Source: Strix aluco
Lineage: Eukaryota > Chordata > Aves > Strigiformes > Strigidae
Assembly: GCF_031877795.1 (NCBI RefSeq)
Contig: NW_027436632.1
Location: 186,001 to 250,000, forward strand
Direction of reading: 5' to 3'
DNA: 64,000 bases
Position 1 is the stretch's first letter; every line of letters begins with the position of its first letter. This document shows, piece by piece, positions 1 through 64,000 of the stretch. The position numbers were made by a program, and so were the translations under genes. Under the pieces are notes generated by a model. The model was not told the DNA's origin, did no database searches, and worked only from the letters and a program-made list of their open reading frames with translations.

Positions 1-3000
1 GTGGGCAGCATGTCAGTAGTGATGATGTTACTGTATGGGACATGTCACAGTGGGGAGCAGGTCAGTGGTGGCCATGTCACTGTGAGGTCATGTCACAGTG
101 TGCAGCAGGTCAGTGGTGGTCATGTCACAGTGAGCAACAGGCCACTGGTTGCCATGTCACTGTGGGGGCTATGTCACAGTGGGCAGCAGGTCAGTGGTAG
201 CCATGTCACTATGGGGGCCATGTCACAGTGGGCAGCAGGTCAGTAGTGGCCACGTCACTGTAGGGCCATGTCACAGTGTGCAGCAATCAGTGATGGCCAT
301 GTCACAGTGAGTAACAGGCCACTGGTTGCCATGTCACTGTGGGGGCTATGTCACAGTGAGCAGCAGGTCAGTGCTGGCCATGTCACTATGGGGGCCATGT
401 CACAGTGGGCATCAGGTCAGTGGTGGGCATGTCACTATGGGGGCTATGTCACATTGGGCAGCAGGTCAGTGGTGGCCATGTCACTATGGGGGCTACGTCA
501 CAGTGGGCAGCAGGTCAGTGGTGGGCATGTCACTGTGGGAGCCATGTCAGAGTGGTCAGCGGGTCAGTGGTGGCCATGTCACTGTGGGGGCCATGTCACA
601 GGTGTCATCGGGTCATTGGTGGCCATGTCACTGTGAGGTCATGTCACAGTGGGCAGCAGATCAGTTGTGGCCATGTCACAATGAGCAACAGTCCACTGGT
701 GGCCATGTCACTGTGGTGGCCAATCACGGTGGGCAGCAGGTCAGTGGTGGCCACGTCTCTGTGGGGCCATGTGACAGTGGGCAGCATATCAGTAGTGATC
801 ATGTTACTGTATGGGACATGTCACAGTGGGGAGCAGGTCAATGGTGGCCATGTCACTGTGAGGTCATGTCACAGTGTGCAGAAGGTCAGTGGTGGCCATG
901 TCACAGTGAGCAACAGGCCACTGGTTGCCATGTCACTGTGGGAGCTATGTCACAGAGGGCAGCAGGTCAGTGGTGGCCATGTCACTATGGGGGCCATGTC
1001 ACAGTGGGCAGCAGGTCCGTGGTGGCCATGTCAATGTGGGGGCCATGTCACAGTGGTCAGAGTGTCAGTTGTGGCCATGTCACTGTGGGGGCCATGTCAC
1101 AGTGTGCAGCAGGTCAGTGATGGACATGTCACAGTGAGCAACAGGCCACCTGTTGCCATGTCACTGTGGGGGGTATGTCACAGTGGGCAGCAGGTGAGTG
1201 CTGGCCATGTCACTATGGGGGCCATGTCACAGTGTGCAGCAGGTCAGTGGTGGCCATGTCACTATGGGGGCCATGTCACAGTGGGCAGCAGGTCAGTGGT
1301 GGCCAAGTCACCATGGGGGCTATGTCACAGTGGTCAGCGGGTCAGTGGTAGCCATGTCACAGAGGGCAACATGTCAGTGGTGATCATGTTACTATTTGGG
1401 ACATGTCACAGTGGGGAGCAGATCAGTGGTGGCCATGTCACTGTGGTGGCCAGTCACAGTGTGCAGCAGGTCAGTGATGGACATGTCACAGTGAGCAACA
1501 GGCCACCTGTTGCCATGTCACTGTGGGGGGTATGTCACAGTGGGCAGCAGGTGAGTGCTGGCCATGTCACTATGGGGGCCATGTCACAGTGTGCAGCAGG
1601 TCAGTGGTGGCCATGTCACTATGGGGGCCATGTCACAGTGGGCAGCAGGTCAGTGGTGGCCAAGTCACCATGGGGGCTATGTCACAGTGGTCAGCGGGTC
1701 AGTGGTAGCCATGTCACAGAGGGCAACATGTCAGTGGTGATCATGTTACTATTTGGGACATGTCACAGTGGGCAGCAGGTCAGTGGTGGCCATGTCACTG
1801 TGGGTGCTACATCACAGTGGGCAGCGGTTCAGTGGTGGCCATGTCACTGTGATTTCATGACACAGTGGGCAGCAGATCAGTTGTGGCCATGTCACAGTGC
1901 ACAGCAGACCACTGGTGGCCATGTCACTGTGGGGGCTATGTCACAGTTGATTGCAGGTCACTGGTGGCCATTTCACTGTGGGGGCCATGTCACCGTGGGC
2001 AGCAGGTCAGTGGTGGCCATGTCACTGTGCGGTCATATCACATTCGGCAGCATGTCAGTGGTGTACATGTTACTCTTTGGGATTTGTCACAGTGGGGAGC
2101 AGGTCAGTGGTGGCCATGTCACTGTGGGGGCTATGTCACAGTTGATAGCAGGTCACTGGTGGCCATTTCACTGTGGGGACCATGTCACATTGGGCAGCAG
2201 GTCAGTGGTGGCCATGTCACTATGGGGGCCATGTCACAGTGGGAAGCACGTCAGTAGTGGCCACGTCACTGTGGGGCCATGTCACAGTGGGGAGCAGGTC
2301 AGTGATGGCCATGTCACAGTGAGCAACAGGCCACTGGTTGCCGTGTCACTATGGGGGCCATGTCACAGTGCGCAGCAGGTCAGTGGTGGCCATGTCACTG
2401 TGGGGGCCATGTCAGAGTGGTCAGCGGGTCAGTGGTGGCCATGTCACTGTGGGGGCCTTGTCACAGGTGTCATCGGGTCAGTGGTGGCCATGTCACTGTG
2501 AGGTCATTTCACAGTGGGCAGCAGATCAGTTGTGGCCATGTCACAATGAGCAACAGTTCACTGGTGGCCATGTCACTGTGGTGGCCAATCACAGTGGGCA
2601 GCAGGTCAGTGGTGGCCACGTCACTGTGGGGCCATGTGACAGTGGGCAGCATGTAAGTAGTGATGATGTTACTGTATGGGACATGTTACAGTGGGGAGCA
2701 GGTCAGTGGTGGCCATGATACTGTGAGGTCATGTCACAGTGTGCAGCAGGTCAGTGGTGGCCATGTCACTATGGGGGCCATGTCACAGTGGGTAGCAGGT
2801 CAGTGGTCGCCATGTCACTGTGGGGGCCATGTCACAGTGTGCAGCAGGTCAGTGGTGGCCATGTCACAGTGAGCCACAGTCCACTGGTTGCCATGTCACT
2901 GTGGGGTCTATGTCACAGTGGGTAGCAGGTCAGTGGTCGCCATGTCACTATGGGGGCCATGTCACAGTGGGCAGCAGGTCAGTGGTGGGCATGTCATTGT

Positions 3001-4903
3001 GGGGGCCATGTCACAGTGGTCAGCGGATCAGTGGTGGCCATGTCACTGTGAGGTCATGTCACAGTGTGCAGCAGGTCAGTGGTGGCCATGTCACAGTGAG
3101 CAACAGGCCACTGGTTGCCATGTCACTGTGGGGGCCATGTCACAGTGGGCATCATGTCAGTGGTGGCCATGTCACTATGGGGGCCATGTCACAGTGGGCA
3201 GCAGGTCAGTGGTGGCCATGTCACTGTGGGGGCCATGTCACAGTGTGCAGCAGATCAGTGGTGCCATGTCACAGTGAGCAACAGGCCACTGGTTGCCATG
3301 TCACTGTGGGGGCTATGTCACAGTGGTCAGCAGGTCAGTGGTGGCCATGTCACTGTGAGGTCATGTCACAGTGGGCAGCAGATTAGTTGTGGCAATGTCA
3401 CAATGAGCAACAGTCCACTGGTGGCCATGTCACTGTGGTGGACAGTCACAGTGGGCAGCAGGTCAGTGGTGGCCACGTCACTGTGGGGCCATGTGCCAGT
3501 TGGCAGCATGTCAGTAGTGATCATGTTACAGTATGGAACATATCACAGTGTGGAGGAGGTCAGTGGTGGCCATGTCACTGTGAGGTCATGTCACAGTTTG
3601 CAGAAGGTCAGTGGTGGCCATGTCACAGTGAGCAACAGGCCACTGGTTGCCATGTCACTGTGGGGGCTATGTCACAGTGGGCAGCAGGTCACTGCTTGCC
3701 ATGTCACTATGGGGGCCATGTCACAGTGGGCAGCAAGTCCGTGGTGGCCATGTCACTATGGGGGCTATGTCACATTGGGCAGCTGGTCAGTGGTGGCTAT
3801 GTCACAGTGAGGTCATGTCACAGTGTGCAGCAGGTCAGTGGTGGCCATGTCACAGTGAGCAACAGGCCACTGGTTGCCATGTCACTGTGGGGGCTATGTC
3901 ACAGTGGGCAGCAGGTCAGTGGTGGCCATGTCACTATGGCGGCTCTGTCACAGTGTGCAGCAGGTCAGTGGTGGCCATGTCATTGTGGGGGCCATGTCAC
4001 AGTGGTCAGCGTGTCAGTAGTAGCCATGTCACTGTGGGGGCCATGTCACAGGTGTCAGCGGGTCAGTGGTGGCCATGTCACTGTGAGGTCATGTCACAGT
4101 GGGCAGCAGATCAGTTGTGGCCATGTCACAATGAGCAACAGTCCACTGGTGGCCATGTCACTGTGGTGGCCAGTCACAGTGGGCAGCAGGTCAGTGGTGG
4201 CCACGTCACTGTGGGGCCATGTGACAGTGGACAGAATGTCAGTAGTGTTCATGTTACTGTATGGGACATGTCACAGTGAGGTCATGTCACAGTGTGCAGC
4301 AGGTCAGTGGTGGCCATGTCACAGTGAGAAACAGGCCACTGGTTGCCATGTCACTGTGGGGGCTATGTTACAGTGGGCAGCAGGTCAGTTGTGGCCAAGT
4401 CTCTATGGGGGCCATGTCACAGTGGGCAGCAGGTCAGTGGTGCCCATGTCACTATTGGGGCTATGTCACAGTGGGTAGCAGGTCATTGATCGCCATGTTA
4501 CTGTGGGGGCCATGTCACAGTGAGCAACAGCCCACTGCTTGCCATGTCACTATGGGGTCTATGTCACAGTGGGCAACAGGTCAGTGGTGGCCATGTCACT
4601 ATGGGGGCCATGTCACAGTGGGCAGCAGGTCAGTGGTGGCCATGTCACTGTGAGTTCATGTCACAGTGTGCAGCAGGTCAGTGGTGGCCATGTCACAGTG
4701 AGAAACAGGCCACTGGTTGCCATGTCACTGTGGGGGCTATGTCACAGTGGGCAGCAGGTCAGTTGTGGCCAAGTCTCTATAGGGGCCATGTCACAGTGGG
4801 CAGCATGTCAGTGGTGCCCATGTCACTATGGGGGCCATGTCACAGTGGGTAGCAGTTCAGTGGTGGCCAGGTCACTGTGGGGCTATGTCACAGCGGTCAG
4901 CGG
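1..4903. repeat. Satellite array, ~49 bp unit, first block
   Basis: Tandem array whose unit is about 49 bp and contains two ATGTCAC boxes, one followed by TGTGGGGG and one by AGTGGGCAGCAGG. CACTGTG and CACAGTG within a unit are reverse complements about 10 bases apart, so each unit can form a short hairpin. Variant units (for example with a GTTACTGTATGGGACATG segment near 25, 800, 2665 and 4250) recur at irregular hundreds of bases, suggesting weak higher-order structure. Long open frames occur in all forward frames because the unit lacks stops and 49 is not a multiple of three. They are not genes. The array ends abruptly at ERV-A. Confidence 0.95.
1105..1768. repeat. Local 357 bp-offset duplication inside the satellite
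   Basis: The stretch from about 1105 to 1411 recurs at about 1462 to 1768 with no difference that I can see, although neighbouring satellite units differ from one another at several positions. This indicates a recent multi-unit duplication by unequal exchange or slippage. Confidence 0.8.
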
Positions 4904-4965
4904 AAAACCTGAAAGAGCTCTCTACACATTGTGAGAAAAGAACCTACGAAGGACTCGATGAGTGA
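4904..4965 (+). pseudogene. pol: 3' end of pol (integrase C-terminus) of ERV-A
   Basis: About 20 codons in frame up to a TGA at 4963-4965. The assignment rests on position and on a short resemblance (the NLKEL region) to the final integrase residues of ERV-B before its stop at 16510. Everything upstream of this point is satellite. The next reading frame starts with an ATG at 4958 that overlaps the pol stop by a few bases. Confidence 0.5.
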
Positions 4966-5095
4966 GACCCTAATATTTTGTCCAATTGAAACTTTTATTT
5001 GTTTTTCTTTTATATGCATAAAGTGTAATGTATGTAAAGAAGGATGGGGGATTCATAATGCACATGGAATAAATCTCCGGTCTAGTTGTAATTAG
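4958..5095 (+). pseudogene. Cys/His-rich intergenic reading frame of ERV-A (unrecognised family)
   Basis: The ATG at 4958 overlaps the pol stop codon. The frame runs 45 codons to a TAG at 5093, and recognisable similarity continues past a second stop (TAA at 5102) to about 5130. The peptide has FC, then C-x4-C-x2-C-x2-C, then E-x-W-x2-H-x2-HG, then C-x2-C with the first stop inside the last pair. The same residues occur at the same spacing in ERV-B (16467-16700). The pattern suggests zinc binding. I recognise no family and propose no function. This copy is broken by the two stops. An alternative is neutral sequence that agrees by chance, but the gap-free match of Cys, His and Trp makes that unlikely. 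Confidence 0.6.
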
Positions 5096-5341
5096 TGTTA
5101 TTAACGAGAACAGAGATTAACTAATCAGGCCCTAAAAATTGGAGCAAAAACAGGAAAATAATTGAAGATTCTAAAATTTGACAGAAAATATTTACTAAAA
5201 GGATAAATCTTGAAAGAGAGTGCACTCACCCTAATTGGCCTACTGAATAACACCCTCAGAACCTAAGGGTGATCTGTAGAAAGCACATCTCCTGGGTCCC
5301 CTATCGTGATCCCGAGGTCAAAGATAAAAACTGGGAAACCT

Positions 5342-5578
5342 ATGTGTCCCGGGAATAGAGGCAAACGTACCCCTGAAGAATACGGCTGCTGCCAAGAAGA
5401 TGGAACACCCTGCTGCTCTAAGCAACAGAGTAGGCAGAGGAGGCAGAGACGTACCAAAGTGGGGAAAACTTTACTGCCCTACTCTGAAGAAAAAAAGGCC
5501 TCTGAGGGAAAAGGGTCAGACGAGAGTGCCAGACACCCTGATACAAAAGAGACTAAGAAAAAATATGCTAATCAATAG
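5342..5578 (+). CDS. Small Cys- and Arg-rich reading frame overlapping the start of env (ERV-A)
   Basis: A 78-codon frame from ATG 5342 to TAG 5576. A GTG-started version would begin at 5306. It has a CCQEDGTPCCSK segment, then an arginine-rich run SRQRRQRRTK, then a charged C-terminus rich in E, K and S. The last 60 codons overlap the env leader in another frame. The Arg-rich run is also encoded in ERV-B at the same place (SRRRRQRR, 16892-16915). Such motifs in retroviruses are usually RNA-binding and nuclear-localising, as in Rev-type proteins. That role is inference here. It lies in the same frame as the Cys-rich frame upstream, with stops between. It may be an independent spliced exon or fortuitous. 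Confidence 0.45.
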   Translation: MCPGNRGKRTPEEYGCCQEDGTPCCSKQQSRQRRQRRTKVGKTLLPYSEEKKASEGKGSDESARHPDTKETKKKYANQ

Positions 5579-7304
5579 AATCCCGCCAGTCTTCTATTGG
5601 AGCTATTGGATAGTCTGGCTAGGTGTATTAGCCACAATGAATACACTACCAGGATGGGCTAGAACGACTAACCAATCCCACCAACCTTTTGAACATACCC
5701 TAACTAATCAAATTATATGGCCTTGGACAGATGCTTATTATGGACATACAGGACGTATGGGTGCAGATTTGTATGGGACAGAGTTAGCAACTGCCATACT
5801 AAGCAATAACCTAACACTCCAAACATATAAATGGGAGAATTCATCCCATACCTGGACAGCTAAAAAAGGAGATGAGATACAGATAGGCTGCAGAGTATTC
5901 AATGTAAATGTGATAATAAGTCGGCACCCTTTAATTCAAACCGTCCGTCAGCCCCCTTTTACTCAAATCGTTATCAGAGACAAAACGGAATCTAAAATAG
6001 CTCAAACCCATTGTGAGTCAGAGGTCTGTTGGTATGCATTTACTGCAACCCAACCGGTGTCCATAATTTGTTTGGGAGGAACCAGGTCAAGAGATCAAGC
6101 TATATCTTTCCGATTTCCATTGAATATACAGGAGGAAACTACAACAACCACAACCCACGCTTCCAAAGAGACTACTCGGACTACTCATACTGTTCCAACA
6201 CAACCAACAGTCGTGCTTAGCCCAAGAATTTTTGAAATTGGACCATATGCAATTAGGAATACAGGTCAACAACAAATGCTGTTTAACCCGGCGTGGTCTC
6301 TCAAACAAGTTAAATTGCTGATGCAAAATAATGTTTCAAATATTCAGCCAGCCTGTTCACCTTTCCTAAAGACTTCTTACGAGGGATGGACAACCTGGCT
6401 GCAAAAACAAATTCCTCGCGCAAAAAGAACGCAGAGAGACTTAACCGGTGCTTTGGGAACAGGATTGGGAGTTTTAAATAGTATTGATTCGGAGGTGATA
6501 ATGAACAAATTGGCTACCTCAATTAGTGATTTAACTAATATACAAAGGCCTTTGCAATCTTCCTTATTGGCTTTGGGGGCTAACCAGTGGTTGTTGTCAA
6601 ATGTATTACCAAAAGGGGAAAAGGTAAATATAAAGGATCATGAATTGATTACAGATGCACTCAGTGTGCTCCAAAATAACCTCTCTTTAGCTCTCAGCTG
6701 CATCCAGGCTCAAATATGGATGCAGTCGATAGCTGCCTCAATTATAAGAGAAGGTGAAGAAGGTATTCTTCCTACTGAAATTCGGAGAATAATTTGGAAC
6801 AGTGCTACTAATTTTGAAAAGGAACTCCAATCCTGGTGGAACCTGGTAAACTTTACCTATGATCCCATCACAAACACAGCTACTACCTTTATACTCACTA
6901 TTTACAATGCCACCATATACCAAATTTATCCTATCATTGCATTAGGGCTGAATCACAACGGGACCATACTCTATCCTTTTGAGCATAGAGCATGGGCCCG
7001 AAAGGTAAACGAAAAATGGCAAACTGTCAATCTAGAGTCTTGCATTGTACGGGAACAACAAGGATTCATTTGTGAAGGCAATGCAATTGAGGCACAAGAT
7101 ATTTGTCTAGATACTGAACAAAATATTTGTCACTTTGAGGTCCATCCCAATGAAAATCCTAAAACAGTACTTATATATATTGGCAAAGGTTGTGTATGTT
7201 TGAGGACGGTTTGTGAATTCTTAACCGTAGACAAGATCATAGTAGAAACAAAAAAATTATTCAAATCTCTGTGTTTGCAATTTCACAAAGATAATTGGAT
7301 GTGA
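5400..7304 (+). CDS. env: Env polyprotein of ERV-A, long open frame with a late frameshift
   Basis: A 634-codon frame. An unusually long leader of about 60 residues with a basic KKKRPLR stretch precedes a hydrophobic signal-like segment (FYWSYWIVWLGVLATM). A surface subunit with several N-glycosylation sites follows. A furin-type RAKR site at residues 340-343 is followed by a glycine-rich, fusion-peptide-like segment and a leucine-rich heptad region. The transmembrane subunit has many cysteines late in the ectodomain (GKGCVCLRTVC) and I do not see the CX6CC motif. Reading shifts out of frame near the A-run at 7251-7256 and ends at 7304, while the related C-terminal part continues in another frame. 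The rest of the frame is open. ERV-B has lost its env and kept a different anchor type. Confidence 0.85.
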   Translation: MEHPAALSNRVGRGGRDVPKWGKLYCPTLKKKRPLREKGQTRVPDTLIQKRLRKNMLINRIPPVFYWSYWIVWLGVLATMNTLPGWARTTNQSHQPFEHTLTNQIIWPWTDAYYGHTGRMGADLYGTELATAILSNNLTLQTYKWENSSHTWTAKKGDEIQIGCRVFNVNVIISRHPLIQTVRQPPFTQIVIRDKTESKIAQTHCESEVCWYAFTATQPVSIICLGGTRSRDQAISFRFPLNIQEETTTTTTHASKETTRTTHTVPTQPTVVLSPRIFEIGPYAIRNTGQQQMLFNPAWSLKQVKLLMQNNVSNIQPACSPFLKTSYEGWTTWLQKQIPRAKRTQRDLTGALGTGLGVLNSIDSEVIMNKLATSISDLTNIQRPLQSSLLALGANQWLLSNVLPKGEKVNIKDHELITDALSVLQNNLSLALSCIQAQIWMQSIAASIIREGEEGILPTEIRRIIWNSATNFEKELQSWWNLVNFTYDPITNTATTFILTIYNATIYQIYPIIALGLNHNGTILYPFEHRAWARKVNEKWQTVNLESCIVREQQGFICEGNAIEAQDICLDTEQNICHFEVHPNENPKTVLIYIGKGCVCLRTVCEFLTVDKIIVETKKLFKSLCLQFHKDNWM

Positions 7305-7764
7305 CTTTTCCTATTTAGCCCCGGTCATGTCTTACGAATTCCTGCAATCCAATTATACATTAATACATAATTTACAACCTACACCCATTGGAATGAATCT
7401 CACTTTGGTTAGGCAGTTACTTCAACATAAAGACTTAATTAGAATTTTAGAGAAAATTAGAGAAAACGGACAGAAAACCTTAATAACTGTTCATCACAAT
7501 GTGGAAGAAATACACCGAGTCTTGGAAAGAGCAAAAAAGAATGCAGAACATAACTGGTGGGACACCCTTTTTGGATGGTCACCTACTGCTACAGGCATCT
7601 TGAACAAGTTGTGTCACCCCATTGTGGTTCTCTTGATATTAATCTTAATCAGTTTGACTTTGTCAATAATATTATATGTCATAACTTGGAGAATGATGCA
7701 ACGGGTAACATATCTGATATCTTCACCCGTCCAATACTCATTAAAGCCAAAAATGACCAATTAG
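7258..7764 (+). pseudogene. env: C-terminal part of ERV-A Env transmembrane subunit, out of frame with the main ORF
   Basis: Frame offset from the main env frame. It carries the end of the ectodomain (GCDFSYLAPV), a heptad-rich stretch, a tryptophan-containing pre-anchor region (WWDTLFGWSP) and a strong membrane segment (IVVLLILILISLTLSIILYV) before a short basic tail ending at 7764. An overlapping frame to 7862 encodes a longer charged tail (FRLKKTLLLSQQEL), so a second small indel may lie within the tail. The 7246-7260 A-run is the likely site of the first shift. Confidence 0.8.
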
Positions 7765-7840
7765 ATGATGACTTTAGATTGAAAAAAACTCTCCTATTAA
7801 GTCAACAAGAATTGCAACGATTTGATGAACAAAATGATAA

Positions 7841-7857
7841 AAAGAAAAAGGGGGGAT
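7841..7857 (+). other. Polypurine tract of ERV-A
   Basis: AAAGAAAAAGGGGGGATT immediately before the TGTGAT that starts the LTR. This is the expected plus-strand primer site. Confidence 0.85.
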
Positions 7858-8439
7858 TGTGATAGACAGTAAACTGTTTGTTCATCAAATTCCATAGAAG
7901 ATACTGGGAGCTCGTGACATGTTATTCCATAAACTATGTAGGCCTAAGCTTAATCTTAACTATTACACTGTGTAACGACTAACAGAATGTAAGTGCTTAT
8001 CTAAGTTGAAATGCTGAAGCAAGGACTCCTACTAGGCAAAAGACTGAAAAGAGGGAGAAAGGGGAGAAGGACAAAGGGGAGAACAAGAAGAAAAAAAAAG
8101 AGGGGTAGTGCTTATATTCTGTAAGATATAAACAAAAGCTTTGTGAGCCACTCTCAGGAAAGCAGGAAATACGAGGAGCTGGTGACATGAGGAAGACCCG
8201 GATGGAGCGACCCCCTAGCTGCAAAGTGCGCAGACGCAGGGTACACCTCTCAGAGAGACCCGATAACGGAAGGCGGAGGATATAAAAAAGACGGACCCTC
8301 GGGGAGTGATTGCGCGCCGTTGGTGGAGCAGGGACTCCCCGGCCGCCCAGCGCTGTTTTGCTTCTTGCCGCTTGCTAAATAAACAATTTAAATTTAATTA
8401 GTCCTAACTTGCATCATTTTGGCACGATAGTCTATAACA
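7858..8439 (+). repeat. 3' LTR of ERV-A (582 bp)
   Basis: Begins TGTGATAGAC after the polypurine tract and ends TCTATAACA before satellite. It contains a TATA box at 8281 (TATAAAA) and AATAAA at 8378, with a purine-rich stretch around 8045-8105. The R/U5 part (GCGCTGTTTTGC, CCGCTTGCTAA) resembles the ERV-B LTR; U3 does not. Confidence 0.85.
8281..8287 (+). promoter_or_regulatory. TATA box in ERV-A LTR
   Basis: TATAAAA roughly 100 bases upstream of AATAAA, the usual U3/R arrangement. Confidence 0.6.
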
Positions 8440-9775
8440 AATGTGACGTCATGTCACAGTGTGCAGCAGGTCAGTGGTGGCCATGTCACAGTGAGCAACA
8501 GGTCACTGGTAGCCATGTCACTGTGGGGCCAATGTCACAGTGGGCAGCAGGTCAGTGGTGGCCATGTCACTGTGGGGGCCATGTCACAGTGGGCAGCGGG
8601 TCAGTGGTGGCCATGTCAATTGGGGCCATGTCACAGTGAGCAGCAGGTCAGTTGTGACCATGTCACTGTGGGGCCTATGTCACAGTGGATAGCAGGTCAG
8701 TGCTGGCCATGTCACTGTTGGGCCATGTCACAGTGAGCAACAGGTCACTGGTAGCCATGTCACTGTGGGGCCAATGTCACAGTGGGCAGCAGGTCAGTGG
8801 TGGCCATGTCACTGTGGGGGCCATGTCACATTGGGCATCGTGTCACTGGTGGCCATGTCAATTGGGGTCATGTCACAGTGTGCACCAGGTCAGTGGTGGC
8901 CACGTCACAGTGAGCAACAGGCCACTGGTTGCCATGTCACTGTGGGGGCTATGTCACAGTGGGCAGCAGGTCAGTGGTGGCATGTCACTGTGGGGCCATG
9001 TCACAGTGGGCAGCAGGTCAGTGGTGGCCATGTCACTGTGGGGACATGACACAGTGGGCAGCGGGTCAGTGGTGATCATGTTACTGTTTGGGACATGTCA
9101 CAGTGGTCAGCAGGTCAGTGGTGGCCATGTCACTGTGGGTGATATATCACAGTGGGCAGCAGGTCAGTGGTGGTCATGTCACTGTGGTGGCCAGTAACAG
9201 TGGGCAGCAGGTCAGTAGTGGCCACGTCACTGTGTGGCCATGTCACACTGGGGAGCATGTCAGTGGTGATCATGTTACTCTATGGGACATGTCACAGTGG
9301 GGAGCAGGTCAGTGGTGGCCATATCACTGTGAAGTCATGTCACAGTGTGGAGCAGGTCAGTGGTGGCCATGTCACTCTGGTGGCCATGTCACAGTGGGCA
9401 GCAGGTCAGTGGTGATCATGTCACTATGGGGGCCAAGTCACAGTGGGCAGCAGGTCAGTGGTGGCCATGTCACTATGGGGGCCAAGTCACAGTGGGCAGC
9501 AGGTCAGTTGTGGCCATGTCACTATGGGGGCCATGTCACAGTGGGCAGCAGGTCAGTGGTGGCCATGTCACTATGGGGGCCATGTCACAGTGGGCAGCAG
9601 GTCAGTGGTGGCCATGTCACTGTGGGGGACATGTCACAGTGGTCAGCGTGTCAGTGGTCGCCATGTCACTGTGAGGTCATGTCACAGTGTGCAGCAGGTC
9701 AGTGGTGGCCATGTCACAGTGAGCAACAGGCCACTGGTGGTCATGTCACTGTGGGGGCTATGTCACAGTGAGCAG
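8440..9775. repeat. Satellite array, second block
   Basis: Same ~49 bp unit as the first block, between ERV-A and ERV-B. Its last units end in GTGAGCAG at the ERV-B insertion point. Confidence 0.95.
9771..9775. repeat. Left 5 bp target-site duplication of ERV-B
   Basis: AGCAG before the LTR equals AGCAG after the 3' LTR at 17779. Removing the provirus and one copy gives an ordinary satellite unit (GTGAGCAGCAGGTCAG), which confirms the insertion point. Confidence 0.9.
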
Positions 9776-10279
9776 TGTAATAAAACATATATGGTATTTG
9801 TTATTCAAATCTCAAGGGGAAAAAGAAGTTGTAGTCAGGATGTTGTGGCCGAACAGTTTTGTAATTCTCTTATGTAAATAAGAAATAAGATATATGTATA
9901 TAGTTTCTATTGTTAAAATCAGTTGTTAGAAGGGAGCTAAAATGGCCCCCATCTTCAAGCCACTACAAAAACACTTGTGCTGAGTCATCCCCCCTTCTGT
10001 GACGGAAACCTGAGACAAGCCCGCCGAAACCTGAGAAAAGCCCGGGAAAACTTGTTTACAACTTTGCAGACCCCTCAGGGTACGCCCATCATGAATATGG
10101 ATGAAGCCTACACTATAAAGGGACTCGGTTCTGCCGGGTCAGGTGTGTCCTGGTAGAGCAGAGACTCCCGGCACACCCAGCGCTGTTTTGCTCACTCGCC
10201 GCTTGCTAATAAATTTATTATTGATCACTAAAAATTGAGAAGTGGTTATTTCCCACTAAATTACTTTTAATCTATAACA
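9776..10279 (+). repeat. 5' LTR of ERV-B (504 bp)
   Basis: TGTAATAAAAC ... TCTATAACA. TATAAAG at 10114 and AATAAA at 10208. Identical by eye to the 3' LTR at 17275-17778. Confidence 0.95.
10114..10120 (+). promoter_or_regulatory. TATA box of ERV-B 5' LTR
   Basis: TATAAAG followed about 90 bases later by AATAAA; repeated at the same place in the 3' LTR. Confidence 0.7.
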
Positions 10280-10283
10280 AATT

Positions 10284-10301
10284 TGGTGCCGTGACTCGGA
10301 T
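10284..10301 (+). other. Primer binding site, tRNA-His type
   Basis: TGGTGCCGTGACTCGGAT, four bases after the LTR end, is complementary to the 3' end of vertebrate tRNA-His (…GAGTCACGGCACCA). Some class I endogenous retroviruses use this primer. Confidence 0.85.
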
Positions 10302-11160
10302 CCAGATCTTTTGGTGCGAAACCCCAGATAGGGGAGGCGCCCTATCTTCGGATAGCCCCAGTCTGAGGATCTCGTGGCCAAAACGCTGGATATCCGAACC
10401 CCTTTTAATTCGGACTCGGGAGTGAGCAAAAGAATCTGCAGAACCCCTTAAATTTTGTGCACGAAGACCGATCAAAGACTCCGGGGAGGAGTAAGTATTT
10501 GCATTTGTGCAGTTATCCGTTCGGTTGGGGTTGGTAATCCCAGAGTGTGAATGAGTGAGAGGTCTCGAAGAGATCACCCGAGTGCGGACCCTTTAGTAGT
10601 GCAGTTCTCGTAGCCTGCGAAGGAGCGAGTCACGAATAAGGGGAGCGTGTGTGTGTGTGAAAAAAGGCACTCTGGAAGATGGGACAGAGGGAAAGCAAGC
10701 CCTCTGGATCCATGGGTGGGGGCAAGGAAGAATTGCCGGATATCCCACTAGGAGGTTGATAATCCCAGAGTGCGAGTGAGTGGCACTCTGGAAGATGGGA
10801 CAGAGGGAAAGCAAGCCCTCTGGATCCATGGCAGGGGGCAGCTGAACTCCTCCCGCTGCTGGCTCCAGCTGGGACAGGGCTTGTTCCCGGGGCGCCACCG
10901 TCCGACCCGAGCAGCGTGCCCAAGCCGAGCCCTGGAGCAGTGTTGCGGAGCCTGGCCCAGCGTGGGGGAGGGGGGGGGCAGAGCTGCCCACTCCCCAGCC
11001 GGGAGGGCTTGTCCCGAGCACCTAGCTGCCCCGGGGTGGGGGTTGGGGCTGGAGCAGGGGGCACCGAGCAGCCCCAAATTAGCGTTTAGGCTTCTGCTCA
11101 GAGACAGGCTGCAGTAAACTGTCTCGAGGGGGCTCTGTGCTGAGCACCACACACCCCCCC
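10302..11160 (+). other. ERV-B leader with GC-rich segment
   Basis: Untranslated leader and presumed start of gag. No convincing matrix frame is visible. The part from about 10830 to 11150 is much more GC-rich than the rest of the element and ends in a run of about 16 C (near 11151-11166). It may be acquired or expanded sequence. Confidence 0.5.
10666..10831 (+). repeat. 50 bp direct repeat in the ERV-B leader
   Basis: 10666-10715 and 10782-10831 are identical over 50 bases, offset 116. Related sequence upstream (TAATCCCAGAGTG at about 10537 and 10760) shows that the duplicated block is longer but has diverged. Probably a template-switch duplication in the leader. Confidence 0.8.
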
Positions 11161-11259
11161 CCCCCCTTCTAACCCGCTCATACTCGTAACCAATGATTCT
11201 GACCCTGAATCTCCCGGACCCCCTCAGCGGGTTACCCGAAGCAAAGTTAAGGAAGGGAG

Positions 11260-11914
11260 ATTATACCCCCTTAGAGAAATGCTTGTGCCAGGAGTGGGGG
11301 CACAAGGGGAACCGGGAGCGGGGTATGTCGCTGTTCCCCTCAACACTGGAGATGTGAGAGATTTTTAAAAAAGAAATGGGGAACTTATTAGAGGACCCGC
11401 TTGGCGTAGCCAAACAGGTGGACCAGTTTCTTGGCCCAGATTTATATACCTGGGATAAATTACAATCTATCCTAGGAATTCTATTTACTATGGAGGAACG
11501 AGATATGATCAGGAGGGCAGGTATAAGACTTTGGGACCAGCAACATCAAGTGGGTCCCACAGCAGATCAGAAGTGGCTGTTGGTAAAACCCAACTGGAAT
11601 AATCAAGACCCAGGCCACCAAACCCACATGGCAAATTTAAGAATTATCATAATTCAAGGAATTAGAGAGTCAGTTCCCCAAGGGCAGAATATTAATAACA
11701 GTTGTACTCAGGAATAGATCCTGCCACCCCTGTGGGGCAGGCATTATTAAAGACTCAGTTTGTGGCTAAGTCTTGGGCAAATATTAGGAAGAAGCTAGAA
11801 AAGATAGAAGATTGGCAAGGGAGAGGAATTGCTGAGAGAAGCTCAGGAAGTTTAGGTGGATTCCTACTTGAAGTGGTGGTATTGTTCTCGTTACCAGTTT
11901 GGATACCCAGATAA
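11260..11914 (+). pseudogene. gag: gag capsid fragments of ERV-B
   Basis: Pieces of a gammaretrovirus-like capsid in three frames. One has YPLRE and VPLNTGDVRDF before a T/A-run shift near 11350. A second runs 11376-11717 (VAKQVDQFLGPDLYTWDKLQ, IRRAGIRLWDQQ). A third runs from about 11702 (IDPATPVGQALL, KSWANIRKKLEKIEDWQGRG) and leaves frame again near 11830. No complete Gag can be read. It breaks off where the 11915-12908 segment begins. Confidence 0.75.
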
Positions 11915-12908
11915 TGATCTATTTAAATGTTGTTCCACCTCTTCATAACTCGTTTATTATTCAGTATACCTTTGCCTGCTTGACTTGGTGATCAGAAGGT
12001 GACAGCTTAGAACTTTCTATCCTCTTGGTATTTTAAGGACTGTAGACAAGGATCAAAAGATACTGTGATAGATACAAGCCCTTGGCTAGCTTCAGCAGCT
12101 TTTTTTTTTTTTCTTAACAGTGATGAATCAATTTAAATAAGAAAATCGGAGTAAAACATTATCAGAGTGAAAGCAATAGTCCAAGAGGGAAAAAAGTGAG
12201 CAGATCTGCAGCTTAATCTGGCTGCCTGTTCTTCAAGCAGACAGCTCTCTTACATCATTGGCAGGAGTTGGAAAAAAAAAAAAAAGAGAATCAGGGTTCT
12301 AGCATACAGGCAGGTATATGGGCTGGGGAGCCAAGTTCAAGCTAATTTGCCCCCAGACCACATTCTTTTGGAGCTGCTAATCTGGTTTGTACTTCTTAGC
12401 CAAAAGACAGGGAACTGACATAATTGTAGCACACTGACTAGGCAGCTCATAAATGTTGTGTCTTTTCCAAAGAAGGAGGATGCTGCTGTGCCCTTTGCAG
12501 ACTTTCTCCTCACAGGCCATGGCCTAGAGCTTACCAGTTTTGTAATTTGTGATGTGCTATGTAAACACCGCGCACTGCGTGTGTGGTATAGCTGCCCAGA
12601 TGCTTTATTTGATGGCATCTGGAAGTACATGGGCAACAGTCTCGGTAGATTTAAACTGCCCTTGCTCTAAATGTCTAGACCCAGGAGTAGGAGTTTCAGG
12701 TTGAGAGGAGGCAATGCAGAGTGTGTAACAACTCAAACATGCAGCAAACTGCATTATTTTAGCCTGAAAACTGTTCTGTGCATTCCCCAGTACCTGCATG
12801 TAATAAAGCTGTGCAGAACATGGATGTTTTATGTGATGATTACCTGGAGACTATGGTTTCTTTGGGATCAGAGATTTTCATTCATTGAATGGTTCTGCCT
12901 GCTTTAAT
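11915..12908. other. ~1 kb segment of non-retroviral appearance inside ERV-B gag
   Basis: Lies between capsid remnants and the zinc knuckle. I see no Gag similarity. It has stops in all frames, a long pyrimidine run followed by CTTAACAG near 12100-12120 (splice-acceptor-like), an A-run near 12271 and AATAAA near 12802. It looks like captured genomic or transcript sequence. Short open frames on both strands resemble nothing I know. Confidence 0.5.
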
Positions 12909-13007
12909 ATGAAGGAAGTGGAATGTTTTTATTGCAAAAGGAAGGGGCATGTGAAGAAGGTTTGCTGGAGGAGAATCCAAGATGAGAAAATGTTTTCTGA
13001 AAATTAG
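12909..13007 (+). pseudogene. gag: Nucleocapsid zinc knuckle of ERV-B
   Basis: A short frame with one C-x2-C-x4-H-x4-C knuckle (CFYCKRKGHVKKVC) followed by basic residues and a stop. A single knuckle is usual for gammaretroviruses. It sits directly before protease, as expected at the gag/pol border. Confidence 0.85.
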
Positions 13008-13024
13008 TGGGGTCAGGAACTCTA

Positions 13025-13227
13025 TGTGCTGGGAACCCAAAGAACAAAGAGCCCTTGATAAAACTTAAAGTGGGTCCTCAGCGACAAGAGGTAGAGTTCC
13101 TTGTGGACTCAGGAGCCGAAAGATCTACCATTCAGGCTCTGCCTCCAGGCTGTAAAGTATCATCAAAAAAAAAATCAGTGTAATAGGGGCTAAAGGTGAA
13201 CCGTTTGAGGCCCCGGTTCTTCATGAT
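13025..13227 (+). pseudogene. pro: Protease region of ERV-B
   Basis: Contains the active-site sequence FLVDSGAERST (GAC of the catalytic Asp at 13106). The frame breaks in a run of ten A at 13165-13174 and continues in the RT frame with the flap and C-terminal part (YNLLGRDLI). The catalytic Asp is intact. Confidence 0.8.
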
Positions 13228-14952
13228 GTGATTGTTGAATCAAAATGCAAATATGTGATTGGAACATTTTTATTATTACCAGAAGCAGATTATAATTTAC
13301 TTGGACGGGATCTGATTATAGAATTGGGAATTAATCTGGAAGTAGAAGAAAGAGAATTCAAAGTCAGATTATGCCCCCTCACAGTGGCGGATGAAGAAAA
13401 GATTAACCCAGAAGTATGGTATACCCCAGAGACAGTGGGTAGATTGGATATCACCCCCTTCGAAGTCACCATTAGGAACCCAGAGATCCCGACTAGAATC
13501 AAACAGTATCCCTTACCGCAAGAAGGCAGGAGAGGCTTAAAGCCTGAAATAGAGAGACTCCTTAATCAGGGGCTATTAGAACCTTGTATGTCACCTTTTA
13601 ATACTCCAATATTGCCCGTTAAGAAGGCAGATGGGAGTTATAGATTAGTGCATGACTTAAGAGAAATCAACAAAAGAACTGTAACCAGATTTCCTGTAGT
13701 GGCGAACCCCCATACTTTACTTAGTCAATTGAATCCTGAAAATCAGTGGTATAGCGTAATAGACTTGAAAGATGCTTTTTGGGCATGTCCTCTAAAAGAG
13801 GAGTGTAGAAATTATTTTGCTTTTGAATGGGAAGACCCAGATACCTTTAGGAAACAACAGCTGAGGTGGACAGTTTTGCCTCAGGGTTTTACTGAGTCCC
13901 CTAACCTCTTTGGACAAGCCCTCGAACACATCTTAAAAGATTATAACTTGGGGGAAGGTGTTACTTTAGTACAATATGTAGATGACCTTCTGTTAGCAGG
14001 AGGCAACCCAGAGATGGTACGAAAGGAAAGCATTAAGTTGTTAAATTTCTTAAGCCTCCAAGGATTAAAAGTATCCAAATCTAAATTGCAATTTGTAGAA
14101 GAAGAGGTGAAGTATTTAGGTCACTGGATTAGTAAAGGGAGCAAGAAATTAGACCCAGAGAGGGTAAATGGAATTCTTTCTCTCCAGGCTCCCAAAAACA
14201 AACGACAGGTTAGGCAGCTCCTTGGACTACTGGGGTACTGTAGACAATGGATTGAAAATTATAGTACAAAAGTTAAATTTTTATACCAGAAATTAACAAA
14301 AGACGGGTTGCTTAAATGGATCCCAGACGATGAGGAAAAATTAGAAAAATTAAAAACTGACTTAGTCAACGCTCCAGTATTGAGTTTACCAGATATAAGA
14401 AGGCCCTTTTATTTATTTGCCAATACTGAAGATGGCACGGCATTTGGGGTATTAACCCAAGAATGGGCTGGGAAAAGGAAGCCTGTGGGATACATATCTA
14501 AATTGTTAGACCCCGTAAGTAGGGGATGGCCAACATGCCTCCAGGCGATAGTGGCAGTGGCCTTGTTAGTAGAAGAGGCTAATAAAATTACATTTGGGGG
14601 GAATCTGAAGGTGTTGACTCCTCATAACATTAGGGGAGTGCTTCAACAAAAAGCGGACAAATGGATAACAGACGCCAGGCTCCTCAAATATGAAGGAATA
14701 TTAATACACTCACCAAAGTTAGAGATTGAAGTAACTAGTCTTCAAAACCCAGCACAATTCCTATATGGGGAGCCAAGCGAAAGTTTAAACCATAATTGCC
14801 TCCATACCATTGAAGAACAGGCAAAAATCAGGCCAGACTTAGAAGAAACAGAATTAGAAGAAGGGGAAAAGCTGTTTGTGGATGGATCCTCTAGAGTGGT
14901 AGAAGGAAAAAGAAAATCAGGTTATGCAATTATTAGTGGAACCCCACCCTAG
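13175..14952 (+). pseudogene. pol: Reverse transcriptase and start of RNase H of ERV-B
   Basis: Open frame from the protease C-terminus through RT. Fingers/palm carry LPVKKADGSYRLVHDLREIN, LPQGFTESPNLFGQAL and the catalytic YVDD (tat at 13975). The thumb/connection has LGHWISKGSKKL and LLGLLGYCRQWIE. It then enters RNase H (KLFVDGSS) and stops at 14952 after a one-base shift in a C-rich stretch. The polymerase catalytic residues are preserved. The order and motifs fit gammaretrovirus-like Pol. Confidence 0.9.
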
Positions 14953-15896
14953 AGGTAGTAGAATCAGGACCACTGAGTCCTAGCTGGTCGGCTCAAGCTT
15001 GTGAACTATATGCAGTACTAAGAGTGTTACAGATTTTAAAGGAAAAAGAGGGAACCATTTATACAGACTCTAAGTACGCCTTTGGAGTAATTCACACTTT
15101 TGGAAAAATTTGGGAAGAAAGGGGACTCATTAATTCACAAGGAAAAGGGCTAATACATGAGTCTCTAATTATCCAGACTCTCCAAGCATTAAGAGGTCCT
15201 AAGAAAATAGCAGTAGTGCATATAAGAGGACACCAACAGGGAACCTCACTACAGATCAGGGGAAATATTCTAGCTGATCAAGAGGCAAAACGGGCTGCAC
15301 TACTAGCATTGATGGTAACAGAATCAAACACAAACGAAAGAACAGACCCCACCAAATTAGGATTCACGTTTACTAACCAAGAGAAAGAAAAATTGAAACA
15401 AATGGGAATTAATGAAAAACAAGGGGAATGGGAATTACCTGATGGGAGGAAGGTTCTCCCGAAGGCAATGGCTTGGAGAGTTATGAAGGATTTCCATACT
15501 AAAACTCACTGGGGAGTACAAGCATTGGTAGACCAGTTTGCTATTAAATACATGTGCATAGGAATTTATAATGTTGCTAAGGGAATAATAAAAAGCTGTT
15601 TAACTTGCCAGAAAATTAATAAGTACCAATTAAGAGAAAAGATTCAAGGGGGACGGGATATGGCATACAGACCATTTGGAAGAATTCAAATCGATTTTAC
15701 AGAACTACCAAAAGTAGGACGGTACAAATACCTCCTAGTATTGGTAGATCATCTCACTCATTATGTGGAGGCCTTTCCCACCACTCGAGCTACAACAAAT
15801 ACTGTGGTAAAAAAAAAAATAGTCTTAGAAAACATCATCCCTAGGTATGGAAATATAGAAGTAAGCGATTCGGACAGGGGTCCCCACTTTGTCTAA
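14946..15896 (+). pseudogene. pol: RNase H remainder and integrase N-terminal/core of ERV-B
   Basis: Continues RNase H in another frame: ACELYAVLRVL with the catalytic Glu, then YTDSKYAFGVIH with Asp, then the HIRGHQQG segment and a final acidic residue. Integrase follows, with a zinc domain (H-x3-H in HTKTH and CLTC), then core Asp residues in IDFTELP and SDSDRGPHF. The frame ends at 15894 by another one-base shift just after the second core Asp. Confidence 0.85.
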
Positions 15897-16512
15897 AATA
15901 ATCAGAGAGACATTGACTTCCCTGGGGACCAAGTGGGAATTCCACACTCCCTGGCATCCACAAAGCTCAGGAAAAGTAGAAAGAACGAATGGAGAAATCA
16001 AGAAACAACTTACCAAATTAATGTTAGAAACAAAGATGTCTTGGGTTAAGTGCTTACCCCTAGCACTTCTGAATATCCGGACCCAGCCCCGAACTGATAC
16101 TGGAATATCCCTGTTTGAAATGCTATATGGTATGCCCTATGATACGGAATTTCCCACTGATCACCCAGTATTGGAAAAAGACAATTTGCAACCATACTTA
16201 ATAAACCTCATGAACAGGAGAAAAGAACTACGCAAAAAAGGGATGGTAGTACAGAGACCTCCATTAGAAATTTGTATGCACTCCATAAGACCTGGAGACA
16301 AGGTGTTAATAAAAACTTGGAAAGAATCCTCTGTTACCCCTCGTTGGGAGGGACCGTTTCTTGTTATACTCACAACAGAGACTGCTGTCCAAACTGCTGA
16401 AAAGGGATGGACTCATGCTACCAGAGTGAAAGGACCCTTAACGCCTGATCACTGGGAAGTAGCTGAAACATCAGGAGATCTGAAACTAGTGTTGCGAAGG
16501 AAGAAGGACTAA
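15889..16512 (+). pseudogene. pol: Integrase core end and C-terminal domain of ERV-B
   Basis: Carries the third catalytic residue (Glu in SSGKVERTNGEI), then LLYGMPYDTEFP-like core end and the C-terminal DNA-binding segment PRWEGPFLVILTT typical of gammaretrovirus integrases. Ends RRKKD and TAA at 16510. The domain is complete once in frame; only the junction to the preceding ORF is shifted. Confidence 0.85.
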
Positions 16513-16700
16513 ATGAATTTTGTAAAACCCCTAACTGTGTTTGTTATCCTTTTGTGTGTTTTAAATGCACTACTTGTGAGGAAAGTTGGTGGGCGCACTG
16601 CGTCCACGGCTATTCCCCAAAGGAATACTGTGACCAGTGCTATAAAAGAGAAAGAAAATTAACCAGTCATCAACAGGAAAAATTGTGTGCATACCAATGA
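16467..16700 (+). CDS. Cys/His-rich intergenic reading frame of ERV-B (unrecognised family)
   Basis: A frame open from 16467 to TGA 16698, offset from pol and overlapping its last 15 codons. From residue FC onward: C-x4-C-x-C-x4-C-x2-C-x2-C-x7-C-x9-C-x2-C, with WW, H and HG between, then YKRERKLT. Ten cysteines in about 60 residues suggest one or two zinc-binding modules. No ATG precedes the cysteines, so expression would need splicing, frameshifting, or a start lost in this copy; ERV-A has an ATG at the matching place. The homologous frame of ERV-A shares the Cys, E, W, H, HG, RE and LT positions with no gap. I do not recognise the family. Confidence 0.6.
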   Translation, partial: NIRRSETSVAKEEGLNEFCKTPNCVCYPFVCFKCTTCEESWWAHCVHGYSPKEYCDQCYKRERKLTSHQQEKLCAYQ

Positions 16701-16858
16701 ACCTAAGCCCCATAACGTGAATATAGTACAAACTCTTTGCAAATTCCAAATACTCCAAGTGCCCTGTACGATCCCACAAGTGAAAGCCTGGAACTGGGAG
16801 GCGTTAAGGTGTCGATAACAAGACCCTAACCCCACAGAATACGACTGCTGCCGAGAAG

Positions 16859-16933
16859 ATGGAAAGCCCCGCTGCTCTAAGGAATGAACGGAGTAGGCGG
16901 AGGAGGCAGAGACGTATGGAGAGGGGAAAATAA
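16859..16933 (+). pseudogene. env: Remnant of env leader / Arg-rich frame of ERV-B
   Basis: ATG at 16859 begins MESPAAL, matching the first residues of the ERV-A Env leader. A small insertion relative to ERV-A then moves reading into the frame that encodes an Arg-rich run (RSRRRRQRRMERGK) before TAA. In ERV-A the Arg-rich run is in a different frame from the env start, so this short ORF is a fusion of the two frames. Confidence 0.55.
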
Positions 16934-17075
16934 GAAAGGCCTCGAAGCAACCAGTTCAGGTGATTGTTGTGGCAAGGAGAACTGGAAAGCATGGGGAAGG
17001 AAAAGATCTGAGCATGCAAATCCTGTCGCAAGACAGAAAGGGGACACGTTTGTACAATGAGCTAGTAATTGGAAG

Positions 17076-17231
17076 ATGAACCCACCAACTCTCCTCACTA
17101 TAGTAGTCATTTGGGCTATGGGAGGAATCGCAATTTTGATGTTAAACCTCCATTTTATGAAACCCCTAGTGTTATTATTAATTGGGTTAACTTTCGGACC
17201 ATGTATATTTAACAAGTCTGTGATGTGTTAA
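17076..17231 (+). CDS. env: 51-codon vestigial env: signal-like segment joined to a membrane anchor
   Basis: ATG 17076 to TAA 17229. The N-terminus is a signal-peptide-like hydrophobic segment (LLTIVVIWAMGGIAILML). A second hydrophobic segment with LTFGPCIFNK follows; this resembles the membrane anchor of gammaretroviral transmembrane subunits. All of SU and the TM ectodomain are absent, and the two ends are in frame. It is located where the env 3' end should be, just before the polypurine tract. It could be an expressed micropeptide or simply deletion debris. The anchor type differs from ERV-A Env, implying env exchange in the family. Confidence 0.55.
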   Translation: MNPPTLLTIVVIWAMGGIAILMLNLHFMKPLVLLLIGLTFGPCIFNKSVMC

Positions 17232-17257
17232 GGAGATTTGAAAAACAAAATTAGTTA

Positions 17258-17274
17258 AAAGAAAAGGGGGGAAT
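17258..17274 (+). other. Polypurine tract of ERV-B
   Basis: AAAAGAAAAGGGGGGAAT directly before the 3' LTR. Confidence 0.85.
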
Positions 17275-17778
17275 TGTAATAAAACATATATGGTATTTGT
17301 TATTCAAATCTCAAGGGGAAAAAGAAGTTGTAGTCAGGATGTTGTGGCCGAACAGTTTTGTAATTCTCTTATGTAAATAAGAAATAAGATATATGTATAT
17401 AGTTTCTATTGTTAAAATCAGTTGTTAGAAGGGAGCTAAAATGGCCCCCATCTTCAAGCCACTACAAAAACACTTGTGCTGAGTCATCCCCCCTTCTGTG
17501 ACGGAAACCTGAGACAAGCCCGCCGAAACCTGAGAAAAGCCCGGGAAAACTTGTTTACAACTTTGCAGACCCCTCAGGGTACGCCCATCATGAATATGGA
17601 TGAAGCCTACACTATAAAGGGACTCGGTTCTGCCGGGTCAGGTGTGTCCTGGTAGAGCAGAGACTCCCGGCACACCCAGCGCTGTTTTGCTCACTCGCCG
17701 CTTGCTAATAAATTTATTATTGATCACTAAAAATTGAGAAGTGGTTATTTCCCACTAAATTACTTTTAATCTATAACA
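17275..17778 (+). repeat. 3' LTR of ERV-B (504 bp)
   Basis: Same length as, and by line-by-line comparison identical to, the 5' LTR. Satellite follows directly after the target duplication. Confidence 0.95.
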
Positions 17779-20700
17779 AGCAGCAGGTCAGTTGTGGCCA
17801 TGTCACTATCGGGGGCATGTCACAGTGGGCAGCAGGTCAGTTGTGGCCATGTCACTATGGGGGGCATGTCACAGTGGGCAGCAGGTCAGTTGTGGCCATG
17901 TCACTATGGGGGCCATGTCACTATGGGGGCCATGTCACAGTGGTCAGCGGATCAGTGGTGGCCATGTCACTGTGGGGGCCATGTCACAGTGGGCAGCGTG
18001 TCAGTGGTGGCCATGTCACTGTGAGGTCATGTCAAGGTGGGCAGCAGATCAGTTGTGGCCATGTCACATTGGGCAGCAGGCCACAGGTGGTCATGTCACT
18101 GTGGGGCTATGTCACATTGGGCAGTGGGTCAGTGGTGGCCATGTCACGGTGGGGCCATGTCACAGTGGGCAGCACGTCAGTGGTGGGCATGTCACTGTGG
18201 GGGCCATGTCACAGTGGGCAGCAGATCAGTGGTGGCCATGTCACTTTGCGGCCATGTCACAGTGAGCAGCAGGTCAGTTGTGGCCATGTCACTATGGGGG
18301 CTATGTCACAGTGGGCAGCAGGTCAGTGGTGGTATGTCACTGTGGGGCCCATTTCACAGTGGGCAGAAGGTCAGTGGTGGCCATGTCACTGTGGGGGCCA
18401 TGTCACATTGGGCAGCAGGTCAGCAGTGGCCACATCACTGTGGGGCCATGTCACAGAGGGCAGCATGTCAGTGGTGATCATGTTACTGTTTGGGACATGT
18501 CACAGTGGGGAGCGGGTCACTGGTGGCCATGTCACTGTGGGTGCTACATCACAGTTGGCAGCGGTTCAGATGTGGCCATGTCACTGTGAGGTCATGTCAC
18601 AGTGGGCAGCAACTCAGTTCTGGCCATGTCCCTATGGGGGCCATGTCACAGTGGGCAGCAGGTCAGTGGTGGTATGTCACTGTGGGGCCCATTTCACAGT
18701 GGGCAGAAGGTCAGTGGGGGCCATGTCACTATGGGGGCTATGTCACATTGGGCAGCAGGTCAGTGGTGGCCATGTCACAGTGGGGGCCATGTCACAGTGG
18801 GGAACGTGGCAGTTGTGGTCATGTCACTGTGAGGTTATGTCACAGTGTGCAGCAGGTCAGTGGTGGCCATGTCACTGTGAGGGCGATGTCACAGTGGGCA
18901 GCAGGTCAGTGGTGGCCATGTCACTGTGGTGGCCAGTCACAGTGGGCAGCAGGTCAGTAGTGATCATGTTACTGTATGGGACATGTCACAGTGGGCAGCG
19001 TGTCAGTTGTGTCCATGTCACTGTGAGGTCATGTCACAGTGTGCAGCAGGTCAGTGGTGGCCATGTCAAGGTGAGCAACAGGCCACAGGTTGCCATGTCA
19101 CTGTGGGGGCTATGTCACAGTGGGCAGCAGGTCAGTTGTGGCCAAGTCTCTATGGGGGCCATGTCACAGTGTGCAGCAGGTCAGTGGTGGCCATGTCACA
19201 GTCAGGTCATGTCACAGTGGGCAGCGGGTCAGTGGTGGCCATGTCACTGTGGGGGGCATGTCACAGTGGGCAGCAGGTCAGTAGTGGCCACGTCACTGTG
19301 GGGCCATGTCACAGTGTGCAGCAGGTCAGTGATGGCCATGTCACAGTGAGCAACAAGCCACTGGTGGCCATGTCACTGTGGGGGCTATGTCACAGTGGGC
19401 AGCAGGTCAGTGGTGGCCATGTCACTGTGGGGGCCATGTCACAGTGGGCAGCGTGTCAGTTGTGGCCATGTCACTGTGAGGTCATTTCACAGTGGGCAGC
19501 AGGACAGTGATGGCCATGTCACAGTGAGCAACAGGCCACTGGTTGCCATGTCACTGTGGGGGCTATGTCGCAGTGGGCAGCAGGCCACTTGTGGCCATGT
19601 CACTATGGGGGCTATGTCACAGTGGGCAGCAGGTCAGTGGTGGCCATGTCACTATGGGGGCCATGTCAGTGTGGGCAGCAGGTCAGTGGTGGCCATGTCA
19701 CTATGGGGGCCATGTCACATTGGGCAACAGGTCAGTGGTTGCCATATCACTGTGGGGGCCATGTCACAGTGGGCAGCAGGTCAGTAGTGATCATGTTACT
19801 GTTTGGGACATGTCACAGTGGGGAGCAGGTCACTGGTGGCCATGTCAGTGTGGGTACACATCACATTGGGCAGCGGTTCAGAGGTGGCCATGTCACTGTG
19901 AGGTCATGTCACAGTGTGCAGCAGGTCAGTGTTTGCCATTTCACTGTGGGGCCATGTCACAGTGGGCAGCGTGTCAGTGGTGGCCATGTCACTGTGGGGC
20001 TATGTCACAGTGTGCAGTGCGTCAGTGGTGGCCATGTCACTGTGGGGGCCATGTCACATTGGGCAGCAGGTCAGTGGTGGCCATGTCACTGTGGGGCCAT
20101 GTCACAGTGGGCAGCAGGTCAGTGTTGGCCACTTCAGTGTGGGGACATGACACAGTGGGCAGCGGGTCAGTGGTGATCATGTTACTGTTTGGGACATGTC
20201 ACAGTGGGCAGAGTGTCAGTGGTGGCCATGTCACTGTAGGTGCTACATCACAGTTGGCAGCGGTTCAGATGTGGCCATGTCACAGTGAGAAACAGGCCAC
20301 TGGTGGCCATGTCACTGTGGGGGCTATGTCACAGTGGGCAGCAGGTCAGTGGTGGCCATGTCTCTATGGGGGCCATGTCACAGTGGGCAGCAGGTCGGTG
20401 GTGTCCATGTCACTATGGGGGCCATGTCACAGTGGGTAGCAGGTCAGTGGTGGCCATGTCACTATGGGGGCCATGTCACAGTGGGTAGCAGGTCAGTGGT
20501 GGCCATGTCACTATGGGGGCTACGTCACAGTGGGTAGCAGGATAGTGGTGGCCATGTCACTATGGGGGCTATGTCACAGTGGGTAGCAGGTCACTGGTGG
20601 CCATGTCACTGTGGGGCCATGTCACAGTGGGAAGCAGGTCAGTGGTGGCCATGTAACTGTGGGGTCCATGTCACAGTGGGCAGCAGGTCAGTGGTGGCCA

Positions 20701-21788
20701 TGTCACTTGGGGCCATGTCACAGTGAGCAGCAGGTCAGTTGTGGCCATGTCACTGTGGGGGACATGTCACAGTGGTCAGCGTGTCAGTGGTGACCATGTC
20801 ACTGTGGGGAGCATGTCACTTTGGGCAGCAGTTCAGTGGTGGCCATGTCACTATGGGGGCCATGTCAAAGTGGGCAGCGTGTCAGTTGTGGCCATGTCAC
20901 TGTGAGGTCATGTCACAGTGTGCAGAAGGTCAGTGGTGGCCATGTCACAGTGAGCAACAGGCCACTGGTTGCCATGTCATTGTGGGGGCTATGTCACAGT
21001 GGGCAGCAGGCCACTTGTGGCCATGTCACTATGGGGGCCATGTCACAGTGGGTAGCAGGTTAGTGGTGGCCATGTCACTGTGTGGCTATCTAACAGTGGG
21101 CAGTGGATCAGTGGTGGTATGTCACTGTGGGGCCCATGTCACTGTGGGCAGCAGGTCAGTGGTGGCCATGTCAATGTGGGGGCCATGTCACATTGGGCAG
21201 CAGGTCAGTTGTGGCCATGTCACTGTGGTGGCCAGTCACAGTGGGCAGCAGGTCAGTGGTGGCCACGTCACTGTGGGGCAATGTCACAGTGGGCAGCATG
21301 TTAGTGGTGATCATGTTACTGTATGGGACATGTCACAGTGGGGACCAGGTCAGTGGTGGCCATGTCACTGTGAGGTCATGTCACAGTGTGCAGCAGGTCA
21401 GTGGTGGCCATGTCATAGTGAGCAACAGGCCACTGGTTGCCATGTCACTGTGGGGGCTATGTCACAGTGGGCAGCAGGTCAGTGGTGGCCATGTCACTGT
21501 GGGGCCATGTCACAGTGGGCAGCAGGTCAGTGGAGGCCATGTTACTGTGGGGGCCATGTCACAGTGGGCATCAGGTCAGTGGTGGCCATGTCACTATGGG
21601 GGCCATGTCACAGTGGGCATCAGGTCAGTGCTGGCCAGATCACTGTGGCGGTCATGTCACAGCGGGCAGCGCGTCAATGGTGACCATGTCACTGTGGGTG
21701 CTAGGTCACAGTGGGCAGCAGGTGTAGTGGTGGCCATGTCACTGTGGAGGCCATGTCACAGAGGGCATCATGTCAGTGGTGGCCATGT
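17779..21788. repeat. Satellite array, third block
   Basis: Continuation of the ~49 bp array interrupted by ERV-B, starting with the right copy of AGCAG at 17779-17783. More divergent units appear near its right end. Confidence 0.95.
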
Positions 21789-22096
21789 GTAAGAGTCGGT
21801 CAGAAGATCAGCATTGTCTCAACATTGTCATCAGGGACATGGACATTGAGGGACCCGACAACGACCTTTTTGGAACACAGTTGTCAATCTCTGGAGTGGA
21901 ATGTGGTGCAAAGTCTCCTGAATGCAGAACTGTGTGGCACAGCCAGTGTTGTGCTCTTCTCCTGAGCACTGACCCGTGTGGTGCAGGCAGTGCCGTGCTG
22001 TTCTTTGGTGCATGAGCCGTGTAATACAAAGAGTGTTGTGCTATTGTTCGGTACCTGGGCCTAGCCGGAGCTGTTAGAGTTAATTGCACAGCCCTT
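21789..22096. other. Unassigned segment with a degenerate ~45 bp triplication
   Basis: Between the satellite and the LTR-like unit. Three related stretches from about 21925 to 22045 share TGTGG..CAG.CAGTG..GTGCT.TTCT. No recognisable protein. It may be ERV U3 or internal sequence. Confidence 0.4.
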
Positions 22097-22653
22097 GTCA
22101 AAAAAGATGGATCGCGACTGTTGACATAACATCGATGAAGAAATCATGAACCTTAGACTAACTTTGTTTCATTATAATACCAAAACACAACACCTGGTTG
22201 AAGGTTACCCACCTCCAAGACTGACCACGCCTCAGACACTCCTCCCCGTGCATGCGTGGTAGCCTCACTCGAGAAGGGCGGAGACCCCTGAGGCAGAGGT
22301 GGAGCAAGATGTGTTCCTGAGCATAAAAGATGACTTCTGGACAACGAAAATGAGAAGCTTCCCCACCAAGGACCACGACGATCGACGACGCAGCCTCAGC
22401 TGGACCCGGGACCGTTAGGACGTCGTGAGATCAGCGGTGGTAGCTATAACCTCTCTCTCCCCTCTCTCTAACCTTAACTTTACTTTTCTCCTTTCTTTCA
22501 CCCATCTCAAACTATCACGTGCCGCTTCACAGGCAACACAATAAAGTTTCACTGTTTGATTACTGCTATCCCCTTTGGTGTTGGTCACCTTAATTTTGCA
22601 CTTTCGAGATCGTAGCAAACGAACCATCACGAGTCCAACGAGTGGACCGTGAC
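22097..22653 (+). repeat. Probable solo LTR, plus orientation
   Basis: LTR-like order of signals: a CATAAAAG TATA-like element near 22323, AATAAA near 22541 and an end ...GTGACA at 22653 that directly abuts the GGATGGT minisatellite. The start (TGTCAAAA at 22097 or TGTTGACA at about 22120) is uncertain. Confidence 0.45.
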
Positions 22654-23657
22654 AGATGGTGGATGGTGGAGGGTGGATTGTGGAATGGTTGATGGTGAAT
22701 GTTGGATTGTAGGACCGTGGATGGTGGATGGTTGGAGGGTGGATGGTGGATGGTGGGAAGGTGGATGGGGGATGTGGTGTCGTTGGAAGGAGGATGGTGA
22801 TCTATTGTGAGATGGTGTATGTTCAATGGTGGATGTTGGGAAGTTGGATGGTGGATGCTGGATTTTGAGACGGTGGATGGTGGATGGTGTAAAGGTGGTT
22901 GGAGGATGGTGGATGGTTGATTGTGGGAAGGTGGATGGTGGATAGTCTGAAGGTTGTTGGTGGGTGGTGGATGGTGGATTGTGGTATGCTGGATGGTGGA
23001 TGTTGGAAGCTGGATGTTCAATTGTGGATTGCGTGATGGCAGATGGTGGATTGTGGGAAGGTGGATGGTAGGAGGTTGGGTGGTGGATGGTGGATTGTGG
23101 GATGGTTGAGGTTGGGAAGGTGGATGGTGGATGTTGGACTGTGGTATGGTTGATTGTGGGAAGATGAATGGTGGATGTTGGATCGTAGGATGGTTGATGG
23201 TGGATTGTGGATGGTGAATGGTGGAAGGTGGGATGTTGCATGGTAGATTGTGGATTTTGGGATGGTGGATGGTGTGAAAGTTGTTGGTGGATGGTGGATT
23301 GTGAGAATGTGGATGGTGGATGGTGGATGTTCGATTCAGGGAAAAAGGATGGTGGATTGTGGATGGTGTATTTTGGGATGGGGAATGGTGGAAGGTGTGA
23401 AGGTGGTTGGATGATGGTGGATGGTGAATTGTGGGAGGGTGGAAGATAAATTGTGGATTGTGGGATGGTGGATGGTTGGATGGTGGGTGGTGGATGGAAG
23501 AAAGTGGGATGGTGGATTGTGAATAATGAGCAGGTTGATGACTGACTGTGGATGGTGGGCAGTGGGATGGTGGATGGTGTGAAGGTGTTTGGAGGATGGG
23601 GGGTGGTGGAAGTTGGAAGGAGGATGGTTGATGGTGTATGGTGGGAACGTGGATGGT
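22654..23657. repeat. GGATGGT minisatellite, tract 1
   Basis: About 1 kb of degenerate 7 bp repeats (consensus GGATGGT with GGATTGT and GGGAAGGT variants). Strongly purine/T-biased on the plus strand. It lies between two LTR 3' ends. Minus-strand open frames rich in His, Pro, Ser and Thr are artefacts of the repeat. Confidence 0.95.
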
Positions 23658-24040
23658 TGCCGATGCGGAAGTCTCGGACACAACTTAGATGACCAATTTG
23701 ATCAAGCTGATGTCACTTTATTAAAGGCTACACAGCAATTTATACTCTATCACAAGCTTCACGCGCCGCTATCTTATTGCTAATAGGCTAAAGCTACTTG
23801 TTCACGCGCCCTTTTGCCCCCTATGACTGGTCCCAGTGTGGCGTCCACGCACTGCTCTCCCCCCAGGTAGACCCCCTGTTTTCGACATTCCAACATCTTT
23901 ATCTCTTGGGCAGGAATGTAGTTTCTCAGGCCATCTCGGCCTTGTTTATGTCCTTGAACACAGCTGCAGCTTGCTGTTACAGTGAGGCCCCTTGGTCTGG
24001 ATCGCTCACAACATGTCCGTTGTTCTCCAGCGATGCCACA
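23658..24040 (-). repeat. 3' LTR of the class II provirus (383 bp)
   Basis: On the minus strand begins TGTGGCATCGCTGG after the polypurine tract and ends at GGCA against the GGATGGT minisatellite. Differs from the 5' LTR at about 12 of 383 positions, mostly transitions. Confidence 0.9.
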
Positions 24041-24402
24041 AATCCCCCTTTTTGTTTTTGAGCAATCCAGACCCCTCTGTGGTCCTGTGCTAAAAACATT
24101 GCACCGACAGTCCTCTGCAAGCCCCTTTGCAGAAGGCCTATAAGGCAAGGCAGCATTAAGAGCACAGTCACTACAATCAAAAGGACTACTCCGACAGTTT
24201 TGACTCATGTTATCAATCAACCAGATAATCCCCAACCTTTAAACATCCTTGTCAGCCAGTCCAAGCCATCATCTTCTGTTAAGCGTTTGAGTCCATCCTT
24301 CAATTGCTGAATGCTTTTAAAAATAGATTCTGAATGATCAGATAGATTCATACAGCACATTCCTTCAAATTCAGCACAACCATGTCCTTGCACTAGAAGC
24401 AA
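24041..24402 (-). pseudogene. env: Env transmembrane subunit remnant of the class II provirus
   Basis: Two offset minus-strand frames. The first has a CX6CC motif (CAEFEGMCC) followed by a heptad-like SIFKSIQQLKDGLKRL segment. The second has a membrane anchor (IVVTVLLMLPCLIGLL) and a cytoplasmic tail before the polypurine tract (near 24041-24060). CX6CC is found in gammaretroviral, alpharetroviral and type D-like envelopes. Confidence 0.7.
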
Positions 24403-24422
24403 AAGTCAATCGCAGCTCTATT

Positions 24423-24710
24423 TTATAACGTAGCATGTCTGACACTATCAGCATCAGTTAAAAGACCACTTAAAGCCAAAGAAGTAGCATTAGTTTGTTT
24501 GCTAAGCCAAAACTGCAGTGGATTCGGCCATGTATCCACAGGTATTTCTACCAAGCACGTAGAGAACGGATTTTCAGGGCTTCCGGTGGCATTTGGTTGT
24601 GAGACCACCCATCCTTCACCCTGAGACAGGTTCCAACACAGGCCAAACACCGAGCAGGAACCCAGCAAGAGCTGGCATCTGTGAAAACACAAACATAACC
24701 CTCGCTCCAA
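24423..24710 (-). pseudogene. env: Env surface subunit fragment, class II provirus
   Basis: A 95-codon frame with N-glycosylation-like NAT sites and a Trp/Pro-rich segment (VDTWPNPLQFWLSKQ). Its N-terminus overlaps a frame with an integrase C-terminal look-alike (ILTWSEGYVCVFTDAS). Assigned to SU by position; weak. Confidence 0.4.
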
Positions 24711-24744
24711 GTTAATATCTCATTCGGTTTCTGTTTCATCTTTC

Positions 24745-25269
24745 TTAACCCTTTTTCCAGGGTCGCACCCATCGACTCGGAACCCATCTAGTGCCAGTAT
24801 CGGTAATAACGCAGGCATAGCCTTGACCCGTCATTTTTAGTTCCACAGGTCCTTTCCACTCTCCTATAGTAACATCTTTGTACTGAGCAAAAGCACCATC
24901 TCCACACCGGCTTATATCAGATTTCAGATCCATGCTATGTATTACTACTGGTGGTTCCTCCCTATCACCTGTGAGCCGTAAGTACTTTAACACATACACC
25001 GCTTTTGCAAATGGTTCTGCAGCAGCCAAGACCTCTCCCCCATTTTGTTTTTGCAAAAGCACTTTTAAAGTTTGATGCGCTCTCTCCACTATGGCTTGCC
25101 CCGTGGGGGAATGTGGTATACCTGTGATGTGACGTATACCCCAGAGTTGACAAAAAAGAGCAAATTTTTGAGAGGTATAGGCTGGTCCGTTATCAGTTTC
25201 ACGGATCAATTGAACTAATTTCCCATATTCTCTGGCGCATTCTGCCCTACCACGATGGTAACTTCTCAC
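24745..25269 (-). pseudogene. pol: Integrase core and C-terminal domain, class II provirus
   Basis: A 174-codon frame with the second core Asp in ETDNGPAYTS, the catalytic Glu in GQAIVERAHQTLK and a C-terminal domain (WKGPVELKMTGQGYACVITD, then WVPSRWVRP) typical of alpha/beta-retrovirus integrases. It starts abruptly at a junction with the internal LTR piece, so the first core Asp and zinc domain are missing here. Confidence 0.85.
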
Positions 25270-25433
25270 AGCTTAGTACTTTTTCACAGTTCAGTTTTGC
25301 AGCTGTCCGCTGGTTTTGCCTGCTACCTTGACACATCTCAGCAGTTTCTTATCTATCTTCCAAGGCCTGTTCTTCATCAACCCTAGCTATTGCTTAGAGG
25401 CTGTGTAAGGCTGACAGGCCAATGCCTCCCACA
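25270..25433 (-). repeat. Internal LTR fragment with its polypurine tract
   Basis: On the minus strand AAAGAAAGGGGAGT is followed by TGTGGGAGGCATTGG, the expected junction of a polypurine tract and an LTR start, but the sequence does not match the outer LTRs. About 160 bases later it joins integrase sequence. Confidence 0.5.
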
Positions 25434-26340
25434 ACTCCCCTTTCTTTGTTTTGCAGCAGCACCTGCAAGACTTATTTCGAGACTTTATCAATTAAGGGTT
25501 AGGCAAACTTCAAAAAAAAACAGCATACTTAAAACAGCTTCACAGAATGCTAGAGACAATACAGCAGTTACAGTTATTAGGTAAAAAAGAGTAGGGTAAT
25601 TTCAGTACCCATAACTAAGGGATATGACTAAATACTACAAAAATAAACGATAAGGAAAATACGAAATAACACGCTTGCTTAATGGGGTGCTAACATTCAG
25701 ATCCGCAATTGCTGGGGAACCCTGGATGCATCGAGAATTTAGAGTGCCCTTCCTCACAAACCAGAAATCCTACGCGATGCGTCCATCTGTAGGTGAGGCA
25801 TCCAAAGTCGCTGCAAGCAGGTCCAGCCTCATATATCCAAATCAACAGGCCAAAATAACTGGCAATTTTCTTTGAGCGGAAATATCTGATTTCATCCTCC
25901 TGTTGGGTTCCACCCAGAGCCTGGCCACCACTCAAGGGGGAAAACCAAGGGAGTTTCTAATAAGGTTAAACACTTAAGTTCCTAATTCTTAATATTGCTA
26001 AAGAAAGAAAGTCAAATACACACATTCTTACAGCATTTCATCCTTATTAATAGCTACATTCTGTCTAAGCTACATCTTTCACTAGTGACTAGTAAGCCTA
26101 TAAATTTCATCAAGGAGTTGCAATTACTGTTAGCATTTTCTCTTAAAAGAGTTGGCAACTGCAGTGTGATTAAGGACAGAGATAGTGTATTTTGTCCTAT
26201 TGCAGCAGCAAGCATTACCCATACATTCTGCTTAAATGATCAGTTGAAGAGACCACAAACTGTCGACACAGGGGCATCCACAGCACACACAGCTGGCTCC
26301 TGAGTGTCCACCAAAAGCTGCCTCTCACGCCTCAGGTGTA
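25434..26340 (-). other. Decayed internal sequence, probably env of a second element
   Basis: No long frame. A hydrophobic stretch just before the internal polypurine tract is consistent with an Env membrane anchor. Otherwise I recognise nothing. Confidence 0.35.
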
Positions 26341-26776
26341 GTTGCACACAGCTTGCTGGTAACCACCGGGACTGTAACCTGTGAAAACACAAGCATAACC
26401 TCTTCCCCAGGTTATTAAAGGATATGGTCCTTCCCAGTTACACTTTCCAGGACTTGAGCCTTGCCCTGGATTTCTTGTTGATCTGATATCTGTGATGAGA
26501 AGTGCTGCAATATTGACGGCACCTATTTTAACGATCCAAATGCAGCAAAGGGAGTGATGTCAGATTGCCATAATTCTGAGGAGTGAGTCCCCGAGGGTTG
26601 ACACCACTAGCTGTTGAAGAGAAGGAGTCCTTCTGGCATTCAGGGCAAGTCGCAATGATGTCTTCAGCCTGAGGCCTTGATAAAGAGAACTGGTTTTGTA
26701 TTGCCCTGGCATTTTGGTGGAAAAATTGCATGTGAAAGCTGTGCTTACCGAAATTCTGAGATGGCATTAGCTGCAC
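26341..26776 (-). pseudogene. pol: Integrase zinc domain and a separate C-terminal-domain fragment
   Basis: The minus-strand frame at 26776-26528 has a zinc domain (His pair in HSFHMQFFH and CPEC) followed by GLTPQN. Near 26440-26370 is a second GYACVF segment (NWEGPYPLITWGRGYACVFT). The core between them is mostly deleted. It belongs to a different integrase copy from 24745-25269. Confidence 0.65.
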
Positions 26777-26799
26777 GGTGGAGATCTTGTTTTTGCTTT

Positions 26800-27629
26800 C
26801 TCTGTAAGTACTCTGGGTGATGTCAGTGAAGGATCTCTTCTCAAAATATAAAGCAAGCTATGCACATCATCATTAGTTAGGCCCAACAACAGCTGTATCC
26901 AATTTATGGCTCCCAACAGTTTTTGTAAATCATTTAAAGTCTTAACATCAGTTTTAAGTTTAACCTGTTGCGGGACAATGGTCTGTCCACAAATTCTCCA
27001 CCCCAGGTACTGTCACGGTGATGATATCTGTACCTTTTCAGGTGCTATTTGCAACCCCACTTGAGATACTGAGTCTTTGGTTAAAGCAAGAGCCTTTTCC
27101 ATGATCTCCTGTGTTTCTGCTGCTATAAGGATGTCACCCATATAATGATATATAACAGCCTGGGAGACCTGCATTGTGGCAGTATTCTTTATGCCTTATG
27201 GTAAAACAACCCAGTGGTACCGTGTTGCAGGTTCACTAACATTAATACTGGGAACAAAAAAGGGAAATTTAGATGCATCATCCAGATGCAAGGGAATGGA
27301 GAAAAAATCAATCTTTCAGATCATTTATTACAAGATGCCAGTTTAGGGGAATCAATGTGTTGGAGATCATGTAAAAGTCACCATTTACCACTTTTCTTTA
27401 AAATAACAAACACCAGGGGGTTCCAAGGACTGGTGGTAGGTACGATATGTCCTGCACTTAACTGTTCATGAATTAAATCATTCAGGTGGAACAACTTTTC
27501 CATTGGCAAGGGCCACTGACTCACCCACACAGATGATTCTGTTTTCCAGGTTAGTTTCAGGGTGGGTTTAGGGGTGGGTTGTGCTGCAGTGGCCCTTAAG
27601 ACAAATTTCATGCAATCTGAGTTCCCCAT
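26800..27629 (-). pseudogene. pol: Reverse transcriptase remnant, class II provirus
   Basis: The N-terminal part (27629-27378) reads [20 protein letters not shown] and VILKKSGKW. The palm is frameshifted. The active-site segment reads YHYMGD (27140 region) instead of YMDD, so a catalytic Asp is lost. Thumb sequence follows (LLGAINWIQLLLGL-type). A related copy at 30771-31140 retains YMDD. Confidence 0.75.
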
Positions 27630-27641
27630 GGAGCCATACAG

Positions 27642-28136
27642 TCACGACCCCATGATGTAATAGGTGTTTCCAATATAAATGGATGAATATTTGCTACCCA
27701 GTTTTCTGGGCCCCTTACATGGATGAGATCTCTGCTTTGAAACGTTACAACATGACCACCAACCCCGAAAAGCACTCGAGTTACCCGAGCTAACGGCCAA
27801 TCTGCTCGCAGATATTACAGTCACATCCGCACCAGAATATAAAATGCCTGTCAGTGCAACAGATTCTTCTGCTTTAGTGAGGTTACATTTTATCAGAGGT
27901 CGACTTTGTCTTCCTGTCTGAGCTGAAAATACTTCGGGAGTACTTGCTGATCCAAATCCTGAGTCACCCCAGCCTCTCGGCATACTATTAGGAGGAGCTG
28001 TAGTAAAATAACAAGCTGAGTAATTTTTGACCCTTTTGTTACTGAACATGCGTCTATGACCTCTGGTAAAACGAACAACCCCTGTAAGGTTGTTGATGAT
28101 TTTTATGACAATACCCTTCTCAGATAGATGGTACAA
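27642..28136 (-). pseudogene. pro: dUTPase end and protease, class II provirus
   Basis: A 164-codon frame. RGWGDSGFGSAS matches the glycine-rich last motif of retroviral dUTPases. The protease start (RPLIKCNL) and active-site region ILYSGADVTVI follow. The catalytic Asp, normally before S/T-G-A, is Tyr here, so the enzyme would be inactive. Confidence 0.7.
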
Positions 28137-28659
28137 AGGTGCACTCTCCCCACAGAGTATGCACCTGAATTCAAGACAACAATTAATACAGAATTACTGC
28201 CTCCTGCTAGAGGAGTTATTTCAGCTATGACACTTCAAACACTGAGCCCAAACAAACAGGCAGCACCGATGACCCAGCGGGTACTATGGCACTCTGTCAA
28301 AGAAGTCTGCAGTCCGCAGCTGCCACTGGGCTGCATCTCGCACACGCAGAGCAATCACACAAAGAGGCCTCTTACACTTATTACTCACACAACATAAAAT
28401 GATAAACGCTGCAAACATCAAAACACTGTTAAGAATATATAAAGCCATTGCTTATTGATTATGTGGGGTGCTGCATGCCAGTGTCAGCAGCTTCTGTAAA
28501 AACTGCTGCTTTTGGCGGGGGGGGGGGGGGCGGGGGCGAGAGCGCAGTGCCGGTCTCGGCCACAGGCGGTTAAGACTGAAGACTCTTTCAGCCCTCCCAT
28601 CAGCACCATCATAAGTAATGATAGTGATAAAACTAAGAAAGTCCCAAGCCCCCCAAGCA
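28137..28659 (-). other. Gag-pro gap without readable frame
   Basis: Nucleocapsid zinc knuckles are expected here but I cannot see any. Includes a G-run near 28508-28520. Confidence 0.4.
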
Positions 28660-29530
28660 TCATCATGTAACTCAGGATTAACATCAATAGCGGCATGTAG
28701 TCAGGCAATAAATTTTGGATAGGGCTCCGTGGGCCCCTGTCTTATTCCTGTAAATGCTGGCGCTGCTTTTTCATTGTTTTTAAGGCCAATTCTTTGGTTA
28801 ACGGTAATGCTTCTGGTTGAAATCCGACTTCCCAGTTGGAGCTAGCAAAAGGGCCTGCACCTGTCAGCGTTTGAGCTTGCACCTCATATAGAGGATCTCC
28901 TTGCTGATGGGGTGTGGCTGCGGCAGCGTCACAGGCCACTTGCCAACGTTGGAAAAATTGCAATTGTTGGGAAGCTGTTAGTAAGATTTGTACAATCATG
29001 CGCACATCAAACGGAGTTAATAAATGTGCTGTAAAGATATGCGGAATTACTGAATTTGTATATGGTGATTTCAACCCATATTGTGTTACAGCTAATTTTG
29101 CCTCCTTAATCACTTTCCAATCTAAGGCTTCCCACTCCTTGCCTTGTGGGGTTACTGTTACCGGGAACGTCATTGGGCCAAGTTCGTTAAACTGCCCCTC
29201 TATTATAGAATCCCGAATAACTCCCAGCCATCGGCTTGCTGGATTATCATTACCACTCGCGCGTTCCAGTGCCCCCCCTCCCATTTGAGCCAGTGGCCCC
29301 CCTCCCATGTGGGCCGACGATGGCAGCGACCCGATAGCCACCATTTCCCTCTGACCATCCCCCCCCCCACCCGTGTCACGGAGGAAGGGGTTAATAGGAA
29401 GAGGGGGAGGTGGCGGTGCTGTAGGGGTGGGCTGAGCCGCTTGCTGCATTCGGATTTCAAATTGCTCTAATTTTCTCGTGAGTTCTTGCAAGTGCTGATC
29501 TTGTAAATCATAACGAGATTGTTTCTGCAC
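28660..29530 (-). pseudogene. gag: Gag capsid of the class II provirus
   Basis: A 262-codon frame begins with a heptad-rich region. A PTAP late-domain motif followed by a proline run comes next, then capsid (TVTPQGKEWEALDWKVIKEA, IVQILLTASQQLQF). After a frameshift near 28740 it continues as GPTEPYPKFIA and AAIDVNPELHDDA, the C-terminal capsid domain. The frame also overlaps the matrix ORF by a shift near 29520. Confidence 0.85.
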
Positions 29531-30170
29531 CGGGGTATCGGGGGCGAGGGCGGGGGCAGGGCTGGGTCAGCACCGTCCTCTGGCGAGGTGGCGGCGGCGG
29601 CGGGGGGGTCGGGCGAGGGGCGGCGGGAGAGGGGCGGGGCCGTGCGCTCCGGTGATTGATCTTTTGGGCTTGAGGGGAGGGGGAGTCGATCTGGAGTAAA
29701 TCTGTTGATTTTTGCTCTTGATTTTCCTGCCGCACGGGTGCTGCGCGTGAAGCGTCCCCGTCCCTCCTTTTAGGAGCCGCCTTGGGGAACAGGGATCCCA
29801 CAAACGTCCCAGCAGTGACGGAATCCTGAGAGCCAGTGCGTTCTGCCTCTGCTGACCGGGCAGTGAAAGCAGAGGCGGGGGTCTGCAGTTCCGCTTTCAG
29901 TTCTTTCAGAGTGTCTAAGACCAATCTCCACACAGTGGAGAGTTTCCTACTGTCTTTAGAGCCTGAGCTAATGTCATCCCACAGCGCCGCAATGATCTTT
30001 TTCCAAGTAGCAGGTTCAAAGGCTGCGGTCACTGAGGGGATTAGTCCGCGCTGCCGAGCCCACAACAGCACCCTCCTCAGGTTCCCCTGATAAGATAATC
30101 CTCTCTTAGAGAGTATATGTTGGAGGAGCTTAACCACTGCTGCTTCTTCTTTACCCAGCGTGGACCCCAT
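29508..30170 (-). CDS. gag: Gag matrix of the class II provirus
   Basis: A 220-codon frame from ATG with an N-terminal myristoylation-type MGSTLGKEE. A helical matrix domain (LLQHILSKRGLSYQ, WKKIIAALWDDI) follows, then a proline-rich linker. A one-base shift in a GC-rich stretch near 29520-29540 separates it from the capsid frame. Confidence 0.8.
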   Translation of the reverse strand: MGSTLGKEEAAVVKLLQHILSKRGLSYQGNLRRVLLWARQRGLIPSVTAAFEPATWKKIIAALWDDISSGSKDSRKLSTVWRLVLDTLKELKAELQTPASAFTARSAEAERTGSQDSVTAGTFVGSLFPKAAPKRRDGDASRAAPVRQENQEQKSTDLLQIDSPSPQAQKINHRSARPRPSPAAPRPTPPPPPPPRQRTVLTQPCPRPRPRYPGAETISL

Positions 30171-30367
30171 CTCCTCCCCAGCCGCTCACCTGATCAGGGC
30201 GAGATTCCCGATGATTGCGCGCGCGTCTTCCCAGGTGCCGGGGCAGCACCTGCTACGGCTGCTTCCGCCCCCTCCGGACCGTCTTCTCTTGCTCGGGCGA
30301 GCACCAACGGGAGGATCCCGATTCCCCAGGGCTTGAGTCCCGCGTATCTTCAATGAGGCTCCCTCGG

Positions 30368-30385
30368 GTCCCTGTTCGGGCGCCA
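30368..30385 (-). other. Primer binding site, tRNA-Lys type
   Basis: Minus strand TGGCGCCCGAACAGGGAC, two bases after the LTR end. Complementary to tRNA-Lys (UUU), as used by lentiviruses and some betaretroviruses. Confidence 0.9.
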
Positions 30386-30387
30386 GT

Positions 30388-30770
30388 TGCTGACGCGGAA
30401 GTCTCGGACACAACTTAGATGACCAATTTGATCAAGTTGATGTCACTTTATTAAAGGCTACACAGCAATTTATACTCTATCACAAGCTTCACGCGCCGCT
30501 ATCTTATTGCTAATAGGCTAAAGCTACTTGTTCACGTGCCTTTTTGCCCTCTATGATTGGTCCCAGTGTGGTGTCCACGCGCTGCTCTCCCCCCAGGTAG
30601 ACCCTCTGTTTTCCACATTCCAACATCTTTATCTCTTGGGCAGGAATGTAGTTTCTCAGGCCATCTCGGCCTTGTTTTTGTCCTTGAACACAGCTGCAGC
30701 TTGCTGTTACAGTGAGGCCCCTTGGTCTGGATCGCTCACAACATGTCCGTTGTTCTCCAGCGATGCCACA
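30388..30770 (-). repeat. 5' LTR of the class II provirus (383 bp)
   Basis: Matches 23658-24040 with about 12 differences. Its outer end (TGCCACA on the plus strand) runs directly into a plus-strand RT fragment. Confidence 0.9.
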
Positions 30771-31140
30771 GTCCCCCAGGCTGCTATATATCATTATATG
30801 GATGACATCCTTATAGCAGCAGAAACACAGGAGATCATGGAAAAGGCTCTTGCTTTAACCAAAGACTCAGTATCTCAAGTGGGGTTGCAAATAGCGCCTG
30901 AAAAGGTACAGATATCATCACTGTGGCTGTACCTGGGGTGGAGAATTTGTGAACAGACCATTGTCCTGCAACAGGTTAAACTTAAAACTGATGTTAAGAC
31001 TTTAAATGATTTACAAAAACTGTTGGGAGCCATAAATTGGATACAGCTGTTGTTGGGCCTAACTAATGATGATGTGCATAGCTTGTTTTATATTTTGCGA
31101 GGAGATCCTTCACTGACATCACTCAGAGTACTTACAGAAT
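30771..31140 (+). pseudogene. pol: Inverted RT fragment (palm and thumb)
   Basis: Plus-strand frame with YHYMDDILIAAE and thumb sequence (TLNDLQKLLGAINWIQLLLG). It closely matches the reverse complement of about 26800-27160 in the neighbouring provirus but keeps YMDD. Truncated by the following CR1 element. Confidence 0.85.
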
Positions 31141-32524
31141 CACAGATTCATCTAGGTTGGAAAGGACCTTGAAGATCATCTAGTCCAACCGTTAACCTAG
31201 CACTGACAGATCCCAACTACACCATATCCCTAAGTGCTATGTCGACCCGCCTCTTGAACACCTCCAGGGATGGGGACTCCACCACCTCCCTGGGCAGCCC
31301 ATTCCAACGCCTAACTACCCGTTCTGTAAATACTTCCTAATATCTAGTCTAAACCTTCCCTGGTGCAACTTGAGGCCATTACCTCTTGTCCTATCACTTA
31401 TTACTTGGTTAAAGAGGCTCATCCCCAGCTCTCTGCACCCTCCTTTCAGGTAGTTGTAGAGGGCGATGAGGTCTCCCCTCAGCCTCCTCTTCTCCAAACT
31501 AAACAACCCCAGTTCCCTCAGCCGCTTCTCGTACGACATGTGCTCCAGACCCTTCACCAGCTTCGTTGCCCTTCTCTGGACATACTCGAATAATTCAATG
31601 TCCTTTTTGTAGTGAGGGGCCCAAAACTGAACACAGTAATCGAGGTGCGGCCTTACCAGTGCCAAGTACAGGGGCAAGATCACTTCCCTGGCCCTGCTGG
31701 CCACGCTATTTCTGATACAAGCCAGAATACCATTGGCCTTCTTGGCCACCTGGGCACACTGCTGGCTCATGTTTATCCGGCTGTCAATCAACACCCCCAG
31801 GTCCCTCTCTGACTGGCAGCTCTCCAGCCACTCCTCCCCAAGCCTGTAGCGTTGCTGGGGGTTGTTGTGACCCAAGTGCAGCACCCGGCATTTGGCCTTA
31901 TTGAAGCTCATACAGTTGGCCTTAGCCCATCGCTCCAGCCTGTCCAGATCTCTCTGCAGAGCCTCCCTACCCTCAAGCAGATCAACACTCCCACCCAACT
32001 TGGTGTCATCTGCAGACTTACTGAGGGTGCACTCGATCCCCTCGTCTAGATCATCAATAAAGATCTTAAACAGTAGTGGCCCCAAAACCGAGCCCTGCGG
32101 GACACCACTCGTGACCAGCCACCAAGTGGATTTAACTCCATGCACCACAACTCTTTGGGCCCGGCCATCCAGCCAGATTTTTACCCAGCAAAATGTGTGC
32201 CCATCCAAGCCGTGAGCATCCAGTTTTGCCAGGAGAATGCTGTGGGAAACGGTGTCAAAGACCCTACTCAAGTCGAGGTAAACTACATCCACAGCCTTTC
32301 CCTCATCCAATAAGCAGGTCAACCCTGTCATAGAAGGAGATCAGGTTTGTCAAGCAGGACCTGCCTTTCATAAACCCATGCTGACTGGGCCTGATCATCT
32401 GGTTGTCCCGCACGTGTTGTGTGATGGTACTCTGGATGAGGTGCTCCATCAGCTTCCCGGGCACTGAAGTCAAGCTGACAGGCCTGTAATTTCCCGGATC
32501 ATCCTTCTAACCCTTCTTATATAT
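31141..32524 (-). mobile_element. CR1 LINE, 5'-truncated, minus strand
   Basis: The 3' end carries the avian CR1 tail (GAATCACAGATTCATCTAGG on plus). A 338-codon minus frame (32331-31315) encodes RT palm to C-terminus ([43 protein letters not shown]). The 5' end is cut within the PIYKKG region, where GGATGGT repeats begin. It is very similar to the CR1 at 47041-50363. Confidence 0.9.
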
Positions 32525-33890
32525 GGGTGTCACATGGGAATGGTGTATGGTGGGAAGTTGGATGGTGGATGTTGGGGAGATGGATGGTGGATTGTGTGAT
32601 GGTGATTGTTGGATGGTGGATGTAAGAATGTGGGATGGTGTGTGGTGGAAGAGTGATGGTTGATGGTGGGATGGTGGATGTTGGGAAGGTGGATGGTGGA
32701 AAGTGGGATCGTGGACGGTGTATGGTGGATGTTGTATTGCGGGATGGTGCATGGTGGATGGTGGGTTGTGGGAAGTTCATTGTTGATGGTGGATGGTGTA
32801 TTGTGGGATGGTGGATGGGGGATTCTGGATGGTGGATGGTGGGAAGGTGGTGGGAGGGTGGATGGTTGGAAAGAAGAATTTGAATGGTGGATGGTGTATT
32901 GTGGGATGGTTGACGGTGGGAAAATGGATGGTTGATGCTGGATTGCGGGATGGTTGATGGTGGATTGTGGATAGAGGATGGTTGATGGTGAGATGTTGGA
33001 TGGTAGATTGTGGGATGGTGGATGGTGTATGCTTGATGATTGATGGTAGATGGTGGATGGTGGATGTTGTATGGAGAATTGCGGGATGGTGGATTGTGGA
33101 TGTTGGTAGGTTGATGATGGATGGTGGACTGGGCGATGGTGTATGGTGGAGGGTGGGAAAAAGATGGTGCATGGCCATGGTTGGATTGTGGTATTGTAGA
33201 TGGTGGATTGTGGGATGGTGAAAGTTGGATGGTTGGAAGGTGGATGGTGCATTTTGGGATAGTGGATGGTGCACGGTGAACGGTGGGAAGGTGGATGATG
33301 GATGGTGGACTGTGGGATGGTGGACGATGTATGGTGCATGGTGTATGTTGTATTGTGTTTTGGGTAGAAGGAGGACGGTGTATGGTGAATTGTGGGATGG
33401 TGAATGGTGGAATGTGAATGTTAGACTGTGGAATGGTGGGTGGTGGGTGGGTGACAGTGGATGGTGGGAAGGTGGCTGGTGGATCTTGTATTGTGGGATA
33501 TTGGGTCGTAGATGGTCAGAAGGTAAATGGTGGATGGTGGGTTGGTGTAAGATGTATGGTGGAAGCTGTATTGCGTGATGGTGCATGGTGGATGGTGGGT
33601 GGTGGGAAGTTGCATTGTAGATGGTGGATGATGTAATGTGGGAAGGTGGATGGTGGGTGGTAGACAGTATTGTGGGATGGTTGATGGTGGGAAGTTGGAT
33701 GGTGGATGTTGGATTCTAGTATGGTTGTTGGTGGGAAGATGGATGGTGGGTGTTGGATGGTGGGATGGAGGATCGTGCATGGTGTATAGTGGATGGTGTA
33801 TGGTTTATGGTGCATGGTGGATATTGGATGGTGGGAAGGTGGATGGTGGGTTGTGGATGGTGGGTGGTGCATTGTGGATGGCTGATGGTG
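32525..33890. repeat. GGATGGT minisatellite, tract 2
   Basis: Same degenerate 7 bp repeat as 22654-23657. Bounded by the truncated CR1 on the left and an LTR 3' end on the right. Confidence 0.95.
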
Positions 33891-34193
33891 TGTCGCTGTT
33901 GAGACAGACACGACAAACACCAAATTGTGCAAAATGGCTACTTTATTGTTCTAACAAGCTTTTTTATAACTTTATTAAGAGTATGTATCCATATATGATT
34001 GGTTTAATTAGAGACTAACAGTTCATGATTGGATGACCTCTTCTCTGTTGCACCCTCAATAACCTTCCTTTCCTTGCGGTCAGGCAGTTCCGGTCTGGTA
34101 GTTCCTTACTCTTGTTTACTCAGCTCTTCTTGGGACTTTCAAGCCTCTTAAGGGTACACGTTTATCTGCTCAAGGTCAATATCAAACTTACAT
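33891..34193 (-). repeat. Probable solo LTR, minus orientation
   Basis: On the minus strand it starts TGTAAGTTTGATATTGACC and contains AATAAA (plus 33940 region). It ends ...CAACAGCGACA against the minisatellite. Different family from the others in the window. Confidence 0.5.
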
Positions 34194-34943
34194 TCTGATC
34201 CCTCGGACCAGCCGAGGTCTCCCAAAGGTATTTTTTTTTTAAAAAGTGCTTCTGTGATGTAATAGCATATTATAAAATATTTGGTACAGGTGAAAGCTCT
34301 GTTAACGTCTCTTGTTCCAAGTTGTTCACTCTCACCCCTTCTGTGACTTTGCCTCTAATGTCACATGATCAATAACTTGAAGATTCCTTGAATGGAAATA
34401 TTTGCTCAAGTAATTTGCAGATTGCAGTTAATCGGAGTCAGCTTCAATGGGCTCACCGACCATTTCAAGCTATAGTGTTTCATTTTTGCAATCTGACCCC
34501 GAGGCATTCTGCTGTCTACTGGAAGCATTTGCCCAGGTCTCATTAATACTGGAAGGAGATAACGGTTTTTATCTGATTGGATTCCTTTTTTCTAGGTACT
34601 TTTGCCTCCCGTGTTAATATTTTTTTGTCCTTTCCAATGCTATCCTAAAACCCAAACCAAAATAAGTAATACGGGATAGAAGTAATGTACACATTTCCCT
34701 GTGGAGTAAGACATTGCATGCATCTCCTTAGAGTAAGTCAAATAATACTTTTAAAACTAGTTTCTGCCAAACTTCAAACAATGTTATCTTGTAAATGTTA
34801 TGTGTGGAACAGGTTAGCAAATTGTAAGAACAATCATTTCAAATGCATCTACTTCTATAACTTCCTTGTTTAGGTACTTGTGTAGTAGCTGTCTTGCCTG
34901 GGAGTCACGAATGCTGCGTTCCTCTTGAGATTGGCACTAACCT
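34194..34943. other. Unassigned sequence
   Basis: AT-rich, no recognisable gene or repeat. The start may be internal sequence of the adjacent LTR's element. Confidence 0.4.
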
Positions 34944-35164
34944 CCTCATCCAATAAGCAGGTCTCCCTGTCGTAGAAGGAGATCAGGTTTGTCAAGCAGG
35001 ACCTGCCTTTCATAAACCCATGCTGACTGGGCCTGATCATCTGGTTGTCCCGCACGTGTTGTGTGATGGTACTCTGGATGAGGTGCTCCATCAGCTTCCC
35101 GGGCACTGAAGTCAAGCTGACAGGCCTGTAATTTCCCAGATCATCCTTCTAACCCTTCTTATAT
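34944..35164 (-). mobile_element. CR1 fragment, minus strand (duplicate of 32301-32520)
   Basis: Encodes TSVPGKLMEHLIQ and IRPSQHGFMKGRSCL on the minus strand. Part of a ~550 bp block duplicated from 32301-32850. Confidence 0.85.
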
Positions 35165-35492
35165 ATGGGTGTCACATGGGAATGGTGTATGGTGGGAAGT
35201 TGGATGGTGGATGTTGGGGAGATGGATGGTGGATTGTGTGGTGGTGATTGTTGGATGGTGGATGTAAGAATGTGGGATGGTGTGTGGTGGAAGAGTGATG
35301 GTTGATGGTGGGATGGTGGATGTTGGGAAGGTGGATGGTGGAAAGTGGGATCGTGGACGGTGTATGGTGGATGTTGTATTGCGGGATGGTGCATGGTGGA
35401 TGGTGGGTTGTGGGAAGTTCATTGTTGATGGTGGATGGTGTATTGTGGGATGGTGGATGGGGGATTCTGGATGGTGGATGGTGGGAAGGTGG
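35165..35492. repeat. GGATGGT minisatellite, tract 3 (duplicate of 32525-32850)
   Basis: Nearly identical base for base to the first ~330 bp of tract 2, including its truncated-CR1 junction. Confidence 0.9.
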
Positions 35493-35495
35493 GAA

Positions 35496-35735
35496 GGAAG
35501 CACAAGTTATTTGAAACTATGAAATATTGTATTTGATACGGGGAGCTATCAATCAGTAATTTCAGAGATGTCAAATGGCTGAAGATATTTCTATTACTTC
35601 CACACATTTGAATCAATAAAGAAATCCTACACGCAACAATCAAGTAATTCAGCATTCTTCCAATCCTGCGCTTATGTTGCAGATGTTTTTTGGTGAAATA
35701 AGAGCTATAAGGCCATTTGATGATTTAATAAGCAA
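35496..35735. repeat. 240 bp duplicate of 39572-39811
   Basis: Same orientation, offset 4076 bases, with only scattered differences (for example AATATTG versus AATACTG). Begins right after the duplicated minisatellite. Confidence 0.9.
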
Positions 35736-38700
35736 CCACGTGCAGATGCATCTGGCTAACACCAAGAAGTTAAACTTCCACAGCTGAAGTTTTTAATAAG
35801 GTAATTAAATATAAATACATATTTTATGTGGGTTTTTTCACCAATCATTTTCTCCAGAACACAAACCTGGATATCACAAGTCTACAAGCAAGGAAAAAGC
35901 TTATTTGTGCAGCAACAAATACTGTAATTCTGTCTTCTTCAGAAAATATAACCGTTCATTCTATTGCCAGCTGCTTTTAAGGCAATTCACTCCTGTCAAA
36001 CACTCTCAAGTACTCACTCATGTCAGCTTCCTCCCATACTTCTATCCTTTGAGCAACTGAATCCATAGGAGATTGCATGGGGACATATTGCCAGCCAAGA
36101 ACCTTTCAGCTGGGCTTGTCTGACTACACCCGAAGTTTGAAAGGTCACTCAGGGGAAGATTAGTCTTTGGGGTTTTGCACAGAGCCTGTGCAATCATTTT
36201 TGGTGCTGCTTTGAGGCAATAACACATGTCAGAGCAGAAGTACTATTTAAGGGTTATTGACCACAGATGACAAGAAAAGAACATCTAAATCTACCCTGGT
36301 CCGTCATGCACACAGGAGCATAGGTGGATAGCTTTCTCCATATGCAGGCAGAATTATCCACTTGACATGGGGTCTCCAAGACGAAGTATACCTGCTCGTA
36401 AGGTATGATACCTTCAGGAGATCTAAAATAGACATGCTGTTTAAGGTACTGAGTTATTTCATCTACACATGCTGCCTCTCCTTTATCCACTTCATTTATT
36501 TAGCCAGAACTTTCTATTCTTTCTAATCTGACATGAAACAGCACTGAAGCATCACATTAGCAATTCGTCTATGATTCAAAGGGACTCCTTGTTAAAAGCA
36601 AATCACACTTTAAACAGTTGAAAACGAAGTGAAAGAGGTGCAAGCTCATTTTACCCAAATCTAATTATTTAATGAATTGAAAAAGCTGATCTTTCAGTTA
36701 AACTCCCAAAAACTGTCTTTGTCCCCAGACAAGAGTTTCAGAACTCATTTTTCAGCAGCAATCTGTGAGCACATGGAGGCTTCAAGTGCCCAGCAGGGAA
36801 GGTACAATTTGGCATTACGTTCTGAAATAAGCCAAAGCTTGCTTCTCAGAATAATCCTTATTCTCATAGATAATTCAAAGATAAAACAATGTTATAGCAC
36901 CTACATGAAATGCACCCCTATAGCAGATTACTGCTTTTGTTTAGTGTCAACATCTCTAGGCAGAAAAAAAAAAAAAAGAGTCCAACTTTATCCATCAATA
37001 CAAAGACCTATAAATATTGAATCCAGGAACTCTGGAAACAAACTCTCCCTTAATGAATCTGATCTCATCCTTTTTCTCAAGCCTAGGAGGACCTCTAGTT
37101 CTGCCCAATGAATTTTACAACGGAAGTACCTTTTGTCTTTGTTAAAAGAGAGTATATAAACTCCTGTGAAACGTTCATGTGCAGCAATGGATGAACAGGT
37201 TACAGTAGGCATCAGTGTATATAAACCAACACCTCGTCTCAGAATCCTGACCCAAGAAACAAAACCCTGTCCCAGGGCTATATATTCTAATCGCTTGTGT
37301 GCACGGGTAGTGTCAAGTGAATTTAGTCCAGCAGGGTCCCGTTCTGCACTTTTTATGCAGCTTGGCTAAACAGGCTGCAAAGTGCGTTAATTTAAAACAA
37401 AGCAAAACATTTCCACCCCCCTGCACCTCCCAGATAAAATTCCTGGTGTGGAGACCGGCTATCTCAAGCAGTGCCTTGGCGCCATGTCCTGGGGATTTTG
37501 CTGTCGTACGTGAGACATGGTAACCGACTGCAGAGACCCAAGTAAGCATGTTTTACTAAAAATATTTTCTTTTTCCTCTCTCACAGCCCTAATCAAGTTT
37601 CATTAACGTTCAAGTACTTACATTATCTATGGAAAGCTATTACTGAAAAATCACCCCAAAAATATTCCGCTCCCTTGTCTCACTCTCAACTCCAGAAACA
37701 GTTCCCCTCACTTTATGAGCTGTCTGATCAAATGGTGCCACTGTTCCTCCTTGTTTTCTCAAAGAGAAAAGTTTGACCTATATGAAGTAGTGTCCTCATA
37801 TTTTCCTTCCAGAAAACTTCATTATGTCTGTAATTGGAGTGCCATGAGCATGGCAAAAGAGAAAGTGTTCACCCCAAACAAGCTGAAGTTGAGTAAGGAA
37901 TAGTCTTTTCAAAATGAGGCTTAACCACTGGAAAAGTTGGAGCAGCTTGACACTAGTATAGGCTATTTTCTAAGAATTATCCCCAGCGTGACGTGCTCAA
38001 AAGGAACTCTTCAAAGACAGCGGTGTTGCTGTACCAGGCACTTTGCAGGATTCAGGTGTTACATACTACAGAAGACTTTCCTTCCTTGTGTGGGAAAACA
38101 AAACACCAAAGAAGTGAGGCCAAGTCTTAAGAGACTGTTATTAAAGTTATAAGGTTATAAGCTTATTCTGTTGGGAAACAGAAACTTTAAGTATCAAAAG
38201 TTTTCAGTGCATAGAAGAGATTGATACTGAACGAGGTTGTCCTATTGCAGATAGTTTCAGGAACTAGATTTACCCAAATGGGGGTGGGGGGCGGGGAGAG
38301 CAAACCAGTGGAAGTCACTGTTGGTACCCCAGGAGACTTTCCTTTGTGGGATTTGAGTTCTCTCAGCACACCAGCAGTGCATGACCAAAATCCATACACA
38401 GAAGCTTGTATTCCCCTCGTCAGCCAACGCTGCAGAGATACACGCATCACACAACACTGCTGGAGTACAACCTTCCTGCGGCCAAGGGAGTTCTGAAGAG
38501 AACAAGAAAAGTTTCAGTATTACCATGTGAAAACATAGACCAAATTTCCATGAAATGGTGCTTGCCTTTGGTCTTTGCTAGGTAAAGAATTGAGCTCTCC
38601 TCCATTAATAGACTAACACTAATTCTCTGTGCTCTGCAAGCTGATTGATGAATCTTACACTAAGGTAAGACTAAATTAAAGAGTAGGCCTATTCATGCTC

Positions 38701-41700
38701 AGCTTTTAATCAGTTACAGCACTTATGAGAAAAAGTCAGAAGGCAAAAGGCAAATGATGTCCTAAAACACCTTGTTGCTTCGCTGTCCAGAGGAGCTGAA
38801 AGAATGACAATACCCAGCCAGTCTCAGTATTGACCAGGAAAAAAATTATTTCCCATTACTGCCAAAGAACTGAAAGTGACACCTTTATATGTGACAGTAC
38901 CAAAAAAACCTTTTTGCTTGAATTCCTTTTTTTCCTTCCTATCACACCTGTGCTCTTCCTGCTCAGGAAATAATTGATAATCCTGACATAGACAAAGGTG
39001 GTACACAAAGTCTGACCCATTTTCTAGGCTTCCAACACACAGGCTCAAACTCCAAGAGCTGTAGGAAGTACAGAAATCACCATCCCTTGACCAAAGCAAA
39101 GGGAGCATGCTTTATTTCTGTATATATTCAAAATCAGTAACCATGGAGTTTGATAACCAAGTCTCCACCTGTGAAGGAAGTTAATTCAGTGCAATTCTTG
39201 CAAAGGCTACCTTAGGGACAGAAAAACAGGGTAAGGGAAACAGACAACATTTTTGTACATGTGTATATAGCTACTCTAATGCCCAGATTATATTGAAAAC
39301 ACCCATTCAAATGACTTCCAGAAAAAACAGGTTGTCATACAGCCTCCAGATAGCTCAGCAACACTGATAGAATTTTAGTAAATACAAGAACTTAGAAAAA
39401 CTGGCAACACAGGTGGAAATACAGGGGCATCCCCGAGTGTCACAGTGGCTTGACTAATTTGAGAGATTCTTCTTCCTAGTTAGTTGCAGATAACTAAACT
39501 AAAATTTACCAGAGTCATTGAAATAAACTGTTAAATGTTTTGACACGTGTTATTTACCAACAAAATCAGAAAGAAGCACAAGTTATTTGAAACTATGAAA
39601 TACTGTATTTGATACGGGGAGCTATCAATCAGTAATTTCAGAGATGTCAAATGGCTGAAGATATTTCTATTACTTCCACACATTTGAATCAATAAAGAAA
39701 TCCTACACGCAACAATCAAGTAATTCAGCATTCTTCCAATCCTGCGCTTATGTTGCAGATGTTTTTTGGTGAAATAAGAGCTATAAGGCCATTTGATGAT
39801 TTAATAAGCAATCAAACTGCCATTCAAGACAACACGATGACATATGAATTTCACTGCAGGCAAGTGCCAGGTTATACACAATGGAAGGAACAATCCAGCT
39901 AAACAGGCACATGCTGATGGGTTCTAAAATTAACTGAAACTGTTCAGAGAAAGCAACAAGGGTCAAGATGAACAGCTGACTGAGAACATCTGCTAAAAAT
40001 GGAGAAAACCAGACAAAATGTTAAGAGAAAGACAAAGAATAACTATTCCAAGTACTGTCCTATTGTTTAAGACTGTTATATGACTTCACCTTGTATATTT
40101 ACTGTCTCCAGCTACGAGACTTCTGTGAAATGAGCAACTAGCACCTACATGAGGCAAGAATCTTCACTGCTGTGCTCTTCTATAGCCCTGAAAGATCAAT
40201 CCAGGTATCTGGACACGGATAGCAGAAAATGGAAGATCTCGGGAAGGACAGAGGGGCTCAAAGTATAAAATCCTGCCTGTAAAGAGATACTGCATTTATT
40301 TTTATTTAGAATTATCTGATCATCACCTGAATTTTACATCTTTCTTTTACAGAACGAAAAGAGGGAAGAAAGAAGATGTCAAGAGCAAGCTTGACAAGGA
40401 AATCTAAGTTCTCATTCACACAGACAGATGAAGACAAAAAGTTGAAGCAATGGAAGAACTGAATGATTGGTGGATCAGGCTCACTTTGTCACTTTCAAGT
40501 TAGAAAGAATAAAATATCAATCTTTCTTTGTTGAAGAGTATAGGGGTACAACTCCATTTTACAGCCATGAAACTAGAGAAAAGACAGTATGAGAATCTGA
40601 TCTTACAAGTCAGGATCTACAGAACTGAACTATGCATTATCCTTATGAAAAGACATTTCATGCTCAGACAATCTACTGGATAACAGCAGAGAAAACCATG
40701 TCAGAATTTGTTGCCACTGAACTGACTCACAGCACATTTAAGTTACAGTCACATAAAGAGGAAAGGAAAACTACTTCTACTAAAGAAATACTAATGACCA
40801 TTTTTACGTTGATTTGCATTTTTAAAGGTATCACATTTGTTAAAACAAAACTGCAACAGGTATTCAAAGTCCCTTTTTTTCCTCTCAAGAAAAACAACTT
40901 TAATCTCATGTTCAAGTCAATCTGATTCTTTTTGTCTTCAATCAAACAAAAGACAACAGAGAGCAGCAGTCCAAGAAAACAAACAGAAAACCCCACTTAT
41001 AACTTAAATCATGGAATCATTTCAAAAGGACAGTAAAGTTGCAGCTGTACTATCAAAACTAAGCAGCACTTATCTGGCTGTATGAGCAAACTATCACTGC
41101 CTCTACAGACCAACTGGTTGTTGCTGATGAACCAGTATGGCTTGGAAGGAGGGAACAAAAAAAAAAAAAATCTCAGACTCAATGTTGACAGAGAATTTCT
41201 GAAAAATTTTTGTGGTCAGGACAATACCAAACCTCAAAATGCAATCCTGTAGACAAGATATTCTTCCTGTGGTGCTATACACGTGCAAAACAGACTGATA
41301 AGGAGTTCTTTAAACAAAGGCATCATAGAATCATATAGATGATGGGTGACAGACCAAAATGCAGTAATAATCAAAATAATCCAATAGTCCACGTAAAAAC
41401 AGTGTTGTATGGTTGGCATTAATTCAAGAAAATAAAAATAAGAAAGCTGCATGAGCAACAAGTTAGAGTACCTGATCACTTACTGGGATTGTCTTGTTCC
41501 ATCCATGCCAACAGCAGGTCCTTGTCAATGTAATTTCAGCTCTTTCTGAAAGGTGATCAGGACTGTTCCTCAAACAGTGCAAAATCCTACGAAATACAGT
41601 CACTGCCCGTGACTTAGGTAAATGCTACATTGGTGAAACCAAAAGGGTTTTAAATGTTTACTCAGTCACTGATTATAAGCTGAAACCTTACTACATATAG

Positions 41701-42104
41701 CTGTTCTAGTTGAGCAGAACTGGATGGTTGGAATAAAACGTCAAATGTCTGAGAGTGGGTCACTTTAATAGCAGATTATAATTATCTATGGATATTATAA
41801 TCCCCAAAGAAATAATATTGTGCTTATAAATTCCTTTAGAAGAGTAAATAAAAGACAGTTAAACCACACCAGTGATAAAAAGCATATTTCTCCACATAGT
41901 GCCAATTCCTTTTTTTGTCACTTCACAGAATTTATTGCATACTCATATTTTTTTCATTAAAAGTTATGGTTGGTATATTGGCCAGCTGAAAAAAACAACT
42001 TAAACCATTCCACACAGGCATAGTTCTTACTGCACAATGGATAAATTATGAACACTTCCAGAGACACCATTCCTAAAAAAAAAATATTCAGACACAAACT
42101 TCTT
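35736..42104. other. Intergenic sequence downstream of KIF20B
   Basis: No reading frame resembles a known protein, and there are no clear splice-bounded exons. It includes the 39572-39811 source of the 240 bp duplication. Confidence 0.5.
39572..39811. repeat. Source copy of the 240 bp duplication
   Basis: Flanked on both sides by ordinary unique-looking DNA, whereas the copy at 35496 follows repeat junctions, so this is probably the original. Confidence 0.75.
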
Positions 42105-42119
42105 GAACAGTATTTCAAC

Positions 42120-42125
42120 TTTAAT
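42120..42125 (-). terminator. KIF20B: Candidate polyadenylation signal of KIF20B
   Basis: ATTAAA on the minus strand, about 155 bases after the stop codon. A common variant signal; no other clear signal is closer. Confidence 0.4.
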
Positions 42126-42280
42126 GGAGTCAGAACAGTAACCCATCAGAACAATTCTATACATCTCTATAAACACTTTGGAGCATGACTAAGTACCTAT
42201 TACTTCCTATATACAATCACCTGAAACGATACACTGTAAATATGCCTTAACTAAGAAAATACAAACATGCTTTTGCAAGA

Positions 42281-42357
42281 TTATTTAGCTCTTTTTGAGC
42301 GTAGCTGTCGCTTGATGATTAGCTGATCGCTTTCCTTCTCTTTTTTTCTATAAAGAC
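42281..42357 (-). CDS. KIF20B: KIF20B last coding exon, with apparent one-base shift
   Basis: Acceptor CTTTTTCAG at 42358 and TAA at 42281. In the homologous frame it reads EKESDQLIIKRQLRSKRAK, a basic C-terminus as in other vertebrates. Entering in phase from the preceding exon (which ends on a codon boundary) gives a different frame, ending after about 12 residues. The discrepancy lies at an A7 run near 42341-42347. Either this copy is frameshifted or one A is missing from the assembly. Confidence 0.75.
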
Positions 42358-43658
42358 CTGAAAAAGATGATATTTCAAGAGTTACTCAGCATTTCTTCAG
42401 TGACAAATGACATGCACTTCTAGACCCATGTAACCAACAACATGTTTTTTCCCAGAAGCTGTTTTCAGAATGAATTTTGCCTATTATCTTCTAGTCAGAG
42501 GTCTCCAGAACAGAGACACCATTTTAGTGCATCATAATAAGCAACAAATACTGGGAACATATGAAATCCCTTTTTTTGCTGAAACAAATATCAAAGTCCA
42601 AAGAAAACAGTGATCTGAAAGCAGCTCTCACTTCTTATCTCTAATACTCATTTTGTGAAACAAGAAGCGTTCAGAAAACATATTTTTAGCTTAAATTTCT
42701 TTAGCTTTCTGACTTTCCCAGGATTCAGTCTTTAACTTTTCCTTCCACTTCCAAGCTCCTTAGCTTCTTTTGCCCTGCCTTCCTGTCATTTCCTTCAGCC
42801 TCCTGTGGACAGCATTTTGGTTACTGCTGCATCTATTCATACAGTTTACAGAAAAGTCAACAGAATAACTCAGTATGGGCAAATGCTCACCAGAGCGAAT
42901 GAAAAAGGACTGAACAGAATGAAGAGATGTACTTCTAACAGCCAGAGCACGCTCAGCACTTTAGTTACTGACAAAACCATAAAGCTGGATTTCAGAAACA
43001 GTCCATCAAGCCCTGGCCTATAAGACTCTCTATAGGCTGGTTTAGACAGGGCAACGCAATTCAAGCACACGCAGAAGACTACTGAAACTGTGCTTTGAAA
43101 AGCATGGCTGTATCCAAATCCTAAAGTAACCCTAATAGCAGCTGGGCAGAAAAGGAATCGGAAATTACCTCAGATGCTCACTTGCCCTGCAAAGTTAATC
43201 GTACATGCAGACCTTTCTCTTCAGTGTTTCAATCATGCTATTCCAAATCTATGGATTCCTTCATGGTCTCTATTTCTGTTATCCCTTCATGCTACTCTTA
43301 AATGAACACCAACTACTGGAAAAACAAATTAAGACTCAACTGCTGTACTAGAGGAAAAAGTAACACTCCACATACCACAGCTAAGGTATCTAAGACTCCA
43401 AATGTGAAGATATCGCCATGACTGCTATATAGGTGATACAACAAGTCAGCAGTCACACACAGAGAAGATAAGTGAGAAAACAGAGAAAATTAAAGTAACA
43501 CATCAGGAAGAAAAGACCAAAAGAAATAAGTCAGTACTTTCAAACCTCTTCTGCAACTTGACTCAATCAGGTTTGTTCTGTCCCCCCAATAGTTTATTTT
43601 AAGCCCAGATTACAGAAATAGATTACAGCGGACAGAACACTAACCCGTAATCACTTAC

Positions 43659-43801
43659 CGAAGAATCAGGGATATCTAGAGGGCAAGAACTGTCCGTTGA
43701 ACACAGCTTTCTCTTAGATCGTTTTGGCTTGAGCTCCTTTCCTTTGACATTTTCTGGTTCTGCAGACTTGGGAGAGCTTATTGTTGCCATCAGCTTCTTT
43801 G
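43659..43801 (-). CDS. KIF20B: KIF20B tail exon
   Basis: 143 nt, acceptor TTGTAG and donor GTAAGT. Encodes AKKLMATISSPK ... KPKRSKRKLCSTDSSCPLDI, with a basic cluster likely to act in nuclear import or microtubule binding. Enters in phase with the exon at 45291 and leaves on a codon boundary. Confidence 0.9.
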
Positions 43802-45290
43802 CTACAAGAAAAAATTTATTGTAAATCAATGTCTTATTGGTTTTATGAGCCTCAAAAATTAATGAATAAAGGTTTAATGAATAAAGGTTTATTAAAATCA
43901 GTTTAAAAATGAAACAGATGTAGTCTGAAATTTAAACATAAAAATTCAGACGTGGTATGTATTTGACTACCACAGTCTTCTATATCCTGAAACAGTTTTC
44001 TATAGCTTCAAATGCAAAAGCTTAAAGGACACATTTAAATAGCACCAAAAAAATCAATTGGGATTCAGATTTCACTGGATGTTAAATACAACAGGAATTG
44101 AAAACCAGGCTTAACTTCTTTGTACTGACAGAAGCACAAGGTTGAGTCAATTTTCTCTATGTACTTGTATAGTTTTATCAAACTAGTACCAGCTCTATGA
44201 AGAGATGAGTGTGTGCATCTTATGAGCTAGAAGGAAAGAAGAGATCCCAATCAATACTAAGTTATGCAAAGGAGGGAAAAAATACAGGACATGGTAATAA
44301 AGGTTACAAATTAGACCTCATTTGCTCAAATAAAGTATTTCCAGGGTGAAATTTTGATTACTCTGAATTTGGCTTCCATTGATAATGACATGTTGTCCTC
44401 ATGGAACCACTCTGACAAATGCTGAAAATTTTAAAAATCCCACTATCTTAATTTTAACTGTCCATGTTGAATAGTGACTGACCTTGTTTTAACCAGCCAA
44501 ATAATAGTGTCTTTTAGAATTTAACACTGGGGATTCCTTGGGCCCTCTGCTAATTTTAATCTTTTTTTTTAAAAAAAAACCCAGTAACTCAGAAATCATG
44601 TCTTACTGTAGGAAAGAATAAAAATATATTCTTCAATGGAAGGTCCTAGCAGTTAATTTTCCCAAGGCTATACTTAAACTTGAAATCCATTAACTGCTTC
44701 AGAGCTAGTTTATTGAACTCTTCCACATATTTTCTGGAGATACTGGCTTTCAGATTCTGTAGAACTAATCTTCCTCTCCTACATACATACTTCAAAAAAC
44801 ATTAATACAATTTCCACAGAAACAAAACAGGAAGTGGGGGGGAGATTGCTTATAGAACAAGGTCAGATCTGGGTTTGAATTCAACTCTTGATTTTTTTAG
44901 ATCAACAGGTCAAGTTTCTGAAATTGCCTTTAACTGTTTTACTGTAAGCAAGAACAAAGTAACTCAGACATTTTGAGCTTATCATTGCTTTTATGATAAA
45001 TTTATATGCACATAGTCCACACTGCATCCTTTCGCTCTACCTGGCTTACCTTTCACACTTAACCTAAACTTTAGAACCATGTGGTCCTTGTAATCCAGTC
45101 GGCCTCTTCTACTCTGCAAGATTCAGCAGAGCAGGCCCCAGCTCAGACTCCATTGTTTCATAAATGAAAGAACAACTGGATGCAGCAGACGTGGCCTTTA
45201 ACAGCACATACATTAACAGATTACAGTAGAAAAAAGCTATTCTACAATACCCAGATAACATGGAATAAGCCTTATTTATTCTGTACAAAC

Positions 45291-45418
45291 CTTTAGAGTG
45301 AAAAATAACAGAAGAACTTTGGAAAAAATCTCCAATTTTTTGTAGTGTTCCATCTTTCTTTTTAGCTGACTTTTTACGTGAAGTAGATTCTTGCTTTCTT
45401 AAGGGGTATTCTTTTCTT
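45291..45418 (-). CDS. KIF20B: KIF20B tail exon
   Basis: Encodes KEYPLRKQ ... KKKDGTLQKIGDFFQSS. Donor G|GTTTGT. The acceptor is uncertain: TACACAG at 45419 or CTGTACAG at 45434, in the same phase. The expected exon just upstream was not identified. Confidence 0.85.
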
Positions 45419-47040
45419 CTGTGTAGAAGACATCTGTACAGAAATACACAGTCATTGTTTAAGTCAAAAAGTTGACTTATCTTCAAGTTTAATTCCATTT
45501 TGTTTGGCTTCAATGTTATTTTCAAGCTGACATTTTGAGCTTTGCTACCGAAACCTCTGCTCATTAATGATACTGCCGCAGCAAGCAATGTAGACAACCT
45601 TATTTTATACCCAAAAGAAAAAAAATTGTCAGTTTCACAGAATACATCTAAGGGCATGAGTAATATAGGAAACAAATAGTTTCTTTTAAAAAAGTAGATT
45701 CAAAGTTTTAGAGTATTTCATTAGACTAGCTGTTCTAGTTATAAAACAGAAGAAAACTGATGGTGAAAATAAATCTACTGTCCACCCTTTGAGCCTGCCC
45801 AGGTTACTACTAAGGCCTAAAATCATATTTTTATAGTTGTCATGCATATAGATGACACAAACCTTAGTTTTACTTCAAAAGGAATTGCCTATAACATGAC
45901 ATATGCTAAGAGTATGCTCAAACTAGTCTTCATAACTACTCAGCATGCAACATCCTTCCCTGGGAATCCCTGTACGCTGCAGCCAGTACACGTTCTGGGC
46001 AAATACAGACTGACTCTCCTTGGTTAGCTTAGAAAGTTTAGTAGGAAGACAGCGTACGTGTTTAAGAATCCTATTAAAATACATAGATAAGGATTAAGAT
46101 ACTGCTGCATAAGAATGTTTGCTCCTTTCACAAGTCCACCTTTACAGAAAAGGTGGACTTATGAAAGGAGAAACTAACTTCAAAATTGAACAAAACCAAA
46201 CTATTTTCTTGTTGCTTGTAGAAGGTGAATTAGTCATAGCAGGTTTTGCATTTTCTTGTTCTCACTTTTCACAAAATCCTAAGAAAATAAACATGACAAA
46301 TTTTAACTAGGATTCTTCCGGAAAGAATAATGATTACCTATATTACAGAAGCAGCCACTATTTAAATGCTATGACTAACAGTAGGGAGGCATTGACTACT
46401 GCTGGATAGAGGTAACTATTCAAACGTGAAATAAACACTAAACAAACTTGTGGAAGGGAACTAGAAATGCCTGTAGTCAAACCATTCTGACATTTACTAT
46501 TTTCTTCTCTCTGTTATTTCCTATACTTTTGACTTTAAGAGATTTGACAAGCCAACACCCAAATTGAAATTAATAAATCTAAGTGTAAATTTGGATTTAT
46601 GGTGACAAGTATATAAAAAACAGGTTGGTAGCACAGTGCCATTGTTAAGCTGTCTTTTAATGACATCTTCTATCTTGTGAAGTGGTGCTGAGAGATTTCA
46701 GATAACCGACAGCCATACCAACTGATAACAGCATCAGAAAATGGAAAGAGGATTTTGTTCTTTAATTAGAAGGGAGCCTCTGAAAAAGATTTGGTTTTGT
46801 TTGTTTATAAAACACCAGGGAGTTTGTTTCATTTTTAAAAAAATTTGACATGAGCAGTATGTGGTTATTTTAGCACTACAGGTTTCCCCTCAGTTTTAGT
46901 TTTCACAATGCTTTTCAGTTTTAGGAAATTTAAAAAAACAAACTGTGTCTTCAGTAGACTTGTAACAGTTAAAGTTACTGAATCATTTTATAATCTGTTT
47001 GGCATATGTAACATGAAGATAAATATTTAAATATTTAAAT

Positions 47041-47517
47041 ATGGGTACAGAAGGCCCCATATGCAGACCGGACCCGCTTCATAGGGAAGTCTGCTGCCTC
47101 CCTGGGGGCCGCGTCAATGACCTCAAGGCAAAACTCCCCACTCTAGTGAGACCCAAGGACTACTACCCTCTCCTGGTTTTTCAGGTAGGTAGTGACGACA
47201 TTACTAGGAGAAGTCCTAAAGCAATGAAGAGAGATTTCAGGTCCTTGGGGAAAGTGATTAAGGGGTCGGGGGCACAAATTGTGTTCTCCTCCATCCCTTC
47301 AGTTGGAGGGATGGATGAAGAAGAACACAGGAGAACTCAACAGATGAGCTTGTGGCTCCAAGACTGGTGTTACAGTCAGGGCTTTGGATTTTTCAATCAT
47401 GGGTTGGTATACAGGGCGCCAGACCTTTTGGCATTAGATGGAATGCACCTGTCCCAGAGGGGGAAGAGGATCATGGGACAGGAGTTAGCTGGGCTCATTG
47501 ACAGAGCTTTAAACTAG
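47041..47517 (+). pseudogene. CR1 ORF1, C-terminal esterase-like domain
   Basis: 158 codons. FQVGSDDITRRSP and a closing DGMHLSQRGKRIMG fit the SGNH/GDSL-type esterase found in ORF1 of CR1 elements (the D-x2-H catalytic end is intact). The upstream part of ORF1 is missing, so the start is truncated. Confidence 0.75.
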
Positions 47518-47560
47518 ATTTGAAGGGGGAAGGGGGAAAACATCAGCCCATCTGAAGTAC

Positions 47561-50286
47561 ATGTATACCAATGCACACAGTATGGGTAACAAACAGGAGG
47601 AGCTTGAAGCCATGATGAAACAGGAAAATTATGATGTTGTGGCTATTACAGAAACATGGTGGGATGTCTCCCATGACTGGAGTGCGCCTGTTGATGGCTA
47701 CAAGCTCTTTAGAAGGGACAGACAAGGAAGGAGAGGTGGTGGGGTGGCGCTGTATGTTAGGGACTGTTATGATTGCCTTGAGCACAAGTGTAGCGAAGAC
47801 AGGGTAGAGTGTCTTTGCGTTAGAATCAGGGGGAAGGCCAACAGGGCAGATGTTGTAGTAGGCGTCTACTAGAGGCCACCCACCCAGGACAGAGAGGTGG
47901 ATGAAATATTCTATAAGTATTTAGAAGAAATCTCATGATCGCTTGCCCTTGTTCTTGTGGGAGACTTCAACTTCCCAGACATCTGCTGGAAGTACAGTAC
48001 AGCAGAGCGAGACCAGTCCCGGAGATTCCTGGAATGTGTGGGAGACAACTTCCTGACGCAACTGGTGAGAGAACCAACCAGAGAAGGTGCCCTGCTGGAT
48101 CTCCTTTTTGTGAACAGAGAAGGACTGGTGGACAATGTGGCAGCTGGAGGCCGACTAGGGCACAGTGATCATGAAATAATAGAGTTCTCTATTCTTAGAG
48201 AGGCCAGGAGAGGGCTAAGCAGAACTGACATCCTGGACTTCAAAAGGGCTGACTTTGTATTGATTAGGCACCTGCTTGAAAGGATCCCTTGGGAGACAAT
48301 CCTGAACAGTATAGGGGTCCAGGAAGGCTGGGCACTCTTTAAGAAGGAAGTGTTAATGGCTCAGGAACAGGCAGTCCCCAGGTGCTGTAAGAGAAGCCAG
48401 CGACAGAGAAGACCAACCTGGCTGAACAGGGAGCTTTGGCTGCAACTCAGGGAGAAAAGGAAAGTTTACAGCCTTTGGATGAAGGGACTAGCCACTCACA
48501 GTGATTACAAAGACACAGTGAGGCTATGCAGGGCAGAAATCAGGAGGTCTAAAGCCCAGCTGGAAATTACCCTGGCTTCAGCAATCAAGGATAACAAGAA
48601 ATGTTTCTATAAGTATGTCAACAGCAAAAGAAAGACGGGGGGAAACATGGTAACAAGTGATGAGGAGAAGGCTGAGGTCCTTAATGCCTTCTTTGCCTCA
48701 GTCTTTAATAACAAGACTAGTTGGACTGAGGGAATCCAGCCTCCTCAGCCAGAGGACAGAGACTGGGAGAACGACCCCCCTGCAATCCAGGAGACAGTCA
48801 GTGACCTACTGCATCACATAGACACACACAAGTCTATGGGACCTGATGGGATACACCCGAGGGTGCTGAAGGAGCTGGCTGGGGTGCTCGCCAAGCCACT
48901 TTCCATCATTATCAGCAGTCCTGGCTGACCGGGGAGGTCCCGACAGATTGGAAACTGGCCAATGTGACGCCCATCTATAAGAAGAGTCGGAAGGATGATC
49001 CAGGAAATTACAGGCCTGTCAGCTTGACTTCAGTGCCCGGGAAGCTGATGGAGCACCTCATCCAGAGTACCATCACACAACACATGCAGGACAACCAGAT
49101 GATCAGGCCCAGTCAGCATGGGTTTATGAAAGGCAGGTCCTGCTTGACAAACCTGATCTCCTTCTATGACAGGGTTGACCTGCTTATTGGATGAGGGAAA
49201 GGCTGTGGATGTAGTTTACCTCGACTTGAGTAGGGTCTTTGACACCGTTTCCCACAGCATTCTCCTGGCGAAATTGGCTGCTCGAGGCTTGGATGGTCGC
49301 ACACGCTTTGCTGGGTAAAAAACTGGCTGGATGGCCAGGCCCAAAGAGTTGTGGTGCATGGAGTTAAATCCACTTGGTGGCTGGTCACGAGTGGTGTCCC
49401 GCAGGGCTCGGTTTTGGGGCCACTACTGTTTAAGATCTTTATTGATGATCTAGACGAGGGGATCGAGTGCACCCTCAGTAAGTCTGCAGATGACACCAAG
49501 TTGGGTGGGAGTGTTGATCTGCTTGAGGGTAGGGAGGCTCTGCAGAGAGATCTGGACAGGCTGGAGCGATGGGCTAAGGCCAACTGTATGAGCTTCAATA
49601 AGGCCAAATGCCGGGTGCTGCACTTGGGTCACAACAACCCCCAGCAACGCTACAGGCTTGGGGAGGAGTGGCTGGAGAGCTGCCAGTCAGAGAGGGACCT
49701 GGGGGTGTTGATTGACAGCCGGATAAACATGAGCCAGCAGTGTGCCCAGGTGGCCAAGAAGGCCAATGGTATCCTGGCTTGTATCAGAAATAGTGTGGCC
49801 AGCAGGGCCAGGGAAGTGATCTTGCCCCTGTACTTGGCACTGGTAAGGCCGCACCTCGATTACTGTGTTCAGTTTTGGGCCCCTCACTACAAAAAGGACA
49901 TTGAATTATTCGAGTATGTCCAGAGAAGGGCAACGAAGCTGGTGAAGGGTCTGGAGCACATGTCGTACGAGAAGCGGCTGAGGGAACTGGGGTTGTTTAG
50001 TTTGGAGAAGAGGAGGCTGAGGGGAGACCTCATCGCCCTCTACAACTACCTGAAAGGAGGGTGCAGAGAGCTGGGGATGAGTCTCTTTAACCAAGTAATG
50101 AGCGATAAGACAAGAGGTAATGGCCTCAAGTTGCACCAGGGAAGGTTTAGACTGGATATTAGGAAGTATTTCTTTCCAGAACGGGTTGTTGGGCATTGGA
50201 ATGGGCTGCCCAGGGAAGTGGTGGAGTCCCCATCCCTGGAGGTGTTTAAGAGTAGGGTCGACATAGCGCTGGGGGATACGGTGTAG
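47561..50286 (+). pseudogene. CR1 ORF2 (endonuclease and reverse transcriptase), broken
   Basis: The endonuclease N-terminus has TNAHSMGNKQEEL and AITETWW, and later LVGDFNFPDICW and GHSDHEIIEF. RT follows with GPDGIHPRVLKELA, NYRPVSLTSVPGKL, the QHGFMKGRSCLTNL region, [21 protein letters not shown], and a C-terminus ending GDTV. There is one nonsense codon and about three frameshifts. All domains are present, so the element is a recent but dead copy. Confidence 0.9.
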
Positions 50287-51848
50287 TTGGGATCTGTCAG
50301 TGCTAGGTTAACGGTTGGACTAGATGATCTTCAAGGTCCTTTCCAACCTAGATGATTCTGTGATTTAAGAGTAACATTCAGGTGAATAAAACAGCAATAA
50401 GATACTTCTAAAATTAGTTCCATGTTATTGAAAAATTACTTAGCTAAATGTTATCCCATCAGGATATGAACATCTACGCTATGAAAGGATTTATAAATGG
50501 ATTGGTAAAACAGTCTTCTCAAAACATGGATAACTATGTTAGATGAAATATATTCATCTGTAGATAAGGTTCAGTACTTTTCCAGTGCCTTCAGAAGGAT
50601 GGTTATTTTTACACTTACTTTTCCAGCAGCCTAAGAGAATACTCCTCTCAAAGAAAATTGGTTCAAGACATAGGAAGTTTAAATCAAATCTGGACATTAT
50701 TCCAGAATGAAGCGTTCAATTCCAGATGAATTAACTTACACAACTTTTAACAGTTACTTTTGTAATCCAAGTTTAACAAAATGAGTTTATTGAAGTACTG
50801 TTGAACACTAATCACTGAAGTGACCGTTTCTCTTAACTATTTTACTAAGAGATTAAAAAAACATCACTTGAGAACACTTGAATGAGAATGCTAGAAAACC
50901 ATCAGACACTTCACTCTCCAGCTGAGACAAACTCAGAGTGATCACTTGCCACTTATGCAAATGACCCACAGGTCATCTCCCTATACTCACCTGTCAGCTT
51001 CAGAAGTCCTTAGAAGTACAGAGATTCATAAGCCCCACAAGTAGGATTACAAGTAAGTACCACCACAATGAGGTATTAGGGTTTCATAGTCTTTGTGTCT
51101 TAGAAATAGCTCTGTTCATGATAATGTTGATAAAAGTCAGAGGAAAGAAATGTGCGGTTCAAGTAGGAGCAGTGAAGATTTTTACCACCCTGAACTGCTG
51201 TGAAGCCTTAGTCTCGCACATAAACACCACAGCACACTAAGAACGCTGGCACATATAACCTAGCACAACTGAAGGAATTAAAGAGGAATTAAGTTCTACA
51301 GAAAACAGGGAGGTTCAGGTGCTCGTGCAATTAGTTCTGTATATTCCCTTTAAATACAAAAAGATCAAAGAAAACACAGACTGGACAAAAAGTCAAAGGA
51401 AGTGGTCTTGAAACTCTGAAATGCAATGATTAAGCCCAGAGGCTTAACTTTTAATTGCCTATTAGAAGAGGTTATAGTTGATACCAATGATTGCTTAAAC
51501 CAAAAGAAGCAGTTCTATTGAACTGGTCTCTAATCCTGCAGATCACAGCTACAGACAGAAGCAAATAGTAAGAGCAAGGAGAGAGAAATGTAAAAGGTGA
51601 AGAGGAAGTACATATCAGGGACAAGCATCCAGAGTCTGGATAAATTGAAATCTATGACTTTATTCAACATAGGCCAGAGATCCACACCTTGGCAGGAGGT
51701 GGGGGGTGGGGGGGAAAGAGGTTTAAATATTCTCTGTATATATCCTTAGGATCTCAGTGAGAATCAAAAGGATAGGATTTTAACAAATGATCAGAGTAAT
51801 AAATTGAAAGACTACACAACACATTTTGTCAGTTGGTCTAGGTCATAC

Positions 51849-52052
51849 CTCATCCCTCTCTTCACTTGTCCTTTTCTTTCTTGGCTTGAGCACTTTAACT
51901 GTAGCTGGTAAGGTGCTGCCCTGGTGTTTCACCTCCATCTTATCGGGTTCCAGAGGTGTGAACTGAATTTCCATCTCTGGTTTTGGGAACCGACTAGTAT
52001 TTCCACTTTCTGTGGACACTTCTGAAGAGTCAAGGACAATTTCTGAATGCTC
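51849..52052 (-). CDS. KIF20B: KIF20B exon (end of stalk, start of tail)
   Basis: 204 nt, acceptor TATTTGCAG and donor GTATGA, phase 0 at both ends. Encodes LDSSEVSTES ... FPKPEMEIQFTPLEPDKM and KPRKKRTSEERDE, matching the vertebrate KIF20B tail. Confidence 0.95.
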
Positions 52053-55000
52053 CTGCAAATACATGGAAATTTTAAGAACACAAGTTTTAAAATAACTGAG
52101 TTAAAAAACCCATAATACACATCTTTCCCCAATGGATTGCAAAGTAAGCATTCCATTTCCCAGCTTTCACTTTCAGAACACTTCTAATTGAAGGAATCTA
52201 CTTCAACCATAGCAGAGTTTAACCCTTACTTTCTAAAACTTTTTTGTTACATTTTAAAAAGTTAACGTTTCTATCTACAGTGACAGAACTTGAACTCAGC
52301 CTGATACTTTGTTTCCAAGTCATTTTGCTCAAGGGCAGAGACAGTCACAGTTTTCACAAGTAGCAGTAGTAGAATGGACATGACTTTCATCTTAACTCTG
52401 CTGCTCCTTAGGAGCTAGGCAGTGATAGCAGCTTTTGAGAGAAAAGTATAACCTTTCTCTAGCCTATCTTTAAGGAATTTTCCCTTCCCCTTCTACACCA
52501 GAGAAGTTGTGTAAGTAACAAGGTCCAACTAGCAAGCTACAAGCCAAATTCAACCTATGAGAGGCTTCTACATCACTACCTGTTCTCTGGAGGAAGAGCA
52601 GGCATTAAGGCAGCCCGCAGCCCACAAGCTGAAAACCTTGTCTTGTACCTGCTCACAGCCAAACTGCAAGAACTGCACAGTGAGGGTGGGATGGAAAAAT
52701 CAGTTTGACAATTCTTCTTCCTCAGCAGCACTTACCTTCCACCATCCACCCAACCTGTTTTTCTTAGCAAAACCAGCAAGTGAGAGCTGTGGTCCTCCCA
52801 GCTCCTGCATCTCTGTGGCAGCAGTTCAGCTGCTGGCTAGCATACAGGAATGGATTCAGCAGCTGTTTGAATGAAACCTGAAAGACAGGCTGCTGGGGTG
52901 GTTGGTGCTTAGAAACTGCAGGTGGCTGCTACTACTGCTGCTGGTGGGGTCCCAAACAGAGCAGCTGCTCTGGCTTCTCGAAGGGCACTCTCCTCCTCTC
53001 AAAAAGGAAAGTGATCAAAGCTCATGGAAAGCCCAGAGATAGTCACATTCTGCAACAGGCTCTGCTGGGATTCTGAGTAAGAATACAAGCACCACTGCAT
53101 TCCCAAGAATGGAGTTGGCTAATATAAACATTTTTCTTTATAACTGCTATTTCATGAGAGTTAGCCATCAAAAAGTTACACAGGAATGGCTAGTGTCATT
53201 AGCTAACACAGCTACACACAAGAATCCTGTAGTGGAAGAAAGCAAATCCAATTTGCCCTGCTACTGCTCATCCATTTAAAAGGGTTTATATATTTGTTTC
53301 AAGTGACTTATCTAATAATCAGCCACTTCATAAGCATTGGTGAGAGGTAGGATTTCAAGAGCATGCAGCTGAAGTCAGATATAGCTATTCACATGATTAT
53401 GTTATACATCTTTTATTTCTACCAAAAGCCACTAAAATGAGGTGATCTGATCACCAAGAAAGGTATTTGCAGAATAAAACTTTAGAATTATTCAGACAAC
53501 AGGATACATTTTCTTCCCTATTCTGCATTTAGCAAAACCCATACAACTGCATAAAATTTTTAAATTTCAGTTTTGTACCAACCTCACTTAATGAAGAGGC
53601 ACTGCTAGGACATTGAGATAATGAATAATTCCCTTTAACTGCGTCATATCTAACTGAAATACTTGACAAAGTATAGGATTAGTCCTGCTTTGTTTTTCTA
53701 TAAACTGTAAATATTTAGAACGAGAAGAGATTATGCTAAACTGTAAACCTCAAAATATTTTGATTTTTCTAAAGCTACAATATAAAAGCTCAAGTGCAGA
53801 CAGCTAATGAACACCTGGGCTGAGAGACAACACAAGTTTAAGGCAGTAACCTCTACTCACGATGCCATCATGAGATGTGCCCTGCTGGGTCTCACCAACA
53901 GTCCGTCTAGTTCAATATTCTGCCCCAAGAGTGGCAAAGGGAGATGCTATTTAAGGATAAGATAGTGATCCTGGTCACCTTGTCATCTGTCCTCTCCATA
54001 CTCTCCCAGCATTCTTAGCTGTGCATTACAATTGTCAGAGTCTACACCACTGTCTAACCCTCAGAATATCCATTTAATTGGATAATATTGATGGATTTCT
54101 ACTACAAAATTTTTCTAATCCCTGCTGACAGTAACTGTTTCCACCACCTCCAGAAAATTACTAGCTGCTTCATATAGGAATATGTTATTTTAGCTGTCTT
54201 AAAATTATTTCCTATTAGTTTCACGAAGTGCTGCCCAGTTCTTGCAGGATTTTAACAAGGACAGTTCTGCCTTCTGTTTACCCACCGCAACCATGATTTT
54301 GTAAACCTCAGCCCCACAACCCTCTGGTGGCCTTAACCTCTCCTAATCACAGTGCCAGCTTCTTAGCCTCTCCTCACAAGGCAGGAGACACACATCGTCT
54401 TGATCACCTTAGATTTTCTTCTTTATCTCCACTATATCTTTCCTGAGAATTATTTGACTTCCCCCCAAAACTCTACCCCATTCACTTCACACCATAACAG
54501 TTTATCACATGATAATCCTGGTAGTAGCCTCTCCTTATTCATAACATCAAGTACTGTGGCTACTGGCTTGAGGTAAATACTTCAGCACCAACTGTTCACA
54601 ACAATTCTTCTCTGTAACTAATTTTATAGCAAAAATAACTAACTTTATGGTGCTCTCTTAGCTGCCATTACAAAGCTGTATAAAGCAATAACCATTCTGA
54701 GAGCTCCTCTCTACTCCCTCATACATCACAAGCTTTATCTATACGGCACCAGCTGAATTGATGAAGTAGCAAGAAACTGGCCAGTCTTATTTGGCAGTAG
54801 ACAGGAGAGAGATGAAGAGATGCATTTCATCATTCAGTCCAGTTCTGCCACAAGAGGAGAATCGCATCTTCTAGCAGCCAGGGGAGGGTCTGCTAGGAAA
54901 TCCATGTTCAGCTCTCTTCATTACTAGTTAGCAATGGAGTCACGGAGCATTAATTCAGTTTGGGAGGAAAACTACCTCACTGAATACTGCTCACGTAGCA

Positions 55001-55599
55001 CACAGGGATTTGGTCAGAATCAGAAGGCTCAGTACAGGTGCAAGCCTTTCAATTTTTGTTCAGGAAATATGCAAAGTCGATCTTTTCTTTGTGTAAACTT
55101 CAAATATTGTTTTGTTTTTAAGTAAGATGCAAGATACCGTTCTGTTCTTGTGAACCCCATACGGGCTGGCAGCTCTAATTACAGAACCATCTCTACTACC
55201 ACACTATAGGTGGTATCAGGAAAGTTGTCTGAGCTGAAATCCCCTTAGCACTGACATAACCAAACAGAGGTGACATCACAAATATTATGTCTTCAAATCT
55301 CTAGAATCTGGATTAGTTAACTAGTTTTTCCCTCAGGTACAGAAGTTTTATAGTGTATAGAGAGGTGGTATTCTCTTAACTAAAGTACTTCTTTTTCTGA
55401 GAGGGAACTTGAAAGAGGGAGAGAGAAGAATAAACAAGAACTCAGAATTAATGATATAGTTAAAGTACGAAGAACTACAGAAAGTAACTTTTGGGAGATT
55501 CCCCACATTGCTGAAATATATACTGAGAAAACAACAAAACAAAGATGTTACTAACAACATATCATTAGTACATACTTTCTATAAATATAACAAACATAC

Positions 55600-55761
55600 C
55601 TCTTTGTTTACAGACTGATCTATTTTATCTTGTCCTTCAGGTAAAGGTACTTCTGCCAAAGACTGAAGACTTTTATGGTTAACGCCTTGTTTCAATTCCT
55701 TTATAAAGTCATCTTTCTCAGCCAGCTGTTTTCTTAGTTCTTCTGTATCAGTTCCCTCATC
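55600..55761 (-). CDS. KIF20B: KIF20B stalk exon
   Basis: 162 nt, phase 0. Encodes DEGTDTEELRKQLAEKDDFI and a less conserved charged segment ending DQSVNKE. Donor GTATGT. Confidence 0.9.
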
Positions 55762-56372
55762 CTAATAAACATAGCAAAAATTGCCACAAATTGCAGGATT
55801 GGCAAAAGAAATTAACATGTGCATGAGCATCATTACAATTACTCAGTAGCACCAGTTTTAGAATTGCAGGCTCAAACAGCCAGCTGTCCAACAAAAAGCC
55901 AACAACTTCATGTATGAGTGGCCTCTACTTAAAGCCAAGAAAGGTCATACAACAGCCTGGGAAGATGCAATGCAAAATTTTTATTTTAATCTACTTATGT
56001 AGGGTTATAAATTTCACCTCCCATTGTTTGTGAAGTTCTTGGTTCTGTGCAAAAGGCAGCTGATGTGATAGTTGTTTCAGATTTCCAGTCTAATCAAATT
56101 GCAATCAAATGATCAAATAGACTTGAGTGTTTATTTGAACTACTAAGTTTTTTGAAACTTCAGTTACTGTTACAAATTCAGTTTCAGAAAAGCATAAAGC
56201 TTTTTTTTTTTTGTATTAGCTGCAAACAATTTCAATATGTTTGGAATAGAGCCAAAACATAGTGTTTTGCAGAGTTAGTGAATAACAAAAGAAAAATCAC
56301 AAAAACAACTAAAAAAAAAATCCCACAGAAACGACAGAAAGAATGAGAGAGGACCTTTCCTGAATCATTTAC

Positions 56373-56531
56373 TGCAGCTTGTTTCAGTTCTGCTATTTCT
56401 TTATCTTTTTGTATGGTGATAGAAGCCAAAGTCTTGAGCTGTACTTCCAAAGCTTCTATTAATTTATTTCTTTCTTCACGCCACTTTTGAAGATTGTTGT
56501 CCTTTTCTACCAGCTGTGCAGCAAGTCTTTC
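56373..56531 (-). CDS. KIF20B: KIF20B stalk exon
   Basis: Encodes ERLAAQLVEKDNNLQKWREE ... ALEVQLKTLASITIQKDKEI, a conserved coiled coil. Donor after GCA (GTAAAT); a second in-frame donor 18 nt further (exon start 56355) is possible. Acceptor CCCATTCAG. Confidence 0.9.
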
Positions 56532-57550
56532 CTGAATGGGGGAAAAAATAGGTTAGAATTGAACACCACTTCTACAAACCATCTGAACTGTTCTGACAGC
56601 TTAGTTTGGCATAGTCAGTACTATTTTATGGCCTCAGTAGACTTGAGAGCCTATGTAGATCTTAAAAAGCTCACACAGAACTAGTTTCACTACAAATATA
56701 CAAAAGCAAACCATGCTTCAAATGAGAAAAAACTGTATCTATATTTATACTGCTTGCCCACTTACTGATTTTATTACTGGAAAGTCTCAGGCAAGCAAAG
56801 TCACAGACAAAGTGAAAGTAGTCCCAAGCTCCTAACATCCCCCTGTACTGATTGCAGGTCCAGAAGGTCATTGCTAACTACTTCTAGATGCAAGTACAGT
56901 TTTAGATTGCACAGATTCATACAATAATTTCATATGCTTAAGAAATTACAACCTTGATACAGCCCAGTGACCAGGCAAGGTATCCACCTTGTTATTAACT
57001 ATCAGTCACTCTACTTTGAAAGTGATATGGGAGCAAAACCACTAGCATTTTGACCAAGTATTTTTACTGGAAAGATCTGGAAAGAGGCTTTTTTTGTCAA
57101 CTACTGCTTGCTTCTTCTCTTCCTTCTAAAGCCTCATAGGCTTCTCCCCCCCCCCCCCCCTTTTTTTTTTTTCAGAAAAGCCAAGCAACAAATCTTGTTT
57201 TTCAAAGTATGTTTTCTTAGCTTCATTAAGTAGCAATTCATTTAAGCATAGGTTACTTATTGGTGTTTTACACACAAGATGAAGTTTGAAGAAGGTGGTG
57301 GTGGTGATAGGATAGAAAGGAACAGGCACACTAACTTCCATTACGTATTACGCTTTTTCATTTTGTGACACTCCTATTCTTCCCTTTCACATTGAGATGA
57401 TCTCATGTAGGCTTTGTCATGTGATAAATGAGGGGACTTTGACAAAGGCCAGCTCCCCTCAAGCACCCACACTGTTAACACTTGACACGAGATCTGCTCT
57501 GTACTAACGACTTACGCTAGAGGACTCTGACGAGACCTCCAGTCACTTAC

Positions 57551-57706
57551 AATTTCTGCTTGCTGCTCTACATAACGTTCTCTGTCATCCGCAAATTTTC
57601 TCATTTCTCTGTTGTGATGGCTCTCAGCTTCTTTCACTTCACTCATGAGTCTCATTTTTTCCTCCAGCCAATTCTTTTTATCAGTTTGATACTTTGTCTC
57701 ACTTTC
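57551..57706 (-). CDS. KIF20B: KIF20B stalk exon
   Basis: 156 nt, phase 0, donor GTAAGT. Encodes ESETKYQTDKKNWLEEKMRL and EMRKFADDRERYVEQQAEI, coiled coil. Confidence 0.95.
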
Positions 57707-58704
57707 CTATTTTAGTGGAACCAGAAATAAAGCCATAGGCAGAGATTAAGCAACAAAAAAAAGAAGTCTTAAAATCCAGATTACCATTAAACTCATTATT
57801 TTCAAAAAGATAACAGAAATACTAGCACAGGTTTACTCCAGCATATTCCCAAGTGCAAGTATTATATTCTCATTTGTTCCTTTCCAGTTAAAAAAATTGT
57901 TCAGCAGTTCTCAGAACTTATTATTCGGACTGGCACATCTTCAGGGAACAGACTTTTTTCCCTCTAAAAAATGCTCTGGGTAGGTCACAAACACTATTAA
58001 AGTTACACCAAAGGTAATGGCAAAAAGACCCTTTTTACTTACAAATTCCCAATCTTTTATACTTGCAGAACATGTTAAAAAACCTACTTCAAGACTGAAA
58101 GGCAAAAAATGCAGCAAAATTTGAATGGTAAACAGAGAGAGTGTGTAACTAAGAATGTCGCTTCAATCACAGCAACTTTGCCTCCTTCTCTGCCACAATC
58201 AAACCTCTTGTCAGACATTCTCCCACATAGGACCTGAAAAGCTGCTTGAGAAAAAAGTCTACTTTCTAATCCAAGGAGAATTAAGAGGTAAATCCTTAGT
58301 CTAACAGGAAGGACTTACAGGTCACACAGCAAGCACAAGATCTTTAAACAGTCTGATTTATTTGCCCAAGCAACTGACGGGAAAAAGGCTTGAAACAATC
58401 CAACTCTTGACATCTGTTCAAGACAATTTTAAGAGGAGCCCAGCTAGAGAAGCACCGTCCATGGTAGCATAACATAGTGAAGGGTGCACTCCATTATGGA
58501 GCATCAGTGATGCTGTATATTACAAAGACACCACATCCAGACTTTGCTGCACTGATGCACGGCAGTTTTTAGAGGAGGTTTCCTTTACCAGAACTTGCCA
58601 CATTGTGCCCTAGTTCTTGAAGATAGCAACACAAAAAAAATGTAGACTCCTAAATGAAAGTTATGGCTTTAAACCTAAGTATGAATTACATCACCATGTT
58701 TTAC

Positions 58705-58841
58705 CTTCAGTTCTTTTCGCAGCTTTATTAGTTCCTCATTTTCATCTATGTTTTTTTCTGTGGTTTTGCTCATCTTTTGCTGCCAGTCACTATTGCTCTG
58801 GTTATCCAGCTCTCTATATCTCTGCTTCCATGCTTCCAGTT
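58705..58841 (-). CDS. KIF20B: KIF20B stalk exon
   Basis: 137 nt, enters in phase 1 and leaves on a codon boundary. Encodes ELEAWKQRYRELDNQ ... LIKLRKELK. Joins in frame with its neighbours on both sides. Confidence 0.9.
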
Positions 58842-59107
58842 CTAGTCAGCACACAAAATGAGGTTATATAACATAGTCTTAAATGCATATTTGACCACAT
58901 TCACATCCTTCTACTAAAGTTACTTGGATTTATCAGCCATGACCACAGAGGGACAACAGAAGCCTTTAACTGTTAGAAGTTTGTTATGTACTATATAAAA
59001 TTAATGCCTAAATAACACTCAGCAAATCAAAACAGAGATTTAAAGCAGCTATCACAATACATCCAAAACAATTTTGTCTCCTTGCTCCCTTTCCATGGAG
59101 AGATTAC

Positions 59108-59233
59108 CCCAAACTAATCTGTTGGTCTCTTCTAATTTGGTTTCAATCACTTGATCTTGTTTAATATGAGTCTGTTCTTGTTCTTCTAATGTCATCCGCA
59201 TATCTTCAATTATTTTTTCCTTTGCACACAGAT
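59108..59233 (-). CDS. KIF20B: KIF20B stalk exon
   Basis: 126 nt. Encodes LCAKEKIIEDMRMTLEEQEQ ... IETKLEETNRLVW. Highly conserved coiled coil. Only 331 bp separate it from the next upstream exon (59565), where other vertebrates have a long stalk section as I recall. Confidence 0.95.
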
Positions 59234-59564
59234 CTGAAAATATATTTACAGATGAGCCCCCATCCTAGTTCCCACCATTCTCTCCCAAAGTGCCTTCATC
59301 ACAAGTAATTTCCCCCATTTCCTGAGATCTAAAGCTCTATTAGAAAGAAATAGAGTATCTCTACTAAACTTTCCAAATCCAAAATTCTGAAGTGATTCTC
59401 ATCAACTTGATTTAGGTGAGCATTTCATTGTTAATGTCAGACTAAGGCTTGTATTATACGAAAACCTAACTATTGTTCCACTGCTAAATGTTTATCAAAC
59501 CTGCAAAAACTGTTATTGTGCTAGTTCATGTTTCAGGGTTTGACTTTTTCCACAATAGGCTTAC

Positions 59565-59691
59565 TTTCAGAGCAACGTTTTCTTCCCACTTTCAATAGAG
59601 TCTCCTCACAATCCTTGAATTGGCTGCTTTCAATCAGTTCATTAGAGTTCTTTTCTGCCAATTTTCTTTTAATGGTAGTTACAGTGTTGTC
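59565..59691 (-). CDS. KIF20B: KIF20B stalk exon
   Basis: 127 nt, donor A|GTAAGC, acceptor TAACACAG. Encodes DNTVTTIKRKLAEKNSNELI ... LLKVGRKRCSE. It joins in frame directly to the 59108 exon. Confidence 0.85.
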
Positions 59692-61277
59692 CTGTGTTAA
59701 AATAAGATAAATTACTTTGAAGTTTTACAAAGTGAGCACTTAATAGGCTTAGTAATCTTTTAGATGCAAATATTTTTACAAATCTATCTGGGTAACCTGT
59801 ATATGGGTTGTCAGAAGAACAAGTCAGTTACAGATCAGTTGCTTAAACAAAAAGCAGGTACACCTTCAGACAGTAATAAGCACAATGCTTTGCACTGTAC
59901 AGAAAGTAGAGCAAGAGACTAGGAAACTACGAAATGCAAAAGGAGTTTACCACCTGAAGTATCCAGTGTCAAAAGAGTTGAGGAAATCCATGATTTGCTC
60001 AAAGGGCCAATGGTCAGCTCTACAAGTTCATCACTTTCTTGTCATAGTTGGTAGAGCTGGGAGTCTTAACCACCTTCAGCAAAGCCACAGATCATTTTTA
60101 TCATGAAAGATCTGATGCAATTTGAAAGCCTAGTCAGTTCTGTCATACATACTTTAGACTATGTATTTGACCAAGAATAAAGTTTCTTTACTCACAAGAT
60201 GACACAAGTGGCAAGCCATGCCGGTTGCCAAGGACCAATCACTCATCTAAGTAATTCATTAAAAGAAATAATGATCTATAGAACAGACTTGAGGTTTGTT
60301 GTCACATTTTAAGTTTCATCCCACACAGTCTCATAGAAACACTGGACAGAGCTAGAGCCTGTCTCTTGGAAGGAGCAGTGATAGGAAGCAGTCATCACAA
60401 CTGTTACCACTCTGAGCATTAATACTATTGAAAAGCTAAGTTGCTCAGAGGCAGAGAGGGAATAGAAGATTAAGTATGGTCAAAGCTTTAAATTCACAGT
60501 GGAAGAGAAAAATGGATCAGAGCGCTGCCTAAGTTTAACTTAAAATGTTCTCAGAACTACATTTCAGGTTACAGGGCATCAGGCTCAAAAAAACACCTAA
60601 CCGCATGTTTTGATTTTTTTTTTTTTTTAACCTGTGTACATGTAGCCAAGCCAGCCTTTTGGCATTCAGCAGCCAGCAGCAGACTAGCCAGCTGCAAATT
60701 TTATTGATCGCATCAAAAGCAGAGATACCCTGGCCATCCACTCTTAGATCAAACTCTGCTCAATACATTCATATTATTGCTCTGCCTTAGAAAGTTTGTG
60801 TGCATCATGGTAGTAGGTGGGACACACTGATTTTTGTTGCCAATTTACACAACCACTGTCCTTCTCACACTAACTTCTAACTTCAATTAAATTTGAGCTT
60901 TTGCTGCAGCAAAACCTCCTTTCCTTCCTCTTCCATTCAGGCAAAAATAAAAAAGACAGTGACATAATCCCTCTCTTCCCACAGCTGGAGTCCTCCCAGT
61001 TTGAGTGTTGTTTTTTTCTTTAGAGTGGCTCTTCATAGTCTCATCGACAGTCCTCCAATAGTAACTCCAGATCACTGCTTCCAGAAATCCTATTTTCCAC
61101 ACACACCTCTGCACACATTTTGCCGTAACTTCAGTTGTAATGCCAACTTTGCCTGCTACCATTTCAAGAAAGTAGCAATTACTTACAGAAAATTTCAATT
61201 TTCCAAAATAGTCAAGTCCGTTATAAGCACAGATTTAATTTTTTTGTAAACAGAAAATTGAGATGTCTAAGACTTAC

Positions 61278-61397
61278 ATAGTCTTTTATGGTTTCTTCTA
61301 AACAGGATATCAAATCTTGCAGTCTCGTGATAGCATCATCTTTTTGCTCTGCGATGTCCATTAGTTCTTGAATCCTTTTATTCTGCGTATTCATTTT
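61278..61397 (-). CDS. KIF20B: KIF20B stalk exon
   Basis: 120 nt, phase 0. Encodes KMNTQNKRIQELMDIAEQKD ... CLEETIKDY, the conserved TQN-x-RI-x-EL coiled coil. Confidence 0.95.
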
Positions 61398-61581
61398 CTT
61401 AGAAAAGAAAGTAGTTCAGTCAATGCTAAATTCTTGAACTATACAATGCATTTAGAAGCAAGATCAGTTAAGCTAAGCTTGATATAAAAAAAGCTAGAAA
61501 CATACTACAATAGCATTTTAAGCTACTGAAATTTTGTACTAAAGCAAGTAATTTTGCACAAGTTTTTTTTGAGAAAGTTAC

Positions 61582-61662
61582 CTCAGTTGCTTCTTTAAGC
61601 TGCTCAGCAGCCTCATCCGATTTAATCATCTGCATTTCAAAGTTTGTAACAGGAAGAGAAGC
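61582..61662 (-). CDS. KIF20B: KIF20B stalk exon
   Basis: 81 nt, phase 0, only one open frame (ASLPVTNFEMQMIKSDEAAE ...). Acceptor GATGCAG, donor GTAACT. The preceding exon (62228) leaves in phase 1, so a small linking exon is missing from my reading. Confidence 0.8.
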
Positions 61663-62227
61663 CTGCATCAAATAAGTGGCTATTACATAGTTTACTCAGT
61701 AATCCATTTTTCCAGATCTTCTGGTACTTTAGTAGCTTTTGAATAGACTCATTTATTTTTGTGTTGGCTTCTACTTACAGGACACATTTCAAAAGTTCAG
61801 GTTTTTTTGAACAGAATTGGGCCCTGTAACCCGTATAAAATATAGATCATGTCAAGAGACTTCTGCTGAAATCATATTATGAGGTATTGATACTTTTATC
61901 TATGAATGTTCCACAGAATACCTGAAAACACTGCATCAGCAAAATGTGAAGTGCTGGGATCACAATATAACCATGAAATCAAGAATAAATAATGTTGACA
62001 TGTTACCCCCACAATTCAGAAGTCTTCAACTGACAGTTCTAAGTTTTGTCTTAAAAATGAAATAATCAAGGCCTGTGGAATTGTTCAACCCAAACATACA
62101 CAAAACAATTGATTACCACCTATAGAGGTAACATACGATTTGGTTCCAAAATCCTGCTCAACTGGATTATTTCTATTTTACAGTGTCATTTCTTTTTTCT
62201 TTCACATCACACACACACCCAGCTCAC

Positions 62228-62495
62228 CTTTGGTTTTCTGTGTCAGCTGTTCTTCAATTTTGATTAGTTCATTGGTTTTCTCTGTCAGCTTTTCTTTGGT
62301 CTGAGTTAGTTCAGTGCTAGTTTTTCCCAGTTGCTTTTCAAGCCAACCTATAGCTTCCTGTGGGTCCTCCAGAGACACAATGTATCTGTATGTTTCTTCC
62401 GCCTGCTTTTTGGTATCAACGACATCATTCTGCAGAGAATCAATAACATCCTCAAGATCAATGTAGGTGCCTGGCCCTATGCCATGTTCTCCATC
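62228..62495 (-). CDS. KIF20B: KIF20B post-motor/stalk exon
   Basis: 268 nt, acceptor ATCTTTCAG and donor G|GTGAGC. Encodes YIDLEDVIDSLQNDVVDTKK ... SLEDPQEAIGWLEKQLGK and a Thr/Lys-rich coiled coil. Enters in phase with 63431. Confidence 0.95.
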
Positions 62496-63430
62496 CTGAA
62501 AGATAATTTATATCCATTTAGAAGTAGCAAATAGTTACACAATATCCATTATTTCTACTGAAAATTTCAAAGAACGTTATGTACTCAAACATCTAAGTAC
62601 AGTTAATTCTGACTTCAAAGCCATCTTGTAGGTTCACAGGCAATTTGATTGCCAGTTTCTCTCTACCTTCACACAGAATTCTCCAGCATCAAGTAACAGC
62701 TACTTTATTTTTAAAGCATTTAACGGCCCACCATCACATTCCCTTTTATACCACCACAAAAGCATCCCCTCCAAATTTAATATAAAAGCTAGCATTTTTA
62801 CCCGATGAGAACACTGAATGAACACAGCAAGCAAACAGTTTTAGAAGGAATACATCTGAAATTTTCAAATATCAGTAAAAGTTTGTGAGGTCAAATAAGT
62901 TTGTGGTAACTTATCAAATTAAGCTGTACTTAAAACACTGACTTTCTTTCCTCCTTGTTTTTTTAAAAACAAAGGGTTCGAAACTCACAAGAACCAGCCT
63001 CAACTTCAGAGTTTAGTTATGCTTAAGTGTATATACAATTATCATTGCTTCAGTTGTAGCCACAATAGCCTTAAGAGGAAAGAAGTCTCTGGGACCACTC
63101 CAGTACCATCCATATATGGGGTCTTAGAAGTCAGCTTCAAATACCTTAAACAGGCACTCAATGCAACAGTTTATAGCATAATTGCAGCTTTTCCCCCAGT
63201 TTCTTTGTACACAGTAATTCTCACTTTGTGTTGCAGAAATGCAGAAAACCCCAGATTCCTAAATGCATATCCGAGGCACAGCAACTACTCCTATTGAACA
63301 TGATAAATATATCTTGCTGAGGATACAGTTAGGCAGCATGCAATTCCTTGAAACCATTCTTCTAATTCTTGAGATGTACCATCACCATAACAGGTAGTTA
63401 GTGAAAGGGATGTTATCAGGGGCATAATAC

Positions 63431-63581
63431 CAGAGGTCCAGCTTGTTCACTGTGAGGCTTATCCTTTAGTTCATTTTCTTCATCCATGTCTTCAAGATCA
63501 CCATTTACAAGTTCCTTGAAGATTTCCAGGCGTCTGTCAGAATCTTCTTGAAGCCGTTCTCGTTCATAAGAAAGGAACTCA
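63431..63581 (-). CDS. KIF20B: KIF20B post-motor exon
   Basis: 151 nt. Encodes FLSYERERLQEDSDRRLEIF then an acidic region (GDLEDMDEENELKDK). Acceptor TACTATAG and a weak donor GTATTA. The first recognised exon on the right; motor exons lie beyond 64000. Confidence 0.9.
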
Positions 63582-63943
63582 CTATAGTAGGAAAAATAAG
63601 TCAGATAAAAGCTAGCTAGTATGAGCTGCTACAAAGTTATTAGTACAGCTGCCTATAAACAAAGATTTTTTTTCTTTATTTTGGCACAATAAAACAATAC
63701 ACAAAATGGTGTTGCTACACCAGAGTACGCACACTCCTGAAGAATGAGGGGGAGACATATATACACAGATATGGCTAACACTTGACTACAAGCATTTTTT
63801 CTAAGCTTCTTGAGCCAGAATACCCATCTGAAGTATCACTAAGACTGCAGTAACCAAAGAATTTGCAAGTGTCACTCTTTCTACAGACATCCTATCAAAG
63901 CTCTTCTGTTAGGGAGAGCTCTACAGGAACACTGCTGACAGAT

Positions 63944-63970
63944 TACACACACACACACACACACACACAC
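63944..63970. repeat. (AC)n microsatellite
   Basis: About 13 AC units. Confidence 0.95.
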
Positions 63971-64000
63971 CCCATGCGTCCCAAATCAAAGCCTTTCCTA

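Follow-up and report, generated by a model that had tools for sequence, protein, structure and literature searches.

Two diverged endogenous retroviruses (ERVs) in the 64-kb stretch of DNA analysed here (the window), the host of which is presumed to be a bird on the basis of the original prediction, contain, between pol and env, two small reading frames which are conserved from one copy to the other and show frame-specific selection. The first of them, a Cys/His-rich frame (ORF1), is present where the original prediction had located it, at 16515-16700 in the provirus designated ERV-B and at 4958-5130 in the one designated ERV-A. The second (ORF2) was newly found in this study, and judged from its codons it appears to be a conserved frame as well. 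One isolated small accessory gene had been proposed; the conservation of ORF1 agrees with this, but the proposal was incomplete, since a second conserved frame follows. The whole evidence for selection on the two frames was drawn from the two copies in this one window (Table 1).

Table 1. Location of the features of the two ERVs (window coordinates)
Feature	Position	Strand	Details
ERV-B 5' LTR	9776..10280	+	505 bp exact match; last base possibly belongs to the target-site repeat
ERV-B primer binding site	from about 10284	+	after the 5' LTR
ERV-B gag p30-like piece	11358..11717	+	Pfam Gag_p30 E 3.5e-6, 27.1 bits vs cut-off 27.4
ERV-B pol	13156..16512	+	pieces 13156-14952, 14937-15896, 15865-16512: RT, RNase H, integrase
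ERV-B ORF1	16467..16697	+	77 codons stop to stop; stop 16698-16700; conserved core 16518-16664
ERV-B ORF2	16663..16815	+	no ATG; stop 16816-16818; tested stretch 16669-16800
ERV-B env-start block	16836..16930	+	conserved as DNA; presumed env ATG 16859
ERV-B 3' LTR	17275..17779	+	505/505 bases identical to 5' LTR
ERV-A ORF1 copy	4958..5122	+	ATG 4958-4960; conserved core 4976-5122; in-frame stops 5093-5095 and 5102-5104
ERV-A ORF2 copy	5182..5355	+	inner stop 5248-5250; end stop 5356-5358; tested stretch 5206-5337
ERV-A env	5328..7764	+	two open pieces, different frames
ERV-A env-start block	5377..5468	+	conserved as DNA; presumed env ATG 5400

Results

Organization of ORF1 in the two copies

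ORF1 is located between pol and env in both ERVs, and the order of ORF1, ORF2 and the env-start block is common to them. In ERV-A the reading is open from the ATG up to 5092, where two in-frame stops follow that were absent from the original prediction, and in ERV-B an in-frame ATG is absent from the entire frame (16467-16697). The length of the open stretch of 77 codons in ERV-B is by itself unremarkable, as 80 codons are reached in 5.5% of shuffles. Both copies have the same lattice, C-x6-C-x4-C-x2-C-x2-C-x6-H-x2-HG-x6-C-x2-C, with seven conserved Cys and two conserved His. The frame and the spacing had been described properly in the original prediction, with the exception that the set C-x4-C-x2-C-x2-C begins, and does not end, with the Cys located six residues after FC. 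The motif C-x2-C-x-E-x-W-x2-H-x2-HG occurs twice in the window, once in each ORF1, and in none of 100 shuffles. The first third of ORF1 is T-rich. The ATG of ERV-A had been reported to overlap the pol stop: the two frames do overlap, the ATG standing 5 bases before a TGA (4963-4965), but the frame closed by this TGA is only presumed to be pol, because too little of the ERV-A pol remains.

Conservation of ORF1 at the protein level

The two ORF1 cores were aligned codon by codon from FC to LT (ERV-A 4976-5122, ERV-B 16518-16664). Identical are 20 of the 49 residues and 80 of the 147 nucleotides (54%), and the 49 codons align without a gap, in agreement with the claim of an ungapped spacing over about 50 residues despite the diverged DNA. 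Immediately upstream of FC none of six residues match in this register; a tblastn alignment reaches further upstream with one gap (from 4931 in ERV-A and 16470 in ERV-B), where the similarity is weak.

Every ungapped 49-codon stretch of ERV-A 4880-7870 was compared with those of ERV-B 10281-17274 on the same strand, and among these 19,492,254 pairs ORF1, with a score of 135, is the single best, no other pair reaching 135; besides its own diagonal only one other scores 60 or more, which is that of ORF2. Shuffling of the ERV-A residues reached 135 in 0 of 20,000 cases, even when the best of 21 registers was taken. In a neutral simulation, where the same nucleotide divergence was placed at random sites (10,000 runs), the expected score was 32±19 versus the observed 135, which no run reached, and 10 of the 13 Cys, His and Trp of ERV-B are retained in ERV-A versus 3.8 expected (0 of 10,000). 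The scores of the other two frames over the core are within the null ranges. An overlapping frame which starts at 16513, the first ATG after pol in ERV-B, and encodes a hydrophobic peptide was rejected as a candidate (score 33 versus a null of 26.6±14.6).

According to Nei-Gojobori counting on 47 codon pairs (two stop-containing pairs were dropped), ORF1 has saturated synonymous sites, with pS 0.95 versus pN 0.35, a contrast that is partly conditioned because the alignment was found via protein similarity, and that was matched by 3 of 5000 simulations. The other frames over ORF1 gave pS/pN of 0.54/0.44 (45 pairs) and 0.54/0.38 (38 pairs). The contrast of ORF1 is concentrated in the last 33 codon pairs (pS 1.14, pN 0.35), and it is not significant in the first 14 codons alone (pS 0.51, pN 0.35). 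With the ERV-B ORF1 protein as query, tblastn on the window (default statistics, no masking) found ERV-A at E 9e-12; with the stops kept in the query and the composition correction switched off the value was 4e-12, and the reverse-strand control frame over ORF1 was far weaker (E 0.007).

The predicted selection on the protein level is thus well supported by the frame-specific pS/pN, the simulations and the shuffles, on the scale of two copies, and ORF1 appears to have been conserved as a protein and not as DNA. An extra frame selected in this way, found here in two copies, is what complex retroviruses with an accessory gene possess.

Pattern scans with ORF1, RT and env in a viral contig collection, and with RT in a genome contig collection, gave no confirmed relative. 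A degenerate form of the ORF1 motif is present in 6 of the viral contigs, in 3 distinct short frames, which by a rough estimate is about the chance number, and no meaning is claimed for it.

A second conserved frame

Neither copy has an ATG within the ORF2 frame. Its score is 64 versus -0.8±14 in the neutral simulation (0 of 10,000), and its pS of 1.03 and pN of 0.46 (43 codon pairs) form a contrast which was reached by 1 of 5000 simulations. The identities at the three codon positions are 22, 23 and 12 of 44, and the other frames over ORF2 are within the null. In tblastn the frame alone gave a modest E of 3e-4; the value was 9e-5 when the alignment extended into the DNA-conserved env-start block, where the reverse-strand control gave 1.6e-4. 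Between the tested stretches of ORF1 and ORF2, ERV-B has 4 bases and ERV-A has 83. Neither copy has the two in one frame, and since the frame step from ORF1 to ORF2 is not equal in the two ERVs, no single fixed frameshift joins both. The end stop of ORF2 is followed by the presumed ATG of env after 41 bases (ERV-A) or 40 bases (ERV-B). The ORF2 pieces had no significant match in the fold and family databases searched.

The presumed start of env and the env of ERV-A

The env-start blocks of the two ERVs are 82% identical as DNA over 96 aligned columns, and all codon positions are conserved in the pieces tested. The presumed env start, at an ATG common to both copies, reads MEHPAAL / MESPAAL. 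An EYxCC/basic block was considered as a third gene and rejected, as a 14-codon piece of it is conserved at all codon positions and its three frames are at the null; this block is probably the env start or an RNA element. Downstream of ORF1, in another open frame, ERV-A has a basic RQRRQRR run.

The CX6CC motif, typical of the TM part of gamma-type Env, is absent from both open env pieces of ERV-A. For the first piece neither Pfam nor, up to E 1, PDB gave a match, and the second had Pfam matches only below the curated cut-offs. As a side observation, this C-terminal piece weakly resembles the baculovirus F protein family PF12259 (E 0.0073, 15.4 bits versus a cut-off of 24.1); a phage holin family scored slightly better (E 0.0022), likewise below the threshold.

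Searches for the fold and expression of ORF1

ORF1 gave no significant match in Pfam, where zf-C2H2 was the best (E 0.16, below its cut-off), and no match in NCBIfam. The ERV-B ORF1 protein matched nothing significantly in PDB; at E up to 10 only two LIM proteins were found, TRIP6 (E 0.34) and CRP1 (E 5.8), and these matches have the C-x2-C-x17-C-x2-C spacing that is seen in ORF1. A profile of the two ORF1 sequences retrieved only ribosomal protein L33 (E 1.3), and the AlphaFold2 model built from them was of low confidence (mean pLDDT 45) and was left unused for fold search. With its seven conserved Cys and two conserved His, ORF1 would have enough potential ligands for two zinc sites.

The splice acceptor candidates for ORF1 are weak. 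The ATG of ERV-A ORF1 stands 22 bases after a candidate near 4936, which lacks a pyrimidine before its AG. A TAR-like hairpin in R was rejected, as its stability did not exceed that of mononucleotide-shuffled sequences (200 shuffles; z -0.19 and -0.10).

The two proviruses and their class

The ERV-B primer binding site presumably reads as tRNA-His, and the target-site repeat is GCAG or AGCAG, that is, 4 or 5 bp. Of the three open pol pieces the first and third share one frame and the second is in another. Among the PDB matches listed for the ERV-B RT, the top ten, which we take to be MLV-type RTs (1mml is named MMLV), have E values from 6.5e-130 to 5.5e-62, and the next is 7kse_A with 7.7e-37. 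The C-terminal domain of the integrase is also of MLV type (MLVIN_C, 39.9 bits versus a cut-off of 29.2). The lineage had been called gammaretrovirus-like in the original prediction, which agrees with the MLV-like RT and integrase of ERV-B; these support an assignment to class I, in an RT comparison that contained no epsilonretrovirus RT, and it is only the gag-pol features that argue for the name gammaretrovirus-like.

ERV-B should be young, since its LTRs are identical, and it is not autonomous, because env is nearly missing (only a 15-residue match at the start of env is left, tblastn E 0.42), pol is split in three open pieces in two frames, and gag is broken. A provirus with identical LTRs that is yet defective looks as if it had recently spread with help in trans. 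The left side of ERV-A is cut by a satellite array, beside which a few tens of bases of pol are left; its 3' LTR is related to that of ERV-B (84% over 64 columns).

Discussion

In our opinion the pol-env interval probably held at least one real small gene, and ORF1 is best explained as encoding an accessory protein that binds zinc and was translated from a spliced mRNA. This product, some 60 residues long and with its Cys/His lattice fixed, would most likely fold around two zinc ions. ORF1 might be read as the first frame of a spliced, env-type mRNA, and the position of the ERV-A ATG after a candidate acceptor is consistent with the predicted splicing. The protein may have been a small adaptor, either tuning the expression of the viral RNA or binding a host factor, and ORF2 could represent a second exon, encode another part of the ORF1 product, or code for a protein of its own. 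The weakest point of the zinc binding, splicing and adaptor role that we infer for ORF1 is the missing ATG in ERV-B, so that a spliced-in start is needed or the start has been lost.

Alternatively, ORF1 and ORF2 could be remnants of the N-terminal leader of a longer Env precursor, the frame of which was broken by indels. Both directly precede env, as the short distance from ORF2 to the env ATG indicates, ORF2 is without an ATG, and the env-like ORF3 of the avian ERV Ovex1, with 873 residues, is also described as longer than usual in the accessible text (PMC2717909). This origin is nevertheless unlikely: the two frames differ in both copies by an unequal step, ORF1 of ERV-A has an ATG of its own, and the ATG common to both copies is located downstream, in the env-start block.

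That ORF1 derives from a host gene by capture of a zinc-finger exon, e.g. the second half of a LIM domain, and has no selected viral role is quite improbable. The C-x2-C-x17-C-x2-C-Y spacing is that of the second LIM zinc site, and the PDB search with the ERV-B protein, up to E 10, retrieved LIM proteins alone, but even the better of these (E 0.34) is not significant, and in Pfam no LIM family was matched up to E 1. LIM domains possess another zinc site ahead of C-x2-C-x17-C-x2-C, which is absent in the 17 residues before the C-x2-C of ERV-B, where there is no room for it; the conserved W, H and HG of ORF1 are extra and are not LIM features, and the selection was seen in a comparison of two proviruses that have diverged.

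A C-terminal extension of Pol, produced by frameshift or readthrough, would account for the opening of the ORF1 frame ahead of the presumed pol stop in both copies and for the weak one-gap similarity upstream of the ERV-A ATG; we regard it as very improbable, as the ERV-B pol finishes after an MLV-type integrase domain and the ERV-A ORF1 possesses an ATG. Least probable, and already largely refuted, is that the similarity arose by chance, through base composition, or from an RNA element, e.g. the tract of a splice acceptor: the T-rich first third could be a polypyrimidine tract and the env-start block is conserved at all codon positions, but the ORF1 score is beyond the residue shuffles, and conservation in one frame with saturated synonymous sites is found mainly in the last 33 codon pairs.

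An accessory protein encoded by ORF1 would have partial counterparts in known systems. Lentiviral Tat is likewise small and Cys-rich, and ERV-A has its basic run downstream of ORF1, but in both copies that run is outside ORF1, and the R hairpin test was negative. No Tat match to ORF1 was obtained in the PDB search at E up to 10, and solved Tat chains are present in PDB. Betaretroviral Rem and Rec, env-leader RNA export proteins, are small regulatory products encoded at the start of env, whereas ORF1 and ORF2 of the ERVs are not in the env frame. The P50 protein of MLV differs from ORF1 in that it derives from gag; ORF1 would be a gene in its own right in the pol-env interval.

The statements that follow refer to the accessible parts of the papers cited. 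P50 is a gammaretroviral protein translated from an alternatively spliced RNA, and it is called accessory by its authors (PMC10496198), so that the earlier remark on gammaretroviruses as normally free of accessory genes was overstated. Rem is named in PMC6692512 and rec in PMC1224870, and in the latter Jern and others point out how difficult it is to recognise an accessory gene not yet known. Snakehead retrovirus (SnRV) is a complex retrovirus with ORF1, ORF2, ORF3 and 3'ORF of 52, 94, 76 and 205 codons or residues; it resembles the ERVs in having several small extra frames and, in its 3'ORF, a cluster of Cys together with a basic region (PMC12193657), and differs from ERV-B with its MLV-like pol, a comparison made by description. 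Ovex1 and GGLTR11/TERV are avian and, like ERV-A, have an env without the gamma-type CX6CC motif; according to its authors Ovex1, the env of which is unusual, lacks obvious accessory ORFs, in contrast to the ERVs here with ORF1 and ORF2, a comparison made by description (PMC2717909). Captured host genes are described in crocodilian ERVs, with no frame like ORF1 in the part covered (PMC4299795), and such a frame is likewise absent from the parts covered of PMC8278194, PMC3758190, PMC9562234 and PMC10496198. No account of ORF1 was found in the open-access literature, as far as its accessible text goes, subscription papers and preprints being outside this scope.

Our more far-reaching proposal is a tentative one. 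The lineage could be a complex retrovirus that infected birds and had an MLV-like polymerase. In the pol-env interval it would have carried either two small selected genes or a single gene of two exons, the first frame encoding an undescribed zinc-binding fold, and the family would have been active recently, as the identical LTRs of ERV-B suggest. Gammaretrovirus-like viruses are the model of the simple retrovirus, and if the conserved zinc-binding-type gene between pol and env is real, the divide between simple and complex was crossed in birds too. At the level of the sequences, our results suggest that an additional gene was once present in a viral group regarded as simple. The ORF1 motif provides a short, testable query for bird genomes and transcriptomes.

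Additional features of the window

The leader of ERV-B (10281-11350) is about 1 kb long, and a sequence of 59 bases is directly repeated in it (at 10666 and 10782, 96.6% identity). The gag region of ERV-B from the p30 piece to a CCHC-type zinc knuckle (11718-13000) is devoid of long plus-strand frames and may contain an insert. Short-repeat arrays at 247-4934, 8431-9775 and 17780-21790 flank both ERVs, ERV-B being inside one, and false open frames result from them. On the minus strand, at 24745-30185, the apparent remains of a class II ERV were noticed, with Gag_p24 and integrase pieces.
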